Positions 1 to 39,541 of a DNA stretch of 39,541 bases are shown here, piece after piece; position 1 is the stretch's first letter; each line of letters starts with the position of its first letter. The stretch is from Microcaldota archaeon (GTDB lineage Archaea; Micrarchaeota; Micrarchaeia; Anstonellales; J096): positions 1 through 39,541 of the forward strand of contig JAUQPY010000029.1 in assembly GCA_030550115.1 (NCBI GenBank), read 5' to 3'. The position numbers were made by a program, and so were the translations under genes. The notes beneath the pieces were generated by a model. The model saw only the letters and a program-made list of their open reading frames with translations, was not told the origin of the DNA and did no database searches.

Positions 1-2
1 GA

Positions 3-326
3 GATAGTACTGTACCAAACACAATACCCCCTACATTATCAGCGATAGGATTTGTAGAGGTGCCAGAGGCCATTTGGTTTACTCTACTTCGAGCCCCTCC
101 AGGAGTATCTGCTGATAATAGTCCAGAACGATGGAGGGCCCAGAAACTCGATGAGATTTCAACTAAAATAAATAGTATTTACTACAGAATGATGATGGAT
201 AGATATTACAATTTACTTAAGGAGAATGATGCATTAAACTCAGAGCAATTCAGGAAGAATCTATATGAGATCTGGAGATACGATCCAAAAAATGTTAAGG
301 ATTTGAAAGATCTATATGACGATTGA
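3..326 (+). CDS. C-terminal part of a protein truncated by the left window edge (unknown function)
   Basis: The listed 88-aa ORF starts at a GTG (60), but the frame is open upstream to the window edge (..DSTVPNTIPPTLSAIGFVEVPEAIWFTLL..). This is therefore the tail of a longer CDS. Stop TGA at 324-326. Confidence 0.7.
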   Translation, partial: DSTVPNTIPPTLSAIGFVEVPEAIWFTLLRAPPGVSADNSPERWRAQKLDEISTKINSIYYRMMMDRYYNLLKENDALNSEQFRKNLYEIWRYDPKNVKDLKDLYDD

Positions 327-375
327 TCTATTGTGAAAGGAACTACAACTTAACTCGATTCGATGCAATTTAGAT

Positions 376-3300
376 TCATCTTTTCCTGAGTATGGCGATC
401 AATAGAACTGCGATTATTAGATGGTTCTTCTTTTTATTCTCATCATCTCCAGAATAGTCTAACGTTAATATTGGTATATTATTTTCTGGTGTGATCTCTA
501 CTAGTTCATAAATATTCGAATTTCCTTTTTTAACAATCTTCAACTTCACATCCTCTCCTTTTCTGATCCTATCGATTACGTTCAATAGTTTTTCATTATC
601 TGTTTGTTCAGAGATAAATTCTTTCAAAGAATCTCTCAGTTGATTCAGATTTCTAGGATCTTGTATAATGATCCTTTTAATATCATCATCTAACTCCTCA
701 AAGACACTTATGAATGTATCATCTCTTATCAATCCTGTAGTTATAAGCCAACTGATCTGATCAGCTGGGACTTCTTTTTTAGAGAGTTCTAATATCTTAT
801 TTACCTCTCTTTCAGATAAACCCCCTGCATACATTATAGCTCTGAATAATTCTTCAGGAATAACTCCATTATTATAGAGAATAATCAAATGGGGATCGAA
901 TTCTTTTTGCTCTTCAGATATAGCTGGATATTTTAAATACGCAAATGAGTATTTATATAAATTGAGGTAGTCTTCTATATTATTTTTATTTTCTAATACT
1001 TTCTTAGCTTGTTCCTTTGTTAATTCAATAGTTTTATCTCCAACTCTGATTGTTATTTTCTGATTTTCAGCAATTTTATTTAAATTTTCTTCGATTTGGT
1101 TATATATCTCTGATCTATTTGGTATTGTTAACATTGTTTGAACAAGATCGGGAGGAAGGTCTAGAGATTGTAAATTGCTTTTGAAATACGTCACATAAAT
1201 AATTTCTTGCATAATCGTATTGCTTTGAGAATTGGTTAACTGGATCTTTTTATCATCAATTTCTAAAATCCATCCATTCTGTTCATCATAATATATTTTC
1301 ACTTTTTTACCATTTTCCAATTCAATAACAACATCCCTATTTTCATCATAACCTATATTTTTGATTGTAATCTCTTCTAATTCTATATTCTGCCTTCTAG
1401 CAACCAATCTTATAAAATCTGCTAATGCCTTTTCTCTCTTTGTATAATCCTCTGGAATTTGATCTTTGTACTGTTCGAATATTTTTTCTAAATCCCCTAT
1501 AAAACCTAGTGTCTGTTCAACACTGCCTCTTGCGTCAAAAGAGTTAAGTTTGTAATATTCTTTTAATATAATAGCTCTATCGTAAGGATCAAGACTAACA
1601 AGTATCGATGGTAAACTACGGATTGGAGTTAGAAGATGTACTTTTGTACTGGGTCCTACCTCTTGTTGAATATCAAAAGCTTTTCTAACATCAATACTCT
1701 CACCGCTATTTAATATACTATCAAGGAATATTTTGTTAGCTAATTTCTGCCCATCTTCAGTTTGCATCTTTTCATCTTCCGTTTTCATCTTTTCTAAATA
1801 TTCTATACTTCTAGTTACACTCTGAAGTTCTTTGCGCATGTTTTCTAATTCTGATCTTAGTGACTCCATCTTCTTTTCCTCATCAGATCTCTCCAACTCA
1901 ATCTCTAATTTTTTAATTTCCTCTTTCAGTTTATCCTCTCTTTTATTTAGGAATTCTAATAACCATTTCACAATCCCCCTTCTCTGCTCTGGACGTAAGG
2001 TTTTTAACAATCCAATTGAATCGTAGTTTGTTTGTTGAGATTGTTCGCAAATATATTTGATTAATTTTGCAGCAGATTCATTATCCAAACCCCACCTTTC
2101 TTTATCTTTTACTAGTTTCATAGTTATACCATCCGATGAAAATATCACTGTATTTACTTGTAATCTATTACCTATACTCTTAGCATTTTCAAATGCAGAT
2201 AGTAATCCTTGCTCTGTTGTATGTGCTCCAGTAATTCTCTGTAATATATCAGGATTGTCATTCAGTATTAGAACCCTATTTTCTACGATTTCGATAGGTC
2301 TTTTTGTATTACCTTCTATTGTCTCAGAACGAATCTTCACAATACCATATCCAAATTCTGTAAACTTTGAAGCTACATCACTTAAATTAGCTAAAGATGA
2401 AATAATATTTTCTTCAGAAATAATAATATCTTTATATTTATTATCATCTCTTCTTACATTTATCAACAATTCTCCGGTCTGCTCATCAAATTCTGCATTT
2501 AAAAATATTACCTCGAACGATTTCATCTGACCTACTAATGCTGCAGCTCTAAACATTTCATAGAGCATAATTCTATTCTGTATTTCGTTAAGTCTCCTAT
2601 TAAACTCATTCTCGTTATCTTTTTGAGCAGATCCATCATTTTCAGTAGGATTTAGCCTTCTTGTAGCGATCCTGTTTGAGATCTCAGCTAAAGCCTTAAT
2701 ATTCTCCTGTGTTAATGATGTATCCTCTACCAATCCTAATCTCTTTGCGGCCTCAAGGGCCCTATTCAGAACATCTTTTTGGTATTCGTCCAATTCATCT
2801 ATATTCTGGACATTATTATATTGAATACCTAATATAAGGTTCAAATCATCTCTAATCTGCCTATTGTATTTCATCTCTTCAATCATTTTTCCATAATATG
2901 CACTCAGATAAGTTGTATCTAGAGGATTAGCTAACACATCTAGTACTGCTGTTTCCTCTCGATTATAACTATTTTTGTCAGAATATCTTAATTCCAGTAT
3001 ACTCCCCACAGCTAATGATGATCCTGTTGTAGCAATTACCGTGAAGAATATTGTGTTTCTCTGTGCTACTTCCCACTCACTACTAATCATCTCAAGTCCT
3101 TCAAATCTTTTACTATCTATAAGGCTACCTAACACCATCTTTATATCTCTGTCATCTGTACTTTCGTATAAACTCTGAATGGCATTATAAACATCACCAT
3201 TTTCTGATTCTAGGGCCTTTGCAATATCAATTACCATTCCAATGCTCTTATCTTCAGATACACCTAAACTCTGTGCCGAAGAGAGTAAATATGTAACTAA

Positions 3301-5604
3301 AGCACCCCAAGCATTAACAGTCTTTTTACTCCCACCTTCACCATCAACTTCTACATTAACCATTAAAGATCCTAGATTATTAAGAACCTCCTCAGATACA
3401 TATGATGTATATAAACTACTACTATTATAACTTAGAATATCCTCTTTCTTCATACCAAGTTTCCCAGCAACTTCCTCTACTTCCCCTTCTTTTAACATCC
3501 CAATACTACTTAGGTATTTGGTCATCTCTATTATCCTAGTTCTCATCATATTAACTCTCTGCTCTAATTCTTCTCTGTTTTCAATATTATCATTATTTTG
3601 CAAGGTTTCTGTTAAATCCAAATACTCCTGCAACGTTGTTTCATAATTTTCTCTGCTTATTATCTGAACACCTGCCTTCTCAAGATTCTTTTTAAAATCT
3701 TCTAATGTAATCTTACCATTCACTAACAATATCAATCCTGAATATACCAGTTGTTCTGCAACCTCTCTCTTCCTATCCTCAATACCCTCCGTTGATTCAC
3801 CTTCTAACTGTAATTGTTGATCAATACCTGATAGAGTTTTCAAGGCATTATTGTAATTTTGCTGTGCTTGCTCCACCATTCTACTATTGATACTATTTAA
3901 TGAAGCACTTTGAAATGCCTCCAGCACATATGACTCGAAGAAAGGATCTTCTGTAGCTACTCCAAGCATCATAAGATTCCAAGTATTTTCTATAACATGA
4001 TTTGATAGGAGTTCATCTACTCTACCCTCGCCTCTAAGCATTATCTCCACTAATTGATAGTGCGCCTTCATAGCATTATTAAAAGCACCGTCTATACCCT
4101 TTTTAGCATTAAATTCTTGTAAGAATTTTACATTAAAGGCATATGCGAGCTTTTCTAAAGCAGCTTCACTCCTAATCAACATATACATTAAAGGGTTTAT
4201 TTTCGAAGTTTTTCTGCTAGCCTCTTTAAGCGCCTGAATCATTTCTCTACCTAAATCTCCTGTTGCAGCTTTCATTGCTAGCTGGAAGTGCTCAATGGTT
4301 CTTAGATCCAATCCCGCATATGCTAGAAGAGTTCCTTTGGTAAAATGTTGTATTGTTAATGATAGAGCTGTTAGAAATGCACCAAAGTGTGTTATTTTCG
4401 TTTCTGTTTTTTCCTGATTTCTCTCAGTAGAATCAGTTGTTCTATCTACAACTTTCTTTGAAGCTGTTTCAATGCTCAATAAACTATTCACAAACTCATC
4501 AATTTTATTATCTACCCATAGTAATAAGTCGTTTATAAATTTAAATGGGGCGGATATAATCCCACTGATTTCATAAGCAACTCTCTTGAAACCAAATCCA
4601 CTCTGCTCTTCAAAATTTGATGTTTTTCCACTTTCTTCCTCAGCAATTGGTTGAGTAGATTCTTTCTGTTCTTGCTCAGTTGTATTCTCACTCATCAGAT
4701 CTTCTGGAACTGTAGATTCAGATCTCTTCTTATTAGTACTTTTATTAACATTCTCATTAAGAACAGCTCTATCTAGAAAATCTCCAACTTTTACCAATGC
4801 ATTAGATGTCTGCCCTACTAACACATTTGTTTTTGTGTAAGTCTCTCCGATACTCTGAACCACACTCTTCTGAGTTAGTTCCTTCTCTGCCTCATCCTGT
4901 ATTGTCATTATATTATCTGGAGCAAATCCCACATTTCCCTTGTTAGCGTACAACCCTATCCTATATGCATCATTAGGATTATATATGAACTTAGAAAAGT
5001 CTAACCAACCCAAAAATCCAGGATTCTTGGATAACCACAGTCCACCTAATCCTAACAGAGCTAAAAATAGGATCGTGAGGGCATCATTATTCTGACTACC
5101 TGAGAAGTTCAGGCCCGTGAATATATTGAATAATTTTCCTTGTGTCCTGTACCAAACTCTCCAATCTACACCACTAGGAGATGGAATCATATCCATGTTT
5201 ATGTTTGTAGGACTTCCTGCACATGGATTTAAACTTTCCCCTGGAGGAGTCATGAATTTAACCTCAAATTCTATATAAGGATTGTTTATCGAAGGATTAC
5301 TTGCTAGCTCTGCGGAGAATGGAAGTAGATAATAGTTTGCTGATCTAAACTGACCTACGTTTAGAGTAACATAACCATTATTGCCGATTTGAAAATAACA
5401 TGCCCGTTCAGTTCCATCAGATAGAGTATATCTAAATATCCCCATCATCCCCTGTGGAATATATCTTGAATTTCCATCAGTTATATTTACATAAATGGTG
5501 ATCTGATTATTGTTTATACTATAGGTTGATTCTACCCCCAGAATCTGTCTATGATCGGATATATATGAATGAGTAATAATGATTAGAAATACTATCCAGA
5601 TCAT
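376..5604 (-). CDS. Giant (1742 aa) membrane-associated protein of unknown function
   Basis: Single long ORF with an N-terminal hydrophobic signal-like segment (MIWIVFLIIITHSY), a hydrophobic segment DALTILFLALLGLGGLWL near aa 175-195, a long helical/coiled-coil centre (EEIKKLEIELERSDEEKKMESLRSELENMRKELQ), and a C-terminal hydrophobic stretch plus basic tail (HLIIAVLLIAILRKR). Confidence 0.85.
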   Translation of the reverse strand: MIWIVFLIIITHSYISDHRQILGVESTYSINNNQITIYVNITDGNSRYIPQGMMGIFRYTLSDGTERACYFQIGNNGYVTLNVGQFRSANYYLLPFSAELASNPSINNPYIEFEVKFMTPPGESLNPCAGSPTNINMDMIPSPSGVDWRVWYRTQGKLFNIFTGLNFSGSQNNDALTILFLALLGLGGLWLSKNPGFLGWLDFSKFIYNPNDAYRIGLYANKGNVGFAPDNIMTIQDEAEKELTQKSVVQSIGETYTKTNVLVGQTSNALVKVGDFLDRAVLNENVNKSTNKKRSESTVPEDLMSENTTEQEQKESTQPIAEEESGKTSNFEEQSGFGFKRVAYEISGIISAPFKFINDLLLWVDNKIDEFVNSLLSIETASKKVVDRTTDSTERNQEKTETKITHFGAFLTALSLTIQHFTKGTLLAYAGLDLRTIEHFQLAMKAATGDLGREMIQALKEASRKTSKINPLMYMLIRSEAALEKLAYAFNVKFLQEFNAKKGIDGAFNNAMKAHYQLVEIMLRGEGRVDELLSNHVIENTWNLMMLGVATEDPFFESYVLEAFQSASLNSINSRMVEQAQQNYNNALKTLSGIDQQLQLEGESTEGIEDRKREVAEQLVYSGLILLVNGKITLEDFKKNLEKAGVQIISRENYETTLQEYLDLTETLQNNDNIENREELEQRVNMMRTRIIEMTKYLSSIGMLKEGEVEEVAGKLGMKKEDILSYNSSSLYTSYVSEEVLNNLGSLMVNVEVDGEGGSKKTVNAWGALVTYLLSSAQSLGVSEDKSIGMVIDIAKALESENGDVYNAIQSLYESTDDRDIKMVLGSLIDSKRFEGLEMISSEWEVAQRNTIFFTVIATTGSSLAVGSILELRYSDKNSYNREETAVLDVLANPLDTTYLSAYYGKMIEEMKYNRQIRDDLNLILGIQYNNVQNIDELDEYQKDVLNRALEAAKRLGLVEDTSLTQENIKALAEISNRIATRRLNPTENDGSAQKDNENEFNRRLNEIQNRIMLYEMFRAAALVGQMKSFEVIFLNAEFDEQTGELLINVRRDDNKYKDIIISEENIISSLANLSDVASKFTEFGYGIVKIRSETIEGNTKRPIEIVENRVLILNDNPDILQRITGAHTTEQGLLSAFENAKSIGNRLQVNTVIFSSDGITMKLVKDKERWGLDNESAAKLIKYICEQSQQTNYDSIGLLKTLRPEQRRGIVKWLLEFLNKREDKLKEEIKKLEIELERSDEEKKMESLRSELENMRKELQSVTRSIEYLEKMKTEDEKMQTEDGQKLANKIFLDSILNSGESIDVRKAFDIQQEVGPSTKVHLLTPIRSLPSILVSLDPYDRAIILKEYYKLNSFDARGSVEQTLGFIGDLEKIFEQYKDQIPEDYTKREKALADFIRLVARRQNIELEEITIKNIGYDENRDVVIELENGKKVKIYYDEQNGWILEIDDKKIQLTNSQSNTIMQEIIYVTYFKSNLQSLDLPPDLVQTMLTIPNRSEIYNQIEENLNKIAENQKITIRVGDKTIELTKEQAKKVLENKNNIEDYLNLYKYSFAYLKYPAISEEQKEFDPHLIILYNNGVIPEELFRAIMYAGGLSEREVNKILELSKKEVPADQISWLITTGLIRDDTFISVFEELDDDIKRIIIQDPRNLNQLRDSLKEFISEQTDNEKLLNVIDRIRKGEDVKLKIVKKGNSNIYELVEITPENNIPILTLDYSGDDENKKKNHLIIAVLLIAILRKR

Positions 5605-5627
5605 AGATAATAAATTTATATTTGTTT

Positions 5628-5633
5628 TTTTAA
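5628..5633. promoter_or_regulatory. Central TTTAAA TATA-like box in the 50-nt divergent intergenic region
   Basis: Centre at about 5630.5, 26.5 nt from start 5604 (-) and 24.5 nt from start 5655 (+). Confidence 0.65.
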
Positions 5634-5654
5634 AGCTATCTATCTAACTAAACT

Positions 5655-6284
5655 ATGAAGCTAGCAGCACTATATAGTGGTGGTAAAGATAGTCATCTAG
5701 CTACATCCATATATTTTGATCAAATTGAATACTTAGTAACGATAATCCCAAAGAGCAGATTTCCTTATATGTATCATCCGATTAATCTACATATTCTTGA
5801 CAGACATGCTCAGAGTATGGGTAAGGAGATTCTAAAATTTGAACAGGAGAGTGAGGATGAACTCGAGATACTAAAGGAGGCTATGGCTGAATTGAAATCA
5901 CATGGTGTTACAGGGATTGTTACTGGTGCTATAGCTAGCAATTATCAATACTCAAGAATCCTTAGATTAGCTGAACAATTTAATCTAAAGGTGATTGCAC
6001 CATTATGGCATATTGATATAGATGATTATCTGAGACTCTATAGAGATTATGGATTAAAGGCTATTATCGTTGGTGTGTATGCGTATCCTTTGGACGATTC
6101 GTACCTATTGAGAGAATATGATAGAGAATTGGCGTATTATTTTAACACAATCTCGATAAATCCGTATGGGGAGGGAGGAGAGTTCGAGACCTTTGTATAT
6201 CAGAGTAATATAATGCCAAGAGTAGAATTTAGGATTAATAGAATTGAGGGGAAGAATAATTCTTGGACAGCATATTTAGAATAG
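5655..6284 (+). CDS. Diphthine--ammonia ligase-like ATP pyrophosphatase (DUF71/Dph6 family)
   Basis: N-terminal LYSGGKDSHLA PP-loop, GVTGIVTGAIASNYQYSR, C-terminal NPYGEGGEFETFV, all typical of the DUF71/Dph6 family. Confidence 0.85.
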   Translation: MKLAALYSGGKDSHLATSIYFDQIEYLVTIIPKSRFPYMYHPINLHILDRHAQSMGKEILKFEQESEDELEILKEAMAELKSHGVTGIVTGAIASNYQYSRILRLAEQFNLKVIAPLWHIDIDDYLRLYRDYGLKAIIVGVYAYPLDDSYLLREYDRELAYYFNTISINPYGEGGEFETFVYQSNIMPRVEFRINRIEGKNNSWTAYLE

Positions 6285-6326
6285 TTTTAAAAATATATTT
6301 GATCTTAATATAAAGCGGTGAATACT

Positions 6327-7598
6327 ATGGCTAGAAAAGAACACCTTAATATAGTGTTTGTAGGACACGTAGATGCAGGTAAGAGTACTACTGTAGGAAG
6401 AATTCTGTATGAGACTGGTAAGGTACCAGAGCAGATAATAGCCAAGCTAAGAGAAGAAGCACAGAGATTGGGTAAGGCTACATTCGAGTTTGCTTATGTG
6501 ATGGATAGGATGAAAGAGGAGAGAGAAAGAGGAGTTACTATAGATATATCCCACCAGGAATTCGAGACTAATAAGTATTTCTTCACCATCATAGATGCTC
6601 CTGGTCACAAGGATTTCGTTAAGAATATGATTACTGGAGCTTCACAAGCTGATGGAGCTGTTCTAGTTGTGTCCGCAAAGGATGGTGTTCAGCCTCAGAC
6701 AATTGAGCATGCAGCTCTTCTGAAGGTTCTGGGAATCAACCAATTAATAGTTCTTATTTCAAAGATGGATGCAGTTAATTATGATAAGGCTACATATGAG
6801 AAGGTTAAGACTGATGTACAGAATCTGCTAAAGAAATTTGCTTACAAAAATGTAGAGCAGATCCACATCATCCCAGCATCTTCATATTTTGGAGATAATC
6901 TGGTTAAAAAGTCTGATAAGATGCCTTGGTATACTGGACCTACTCTGTTTGAAGCTCTAGATACATTCACACCTCCTAAGAAACCTACTGACAAACCATT
7001 CAGGATGCCTATTCAGGATGTATACAATATTCAGGGATTTGGTGTGGTTGTAGTTGGTAAGATGGAGGCTGGTGTTCTTAAACCAGGTATGAAAGCTGTT
7101 ATAAACCCTGGTAACTTTGTAGTTGAAGTTAAGAAAATTGAAACTCATCACCAGGAGTTACCAGAGGCAGTGCCTGGAGATAACATAGGAGTTAATGTAA
7201 AAGGTATAGAAAAGAACCAGGTAAAGAGAGGATATGTACTAGGAGATGTAAACAATCCACCAACAGTAGTAAAATCCTTTAAAGCTCAGATCGCAGTATT
7301 GAATCACCCTAGTGCCATAGGAGTCGGTTATACCCCTGTATTCCATGCACATACCACACACTTCCCTGCTAAGATAGTTGAGATAATAAGCAAGCTAGAC
7401 CCTAAGACTGGTCAGCCTATGAATGAGAAAGTTGAGTTCCTGAAGAATGGAGATGTGGCAATCGTAAAGATAGAGCCCCTGAAACCAGTGGTTATAGAGA
7501 AGGCTCTAGACTATCCAGCTCTAGGTAGATTTGCAATAAGAGATATGAATCAGACAGTTGCAGCAGGTATTGTGATAGATGTAGAGAAAGCACAGTGA
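6327..7598 (+). CDS. tuf: Translation elongation factor 1-alpha (aEF1A)
   Basis: GHVDAGKST, DAPGHKDFVKNMITGASQADGAVLV and ISKMDA GTPase motifs. Start refined from GTG 6318 to ATG 6327 (MARKEHLN) with an upstream GGTGA. Confidence 0.97.
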   Translation: MARKEHLNIVFVGHVDAGKSTTVGRILYETGKVPEQIIAKLREEAQRLGKATFEFAYVMDRMKEERERGVTIDISHQEFETNKYFFTIIDAPGHKDFVKNMITGASQADGAVLVVSAKDGVQPQTIEHAALLKVLGINQLIVLISKMDAVNYDKATYEKVKTDVQNLLKKFAYKNVEQIHIIPASSYFGDNLVKKSDKMPWYTGPTLFEALDTFTPPKKPTDKPFRMPIQDVYNIQGFGVVVVGKMEAGVLKPGMKAVINPGNFVVEVKKIETHHQELPEAVPGDNIGVNVKGIEKNQVKRGYVLGDVNNPPTVVKSFKAQIAVLNHPSAIGVGYTPVFHAHTTHFPAKIVEIISKLDPKTGQPMNEKVEFLKNGDVAIVKIEPLKPVVIEKALDYPALGRFAIRDMNQTVAAGIVIDVEKAQ

Positions 7599-7602
7599 TG
7601 AT

Positions 7603-7923
7603 ATGGCTAGTAAGATATGGATAAAAATTGAATCAGAGAACCTTGATAGTATAAAAGAGGTAGAAACTCAAATAAAACAGCTGACACAGATGTATAATCT
7701 AGAGTTGAATGGCCCAATTCCTCTGCCAATCAAAGAGTTAAAAGTAACTGTTAGAAGAACTCCATGTGGGGATGGTTCTGATACATATGAGACATGGAGG
7801 AAAAGAATATATAAGCGAATTATCATAGTTAAAGGGGAGGATAAGGATATAAGAAATGTACTGAAAATGAAAGTACCTACTGATATCAGTATAAAGGTAA
7901 AGCTATTACCGGTGAGCTCATGA
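7603..7923 (+). CDS. rps10: 30S ribosomal protein uS10
   Basis: IPLPIKELKVTVRRTPCGDGSDTYETWRKRIYKRII; located directly after aEF1A, the classic archaeal order. Confidence 0.96.
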   Translation: MASKIWIKIESENLDSIKEVETQIKQLTQMYNLELNGPIPLPIKELKVTVRRTPCGDGSDTYETWRKRIYKRIIIVKGEDKDIRNVLKMKVPTDISIKVKLLPVSS

Positions 7924-8447
7924 ATCTCTGGAGAGACATCCCTCCAGGAACTCCCGATAAGGCAAATATTGTTATAGAGATCCCTAGAGGTAGTAGAAAT
8001 AAGTATGAATATAATCGAGAGACTGGAGTAATAGAACTTGATAGAGTATTGTTCTCCTCAATGCACTATCCTACAGATTATGGTTTCATCCCACAGACAT
8101 ACTATGACGATGATGACCCTATAGATGCTTTATTTTTCTCTCCATTCTTCTCAGTAACCTACCCAGGAGTAGTAGTGAGAGGAAGATTGATAGGAGGATT
8201 CAGAATGGAGGATGAGAAGGGTGTAGATGATAAGTTAATATTTGTACCTCATGAAAAAGTGTTTCCTCATCAGAAGAGAGCTACCTTAGAGCATCTGCCA
8301 GATTCATTAAAAGAGGAGATCAAGTACTTCTTTAGCAGATACAAAGATCTGGAGAATAAGAAGGCTGAGTTCAAAGGATGGATTGATCTGGAGCAGGCTA
8401 CACAGATATTCAATAGAGCAGTACAACTATACAAGGAAAGGTTCTAA
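7920..8447 (+). CDS. ppa: Inorganic pyrophosphatase (family I)
   Basis: IEIPRGSRNKYEYNRETGVIELDRVL, HYPTDYGFIPQTYYDDDDPIDAL. ATGA overlap with rps10. Confidence 0.96.
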   Translation: MNLWRDIPPGTPDKANIVIEIPRGSRNKYEYNRETGVIELDRVLFSSMHYPTDYGFIPQTYYDDDDPIDALFFSPFFSVTYPGVVVRGRLIGGFRMEDEKGVDDKLIFVPHEKVFPHQKRATLEHLPDSLKEEIKYFFSRYKDLENKKAEFKGWIDLEQATQIFNRAVQLYKERF

Positions 8448-8852
8448 TCTGATTTTCAGCTCTTTTAATCTATTTTTATAATATTCTCCATCTATATTAA
8501 ATCGATTTCGGAAAATTTCTCTGGCAGTTCTATAATCGTTATCTGAGATTGATCTTATTATGTTTACCCAATTCTCCAGAGTATCCTCCTGAACTATCCA
8601 TTCTTCTGGTAGTTCATCAGCTAGTCCTATGTTTTTGTAACACACACATGGCAGATGAGCACTTAAACCCTCAACAATTACATATTCAATAGCTCCTCTA
8701 TCTGCTGGATGTAGTAACATCTTAGAATTTTTCAGCAGATTGAATTTTGTATCCTTCATTAGGATTAACAACTGATTTAATATTATAGTATTTCTTGCTC
8801 ATTTATCTACGTTTCTGAATACCAGTTCCAATCTCTTGATAGGATGAGCCAT
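8427..8852 (-). pseudogene. Decayed glycosyltransferase (GT-B/GT4-like) C-terminal remnant
   Basis: The 114-aa ORF (8427-8771) contains a GT C-terminal-like LLHPADRGAIEYVIVEGLSAHLPCVCYKN. Upstream in the same frame, across one TGA at 8799-8801, is MAHPIKRLELVFRNVDK (8802-8852). No nucleotide-sugar-acceptor N-terminal half is present. Confidence 0.6.
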
Positions 8853-8902
8853 AGTTGTTATATACAACCTCTAATTTTGTATACTAATGTGATAGATGGA
8901 AT

Positions 8903-9856
8903 CTATAAGTAACTCATCTCTATTATCATAGCTACTAATTGAATATACGGATTAGTGCCTATAGTTATTCTGTAGTGATATTCAGAGATTATTCTAGTTA
9001 AATTTGCTCTACGGGTTTCATCCATATTTGGATATAAATCTATAGCTCTGAGCAATCCTTGGATAATCTCCTCTGGATCATTTCCCTCTTCTAATAGAGA
9101 TATCATTCTCTCCCTAGCTTCAGTCCGTTTCTTAGCTAAGATTAATGATAACAACTCTTTAGCTCTCTCTATTCCAACTTTACCAGAAATTTTCTCTATC
9201 AGATTCTCATCTATAATCTTACCATTACTTGCATAATGGGCGCTCTGGAGTATTGTTATTATCTTTCTCAAATCCTCCCTAGCAATCTCTATCAAACTCC
9301 TCTTAGCATTTTCAGTTATCGATATCTTCTCTGTCTGTATTATTCTATCAACTAACTTTTCAATTTGATCGATTGGTAGAGGTGCAAATCTGATCACAGC
9401 TACTCTACTCTGGATAGGGGGAATTATTCTGTTTATGTAATTGCAGCTAAGAATGAACCTTGTGTATTTAGAATATAATTCCATCATCCTTCTTAGGGCC
9501 TGTTGAGCATCTGTGGTTAGAGCATCTGCTTCATCTAAGAATACGATTTTGAAACCTACTTCATTATCAGGTAATAGCTTTGCAAATTCCTTTACTTTCT
9601 CCCTTATCGTATCTATCCCTCTCTCATCACTCGCATTCAGCTCTAGGAAATTACCAGATAGTTTATCGTTATAGAATGCTCTAGCTAGTATTAATGCTGT
9701 GGTGGTTTTTCCTGTTGAAGGAGGGCCTGCAAACAGAAGATGTGGGATATCTTTCCTTCTAATAAATCCATTTATTAGTTCTTTGATACTTTCACTACCC
9801 AGGAGCTCATCAACTGTTTTTGGCCTATATTTTTCTATCCAAGGTATATTACTCAT
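8903..9856 (-). CDS. rfcS: Replication factor C small subunit
   Basis: [76 protein letters not shown]. Confidence 0.97.
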
Positions 9857-9885
9857 GATTTATATTGATTGGCCATATTTTAAAA

Positions 9886-10293
9886 TCATATCACAGAAAT
9901 AACAATGTCTCCATCAACATTAGTAATATTCAATACTATATTTCCAACAATTCGTCCAGAGGTGATATTAACTCTAAATGGATAGATTTTGACAATATCT
10001 CCATAATCAGATATATTGAATATCATTATAGTATTGTTGTCCTGGTATCTCACTGTAATACTCTCTAATTTTATAGGATAATTGTATCTCTTAACAATAT
10101 AACTACCATTGCCCTGATATTTTATATTTTTTATATCGGAATCTAAATCTATTATCCAATTAGCCGAATTTAGATTGTTTACATTACTCATCACAGAAGT
10201 GTATTCAGACAAGATGAGAGAGATTATTGGTAAGATTAGAACTAGTATAACACCAATTAATATGAAGTATTCTGTAGCTATCTGAGCCCTCAT
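9886..10293 (-). CDS. Small pilin/archaellin-like protein with class III signal peptide
   Basis: N-terminus MRAQIATEYFILIGVILVLILPII fits the archaeal class III (prepilin-like, Q-x-[SA]-x-E-x3-L) signal, followed by a beta-rich ectodomain. Confidence 0.75.
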   Translation of the reverse strand: MRAQIATEYFILIGVILVLILPIISLILSEYTSVMSNVNNLNSANWIIDLDSDIKNIKYQGNGSYIVKRYNYPIKLESITVRYQDNNTIMIFNISDYGDIVKIYPFRVNITSGRIVGNIVLNITNVDGDIVISVI

Positions 10294-10315
10294 GCTATTT
10301 TTATCAATCTTCTAT

Positions 10316-11350
10316 TTAAATATCTGTATCAACATTTTTCTTACCTTTCTTCTTTCTTGATATTCGATTCATTATAATCCCTATTAAATTTCTTATTAGA
10401 ATACCTGGATCATGAGCTACATCTTCAGCTATCAATATAGGATAATTATCACTGTGTATCGTTAATTTCCCCTCATATGTTTTGGATTTTTTGAATCTTG
10501 CTGTGATTCTAGGATTTTTTAGCATTCTGTTAAGCTTATTCTCAAATTCCACTAGCTCCCTCATTACTATGCTGTAACTATATCCGTCGTTTAGTCCAAA
10601 TATACTTATATTTGATGTGGTATATCTAAGGTTTCTAAGGACCATTCTTAGAACATCTTTTCTCTTAACAATTCCTTTGATTACTCTATCATATACAACT
10701 GCAACATCATAATCAAGTACCTCTGATATAGGTGTTTTCATAGATACACTAGGTAGTTCTTTGAGTAATATATCACTGACTCTCTTAACTAATTTTCCAA
10801 CTCTTTGAAAATCTTTTCTACCAGGTTTATTAGATAGGATATCGGCTAAAAGAACCTCATCATAAGATATAATTCCTATGGGTTTCTTCTTCTGATCTAT
10901 CACTATTACATAATCTAATCCCTCTCTGAACATGAGTAGCTTGATGTTTTCCAAATCTTCCTTATCAGAAACAGTTGATATATTAGTATCCATAACATCC
11001 CTTACAGTTACATCTGAAGGTATATACCTCATAATTTCATCTTTGATCTCTGATATGTGTATTGATTTGATTGGTTTACGCTCACTATCCACTACAACTA
11101 TAAACTCTCCATGCTCCAGAAGAGCTTCGATTATCTTCTGCATATTATCTAGTTCATGCTCAGTTAGAGCGACTATAGATTTAGTAACTCTCTCTACCTT
11201 GGTATTCTTATAATTTCTGTATATATTCATAGCTCTCTTGTCCACTACCCCCAAGAATCTACCTTCAGAATCAACCACTACCACATCTTTATCCGCAAGC
11301 ACATCATTAACTATCTCCCGTATCTCCTGATCAGATCTTACTATTATCAT
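10316..11350 (-). CDS. CBS-domain protein
   Basis: Repeated CBS-like segments: DVVVVDSEGRFLGVVDKR, FIVVVDSERKPIKSIHISEI, DYVIVIDQKKKPIGIISYDEVLLADIL. Confidence 0.8.
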   Translation of the reverse strand: MIIVRSDQEIREIVNDVLADKDVVVVDSEGRFLGVVDKRAMNIYRNYKNTKVERVTKSIVALTEHELDNMQKIIEALLEHGEFIVVVDSERKPIKSIHISEIKDEIMRYIPSDVTVRDVMDTNISTVSDKEDLENIKLLMFREGLDYVIVIDQKKKPIGIISYDEVLLADILSNKPGRKDFQRVGKLVKRVSDILLKELPSVSMKTPISEVLDYDVAVVYDRVIKGIVKRKDVLRMVLRNLRYTTSNISIFGLNDGYSYSIVMRELVEFENKLNRMLKNPRITARFKKSKTYEGKLTIHSDNYPILIAEDVAHDPGILIRNLIGIIMNRISRKKKGKKNVDTDI

Positions 11351-11372
11351 ACTCTTATTCTTAAGAAAAAAC

Positions 11373-11380
11373 TTTTAAAA
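11373..11380. promoter_or_regulatory. Central TTTTAAAA TATA-like box between the divergent CBS gene and rpoE
   Basis: Centre 11376.5, 26.5 nt from 11350 (-). About 27 nt downstream in the + direction lie the rpoE SD and start. Confidence 0.65.
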
Positions 11381-11412
11381 ATATATTCACTCTATAAAGA
11401 TGGGTGAGTTTA

Positions 11413-11985
11413 GTGTATAGAGTAGTTGAGGTTGAAGAGTATGTTAGAATTCCTCCATCGATGCTGAAGATGAATAAAGAGGAGGCTGTTAAGGAGGTTC
11501 TAATCAGTCAATATAAGAATAAATATACTGATGCATTTGGATTAGTATTGGATATAATTGATATAAAAGTGGAGCAGGAAAATGTAATTGTAATAAATGA
11601 TCCTAAAATATATTTCAAAACCAGATTTAAGATACTATCGTTTACAATCGATAGGCGTGAAGTAATGTTAGGTATAGTTAAGGATATAGTTGATTATGGT
11701 GCCTTTGTACTGATAGGTCCTTTTGAAGGTCTGGTTAATATTGCGCAGATATCTGATGAGAAATTCACTTTTAATAAGGAGAAAAAGAGATTAGAGAATG
11801 CCGATAAAACTAAAACAGTAGAAATAGGAGATAAGCTATATGTTAAAGTAGGAACAGTATCTATGAGAGATGGTCCTGCTAAAGCAAAAATATCGTTATC
11901 ATGCAGAGGGCCGGGTTTGGGGAATCTAAAATGGATAGAGGAGATTCAAACTCCAAAGAATAGTAAAAAGGGGAGGAGTAAATGA
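11413..11985 (+). CDS. rpoE: DNA-directed RNA polymerase subunit E' (Rpo7)
   Basis: YRVVEVEEYVRIPPSML.., GIVKDIVDYGAFVLIGPFEGLVNIAQISDEKF (S1 domain). Start refined from 11404 to GTG 11413, with GGTGAG just upstream. Confidence 0.93.
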   Translation: MYRVVEVEEYVRIPPSMLKMNKEEAVKEVLISQYKNKYTDAFGLVLDIIDIKVEQENVIVINDPKIYFKTRFKILSFTIDRREVMLGIVKDIVDYGAFVLIGPFEGLVNIAQISDEKFTFNKEKKRLENADKTKTVEIGDKLYVKVGTVSMRDGPAKAKISLSCRGPGLGNLKWIEEIQTPKNSKKGRSK

Positions 11986-12161
11986 GAGCTTGTAAGAATT
12001 GTAAAGCTATTGTTTATGAAAAGAAATGTCATGTGTGTGGTAGTACTAACTTAGCAAAGAAATTCTCCGGTTTGATAATAATCCTAGATGAGCAAAATTC
12101 TATAATATCTAGAAAGCTAAACCTGAAACAGGGGGAATGGGCAGCTCAGATAGATGAATAG
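11982..12161 (+). CDS. spt4: Transcription elongation factor Spt4 (RNAP subunit E'')
   Basis: Not in the ORF track (59 aa). MRACKNCKAIVYEKKCHVCGSTNLAKKFSGLIIILDEQNSIISRKLNLKQGEWAAQIDE; two CxxC motifs; ATGA overlap with rpoE. Confidence 0.93.
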   Translation: MRACKNCKAIVYEKKCHVCGSTNLAKKFSGLIIILDEQNSIISRKLNLKQGEWAAQIDE

Positions 12162-12206
12162 CTTTAAATTAATTTAAGTAATATTAAAACTAAGAAGGTG
12201 TGTTTG

Positions 12207-12422
12207 ATGGGAAGAGGAAGAGAACCTCTGGTAACATGTGATGCATGTGGAAGAACTGTGCCCAGAGATAAAGCAGTGGAGTATGTGAAATCTTCTATTG
12301 TAGATATCGATCAGAAAGATGTAGTTATAGATCTAACCAAGAGAAAAGTATACTATTGTATTAGCTGTGCTAAACACAGGAAGATCTTCGAGAAGAAAAA
12401 GAGAATGTTCAGGAAAGAATGA
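12207..12422 (+). CDS. rps26e: Ribosomal protein eS26
   Basis: GREPLVTCDACGRTVPRDKAVEYV...YYCISCAKHRKIF. Start refined from 12198 to ATG 12207 after AAGGTG. Confidence 0.85.
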   Translation: MGRGREPLVTCDACGRTVPRDKAVEYVKSSIVDIDQKDVVIDLTKRKVYYCISCAKHRKIFEKKKRMFRKE

Positions 12423-12724
12423 GAGAGCAGGAGAGAAGGTTTATTGAGGAAGTGCTGGGCAGAGTTCTAATGATAAATATAGGCAATTTACCGATGTTTA
12501 TATACAAATCCACAAAAAGACCTGGCTATATAGTTAGCTATTATTTAGATATAAGTGCTTCAGATAAGGTTGGGGATGTTGCTGCTGTATGTGGTGCTGT
12601 GAGGAGCAAAGAGGAGTTTTTGAGAGCAAAGCTCATAGCTGTAACTAGCTGGGCAGAGAAAATAGGCTTGAAATCTGGAATGCAGGTTAAGAGAGCTATC
12701 AAGATACTTGAGGAATATAAGTAA
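12419..12724 (+). CDS. Conserved-looking hypothetical protein (101 aa) in the ribosomal/transcription operon
   Basis: ATGA-coupled to rps26e; no family recognised by eye. Confidence 0.7.
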   Translation: MREQERRFIEEVLGRVLMINIGNLPMFIYKSTKRPGYIVSYYLDISASDKVGDVAAVCGAVRSKEEFLRAKLIAVTSWAEKIGLKSGMQVKRAIKILEEYK

Positions 12725-12758
12725 TATTTATAAATACTATTCCTATAATTAAGAGATT

Positions 12759-13043
12759 ATGAAGATACCGGCTAATCTTACTACATTCTGTCCATATTGT
12801 AATAAGCATACTGAGCATAAAGTAAGTAATTACTCTCCAGGTAAAAGAAGGAGTTTAGCATTTGGAAATGTTAAGTTTGAGAATAAGCTAAAGGGACATG
12901 GGGGTAAAAGGGCTGGAAAGAAGAGTGTGAAGAAGCAGGGAAAGAGACAGGTGGTGGTACTTACCTGCAGCGAATGTAGTAAAAAACAGATGAGAGTTTA
13001 TATTAAAACCAGAACCAAGAAAAAAATTGAGGTGAAGCGATAA
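12759..13043 (+). CDS. rpl44e: Ribosomal protein eL42 (L44e)
   Basis: MKIPANLTTFCPYCNKHTEHKVSNYSPGKRRSLAFG...LTCSECSKKQMR. Confidence 0.96.
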   Translation: MKIPANLTTFCPYCNKHTEHKVSNYSPGKRRSLAFGNVKFENKLKGHGGKRAGKKSVKKQGKRQVVVLTCSECSKKQMRVYIKTRTKKKIEVKR

Positions 13044-13210
13044 TGAGCGGTTTTATAAAGATAAGATGCAGAAAGTGCGGTACTGAAATGATAGTATTCT
13101 CACATGCATCCAGAAACATCAGATGTCCTAAGGATAATGAACTTGTAGTCCAATCTACAGGGGGAAAGATAAATATCGTGAACGCAGATATAATACAGAC
13201 TTATGGATAG
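13043..13210 (+). CDS. rps27e: Ribosomal protein eS27
   Basis: Not in the ORF track (55 aa). MSGFIKIRCRKCGTEMIVFSHASRNIRCPKDNELVVQSTGGKINIVNADIIQTYG; zinc-ribbon Cys; between eL42 and aIF2-alpha as usual in archaea. Confidence 0.93.
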   Translation: MSGFIKIRCRKCGTEMIVFSHASRNIRCPKDNELVVQSTGGKINIVNADIIQTYG

Positions 13211-13934
13211 AGATAAATATAGAGTTGTAAAAGTTACAAGAATCGAGGAGTTTGGAGTTTACTGTGATGTATTAGACCAACCTGGTTATCAGGGATTTAT
13301 CTCTAGAGGTGAGGTATCCTCAAGTTGGATAAGAGATATTAGTAGAGATATACGTGTTAATGAGATAAGAGTTGGTAAAATACTTTCTATAGACCACAAT
13401 TCAAAGATAATTGAACTGTCTTTTAGAAGAGTAGATGAAAGGGAGAAAGCGGAGATATTACAACATTACAATAATGAACAGACAGCCATGAATATACTCA
13501 GGAGCTCTATGAGTAGAGCTCGTATCAAGAGGAGTATTGAGAGTATAGTGGAATCAATAAGATCCAAATATAATAGTATATATGAGTTTTTCAGAGCAGC
13601 ATCTCTAGATGAGTCTGTTCTAGAGACAGTAGATCTACCAAAGACTCTAAAAACATATCTAAAGGAAGAAATATCAAAGAGATTCAGTCATATTATCTAT
13701 AGGATCAGATTGGATATATCAGCAGTATCTTACGCAGAGGATGGTTTGGATAGGATAAAGCAGCTCTTCCAGAATGTGACAGCTAAATACATTGGTGGAG
13801 GTAAATACATAGTAAATCTAGAACACAAGAATCCTAAAGAGCTTAGAAAAATGGGGGAACAGCTAGGCGAGGAGCTGTCTAAAAGAGCTAAAGAATTAGA
13901 TATTGAATTTACATACAATCTCTTAGAGAAATGA
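13203..13934 (+). CDS. eif2a: Translation initiation factor aIF2 alpha subunit
   Basis: RIEEFGVYCDVLDQPGYQGFISRGEVSSSWIRDISRDIRVNEIRVGKILSID; S1 domain; conserved gene order. Confidence 0.95.
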   Translation: MDRDKYRVVKVTRIEEFGVYCDVLDQPGYQGFISRGEVSSSWIRDISRDIRVNEIRVGKILSIDHNSKIIELSFRRVDEREKAEILQHYNNEQTAMNILRSSMSRARIKRSIESIVESIRSKYNSIYEFFRAASLDESVLETVDLPKTLKTYLKEEISKRFSHIIYRIRLDISAVSYAEDGLDRIKQLFQNVTAKYIGGGKYIVNLEHKNPKELRKMGEQLGEELSKRAKELDIEFTYNLLEK

Positions 13935-14050
13935 AGATCAGGAAATGTAGATTGTGTAAATCATATACATTAAAGCTATACCATTGTGGAATTCCTACTG
14001 ATAAGGCCAATCCTCCAAATCTAAAATTCAAATATCTTAACAACACCTAA
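13931..14050 (+). CDS. nop10: Nop10-like protein (H/ACA RNP), short form
   Basis: Not in the ORF track (39 aa). MKIRKCRLCKSYTLKLYHCGIPTDKANPPNLKFKYLNNT resembles the Nop10 N-terminus (MkirkCp.CgrYTLk...h PP.f) and sits directly after aIF2-alpha, the canonical location. Confidence 0.75.
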   Translation: MKIRKCRLCKSYTLKLYHCGIPTDKANPPNLKFKYLNNT

Positions 14051-14860
14051 TAGTATTATCCCAACAAACATAACAATTCTCATCATCTCATGGATTTTCC
14101 TAAAATCAGATTTTCCAGATGATATCAAAATCTTAAACTTCAGATACATTAGGAACATTATGAGAGGAATTGTAATTATTATCGATATAGGTTTCAGCAA
14201 GCTAAGATAAACTATTGAAACTAAATACATATAAATCATTATTATAATCACGAGTTTTGTACCAGTAAGTCCTATTATGACTGGTAATGTTCTTATCCCT
14301 TCTTGACTATCTCCTTCTACATCTTCCATACTCTTCACTAATTCTCTAATTACTCCAAATATAGCTACAGCTATAATAAACACATTCAAGAAATTATCAG
14401 ATAATTCTGATGAGATGTATAAGTAAGGATATATGAATGGAGCTGTCATAGTTAGTGCAACCACAACATTCCCCACAATCGGAAGTCTCTTGAAAATATA
14501 ATTGTAAAGGATAGATATTATCAGAAATAAAATATTGAATGCTATTACGTATTGATTTGAGAATAGCATCAGAATCAAGGAGGTCACAATCAATATACCT
14601 AGGATGGTATATGTCTCTCCTATAGAAATCTTTCCAGATATCAATGGCCTATCTAATCTTCTATTCTTCAGATCAGTTCTATAATCTAGTATATCATTCA
14701 CTACAAATGCTATATATTGTATTATTACTGGTAGAATTATGCCTATAATACCTACGTAGAGAGGATCTCCATTCAGATAGTAGCTAGTTAGCATTATAGC
14801 TAGTACAGTGAATATTGCTCTATCAGCTCTAACTAGATCTACTATAGCTCTGATATCCAT
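14021..14860 (-). CDS. UbiA-family prenyltransferase, probable digeranylgeranylglyceryl phosphate synthase
   Basis: NDILDYRTDLKNRRLDRPLISGKIS and KSMEDVEGDSQEGIRTLPVIIG prenyltransferase Asp motifs; multiple TM segments. Confidence 0.85.
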   Translation of the reverse strand: MDIRAIVDLVRADRAIFTVLAIMLTSYYLNGDPLYVGIIGIILPVIIQYIAFVVNDILDYRTDLKNRRLDRPLISGKISIGETYTILGILIVTSLILMLFSNQYVIAFNILFLIISILYNYIFKRLPIVGNVVVALTMTAPFIYPYLYISSELSDNFLNVFIIAVAIFGVIRELVKSMEDVEGDSQEGIRTLPVIIGLTGTKLVIIIMIYMYLVSIVYLSLLKPISIIITIPLIMFLMYLKFKILISSGKSDFRKIHEMMRIVMFVGIILLGVVKIFEF

Positions 14861-15504
14861 CTATCAACTACCCCAGTGACATCTCTATGGAAGATCCTAC
14901 CTAGGTTGGATACATCTCTAGTTAGAAGATCAATTAGTTTAGGATCAAATCTGACAGATTGTCCGAAATCTATTATATACAACCTATCCCCTACTAGAAT
15001 ATTATACTCACTTAAATCCCCGTGTATATAGCCTGCTCTAAATAATCTATATATTTTATCCAAAAGCTCATCAAACCATCTCTCATCTTTAGTTTTTATG
15101 TCGTGTAGCTTAGGATAGGGGATTCTATTCTCACCCAGGAAACTCATCACAATAATATTATCCTCCTGATAGATGGGTACTGGTACATCGTGAATTGTAG
15201 TGTATGCTATCTCTAGATTCTTAAACTCTTTTCTTGCATAGGCCACTGCTATTTCAAAGTCACTATTGTACTCTCTATTTATGTATTTCTTTCTGGAATT
15301 GAAGAATTTACTAGTTTCTGGTTTGTAGATCTTTATAACTCTCTCCTGTCCCTCCCTAGTAGCTAGGAATACTGATGCTTCTTTACCCTCAGCTATTTTC
15401 CCAACAATCTCTGTAATTATCCCCTTTTTTATTATTCTACTAAGTGCCTTTAGACTTCTCCTATCAAATACTAAACTCTCAATTTCCCTATCTTCCCAGA
15501 GCAT
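14842..15504 (-). CDS. rio1: RIO1-family serine kinase
   Basis: GKIAEGKEASVFLATREGQERVIKIYK, REYNSDFEIAVAYARKEFKNLEIAY, GYIHGDLSEYNILV, YIIDFGQSV. Confidence 0.93.
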   Translation of the reverse strand: MLWEDREIESLVFDRRSLKALSRIIKKGIITEIVGKIAEGKEASVFLATREGQERVIKIYKPETSKFFNSRKKYINREYNSDFEIAVAYARKEFKNLEIAYTTIHDVPVPIYQEDNIIVMSFLGENRIPYPKLHDIKTKDERWFDELLDKIYRLFRAGYIHGDLSEYNILVGDRLYIIDFGQSVRFDPKLIDLLTRDVSNLGRIFHRDVTGVVDRWISEL

Positions 15505-16462
15505 CTCTGTACACCTTTATAGTCTGTTCTGCAATACTATCCCAGGATAATATTTCAAGTTTCTCTCTAGCTCTTCTGAGTTCTGCACTAAGATCCAGAC
15601 GATCTAACCTATCTATGATCTTTCCAATATCATCATCTATCAGATATTTCTTGTATTCATTTCCAAACAGATATTCTAGGAATGTAGGGATTTCACCAAC
15701 AGGAGTGGCTATGAAAGGCCTCTCACAAGCTATGCTCTCAACCATTACCATTGGAAAACCTTCATATCTGGAAGGTAATACAACATATCTACTATTACAA
15801 TATATTTCTACAATCTGCTCATAATCAACCTCTCTAAAAACAACATTACCTCTAGACCTGGCCTTTAGCTCATGTATGAAACCATCTTCATCAGATCCAA
15901 CTACCATTATATCCCCTGCATATTCGTCTATCAACCTATCAACCCCTTTATCTCTATCTAATCTACCTATATAAGTTACATACTTCGATTCTTTGTAAGA
16001 TCTATTGCATTTAAATCTATCCAGATCAATTCCATTGTATATCAGAACATAATTCTTATGTATCATCTCGATCTTTCGAGAGACACTTATTACCTTAGCT
16101 CTCCTGAGTAGATGGATTGCTATGGCATTGTAAATTTTAAATAGTTTATGTCTATCTGGAATCCCATGAACAGTCCACACCACAGGTTTTCCACGTAACA
16201 TCCCAATAAAAGCTCCAATAATCGAAAACAGATTTCCATAACCATGCACATGAATGATATCGTATTTTCCAGTTATCAATTTCACAACAGACTGAATATC
16301 TGGTAATGGAGTCGATAGACCTGGTATTCTGATAGGATTTTTAGGATATACTACCTCTACATCAATCTCCTTTTTCTGTAGAGATTTTGTAAGGTTGTAT
16401 ATGTGTATAGCTATACCATCCTTATTTGGATAGTAGGTATGTGAGAAAATCAACACTTTCAT
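15488..16462 (-). CDS. GT4-family glycosyltransferase
   Basis: FSHTYYPNKDGIAIHIYNLTKSL, YDIIHVHGYGNL, YIGRLDRDKGVDRLI, VLPSRYEGFPMVMVESIACERPFIATPVGEIP. Confidence 0.92.
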   Translation of the reverse strand: MKVLIFSHTYYPNKDGIAIHIYNLTKSLQKKEIDVEVVYPKNPIRIPGLSTPLPDIQSVVKLITGKYDIIHVHGYGNLFSIIGAFIGMLRGKPVVWTVHGIPDRHKLFKIYNAIAIHLLRRAKVISVSRKIEMIHKNYVLIYNGIDLDRFKCNRSYKESKYVTYIGRLDRDKGVDRLIDEYAGDIMVVGSDEDGFIHELKARSRGNVVFREVDYEQIVEIYCNSRYVVLPSRYEGFPMVMVESIACERPFIATPVGEIPTFLEYLFGNEYKKYLIDDDIGKIIDRLDRLDLSAELRRAREKLEILSWDSIAEQTIKVYRDALGR

Positions 16463-16917
16463 TGTCTCCTGCTTCTAACCTCATCAACTATAGCCAACCA
16501 GCTATCTCCAATCTTGTTCAGATAATTTCCAAAAGTCTTAGAGATAGTTATTTTCAGCTTTCTGCTCTTCTTATTGATATCAGAGAACTCTCGTTCTATC
16601 TTTATCAATCCAAATGCCCTGAGCTTTACTAATACTCTATTATAGAATGTGGCCTTGCTTATACTATTGTTTCTAACAAACTCTGCTATATCTGTAGAGT
16701 ATAACTCTCCATTTTTCTGTATCAGTAGATTTATAAATCTGTTAGCTATTGTGTTGTATTTGGGGCTGATCTCTGGGGGAAATACGAAGAATAGAACTTC
16801 CTGTAGGGAGAATAGATTCTTAGTAGGTCCTTCATTCTCATCTTGAAATCTCCTGAGTGTTGGATCATAATGAGCGGGTAAGTATAATATATTTTTAGAT
16901 TTAACTTTCTTTATCAT
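16459..16917 (-). CDS. Winged-helix/HTH-like protein
   Basis: SPKYNTIANRFINLLIQKNGELYSTDIAEFVRNNSISKATFYNRVLVKLRAFGLIKIER; ATGA-type overlap with the GT4 gene; start codon 3 nt from the tRNA-Asn 3' end. Confidence 0.7.
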   Translation of the reverse strand: MIKKVKSKNILYLPAHYDPTLRRFQDENEGPTKNLFSLQEVLFFVFPPEISPKYNTIANRFINLLIQKNGELYSTDIAEFVRNNSISKATFYNRVLVKLRAFGLIKIEREFSDINKKSRKLKITISKTFGNYLNKIGDSWLAIVDEVRSRRQ

Positions 16918-16920
16918 AAA

Positions 16921-16992
16921 CGCCCTGGGCAGGATTCGAACCTGCGACCTTCCGGTTAACAGCCGGACGCTCTACCTCTGAGCTACCAGGGC
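16921..16992 (-). tRNA. tRNA-Asn (anticodon GTT)
   Basis: Cloverleaf GCCCUGG..GGUUCGAAUCC..CCAGGGC-G with anticodon stem CCGGC UGUUAAC; no intron; CCA not encoded. Confidence 0.95.
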
Positions 16993-17079
16993 TACTTATT
17001 TAAATTGCAGCTAATGTTTAAAAATCTATTCAGCTATGGAAGAGTAATGTTTTTAAACACTTTTATATATTATAAATAC

Positions 17080-17313
17080 ATGGACAGCAAAACTGCTGAA
17101 CAGAATACCGAAATGAATAAGGAAGGAGATATAATAAAAGTACTAGATCCAAATTTTAATAATAATATAACTGTTTTTGAAAATCCAGTAGATGCCCTAT
17201 CTGGTTTAAATAAATTTTTAAGTGAATCTAATAATCAAGAAAATCAAAAAGAATTAAACCAAGAAGAATTAAAGAGACTAGAAGAATTGTTAAAGTTATT
17301 GTTAAACAACTAG
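17080..17313 (+). CDS. Small Asn/Glu-rich hypothetical protein (77 aa)
   Basis: Start refined to ATG 17080, placed about 25 nt after a TTTTTAAA TATA box. MDSKTAEQNTEMNKEGD...; C-terminal heptad-like NQEELKRLEELLKLLLNN. Confidence 0.65.
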   Translation: MDSKTAEQNTEMNKEGDIIKVLDPNFNNNITVFENPVDALSGLNKFLSESNNQENQKELNQEELKRLEELLKLLLNN

Positions 17314-17349
17314 TATTTTTAAAAAGCTTGTTTCTGATCATTAACTAGA

Positions 17350-17424
17350 AGCGGGGTAGGGTAGCCTGGAGTGCCCGCCGGGCTCATAACCCGGAGATCG
17401 GTGGTTCAAATCCACCCCCCGCTA
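17350..17424 (+). tRNA. Initiator tRNA-Met (anticodon CAT), contiguous and intron-less
   Basis: AGCGGGG...CCGGG CUCAUAA CCCGG...GGUUCAAAUCC..CCCCGCU-A; A1:U72 pair and GGG:CCC anticodon-stem pairs typical of archaeal initiator tRNA. Confidence 0.93.
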
Positions 17425-17449
17425 TTAAACACTTTTCACAACATAAATA

Positions 17450-17457
17450 TTTTTAAA
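17450..17457 (+). promoter_or_regulatory. TATA box (TTTTTAAA) of the giant-protein operon, leaderless spacing
   Basis: TTTAAA centre at 17454.5, 25.5 nt before ATG 17480. The same box and spacing occur before ATG 17080. Confidence 0.65.
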
Positions 17458-17479
17458 TAGTTGTAAATAATATAAAACC

Positions 17480-20140
17480 ATGGAGTTATTAAGAACCGAG
17501 GGAATTAGTGCTAGTGGGGTTTTTTTGGTAGGTAACAGAGAGATAAGAATTGTAGATAATAAACAGGAGATGGGGATGCTATTTATACCGGCAGAATCAA
17601 TTCCGAAATCTTTAGAATTGAGCAATAATGTATCATACAAAGGTAATGCTAAGATGGTATCTCTTGAAGTGATAGATTCTACCGGAAAGAGGAGGAAGTT
17701 AGATCTGCTGGTTGCAGGTAATATCGTGTTCTTCAGATTTGATCAGGATAGTAGATGGACAGTATATAGTCCAAATGTACTTCCATTAGATCAGTATCGA
17801 ATCGAATTGAATGGCAGATCTGTTCAATTATCAAATGTTATCTCTATTGAAGATAGAGTATCACCAAGAGTCAGAATTCCAGGATATAGACAGAGAATTT
17901 ATGATACATTGGTAATTAAACCTGAATTTAAAAACTCTATCCCTGTTCAATCTCTAGAACTCAAAGATTCAGTAATATTAAATGAGCTTAGACCCACAAA
18001 GATGACTTCTCAGAAAACTGAAGATCCAAAGAGATCTAATGATAATCGATCTGACAATAATCGTGATCAAGTAATCAGTAGTACGAATGGAATTTTTGTT
18101 GTAAATGGAACTAAAATAAGATTAGTTAAAGATTCACATCTCAATAGCATGTTCTCCCCTGCGAATACTATCCCCCCATCGATGGTGTTGAATGATAATG
18201 TAAAATTCTCTGGAAAGACCACAACAGTATCTCTAGATGTTTACGATTCAAGTGGTAGAAAGCTAGAATTACAATTCCTAGTAGCTAATAATATGGTTCT
18301 GTTCCGATTCAATCGAGATGATAGATGGGTTCTTTATACCCCAGAAGTACTCTCATTGGATAATTATAGAATCAGATTGAATGGTAGAGAGGTGAAACTA
18401 TCTGAATTGATTGATATTCGGGATCAATTACAGACTGTTGGTAGTAGAAAAATATATGATGTGATTTTCATAAGGCCAGAGTTAGCAAATCATCTCAATT
18501 CTTTAGGTAAGATCAGAGAGTATACTTTAGAATCTGCATCTCTGAACTCTCTCATATCTACCAATGTTAAGAACGAGCAAGCTAAGAGTACAGTTCAGAT
18601 AGAAAAACCAGGTAATACGGATAGAACTCCTTCTCAAAAGGAAACTGTGCAGAGACCTAAGAGATCACCTATGCTTGAACAGTTGTATAATTCAATTAAT
18701 AAAGTAGATCGGGATAATGTTGTTACAGCTGTGGAATCCCTATTGAATGGAAAATATAAATGGATCTGGTTTGGAATCGCAAAGAAAGATTTACCTACTG
18801 TTCAGAAGTGGTTCAGGGAAAACTTTGGGGATAAATATGTATTATCAATCTTGGAAGATAGAGGTAATAGGGTAAGAGTAAGAGTAGATCCTAAACAGGT
18901 ACCTCAACCTTCTAAGATTCCTCCACAAACCACCACCCCTAAACCTTCTAGTAAAGAATCCACTAAAGATACTCCAAAAGTTAACAGCAGCGAAATACTA
19001 CCTAAACCTTCTAGTAAAGAATCTCCTAAAGCATTAGATAATATTCAATCTAATTTAGACTCTCAGAAACAGACTATACCTTCAACTAACCAGACTGAAC
19101 AACCTCAGGAAAGAGAAAGAGGGAATATGTTAGGAATTGAATTCACTAGACAGTTCTCTCAGCATTATTCTGAATTATTGAAGAGTAGAGATATATCTAA
19201 GCAGCATCTACAGAGAGCTAAAGATATGTTAAGTAGATATTCTGAAAGGGATATTTATGCGATGTTAGGATTGAATCCTGAGCAGATGATCAGGAATAGA
19301 GAGATGTTGGCTAGAACAGATCGCAATCTGAAAAGGCCAGAGCTTACTGTAGAACAGCATCTAGCTATTGTCTTGATGGCTCTGGATAGAACTGGTGTAA
19401 ATAGGGGAGAGAATCTGGCTAGAACTGTTCTCGAAAATCCTAATTCTCTGGAGAAAACTGGAGTAAATAGACAAGAGAATCCTATAGTAGATCAGAAGGA
19501 GGAACAACTTCAGAAAGCAGAGCAAACTGTTGAATTATCTCAGGGGACTAGACGAATGTTAGCAGTAGGTAATACAAATGTAGAAGTGTATCTATCTGGA
19601 AATCTACTCGAATTAACATTAGGTAATCAAAAGTACTATTTGGGTTTACCTAATAGCGTAGAGGAATTGGAGAGATTGAGAGAAATGGGATTGGAAGAAG
19701 CTGTTCCAGTGATAGTGATATCAAAAGAAGGAGCAAGTCTCCATGTTCTAGATCCTAATAGGTTAGATGAGCTACAGAAGCTACAGGAGGATGGAGATGT
19801 ATATTTAGTGATCATCAATGTCTCTGATAGAGGGGTAACTGTATATACCACCAAGTTAGATAGAATAGCTCCAGTAATCAGATCCTTGGATGATGTAGTA
19901 TCTGAACTGAATACTCCAGATTGGATGAGGGATGTTGTTCATAATATAGATAGAAATCCAGAGCAAATAGATCCAAAACAAGTACCCGGAAAATTAGAAT
20001 CCTATTACTCAGATGAGGAAATCAGATTGTTGAATCAGATATATGAGATGTATTTCAAAAGTAGAATGAGTTGGGAAGAATTCGTGGGTTTTGCAATATA
20101 TTATTTTGAAAAACCTGTTGTTGATGTTGAGGTGAGATAA
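17480..20140 (+). CDS. Large multidomain protein A (886 aa), tandem beta domains with P/S/T-rich linkers; unknown
   Basis: Long ORF with two related N-terminal domains (GVFLVGNREIRIVDNK... / GIFVVNGTKIRLVKDS...), linkers with repeated KPSSKES, and a C-terminal helical segment. No signal peptide. Confidence 0.85.
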   Translation: MELLRTEGISASGVFLVGNREIRIVDNKQEMGMLFIPAESIPKSLELSNNVSYKGNAKMVSLEVIDSTGKRRKLDLLVAGNIVFFRFDQDSRWTVYSPNVLPLDQYRIELNGRSVQLSNVISIEDRVSPRVRIPGYRQRIYDTLVIKPEFKNSIPVQSLELKDSVILNELRPTKMTSQKTEDPKRSNDNRSDNNRDQVISSTNGIFVVNGTKIRLVKDSHLNSMFSPANTIPPSMVLNDNVKFSGKTTTVSLDVYDSSGRKLELQFLVANNMVLFRFNRDDRWVLYTPEVLSLDNYRIRLNGREVKLSELIDIRDQLQTVGSRKIYDVIFIRPELANHLNSLGKIREYTLESASLNSLISTNVKNEQAKSTVQIEKPGNTDRTPSQKETVQRPKRSPMLEQLYNSINKVDRDNVVTAVESLLNGKYKWIWFGIAKKDLPTVQKWFRENFGDKYVLSILEDRGNRVRVRVDPKQVPQPSKIPPQTTTPKPSSKESTKDTPKVNSSEILPKPSSKESPKALDNIQSNLDSQKQTIPSTNQTEQPQERERGNMLGIEFTRQFSQHYSELLKSRDISKQHLQRAKDMLSRYSERDIYAMLGLNPEQMIRNREMLARTDRNLKRPELTVEQHLAIVLMALDRTGVNRGENLARTVLENPNSLEKTGVNRQENPIVDQKEEQLQKAEQTVELSQGTRRMLAVGNTNVEVYLSGNLLELTLGNQKYYLGLPNSVEELERLREMGLEEAVPVIVISKEGASLHVLDPNRLDELQKLQEDGDVYLVIINVSDRGVTVYTTKLDRIAPVIRSLDDVVSELNTPDWMRDVVHNIDRNPEQIDPKQVPGKLESYYSDEEIRLLNQIYEMYFKSRMSWEEFVGFAIYYFEKPVVDVEVR

Positions 20141-23100
20141 ATGGTTCAGGTTAATGCAGTTGCAGTTGAACCTAAGGAAGTATATCTAAAGCCAACTGAT
20201 GAATTTGTAAATGAAAAAGGTGTGAAAGTCTATGATAATGGGAAATGGGTAGAACTAAAAGATAGCAGACAACTCAAGCCTGGAGCGAAAATAAGTGTAG
20301 ATGGGCATGTATATGTAGTTACAGATCAGAAAACTGATTACACAGTGAGTATGTATAATAAATATACTCTAGCTGATGGGAGAATGGTTTATGAATTGCC
20401 TGGTAAGAGATATCTACTTGTATCTGGAAATTCTCAATCTTCAATATCAGAGGCAAGATTCAAGACTCTTATAGAATCTGCTAGAAGTGTGGAAACAATC
20501 GTATATGTTAGCAATTCTGTATATCAACACAATAAACAGAAAGATAAACCTTCTCAACCATCAGAACAGCAAAAAACAGATCCTAGACAGGAGCAGAGAG
20601 TTACACCACAACCTGCTAGGCAGGAACAGAAACCTCAGTCTACTAGCCAGATGAGTAGACAGGAGACTGCAAGGTTCTTACACACAGGAGCATATCTACT
20701 GAGTGGTATTGATATTTATGTAAACGATCCTACTCTATACTCAAGGACTTTCGGAGAATGGTTGGATGAGGTGGATAGGGCTACTGGTGGTAAGTACTCC
20801 AAATCTCTAATGGAGGCTTTAGGTATAAATAGTAAGCAGCTAGAGGAACTTAGATCGAAATCTCTAGCAGAGATAATGGCAGCTAGAAGGGATCTGGGAA
20901 GTCTATTAACCTCCAAAAGTGCTAAGGAGAGTGATCTGGATACTCTAAGAGCAAGGTACGGAGATGCTCTATTGTTAGTACTACTGAGAGCTACTACTGG
21001 AGATAGGAATCTAACTCTAGATGATGTTAGAGAAGCTATAAGATTTGTTGGTAGTGATACATACAGATCCGCTCATAGGGAGATTAGAGATATATCAGCA
21101 AGAGCTGCAGATCAGTTAGAACAGAAGAATATACTAGAAAGATATTACTTTGTTAAATACGCTTGGCCAGCAATCAAGAGAATGGATGGAATGAGCTATG
21201 TGGAGAATAATGCTTATTTGGAATTCAGCCTGAATAGTACTAAAGGGGCTCAGTTCTTAGAGAGAGTATTGGGTCAGAATTTCTCGAATAATTATCTGAG
21301 TTATAGATATGGTTTACCGTTCATGATTAGAACAAACTCCTCTTTTGATAATCTGATAGCTATGCTATCAGCAGTTGAACAGGTAAACCTGGGAATTATG
21401 AACAACCCTACAGCTCTGGGTTTGAATAGAATGGAACAATTTAGGTACTACACTTCAGAATTGCCTAGAATAGTAGCATCATTATACGCTAACTATGCTG
21501 CAGCTCTTGAACCTAGACTCAGATCAGGATTATTTGGTGATTTTGAAAGCAGATTAAGACGATATACTTCAGCTGCATCTGGACTGAGATTTGATCAGGT
21601 TGAGGAAGTTGCAAAGATAATTGAAGATTTTGTTAGAGCTGGGAAGGATCTAAGAATTCCTTCGGATAATACCTTTGGAGCTCGAGGTAATGTTAGGGCC
21701 TCACCAGTCTTAAGAGAACCTCAATTAAATCTGCTAACACAAGGATTGATACTGAATATGGGGCAGCTAATCTCAAGATACAATCCAAATGCTGGATATT
21801 TCTTCTCCCTACCTCAAGAATGGTTAGATCTTAGAGGTAATCTATACTATGAAGCTACAGAGAGTAGTGCTAGAGGTTCTGGTAGAGTAGAACTCAGAGG
21901 AACCAGATCATATATAGCAACCAGTATTGATGATGATAGGCTGCAATTTTTGGCTAGAAATATAGATATGCTCAAAGAACTAAGAGGAACAGTCTCTCCT
22001 ACTAGAGTAGAAGTAGAATTAGAGGCCCAATTAGATAGAGAGTTTAGGGGAGCAAATGTAGGAGTAGTATTTAGGAGAGAGAATGGTAAAATGGAGGGGA
22101 TTCTATATGCAAAGATAGATGGTAATTGGTATAGAATAGGGAGAGTGGATAATTCTTGGTTACTTGGTATGGATGTAGTTATCCCAGGATTGGCTAATGC
22201 AATTGGAGAGGTGAGAGTCGGTGATAGTGGTAGCGTTGTGGGTAGTATAGGAATCGCTATGCCACAACTATCAGGGTGGGTTGTGAAAACTGAGGAGGAT
22301 CTGTTGGCTATAGGTGCATATCTATTGAATGGTAATCAGTTGGCTGCAGGAACTTTTGCTAATCAGAATGTTACTGCTCCAAATCTGGTATATGCAGGAT
22401 TCTACAACGGTAATGTATTATTAGGTGGACAATACCTAACCAAAGATTACTCTATTAGTGGTATGGGAATTTTAGGTAATGGTCTGGGTATGGAGGTAAC
22501 TTTCGGAACTAGGACGATAGTATTACAAGGGGGTTATGCTAACTTCGATGGATTATCTAGTGTTTATGGAGCTGCAAAGGCTACAATAGGAGATATGAGT
22601 GTATTTGCCGCATATATTGCATCTGGGGAGAGGATGTTCATGGGTGCTGCTATGGAGAGAGATGGATTTGCTCTACAGGCTTATAGAATGTCCAAGGTCG
22701 ATCCAAAGATCTTTGGGATGTACAGCAATTTCTTCAAGGATGCCAGTTCATTCACTGGTGCAATTGCCCTTTGGGGAAGAAACTATGCAGAGCTAATAGT
22801 TGCACAGACCCCTGAGGATTTGAGGATTTTACTGGGAGGGGGTTATAGTGTTGATAGTGTAGAGCTTAGTGGTGCGGTGGGTTTTGGAAATGGTGAGAGA
22901 ATGATTGCAGCTAGAGCCACCTTACCTATAGGAATATGGTTGGCATCAGCAGGTGTTCTATATCAGAGTAATAAATTACTATTTTCCGCATCAGCTCAAA
23001 ATCAGCAATGGTTCTTCGGAGCAGCATATAACACATCAACAGGGGTATTGGTGGTAAAGGTTAGATACGGAGACTCAGATAGGATTATAGAGGTGTACAA

Positions 23101-23335
23101 ATCTTTTTCTGATAGGAGTATAGGGATAATCGGCGAATGTGGATTCTTCCTAAATAAAGCCATATTTTTATCACTGATTGCTGCATATGCAACTGGAAAA
23201 TTAATAGTATGGTATGTTGGTGCTAGAGCAAGCTATAATCGGGCAAACTCTAATTTGAATTTAGAGATTAGATATGGAAAGCGAGGCGAGGAAAGTAGAT
23301 TCACAATAGTCGTAGGGATGGTATATGCATTCTAA
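20141..23335 (+). CDS. Large protein B (1064 aa) with beta-barrel-like C-terminal region; unknown
   Basis: ORF starts 1 nt after the stop of protein A. Pro/Gln-rich linker, helical middle, then a Gly/Ala-rich alternating beta-strand series ending in FTIVVGMVYAF. No signal peptide visible. Confidence 0.85.
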   Translation: MVQVNAVAVEPKEVYLKPTDEFVNEKGVKVYDNGKWVELKDSRQLKPGAKISVDGHVYVVTDQKTDYTVSMYNKYTLADGRMVYELPGKRYLLVSGNSQSSISEARFKTLIESARSVETIVYVSNSVYQHNKQKDKPSQPSEQQKTDPRQEQRVTPQPARQEQKPQSTSQMSRQETARFLHTGAYLLSGIDIYVNDPTLYSRTFGEWLDEVDRATGGKYSKSLMEALGINSKQLEELRSKSLAEIMAARRDLGSLLTSKSAKESDLDTLRARYGDALLLVLLRATTGDRNLTLDDVREAIRFVGSDTYRSAHREIRDISARAADQLEQKNILERYYFVKYAWPAIKRMDGMSYVENNAYLEFSLNSTKGAQFLERVLGQNFSNNYLSYRYGLPFMIRTNSSFDNLIAMLSAVEQVNLGIMNNPTALGLNRMEQFRYYTSELPRIVASLYANYAAALEPRLRSGLFGDFESRLRRYTSAASGLRFDQVEEVAKIIEDFVRAGKDLRIPSDNTFGARGNVRASPVLREPQLNLLTQGLILNMGQLISRYNPNAGYFFSLPQEWLDLRGNLYYEATESSARGSGRVELRGTRSYIATSIDDDRLQFLARNIDMLKELRGTVSPTRVEVELEAQLDREFRGANVGVVFRRENGKMEGILYAKIDGNWYRIGRVDNSWLLGMDVVIPGLANAIGEVRVGDSGSVVGSIGIAMPQLSGWVVKTEEDLLAIGAYLLNGNQLAAGTFANQNVTAPNLVYAGFYNGNVLLGGQYLTKDYSISGMGILGNGLGMEVTFGTRTIVLQGGYANFDGLSSVYGAAKATIGDMSVFAAYIASGERMFMGAAMERDGFALQAYRMSKVDPKIFGMYSNFFKDASSFTGAIALWGRNYAELIVAQTPEDLRILLGGGYSVDSVELSGAVGFGNGERMIAARATLPIGIWLASAGVLYQSNKLLFSASAQNQQWFFGAAYNTSTGVLVVKVRYGDSDRIIEVYKSFSDRSIGIIGECGFFLNKAIFLSLIAAYATGKLIVWYVGARASYNRANSNLNLEIRYGKRGEESRFTIVVGMVYAF

Positions 23336-25649
23336 ACAGGTAGAACAGCAATTATTAGGAGATCTTCTTAAACTTGATGATGATCTACTGAAACGTATAG
23401 AGGAATTTAATAGAGATAGGGAAGATTCTAAAAAGATTAAGGTGATTGAACGTTCAGGTGTACGCTATGCAGTAATTGATAATAATTTTATAGAATTTTT
23501 TAGAGCACAGGACTTAAGAGAGAGATATGAAATCAGAGTTGAGCAGGAGCAGAATGGTTCTAGAGTATTTGTAGCTGTTCAAAAAAGAGATAGGAAGATC
23601 GGGGTGGGACCAAGTTATGATAGTCAAGAGGGTTTCAGAGCCGAATTGAGTGTTCAAACACCTGAGTTGGGTAAGATAGCCGCTAGTGTTGGCTCTTCAC
23701 AAGCATCATTGAATGCAAATGCATTTAGATTAGAGGGATTTCGATTAGGAAGTGTGTATCCCAAGATCTCTGCAGTATGTTTGGGAATTCTCTGTTGGAA
23801 TGATGGTAGATTTGGACTTTCTCTGCCAACATTTAGTGGATTTCTAGATTTCTTTATAGCAATGTCTATCACCCCTCTCCAAGAAGCATTTTCAAAAGGT
23901 AGTTTCCAAGAGGGTCTCCTGCACTTTTTAGGAGTAACAGATGAAGTTAGAGATAGATTCATTAGAGAAGGTATTCTGGGAGGGATAATTGGTTTTGGAG
24001 AGGAATGGTTTAGGAGGGCTGCCGGTGTATTCGGGGGATTTCTTGAATCAATAGATGAGATCAGATTTCTTCTTACCCCTCCCTCAAGCAACTGGAAGTA
24101 TGACAATCCGATAAGTGCTGTGGTAGATTTTCAGAGAGCTATGGTATCTACTATGAGAGGTAATTTCAGAGAGGCTGAATATATATTACAGGGGCTGCTT
24201 TCTTCAAAGGATATTCCAATATGGCTAAGGGCAACAATTATGGAATTTGAACACAAGTATTGGCAGAGGAGAACTCAGCCATTCAGTTCTCTATCAACAG
24301 CTCTAGATTTTATATTTAATAGTCATGTTCCAAGTCAGCTAGGTAAGAGATTAGATGATGCGGAGAAATACGTGGAGAGTGTAAGTTTTGAAGATTTGAA
24401 GGATGATGAGGAGAAAGATAGATACATAGCAAATCTTATGTATGTAATGTTATCCAATAGGGATTTTGATCCGAAAAAGATGATAGAAAGCATATCTTTA
24501 ATAGTAATGCATCTAGCTAGAAAGGGGGATTATTCAACTATTTTAGCATTAGCAGATCTGCTGAATCAACCATTCAGATTGTCTCAAGATGAACGTGTAG
24601 CAGTATATGACGCTCTTATGAGAGCTAATGCCGGATTGGTTTCTATAGAAAATAATCAGAAGATAAATAGTGAAAACGATCTTGCTGCTGGAGTAGGTAT
24701 TTATATATTTGCCAAAGCTCTTGGTTTCGAAGGATGGAATCTAACAGATCTCCGTACATATGTTCCAGATGAACTAAGAGAGTCATTAGAGGGAAAAGCT
24801 AAAGAGTACCTGAAAACCCTTAAGAGTTTAGTTATGATAAATCCAAAAATGATAGGTTATTTCTTATATGAGCTTCAGGATGTTGCTAATATCTTAGGTA
24901 GGGAGGAATTGGCTAAGGAACTTAGATCTCTGCAGAATTTGAGATATAATCCAGGTTTTGGATTGAGTGAGATTGCCGAGAGATCACTTAAACATCCAAT
25001 AGGTCTATTAATTGATCAATACGACAGAGAATCCTATAGAATTCCAAGATTGCTACAAAACATACGTGAGTTTTCAAGAAATAATAGTGAGGATATATAT
25101 AAACAGATAGAAGAGGATCTGGATTTTCTTGCTAGAAATCCATATATTCTATGGTTAGCTAGAATTCTAAGTGATTCTGAGGATTATAAGAAATTAGAAT
25201 TACTGATTCAGGGGAGGAGTACTTGGGATAAGGAGCTTGATGAGGGGGCTAATAGGTTTATAGAGGAAAGAGCAAGGAGGAACACTACTCCTCTAGAGAA
25301 GGGTGATAAAGAAGATACCACCACGTCTACTCAAACAGATAATTCACAGAGAAAGGATTATGGAGAGTTGTTCGGGAGATCTGAACAGAAACAGGAGATA
25401 TTAAGAGTAGCTAGAATGGTTGCAAATGGGATTAGAACAATAGAAGATAAGTATTATTTGGATATGGTTGTGGATTTACAGAAGAGATACGGGGAAAATG
25501 TCAGAGATATGTTCATAGATATATTTGGGCAATCTCAGGGACAGATAATATACGAGCTATATACGACACAGAGAAAATTATGGCCTAATATAGATCCATA
25601 CAAATACGTAGCTGCTATTATATACGAATTGGATAGACGAATAACATGA
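23325..25649 (+). CDS. Large protein C (774 aa), short amphipathic beta segment then alpha-helical repeats; unknown
   Basis: Start overlaps the end of protein B by 11 nt. RKIGVGPSYDSQEGFRAELSVQTPELGKIAASVGSSQASLNANAF followed by a helical region and a charged/Thr-rich linker. Confidence 0.85.
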   Translation: MHSKQVEQQLLGDLLKLDDDLLKRIEEFNRDREDSKKIKVIERSGVRYAVIDNNFIEFFRAQDLRERYEIRVEQEQNGSRVFVAVQKRDRKIGVGPSYDSQEGFRAELSVQTPELGKIAASVGSSQASLNANAFRLEGFRLGSVYPKISAVCLGILCWNDGRFGLSLPTFSGFLDFFIAMSITPLQEAFSKGSFQEGLLHFLGVTDEVRDRFIREGILGGIIGFGEEWFRRAAGVFGGFLESIDEIRFLLTPPSSNWKYDNPISAVVDFQRAMVSTMRGNFREAEYILQGLLSSKDIPIWLRATIMEFEHKYWQRRTQPFSSLSTALDFIFNSHVPSQLGKRLDDAEKYVESVSFEDLKDDEEKDRYIANLMYVMLSNRDFDPKKMIESISLIVMHLARKGDYSTILALADLLNQPFRLSQDERVAVYDALMRANAGLVSIENNQKINSENDLAAGVGIYIFAKALGFEGWNLTDLRTYVPDELRESLEGKAKEYLKTLKSLVMINPKMIGYFLYELQDVANILGREELAKELRSLQNLRYNPGFGLSEIAERSLKHPIGLLIDQYDRESYRIPRLLQNIREFSRNNSEDIYKQIEEDLDFLARNPYILWLARILSDSEDYKKLELLIQGRSTWDKELDEGANRFIEERARRNTTPLEKGDKEDTTTSTQTDNSQRKDYGELFGRSEQKQEILRVARMVANGIRTIEDKYYLDMVVDLQKRYGENVRDMFIDIFGQSQGQIIYELYTTQRKLWPNIDPYKYVAAIIYELDRRIT

Positions 25650-26275
25650 TGTCAATAAAGCTCTATAAATATATGAGAAGTGGAGAGACATTAGCTAATA
25701 TAATAGATCGTATCCAACCCATCAGCCAGGAACAGAGATATAGATTAGTGGATTTTGTAATGGATCTGGGAAGAGCTGATGAGATAGTTGAGAGGATTGT
25801 TCAGGAGAGAGATCCAAAGCTGAGAAAAGCACTGTTCAATAGTACTAGAGTTTATATAAAGAAGTATCTTGAATTGGGTTATTGTGGAGTTTTTGAATTG
25901 TTCAAGGCAGATCTGGATTGGAATAGGAACAGAACGGTTCACAGTTCAATACTACTATCAAAAGCAATATATAAATTCATTTCGAATAATATAGTAAAAA
26001 TGCATGATCGGAGATTGGAGGCTCTGATCATCACATCAAATCTCTTAGATGATCTGTTTGATATTCGCAAAGATGGGAATTTAAATTTCAAATATATTCT
26101 AGGATTGATAGGTGAGTTGATCAGATATTCATACATATCCTCATCATTGATCTTTAAAAATCTGGATCTATTATATGATTTATTAGTAAATGTAAAATAC
26201 GTATTTAGAGGAGGGTTTGAGGATGAGACTATAAAGAATGCGGATACAGATATTAGCAAATTGATCAGATACTAA
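25646..26275 (+). CDS. Helical hypothetical protein D (209 aa)
   Basis: ATGA overlap with protein C; same operon. Confidence 0.75.
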   Translation: MMSIKLYKYMRSGETLANIIDRIQPISQEQRYRLVDFVMDLGRADEIVERIVQERDPKLRKALFNSTRVYIKKYLELGYCGVFELFKADLDWNRNRTVHSSILLSKAIYKFISNNIVKMHDRRLEALIITSNLLDDLFDIRKDGNLNFKYILGLIGELIRYSYISSSLIFKNLDLLYDLLVNVKYVFRGGFEDETIKNADTDISKLIRY

Positions 26276-26304
26276 TTTAAAGTTTTGTTCCGTATACAAT
26301 CCAT

Positions 26305-26790
26305 ATGGACAGTATAACCACCAGAACCGGAGATTCGGGATTTACATCTATCATGAATAGAAGAGTTAGGAAAACAGATCCAACTATAAAATTGATAGGT
26401 AAAATCGATGAACTTGTATCGATTATTGGATATGTAAAATCAATGATTTTATATGATGAAATGGATGAATTACAGGAGCTTTTGAAAAATTTACTAAACA
26501 ATCTTGCTTATGAGAAAGATATAGATAGGCATATGATAGAGCTATTGGACAGGAAAATAGAATCCCTGGAAACTAGTATTGGTGTAAAGCTGGAGAAGTT
26601 CGTTAAGCCTAAAGGTAAATCTGCTCTTGTGCATTATATTAGAGCTCTGGTTAGAGAAACAGAGATTGTTGCTTGGGAAACGAATTTTACAAATATCTCG
26701 ATATTCATGAATAGACTATCAGATTACATATTCCTACTAGCTCTTAAAAGCTCTATGGATAATAATGAATTTGAATACTTTAAGAGTTAA
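26305..26790 (+). CDS. Cob(I)alamin adenosyltransferase (PduO/MMAB type)
   Basis: TTRTGDSGFTSIMNRRVRKTDPTIKLIGKIDELVSIIGYVKS and HYIRALVRETEIVAW. Confidence 0.88.
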   Translation: MDSITTRTGDSGFTSIMNRRVRKTDPTIKLIGKIDELVSIIGYVKSMILYDEMDELQELLKNLLNNLAYEKDIDRHMIELLDRKIESLETSIGVKLEKFVKPKGKSALVHYIRALVRETEIVAWETNFTNISIFMNRLSDYIFLLALKSSMDNNEFEYFKS

Positions 26791-28453
26791 ATAGCTGTTC
26801 TGGATCTACATTTAGAGGATATTTTCTCACAATCTCTTCCTTGGTATGTATTTTTAACAACTCCTCTACTCTATCTTTGCTGAACCTATACAGATCATCT
26901 ATTGGTTTGGATTCCATCAACCTTCGAATTACTTCCTTTATAGCTCTTTTAGTTATCCTATTTTGCCTATAGAGTTCTAAGGCATATCTTATTTGAGAGT
27001 CATCAGGTTCCCTACCCATCTCTCTACGTATCGATACTAACGTGTCTTCCAGAGTAATAGCTACAACCTTAGGATCAACCTTATTCTTCAGATCTTGATA
27101 TAGTTGGAATCTTCTATTCCATACTATCCTATTTGCAAGCTCACGATTCAATTCTCTACTAAGCTCAGATATGATCTCCTGAGGTGTAGGTAGTGGACTT
27201 AGACCATCTGGAATGTCGATCAGTGGAATATCAGTCTCTGGATACATTCTAGCAGCTCCTGGCAATGGTCTCATGAACTCTGTGGAACCATCTTTTAGAG
27301 CCTTTCTAGTCTCCTTGGGAACATAATCCATTTTAGATCTTCTGTAAATATAATTCAGAGCTTGAATTGCCCTATCAGGCCTGTCTATAACCATTACCCA
27401 TCCATCACTACCTACATGATCACCAAGATGTTTAAGATCATATTTTTCTGATTCATCACTATGTATCATTCCTTTCACTCCAGCTAGCTTACCATAATCT
27501 GATAATTCACTACCATATCTTCTCAGACCTATTGGTGTGGAAAAAATACCTCTATACCCAGGATATCTGAGTAATAATGCTCTGGAATCCTGTTTCAGGA
27601 ATTTACTGAGTTTCTGATTATTCAAAATCTTATCTGTAACATCAATAGGTTGAAATTCTGGTAAATCGTATAGACCAGAAGATTTCAATCGAGCTATCAG
27701 ATTTATCAGATCCCGCTGACGCTTTATCTCATTATCAATCCAGGTAGGTATCATCTCCAGTTCCTGAGCCCCTTTTATTTCTACTCTATTACCCCCATCA
27801 ACACTGACATTTAGATCCTGTCTTATAGTACCTATCCCCCTTGCCACATATCCAGATAATCTCAACATCAAACCTATATACTCTGCAACTCTCTTGGCTT
27901 CCTGTCCTGATGAAATGTTCGGAGATGTGGATATCTCTAGAAGAGCTATTCCTAATCTGGATAGATGATACTTCCTGTAGGATTCTGAATCCTCAAGCAG
28001 ATCAGCACTCTCCTCCTCGAGACATAAACTATCTATACCATATCTCTTACCATCGATCTCCACATATCCATCCAACCCAATCACACCGCTTCTCTGGAAA
28101 CCAGATACATTACTCCCATCAACCACAATTTTCCTCATGAATCTGATCCTCTTTGGAATGTACATATGGAAAGTTTTTGCCAATCTCACAGCAGCCTCTA
28201 TAGCCATCCTATTGGGCATATGAGGAGGTTCTTCATCCAACTCTACCAAACAGCAGCTGTTGCGATTGCCTACATATATATACTCTCTATCCTTTAGGAG
28301 CTCTAATCTTGCTGCTTCATCAAAATCCCCAATCTCAGATTTACTGAGATTTAGTTTCCTACGTATACTGAACTCTTCACTCTGATCATCAGGACTACAG
28401 TCACAGAATAGTTTCCACATCAATCGTTGATGTATCTCCAAACCTATTTTCAT
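26780..28453 (-). CDS. gatE: Glutamyl-tRNA(Gln) amidotransferase subunit E
   Basis: KIGLEIHQRLMWKLFCDCSP.., ELDEEPPHMPNRMAIEAA, GTIRQDLNVSVDGGNRVEIKGAQELEMIP, ARMYPETDIPLIDI. Confidence 0.95.
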   Translation of the reverse strand: MKIGLEIHQRLMWKLFCDCSPDDQSEEFSIRRKLNLSKSEIGDFDEAARLELLKDREYIYVGNRNSCCLVELDEEPPHMPNRMAIEAAVRLAKTFHMYIPKRIRFMRKIVVDGSNVSGFQRSGVIGLDGYVEIDGKRYGIDSLCLEEESADLLEDSESYRKYHLSRLGIALLEISTSPNISSGQEAKRVAEYIGLMLRLSGYVARGIGTIRQDLNVSVDGGNRVEIKGAQELEMIPTWIDNEIKRQRDLINLIARLKSSGLYDLPEFQPIDVTDKILNNQKLSKFLKQDSRALLLRYPGYRGIFSTPIGLRRYGSELSDYGKLAGVKGMIHSDESEKYDLKHLGDHVGSDGWVMVIDRPDRAIQALNYIYRRSKMDYVPKETRKALKDGSTEFMRPLPGAARMYPETDIPLIDIPDGLSPLPTPQEIISELSRELNRELANRIVWNRRFQLYQDLKNKVDPKVVAITLEDTLVSIRREMGREPDDSQIRYALELYRQNRITKRAIKEVIRRLMESKPIDDLYRFSKDRVEELLKIHTKEEIVRKYPLNVDPEQLFNS

Positions 28454-28478
28454 ATGGTTTAATATGTAATATGAATGC

Positions 28479-28484
28479 TTTAAA
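28479..28484. promoter_or_regulatory. Central TTTAAA TATA-like box between divergent gatE and pcn
   Basis: Centre 28481.5, 28.5 nt from 28453 (-) and 26.5 nt from 28508 (+). Confidence 0.65.
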
Positions 28485-28507
28485 AAACTGTTTATTGTAA
28501 ATAAAGC

Positions 28508-29191
28508 ATGATAAGCATAACAGAGCCAAAATCTCTGAAAAATGCTCTAAGGATGATAAAGAAAATATCTAAAGAGGCGGGAATTATAATACAGGACAAT
28601 CAGATTACTATATCAGCTCTATCCCCATCGAATGTTGCTCTAATGGAACTCAGTAAAACTTTTGAAGCGGAGACAGCAATCTTCAAGATAGAGGATGTGG
28701 GGATTTTGGAGAAATTGCTTCCAGATACAGGAGAGATAGATATGGAAATAAGCGGTAACGTTCTAAAACTTCAGATAATCTCAAAGAGAAAGAAAGGATT
28801 AGAGCTAAAGATCAGTGAATATAGTAAAATAAACCTGGATTATAACCCTAAGAATAGCTTTTTGATCTCATCTGAAGTACTCTCTGAGATAATCGAGGAT
28901 GCTGGATCAATAGGACAATATCTTACAGTGTCTCTATCTCCAGAAGCTATTCTATTCAAAGCTCAAGATGAATATGGTTCAACAAAGTATAACATAGATA
29001 TCTCCTCAGATATTAGTGAGCAAAACATCATGGAGAGTTTTGAATCCAAAGTTATGGTGAATTACTTAAGAGTGTTGAATGATATAAGCGGGGATATAAA
29101 AATCAGAATGGATCCAAATAGACCTCTTCTAGCTGAGTTTCAATATAATGGTTTTGATGGTAAGCTATACATAGCTATAGCTGGTGATTAG
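28508..29191 (+). CDS. pcn: DNA polymerase sliding clamp (PCNA)
   Basis: IIIQDNQITISALSPSNVALMELSKTFE, SKRKKGLELKISEYS, PLLAEFQYNGFDGKLYIAIAGD; archaeal PCNA length and pattern. Confidence 0.93.
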   Translation: MISITEPKSLKNALRMIKKISKEAGIIIQDNQITISALSPSNVALMELSKTFEAETAIFKIEDVGILEKLLPDTGEIDMEISGNVLKLQIISKRKKGLELKISEYSKINLDYNPKNSFLISSEVLSEIIEDAGSIGQYLTVSLSPEAILFKAQDEYGSTKYNIDISSDISEQNIMESFESKVMVNYLRVLNDISGDIKIRMDPNRPLLAEFQYNGFDGKLYIAIAGD

Positions 29192-29271
29192 TAAATTTTC
29201 CGAATTAATTTGCTTCCTATAATTAAATATTTAAATATTTTTTATCTTAATATCTTTTGGGAGGTGGTATT

Positions 29272-30114
29272 GTGAAGTTGCATATCAAGATAGAGTTGGA
29301 GAATCCGGTTGAACTCCCAAGTGATTTTCGGGGAGCAATGATGAGTTTTGTTAAATATCTAATAAATAACCCAGATATTACAAATACTAAAAATATAAAG
29401 AGGTACAACTTCACATACTTTCTGCAGAAAGCAGATACGAACGGGAAGGGAAATGAAATGTTACCCCCAATAAATAGATCCTCTGCTAACGATAAAAATG
29501 ATAACAAAAATAGAATTGAGATAAAATACATTACTCTTAAATTGAGTTTAATTGATGGAAAGATAATGTCCTCAGTACTAGATAGATTAAGTGAGTTGGG
29601 CAAATCTGGAAAATTAGAAGGGGTGAATAATGATTTCTGGTCTAAGGCGGGTAAGATAAGAATCCTTTATACTAGGCTTATGCAAGACCCTTATATAACT
29701 ACTGATACGGCAATATTTAAATCCCAATCCCCTATTGTGATTTCAAGAGCTAAATTTGATAAAAGTGCTAATAGACCCAAGAAACGACCAGAAGAGATTT
29801 ATCTAACTCCTGAGGATGGAGAAGAATGGAAAGCAGCGATTGTTCAGAGCCTATTGTATCGATATAAGCATATCTATAACAGAGAATATACCGGGGAAAT
29901 AGATATCCAGGTATTAGGATCTAGATCTAATAAATTGATGATAAAACACTATCGTGGGAGAGTGATAGGTTGGTCTGGTAAGTTCATGGTTAGAGCTAGG
30001 CCTGAAATGTTGAATTTTATAGTTAGATTTGGTATAGGTGATAGGACTGGTCAGGGATTCGGATATGTTAAACTGATCAATAGTTCACTAAATAGAAGTG
30101 GTGATATTATATGA
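29272..30114 (+). CDS. cas6: CRISPR repeat-processing endoribonuclease Cas6
   Basis: C-terminal Gly-rich loop FGIGDRTGQGFGYVKL; first gene of the cas operon. Start refined to GTG 29272 with GGAGGTG 5 nt upstream (29260-29266). Confidence 0.85.
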   Translation: MKLHIKIELENPVELPSDFRGAMMSFVKYLINNPDITNTKNIKRYNFTYFLQKADTNGKGNEMLPPINRSSANDKNDNKNRIEIKYITLKLSLIDGKIMSSVLDRLSELGKSGKLEGVNNDFWSKAGKIRILYTRLMQDPYITTDTAIFKSQSPIVISRAKFDKSANRPKKRPEEIYLTPEDGEEWKAAIVQSLLYRYKHIYNREYTGEIDIQVLGSRSNKLMIKHYRGRVIGWSGKFMVRARPEMLNFIVRFGIGDRTGQGFGYVKLINSSLNRSGDII

Positions 30115-31853
30115 ATTCACAGTCACTAAATACCAGAGAAAAATCTATGGAATTCAAACCATATGAACCTGGTTGTTCTATTAATGAACATAATGAGATC
30201 ATAGTTAAATTGATGCCTGGAGAATTCGCTATAAACGCTGCTATCTATGGGTTATTATATAACTATCACAGATTTAATGATATAAACAACTATCAGAAAG
30301 TATACTTATCTAAATTGGTCGAAGATGAAGATAATTATTTGAAAGAACAATTACAGAAGGTTATAAACGAAGATGTAAAGTTTTTAATAGATAAAAGTAA
30401 TATTGAGTTTGTAGAAGACGGTGGAGTAATAATCAATTTAACTCGTTATATTAAATTATTGTGGATTAATTATTGGATTAATTTTCTCATTCATTCTGAT
30501 AGGAATAAACAAAAGATCGATGAAATAATCTCTATTTTAAAATTATATAAAAATGAGGATTATGATAATATAATAAAAAGATCTAGTATTATCTTTGATC
30601 ATGAATCAATCGATATTTATAATAAGAAAGTAGCTAAACTCTTTAAGATCATGTTTAGAGCAAGCTTCGTAAGTAATAGCGCAGATTTTCCAAATTATTT
30701 AAGTTCAGAGAAAAATAAATCTTATAATAATAGCTATAACTACCTTACAAAATTACTAGCTCTAGCGAACCCTAAGTATTTAGATAGAAAAAACACGACT
30801 AAATGTGTATTAACTCACATTCCATTTTATAATACTTATAAACAGGAGGAATGGGGGGGTAATAGATACTTAACTTACATGATGTTTAAGTTTATAGATC
30901 CAAAAATAAAAGGAGAAGGATCAAAACCCTACGTAAATTGGAATAGATCGCCTCAGGATAAAAGATTCCCTATTTCAGATCTAACCTACTTAATAATAAT
31001 ACCACATTTTTACCTTGCTTTTAGAATAGATGATGAAGAAAATAAATATAAGTATAGATACTTTATAAATACTACATATTCATTAAAACTACTATACCAT
31101 CTTAATGAAAAATTTGAGAGATTAAGTAAACTATCAAATAACACTATCCTAACTTTACCTAAAACAATCCATATCGCTCTTAGGCTCTCAAATTTAGTGA
31201 GCTTAGGATTTGAAGTATATAAAGTTGAAAATAATAATATACAAAGATTTTATATATCCCCTTTAGTGATAAATCTACTCTCAAACTCAAGACTCATAAC
31301 AGCCCTTAAATCTGTGAAGGAGGAAAGTTTAATTGAAATTGTTATGGATTGTATATTAAATGAAAACTTTAATAAGATGAAATATTTAATTTATGAAAAA
31401 CTTAAGGATTATTTGAAGAACTCTTCACAAACAAACAATCCACATTTAATAAGAAATTTAATTAAAATATATAGAGAAATAGTATTTCAGATATATGAAT
31501 ATCGTGATCTTGATACTGGGGGTGGTAAAAATATGAAGGAGACAAGACCAATTTCCCAAGGTAGGTTCTACAATAGTCTAAAAAATCAAGAATGGCTGAA
31601 AGAAGTCCTAAAAAATTCTAGTTATCAATTATTAGAAGCAGCTAGAACAGAAAACTGGGAGAGAGTGGGTTATCTAATATCAAGAGCAATGATTATTACT
31701 GGTGAAAAAACATATGAATTGATAAATTTACTTAATATGTTACCTCCTGAAGATGAATTACAAGCTGAAGTGTTAAAAATATCTATATACAATTTGTTGG
31801 TTGCGTTAAATAGTGAACTTGTTGATACTTCTACTCAAGGTGAGGGGCAATGA
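30111..31853 (+). CDS. cas8b: Type I-B-like large subunit Cas8 (Cst1/Cas8b-like by position)
   Basis: Position between cas6 and cas7, 580 aa, ATGA coupling; helical C-terminal segment. Sequence alone is divergent. Confidence 0.65.
   Translation: MNSQSLNTREKSMEFKPYEPGCSINEHNEIIVKLMPGEFAINAAIYGLLYNYHRFNDINNYQKVYLSKLVEDEDNYLKEQLQKVINEDVKFLIDKSNIEFVEDGGVIINLTRYIKLLWINYWINFLIHSDRNKQKIDEIISILKLYKNEDYDNIIKRSSIIFDHESIDIYNKKVAKLFKIMFRASFVSNSADFPNYLSSEKNKSYNNSYNYLTKLLALANPKYLDRKNTTKCVLTHIPFYNTYKQEEWGGNRYLTYMMFKFIDPKIKGEGSKPYVNWNRSPQDKRFPISDLTYLIIIPHFYLAFRIDDEENKYKYRYFINTTYSLKLLYHLNEKFERLSKLSNNTILTLPKTIHIALRLSNLVSLGFEVYKVENNNIQRFYISPLVINLLSNSRLITALKSVKEESLIEIVMDCILNENFNKMKYLIYEKLKDYLKNSSQTNNPHLIRNLIKIYREIVFQIYEYRDLDTGGGKNMKETRPISQGRFYNSLKNQEWLKEVLKNSSYQLLEAARTENWERVGYLISRAMIITGEKTYELINLLNMLPPEDELQAEVLKISIYNLLVALNSELVDTSTQGEGQ
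31518..31535 (+). promoter_or_regulatory. Internal Shine-Dalgarno (GGGGGTGG) and ATG within cas8
   Basis: GGGGGTGG at 31518-31525, 7-nt spacer, in-frame ATG at 31533. Confidence 0.55.
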
Positions 31854-32851
31854 AGATGCAGGCTCTTGGTATAACCGTTCTATATCCAGAAGTACCAGCT
31901 CTAAACAGATCTGAAAATCAGGGAAACATCCTAGTTCTAAAGAGAATAGGAGATTTTGTCTACATCAGTAGACAGGCAATGAGGTACTATCTATGGAATA
32001 CTCTAAAAACAGGTTTTGGATGGAAAGAAACAAAAGTAACCATTGAAGATAGAGTAGTACAGTTCTCTATTGAAGAAATTACTGAAGAATTGCTATCATT
32101 TGGTTTTATGGTTGCTAGAAAAAAATCTAAAACTAGAAAAGACCAAGCTGAAAGCGATAAAGAATCAAATCAAAAAGGAGAACAGATCACTAGAAAAGCA
32201 GCAGTATCTATGACTGATGGAGAATTTCTGAACAGGTATCTGGGTGAGATATCTTTCAATACAAATCATGATTTACTTAAAAGGCCTAAAGATGCAAATG
32301 CAGATCCTAAAGATGCAAATGCAGATCCAAATCCTTCACCATATCAAAAGGAAGAACATAGAGGTATCTTGAGATGGAGTGTAGTTATTGATGTGAATAG
32401 ATTGTGTAAGATTGAAGATAAATGGAGAGGTGTATTAAAGCAAGAACAGATTGCACAGATTGAGGATGATGATAATAGAGATAAGTTTATAAATAAAATA
32501 GTAAATGATATTCTAACAGCAATCCAAGAAGGAATTATCTATCATGTAGGAGGGAAAAATGAACCATTAACACCTATTGCAACATTTGTATATAAAGTAA
32601 GTATCCCTTCTCCATTATTGCATAATGTGGTTTATGCAAATTTAGAGGACGGTGATAAATACGTAGTAAATTTAGATGATGTAGAAAAGTTTGCAAGTAA
32701 GAACATATATTTTGGGGACTATAAACAGAATCTTAGAGTTAGACTATTAGACTTTAAAGTTGTGAATAAAAAATCAGATCCACCAATTTATACTAACAAC
32801 AGGATACAGGTAAAAATAAATAGTAAGGATGGTGTAATAGAATTTGTATAG
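31850..32851 (+). CDS. cas7: Cas7 (DevR/Cst2-type backbone subunit)
   Basis: LGITVLYPEVPALNRSENQGNILVLKRIGDFVYISRQAMRYYLWNTL, AAVSMTDGEFLNRYLGEISFNT. Confidence 0.85.
   Translation: MKMQALGITVLYPEVPALNRSENQGNILVLKRIGDFVYISRQAMRYYLWNTLKTGFGWKETKVTIEDRVVQFSIEEITEELLSFGFMVARKKSKTRKDQAESDKESNQKGEQITRKAAVSMTDGEFLNRYLGEISFNTNHDLLKRPKDANADPKDANADPNPSPYQKEEHRGILRWSVVIDVNRLCKIEDKWRGVLKQEQIAQIEDDDNRDKFINKIVNDILTAIQEGIIYHVGGKNEPLTPIATFVYKVSIPSPLLHNVVYANLEDGDKYVVNLDDVEKFASKNIYFGDYKQNLRVRLLDFKVVNKKSDPPIYTNNRIQVKINSKDGVIEFV
32285..32326 (+). repeat. In-frame 21-nt tandem duplication within cas7 (PKDANAD x2)
   Basis: CCTAAAGATGCAAATGCAGAT repeated exactly at 32285-32305 and 32306-32326. Confidence 0.95.
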
Positions 32852-32860
32852 AGATTAAAC

Positions 32861-33775
32861 ATGGAGGAAGTTGTAAGGATCTCTGCGTTTCAGCCTAGAG
32901 CAAATTATAGAATGCCGCTAACAGTAACTCATAGAATAACCTATACTTTTCTACCAATATCAACAGCAATAGGGTTTATAGCGAATTTAATAGGTTATAA
33001 TCAATGGAACACATCAGAGGAGAGAAGAGAGAAATTTCTAGAAATTTTAAGATATAGTAAGATAGGTATAATCACCTCTTATGAAATTGTAGAAATTGAT
33101 AAGAATTACTGGTTTAGAAATCCGGCTAAGCAGAGTAATAGAGAGGAGGATAAGCGTTCTGATCATCAGGGGACCAAGAGTAGTAGAGGATCCAATAAAA
33201 ATGGCGGATATGATTTTCCTATGATAGACCCTTTACCCGTTTATAATCTAAGAAATGTAATGAATATTATATATGTGGGTGGAAAATTAAAAGATGAACT
33301 AAAGCAGATTATAGATGATAGGGGAATTTTCAAGGAACATAGGTATATAGGTCCTCTGAATATTGGTAGGGCAGAAGATTTAATAACAGCAATAGAATTT
33401 AAATTTATTAAATTAGAGAGATTGGATAGTAAATTCAGTAATGAACCTATTGTTTTAAATGATCCAATGAGAAGAGAAAATTACTCTTTTATTAAATATT
33501 TGAAAATTAGTCCAAGACATACAGCAATGTTGGTCGATACTAGAGAGCTTAAGTATGAGGATGCATTAGTGAAGAAGAACGTTCAAAGTATTCCAGCAGT
33601 ATTCAAAATATCGCAAGATGATGGTTCTAGAACTAACATTTACATCAATTCATTAATTTTAGTAGATTATATCCCTACAAATTCAGAAGCTAAAACAATT
33701 ATTGAATATAAAAATCTGTTTTACGATGCTGAATATTCCAATCCAGTATATCTCTATAATCTGAATGTAATATAG
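32861..33775 (+). CDS. cas5: Cas5 (type I-B)
   Basis: RISAFQPRANYRMPLTVTHRITYTFLPISTAIGFIANLIG, N-terminal RAMP-type Cas5 pattern; position. Confidence 0.82.
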   Translation: MEEVVRISAFQPRANYRMPLTVTHRITYTFLPISTAIGFIANLIGYNQWNTSEERREKFLEILRYSKIGIITSYEIVEIDKNYWFRNPAKQSNREEDKRSDHQGTKSSRGSNKNGGYDFPMIDPLPVYNLRNVMNIIYVGGKLKDELKQIIDDRGIFKEHRYIGPLNIGRAEDLITAIEFKFIKLERLDSKFSNEPIVLNDPMRRENYSFIKYLKISPRHTAMLVDTRELKYEDALVKKNVQSIPAVFKISQDDGSRTNIYINSLILVDYIPTNSEAKTIIEYKNLFYDAEYSNPVYLYNLNVI

Positions 33776-33784
33776 GTGATAAAA

Positions 33785-36625
33785 ATGGAAGATGAAATAC
33801 TAGCAAAGAGTCTTAAAGAAGGGAGAAAAATTACTCTCAAAGAACATACAGAAGATGTGTATAGAATTGCCCGCAAATTGTTGGATATGGATTTTTCAAG
33901 TAACCCTCCTCAATATCTAAAGATTATTGTAGAACTAGCAGCTTTACTACATGATATTGGTAAAGTTGATCCAGTGATGCAGAACATATTGAGTAAAAAC
34001 ATAAGATCAGATTCAAGAAGAATAGATCATGCTTTAATTTCATATCTATTGATAGATAAAAATAATTTTATTAACTATATAAGAAGCCTAAACATACAAG
34101 ATAGAGATATAGATCCGTATAAGATATATGCAGCAGTATCTAGAGCAGTAGTGTTTCATCATTTTAGAAATAGCTATTTAACTACAACAAAACAAAGATT
34201 CCTCAGATTAGTTCAAGAAAACAATGACAAAAATATTCAAGAAGAAGAGAAGACATATATAGATGATACAATCTTGGATAAGTTAAAATTAACTCTGCAA
34301 TCGATTGTTGATTCTGTTAATGATGATAAATCTATAAAGTATAATGTTAATGATATTCTAGTAAAAGATACTGCTGTTCTATCCAGAGTAATAAATAATT
34401 TACCAGATGTATCTAGAATGATATTCAGGCTCAAAGGTGAATTAAATATCTATTATAGCTTATATGATCACGTAGATTATTCTATGTATAGAGAACAGAT
34501 AGGTACAGATTATACATTAAAATATGAATACATCTATCCTTTAGGATTATTAATGAGAGCTGATGCTTTAGCATCTTGGGCAGAAGAGAACTTAGGTCAA
34601 GATTCAATTCAAAAAGTAATACAAGATATAAAGCCATCTAACCTATCGACTCAAAACATTTCAAAACAATTTAATAATCGTATAATTTGGCAGCAGAAGT
34701 TAGTCAACATAATTCAAGAGTTTGTGGATAAAAATCAAATAAAATTAAGAGGTGTAATATTAATTGCCCCTACAGGAGTAGGAAAGAGTGAATTCGCTTT
34801 CTATCTAGCTAGTATGTTGAGACTTAATAAAATAATATATACTTTACCAATTAGATCTGCTATAGATGCTTTATATTGGAGATTTAAGGATAAATATAAA
34901 TACGAAGATTCAGTAGATCTAATACATTCAACAAGTTACTTATCAAAATATCAATTTATAGAATCGGATATGGATGATATGATTTGGGACGGCATTAATA
35001 CTGAGTATCTTCTTACACTTAGAGAAACTGAGGAAATTGGGAGACAATTTGTAAAACCCATATTATTTGCTACAGGAGATCAGATCTATCCAGCAGCTTT
35101 GAGATATCCTAGATTTGAGACAGTATACTCCTTACTAAAGAATGCGCTATTAGTTAATGATGAATTACAACAATATACACCATCTCAAATAGGAATTTTA
35201 CTGAACATGTTATATGATGTTAAAAATATGGGTGGATATTTCTTGTTTATGACAGCTACCATACCTATGAAAATAGAAGATTTGAAAGGATTGATTGAAG
35301 AAGATTTTCAAGTGATTGAATTAGGTGACGATCTAGATATTAAAGATATTGATACAACCAAGGAAGCAGTTCTACTAATAAACACAACAAAGTTAGTAGA
35401 TAAATATCATGATCTAGAAGATCTTAAAATCGCATTAAACAATAGTAGTAAAATTCACAATATAACTACCATAATGATAGATAATTCTGATCAAGAAGAT
35501 AAAAAATATGAAGAGAAGGATTATTTAAATGATGTATATAATAAATTACGCGATCATATATTAAATCTTATTAAAGAAAGAAAAGTATCAAGATTTTTAA
35601 TAATTATGAATACTGTAAAGAGAGCTCAATGCCTATATGAAAAATTAGAAGGAGATAGCAATTTTAAAGATTTCAAAAAAATGCTATTGCATAGTAGGTA
35701 TACTAATAGAGACAGAGCTGAGTTGTCAAAAAGTTTAATTAATTGTATGAACAATAGATCTGAACAGAGTGAAAATAAAACTGATGGGAATAGAATTATT
35801 GCAATAACCACACAAGTAGTTGAAGCATCATTAGATATAGATGCAGATATTCTATTCACAGAAGTTGCTCCTATAGAGAATTTAATTCAAAGGATGGGAA
35901 GAATTAATCGACATAAAGTATTCAAGGAGTCTGATAGAGACTTTCAGCAGAAACAACCAAACATATTCATAATTTTACCTGAAAATACTAAAAATATACG
36001 CTGGTTGTATAGACCTTATGGGTCTATTATTGCTAATATTATAGATTTTCTAAAAGAGAACTCTAGTGAATTTTTAGGCTCCCCAATAAGTTTTGAGAAT
36101 AAACTTAAATTGGTAAAAAAATTCTATAAAACTTACAGTGAAAATAATAATACTAAAAAGAGCAAGGAGATTAAATGGACTTATGAGAATTATTATCTTC
36201 AGATTGAGGAATCTATAGAATATATTAGAAGTGGTGGGGGTGCGTTAGACCGAGATGATGCGCAAAATATATTTAGACCTGTTTTAACTGAAAGAGTGAT
36301 ACCTAGATCTCTAGTAAAAGAACTTATAAATGATATAAAAGATGCAATTGAGAAAAATAAAGAAGATAGTATTTTTAACATAATCTCTGATTATGAAATC
36401 TCTGTTCATAGATATGTTATAAAGCGAGATATGATACAAGATACTGAGAGTGTTTTAAGAGAAGAATTAGATGGGAAGGAAGTAATACCTAATGATATAA
36501 AAAATAGGATTATTTCACTTCTTAAAAAATATGAAATTAAAATTATAAACGCAAAATATGACGGTAAGGGTAAAGGTTTGGTATTGGCAGATGAAGATGA
36601 TTCTAAAGATCCTATAATGATATGA
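33785..36625 (+). CDS. cas3: Cas3 (fused HD nuclease + helicase)
   Basis: LLHDIGKVDP (HD), IAPTGVGKSEFAFYLA (Walker A), LVNDELQQY (motif II), FMTATIP, TTQVVEASLDIDADILFTEVAPIENLIQRMGRINR. Start refined from 33776 to ATG 33785 after AGGTGAT. Confidence 0.95.
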   Translation: MEDEILAKSLKEGRKITLKEHTEDVYRIARKLLDMDFSSNPPQYLKIIVELAALLHDIGKVDPVMQNILSKNIRSDSRRIDHALISYLLIDKNNFINYIRSLNIQDRDIDPYKIYAAVSRAVVFHHFRNSYLTTTKQRFLRLVQENNDKNIQEEEKTYIDDTILDKLKLTLQSIVDSVNDDKSIKYNVNDILVKDTAVLSRVINNLPDVSRMIFRLKGELNIYYSLYDHVDYSMYREQIGTDYTLKYEYIYPLGLLMRADALASWAEENLGQDSIQKVIQDIKPSNLSTQNISKQFNNRIIWQQKLVNIIQEFVDKNQIKLRGVILIAPTGVGKSEFAFYLASMLRLNKIIYTLPIRSAIDALYWRFKDKYKYEDSVDLIHSTSYLSKYQFIESDMDDMIWDGINTEYLLTLRETEEIGRQFVKPILFATGDQIYPAALRYPRFETVYSLLKNALLVNDELQQYTPSQIGILLNMLYDVKNMGGYFLFMTATIPMKIEDLKGLIEEDFQVIELGDDLDIKDIDTTKEAVLLINTTKLVDKYHDLEDLKIALNNSSKIHNITTIMIDNSDQEDKKYEEKDYLNDVYNKLRDHILNLIKERKVSRFLIIMNTVKRAQCLYEKLEGDSNFKDFKKMLLHSRYTNRDRAELSKSLINCMNNRSEQSENKTDGNRIIAITTQVVEASLDIDADILFTEVAPIENLIQRMGRINRHKVFKESDRDFQQKQPNIFIILPENTKNIRWLYRPYGSIIANIIDFLKENSSEFLGSPISFENKLKLVKKFYKTYSENNNTKKSKEIKWTYENYYLQIEESIEYIRSGGGALDRDDAQNIFRPVLTERVIPRSLVKELINDIKDAIEKNKEDSIFNIISDYEISVHRYVIKRDMIQDTESVLREELDGKEVIPNDIKNRIISLLKKYEIKIINAKYDGKGKGLVLADEDDSKDPIMI

Positions 36626-37182
36626 AAAGCTTAGAGATAGGTGGATTATTGATACAGTATCTAAATATATGTAAAAGAAAATTATGGTTTTATATTAAAG
36701 GTCTTAGAATGGAATCACGAAGTGATCTGGTAGCCTTAGGTAGAATTATAGATCAACAATATTATGTTAGATACAAAGACGAAGACGAGTATAGTCAAGA
36801 TTTCATTAGAACAGATTTTCTAACCAACACTGAAGGAGTGGTAGTTCATGAAGTTAAAAAAACAGATACTCTAGTAGAAGAACAGAGCTGGCAGGTAAAA
36901 TATTATCTATATGTTCTAAAAAGAAGAGGGGTAGATATAAAATATGGGATATTGCATTACCCGGAGAAGAGACGAAAAATAAATGTTTACCTTACAGAGC
37001 AAGATGAAAAAATTATTCAGGAAATGTTAGAAGAGATACAGAATATAAGTAAAATGGAGATTCCCCCTCCTATAGAACCGAAGTCATATTGTGGACAATG
37101 TGCTTACTTTGAATTGTGTTGGGCAGGTGAAGTAAGGAAAAATGTCAAAAGGAAGAAAAATAATAATAGTCTCCGCAGGTAG
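36622..37182 (+). CDS. cas4: Cas4 (RecB-like nuclease with Fe-S cysteines)
   Basis: LNICKRKLWFYIKGL, RTDFLTNTEGVVVHEVKKTDTLVEEQSWQVKYYLYVLKRRG, YCGQCAYFELCW. Confidence 0.92.
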   Translation: MKSLEIGGLLIQYLNICKRKLWFYIKGLRMESRSDLVALGRIIDQQYYVRYKDEDEYSQDFIRTDFLTNTEGVVVHEVKKTDTLVEEQSWQVKYYLYVLKRRGVDIKYGILHYPEKRRKINVYLTEQDEKIIQEMLEEIQNISKMEIPPPIEPKSYCGQCAYFELCWAGEVRKNVKRKKNNNSLRR

Positions 37183-38125
37183 ATTAAAACGAGAAAACAA
37201 TACAATATGTTTTATTAATGATAAAGAAAAGAAGTATCTACCCATAGAGAATTTGGAAGAAATGTATGTATTTGGAAGAGTGGATTTTAACATAGATTTC
37301 TTTGAATACATAGGTGAAAAGGGATTGGTTGTACACATTTTTGATTATTATGGTTGGTACAAAGGAAGTTTTATTCCAAAAGAACATATGTTTTCAGGAG
37401 AATTAATAATAAATCAAGTCCAAGCAGCAATAAATCAAAGTTACTCATTAAGGCTAGCTAAAGAATTTGTTAGAGGAGCTATATATAATTTAGCTAGAAT
37501 CTCCTATAAGCGTGATCCAGAATTGAAGAATAAATTGAAAGATTACTACTATAAATTAGATTCAGCGAAAAATAATGAAGAATTAATGGGATTTGAGGGA
37601 AATGCGAGAAAAACCTTCTATGATTCAATGAAAAATTGGATCGATTGGGAGTTTGATGGAAGAAATAGAAATCCTCCTAAAGATTCTACTAATGCTTTAA
37701 TATCTTTCTTAAACTCACTGACCTACGCATTAACAATAAAACATATTATGAGAAGTGCACTACATCCAGGTATATCCTTTTTACATGCAAATACTGAAAG
37801 GAATAGATTTTCATTAGCATTGGATATATCTGAAGTATTCAAGCCTATCTTTTCTGAAGCTCTGACGATAAGCCTTATAAACAATAAAAAGCTAAATCCA
37901 GAATTGCATTTTGATTTTGATTCTAATACTAATGGGATGTATTTAAATCAGAATGGGAGAAATATAGTTATGAAAGAATGGGTAAATATGTTAGAAAATA
38001 CGATTATGCATAGAGCTCTGAAAAGGAAAGTTAGTTTTGACAAACTAGTTGAATTAGAGATTTATAAATTAATTAAAGATCTATTGAAAGATAAAAAATA
38101 TAAATCTTTGAGAATTTGGTGGTAA
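37142..38125 (+). CDS. cas1: Cas1 integrase
   Basis: FGRVDFNIDFFEYIGEKGLVVHIFDYYGWYKGSF, MGFEGNARKTFYDSM, ALHPGISFLHANTERNRFSLALDISEVFKPIFSEAL. Confidence 0.97.
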   Translation: MSKGRKIIIVSAGRLKRENNTICFINDKEKKYLPIENLEEMYVFGRVDFNIDFFEYIGEKGLVVHIFDYYGWYKGSFIPKEHMFSGELIINQVQAAINQSYSLRLAKEFVRGAIYNLARISYKRDPELKNKLKDYYYKLDSAKNNEELMGFEGNARKTFYDSMKNWIDWEFDGRNRNPPKDSTNALISFLNSLTYALTIKHIMRSALHPGISFLHANTERNRFSLALDISEVFKPIFSEALTISLINNKKLNPELHFDFDSNTNGMYLNQNGRNIVMKEWVNMLENTIMHRALKRKVSFDKLVELEIYKLIKDLLKDKKYKSLRIWW

Positions 38126-38403
38126 AGTTGTTTATTATAATGGCTTATGATATGGACACTACTGATGAAAATTATGAAAATAATGCTAGAAAAGTTAGAC
38201 AGATCGCTAGCAGATACTTAAATAGAATTCAGAAATCTGTATTTTATGGAAATTTGAGTGAAGGAAAGTTTAAAGAATTAGAGATGCAAATAAGAACTTC
38301 AATAAAAAACTCTAACGATAAAATAGTATTTTATGTATTTGAAGATAACGTGAAATATATTGTTATCAAAATAAATCATAATGAAGACGAAATTATATTA
38401 TAA
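38116..38403 (+). CDS. cas2: Cas2
   Basis: IIMAYDMDTTDENYENNARKVRQIASRYLNRIQKSVFYGNLSEGKFKELE; follows cas1. True start may be TTG 38128. Confidence 0.92.
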   Translation: MVVKLFIIMAYDMDTTDENYENNARKVRQIASRYLNRIQKSVFYGNLSEGKFKELEMQIRTSIKNSNDKIVFYVFEDNVKYIVIKINHNEDEIIL

Positions 38404-38409
38404 ACAACC

Positions 38410-39541
38410 CTTCACATTCCTCTAGGTAGCTTACAGACCAATGTAACTAGAATACAAAGTCATTTCGATATAACCTTCACATTCCTCTAGGTAGCTTACA
38501 GACTAGTAACTCTCCCTATCACCCTATACAACATAGCTCTCTTCACATTCCTCTAGGTAGCTTACAGACTTATTAAACTCATTCTCACTTTTTGTTACTT
38601 ATTTACTTTACATTCCTCTAGGTAGCTTACAGACTCCTTATCTCTTCCAAAGAATGATTATAGGGATTATGCTTCACATTCCTCTAGGTAGCTTACAGAC
38701 CTGCTGGTGATGTTATTACTGATGTAGCTATTGAGCCTTCACATTCCTCTAGGTAGCTTACAGACCTCTTTCACATTGTATCCCGCTGCTTCTAGCTCTA
38801 ACTTCACATTCCTCTAGGTAGCTTACAGACAACACTGTGGAGAGCGAAGGAGGAAAAGTATATTACACTTCACATTCCTCTAGGTAGCTTACAGACTGAA
38901 GATTTGTTTTTTAATCTTGCACCCCCCAGTTTCTTCACATTCCTCTAGGTAGCTTACAGACCCCTCTATCAGCGCAGGTCCCCTCTTATTAGCGCCTTCA
39001 CATTCCTCTAGGTAGCTTACAGACAAAAAGGTTGTGGATAAGTATGTAAAAACAATTGTAACTTCACATTCCTCTAGGTAGCTTACAGACAAAAAGGTTG
39101 TGGATAAGTATGTAAAAACAATTGTAACTTCACATTCCTCTAGGTAGCTTACAGACTCCCTCCCCTTTTACCACTGTATAATCCTTTCTCCCCTTCACAT
39201 TCCTCTAGGTAGCTTACAGACTATTTCTCCATCGCTATTATATATTGTGTACACCTTCTTCACATTCCTCTAGGTAGCTTACAGACTCCTTATGTCTTAT
39301 CATCCCGTTTAGGAACAAGCTCTTCACATTCCTCTAGGTAGCTTACAGACTCAATGAGTGAAGAGGAAGCAATACGAGAATTAGAACTTCACATTCCTCT
39401 AGGTAGCTTACAGACTAACTGATCAATTGGTAGGAGGTGGAGGTACAGGAGGCTTCACATTCCTCTAGGTAGCTTACAGACGTGAAAAAGTACACCAGAG
39501 AAGCTAACGATAGTGAACTTCACATTCCTCTAGGTAGCTTA
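38410..39541 (-). CRISPR. CRISPR array, 29-nt repeat CTTCACATTCCTCTAGGTAGCTTACAGAC (+) / GTCTGTAAGCTACCTAGAGGAATGTGAAG (-); 17 full repeats, an 18th truncated by the window edge, 17 spacers of 34-37 nt
   Basis: Repeat starts at 38410, 38475, 38541, 38606, 38672, 38737, 38802, 38868, 38933, 38996, 39062, 39128, 39193, 39258, 39322, 39387, 39453, 39518 (partial). Transcription strand inferred from the repeat 3' end (..ATGTGAAG) and the degenerate repeat near the cas side. Confidence 0.98.
39025..39156. repeat. Tandem duplication of a spacer-repeat unit inside the array
   Basis: AAAAAGGTTGTGGATAAGTATGTAAAAACAATTGTAA plus repeat occurs twice consecutively (39025-39090 and 39091-39156). Confidence 0.97.

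Follow-up and report, generated by a model that had tools for sequence, protein, structure and literature searches.

Archaea are not known to make beta-barrels of the outer-membrane type. A periplasm between an inner and an outer membrane has been described for ARMAN cells (Comolli 2009, as cited in PMC4243693), and the same source refers to a pore-forming protein in the second membrane of Ignicoccus hospitalis, an archaeon that hosts a DPANN symbiont (Burghardt 2007, as cited in PMC4243693). The micrarchaeote Microcaldus ARM-1, which has an S-layer, is joined to its host Metallosphaera by proteinaceous intercellular nanotubes (PMC11329633), and a possible distal relative of the PopA oligomeric porin-like superfamily in the DPANN Altiarchaeales provides a lead for archaeal beta-barrels (PMC12228718). 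Our own search of the literature, which covered open-licence papers, returned no paper on an archaeal beta-barrel like protein B of the operon described herein.

The operon lies on the forward strand of a 39,541-nt stretch of DNA (the window, i.e., the whole stretch analysed) from a micrarchaeote with an assembly of 575 kb. It comprises gene A (17480–20140, 886 aa), gene B (20141–23335, 1064 aa), gene C (23325–25649, 774 aa) and gene D (25646–26275, 209 aa, a helical protein), all of which start with ATG. A first-pass annotation of this DNA had delineated the same four open reading frames and their joints, which we confirmed: the stop codon of A abuts the start codon of B (TAA followed by ATG, 0 nt), B and C overlap by 11 nt, and C and D share an ATGA overlap. 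Wherever a joint can be read in the remaining four species of the genus, it is at most 5 nt or an overlap; the A/B spacing is 1 nt in G003, where B and C overlap by 11 nt as in the window and C and D overlap as well, G002 has joints of 1 nt and 5 nt (its C/D overlap being read on a separate contig), and B and C are 1 nt apart in G004 and 4 nt apart in G001. A TATA-like promoter element, TTTTTAAATA (17450–17459, forward strand), has its first base 30 nt and its centre ~25 nt before the start codon of A, in agreement with the TATA box that had been placed about 25 nt before the first ATG, and its counterpart in G003, CTTTAAAATA, likewise begins exactly 30 nt before A. This spacing fits a leaderless transcript. 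A tRNA-Met gene (17350–17424) is found immediately upstream of the element and gene A, and by reading a tRNA-Met is similarly located upstream of A in G003.

Behind D follows a gene of the cobalamin adenosyltransferase family (26305–26790, Pfam E 5e-28), found in all seven relatives tested, and ~3 kb downstream of the operon this very reduced genome carries a type I-B CRISPR-Cas operon (29257–38403), in which PADLOC identified Cas6, Cas7, Cas5, Cas3, Cas4, Cas1 and Cas2, and in which a 580-aa protein without a match (30111–31853) occupies the position expected for Cas8. At the other end of the window, the reverse strand encodes a protein of 1742 aa (376–5604) with hydrophobic segments at residue 174 and, by reading, at the N- and C-terminus; it has no family match in a Pfam search and is probably a surface or membrane protein. 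A–D, which the first-pass annotation had set against an otherwise compact genome, are thus not the only giants, a second giant family (E, see below) being a further case.

The distribution of the genes was resolved across the five species of the genus (G000–G004), whose genomes are 77–88% complete. Using a profile of the five B sequences, we found B in 5/5 species of the genus and in 0 of the 296 other genomes of the class, and in each of the five the gene that directly follows B is C. The C of G001 and G004 had diverged beyond the reach of tblastn and was recognised by its position together with an alignment at 18% identity, meaning that its homology in these two species depends for the most part on position. 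We found A and D solely in the species with the full operon, i.e., G000, G002 and G003; neither lies beside the B–C pair of G004, and no D follows C in G001 or G004, although the incompleteness of these two genomes means that absence of A and D elsewhere in them is not proven. The B–C pair of G001 and G004 adjoins a Holliday junction resolvase gene (identified by reading), the cobalamin adenosyltransferase gene being at another site, and the pair has thus stayed together in two neighbourhoods. Since A and D were found only in species with the full operon, we consider B–C to be the core and A and D to belong to one clade. The four-gene unit proposed by the first-pass annotation therefore stands insofar as the genes co-occur and are not scattered singly, B and C being adjacent in 5/5 species, but it is not an indivisible unit. 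In G004, two related ORFs with a HEYTH motif, metalloprotease-like by reading, are situated just upstream of B (L012 941–2871). No confident homologue was detected outside the genus for B (profile over the class, 301 genomes, as well as IMG/VR) or for D (59 relatives searched), a weak match to D in G013 (E 0.0013) being taken as chance.

None of the four proteins could be assigned to a characterised family, in keeping with the earlier view that none is recognisable from the sequence. A–D gave nothing credible in Pfam, NCBIfam or PADLOC, i.e., they match no model of anti-phage defence; the Gvp families of gas vesicles (in Pfam) are not among them, and neither a Sec signal peptide nor a known S-layer family was found that would indicate an S-layer. 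Sequence searches of the PDB produced noise, with a soluble lectin (E 0.09) as the best match of the C-terminal domain of B, and comparison of B with known outer membrane protein (OMP) families yielded sub-threshold matches only, i.e., noise. A horizontal or viral origin was considered and rejected, because the GC3 of A–D (0.28–0.33) equals that of the flanking genes and matches to PHROGs were limited to weak ones with families of no assigned function (best E 0.0067). Two cas genes that were measured have a GC3 of 0.20–0.23, below their surroundings. None of the four proteins matched any known kind, and the mechanism given below is a proposal.

Each of the three large proteins has a Pro/Gln/Ser-rich linker and helical parts, which bears out the common architecture suggested earlier only in part: the helical module of A showed no homology to that of C, and a module common to both was unsupported by HMM or profile comparison. 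Protein A contains a duplicated beta-rich domain (residues 10–154 and 201–339, at 17507–17941 and 18080–18496 on the forward strand), whose copies are 44% identical over 145 aa (E 3e-42), Pro/Ser/Gln linkers and a helical module (residues 556–636, 19145–19387, forward). The prediction for C comprises a beta region at low confidence, then long helices, an alpha-solenoid (residues 262–538, 24108–24938, forward), a linker and, at high confidence, a helical module at the C-terminus (residues 686–771, 25380–25637, forward), and a structure search against the PDB gave nothing significant or informative, solenoid included. The helical module of C is also present in proteins with Pro/Gln linkers at a second locus (G000:C18, L034 4130–7075; G003:C20, L035 851–3545), which adjoins genes reading as DNA primase subunits; by reading, these proteins too are without signal peptide. 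A further match to this module in G001 was discarded as circular, because the G001 sequence had been in the seed alignment.

The C-terminal domain of B (residues 517–1064, 21689–23332, forward strand), which ends in F, is predicted by AlphaFold2 with homologues to form an up-and-down antiparallel meander of ~30 amphipathic strands with short turns on both sides. The model, which is of moderate confidence, has a mean pLDDT of 55 and a pTM of 0.37, the C-terminal part being mostly at pLDDT 60–80 and the remainder lower. Against the PDB, Foldseek returned 124 matches at E ≤ 0.001, of which the top 50 are membrane beta-barrels or complexes containing them (including chaperone-usher pores, LptD, BtuB, FecA, AlgE, porins and VDAC), although large meanders would favour OMP matches in Foldseek whether they are membrane-embedded or not. 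Since the TM-scores on the query range from 0.13 to 0.29, these matches speak for topology and not for a closed barrel. A structure search against viral proteins again retrieved porins and autotransporters, plus tail fibres, with weaker scores. One face of the strands is distinct from the other across the five homologues, both in charge (6% vs 23% charged residues) and in hydropathy (mean difference of 1.95, vs 1.33 with an sd of 0.18 after permutation of the residues of each strand), as would be expected equally for a soluble sheet with one face buried. The region 700–1064 is poor in charge, with 8% charged residues between 701 and 800, and the C-terminal residue is F or W in 5/5 homologues vs 6 of 96 other ORFs with a length of 150 aa or more (~6%). 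A cruder alternation scan, run on OMPs of E. coli and on soluble controls, failed to separate the two kinds of protein and is not counted as support. As the first-pass annotation had noted, A–D have no obvious signal peptide (no hydrophobic N-terminus, judged by hydropathy only), and Omp85 (PF01103) was not found in the five genomes at their 77–88% completeness. If B is a barrel, it would have to get to a membrane, and into it, by another route.

Strong selection on the operon had been deduced from its size and coordination, which do not suffice for that conclusion. Identity to G003 is 41% for A, 48% for B, 36% for C and 55% for D, compared to 54–74% for seven flanking genes, and D is 47–55% identical among G000, G002 and G003. 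Two contig ends within the G002 metagenome-assembled genome (MAG), G002:C11 and G002:C6 (L009, L016), carry near-identical versions of C (97% nt, 93% aa), which could be strain variation or an effect of a collapsed assembly. The dN/dS of C between these two contigs is ~0.70 over 371 codons, a value that does not suggest strong constraint.

A second family of giants, E, resembles the operon proteins in design. In G004 it is ~1670 aa long (L065 1943–7075, reverse strand), with Pro-rich linkers, a beta-rich C-terminus ending in F and no signal peptide; in G000 it is cut by a contig end (L072 9301–11184), and in G001 it is split over two contigs (L073 2–4861; L074 3317–4330) and interrupted by an in-frame TAA (L073 1103–1135), due to either a sequencing error or a split gene. 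No homology was detected between E and B. Like B, E has no confident homologue outside the genus (profile over the class, 301 genomes); a weak match in G007 (E 0.0014), to a short stretch with five stops, was taken as chance. In G001 and G004, E is followed by a CARDB protein with a hydrophobic N-terminus, and in G000 and G001 it lies opposite a cluster of pilin-like genes. One pilin-like gene near E has a weak match, below cut-off, to the class III signal peptide model.

We tentatively favour the reading that A–D make up a membrane-associated assembly specific to the genus and built around a beta-barrel, and that this assembly may serve contact or exchange with a host. Its observed basis is gene order, tight joints, genus-wide retention of B–C in two neighbourhoods, orphan status, lack of signal peptides and fast divergence; the strands and topology of B and the solenoid of C are predicted by models. 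B would be the core, with the amphipathic antiparallel beta-meander of its C-terminal ~500 residues closing into a pore or beta-barrel in the membrane, either by itself or by oligomerisation, and with its N-terminal and helical parts remaining soluble. C may bind B and could stabilise or gate it via its helices, solenoid and helical module, whereas A and D would be scaffold or adaptor parts gained in one clade. What the assembly would likely provide to a host-dependent cell is contact or exchange across the membrane, perhaps at the host interface. From their co-occurrence we infer that A–D may form one complex; barrel closure, membrane insertion and any host role are likewise steps that we infer. 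The more specific version, in which B is a true archaeal membrane beta-barrel inserted with neither Sec signal nor Omp85 and joins C (and A, D) in making up a pore or bridge to the host, E being a second, unrelated barrel-bearing giant, is in our estimation rather doubtful.

The first-pass annotation had listed an intracellular compartment among its suggestions, for which we found no specific support, the fold prediction for B pointing rather to a membrane beta-barrel-like protein. A related explanation, that A, B and C use their beta domains, helical modules and flexible linkers to build a soluble cytoplasmic scaffold or compartment, in which the hydrophobic face of B would be hidden inside a protein core or at the contacts of subunits, would accommodate the missing signal peptides and Omp85, the turns that are short on both sides of the B model, and the helical module shared with the second-locus proteins, as is seen in modular scaffolds; we regard it as somewhat unlikely, given that the top Foldseek matches of B are all membrane beta-barrels instead of soluble sheets and that stretches of B are very charge-poor. 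Divergence beyond that of the flanking genes, the dN/dS of ~0.70 for part of C, genus restriction and low-complexity linkers would all be in line with a surface or host-directed adhesin or effector complex that leaves the cell by a non-Sec route and evolves fast through meeting its host, and the similar giant E adjoins Sec-exported CARDB proteins and pilin-like genes. However, the operon has neither export signal nor export genes, a single dN/dS value, drawn from two contigs of the same MAG, carries little weight, and E is not detectably homologous to B, which makes this explanation unlikely. A third role, in which the helical middle of B and its amphipathic sheets carry lipid, as large lipid-transfer proteins do, and so aid a cell that takes host lipids, draws on a helical middle conserved in 5/5 species and followed by large amphipathic sheets; it appears quite improbable, as no lipid-transfer protein is among the top 50 Foldseek matches and the gene context contains no lipid-related genes.

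If the barrel reading of B is true, Archaea would possess an integral beta-barrel whose route of insertion is not known, and B would be a concrete candidate for the means by which material passes between a micrarchaeote and another cell. Should B be soluble, A–D are still conserved, genus-restricted giants that take up ~9 kb of a half-megabase genome, and such an allotment implies that they are likely central to this way of life.

Compared to the systems described above, the outer membrane pore of Ignicoccus hospitalis is a small oligomer-forming peptide and differs from B, which is giant and beta-rich. The nanotubes of ARM-1 originate from the host (PMC11329633), unlike A–D, which the micrarchaeote itself encodes and which are restricted to a single genus. 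PopA proteins are 16-strand, Sec-exported bacterial OMPs (PMC12228718), and we found no relation between them and B. From the membrane beta-barrels of bacteria and organelles (PapC/FimD ushers, LptD, AlgE, porins and VDAC), B differs by its archaeal host, the lack of any sequence relation, signal peptide or detected Omp85, and a putative closure, while it shares with them a large up-and-down antiparallel meander, amphipathic strands and a C-terminal aromatic residue.
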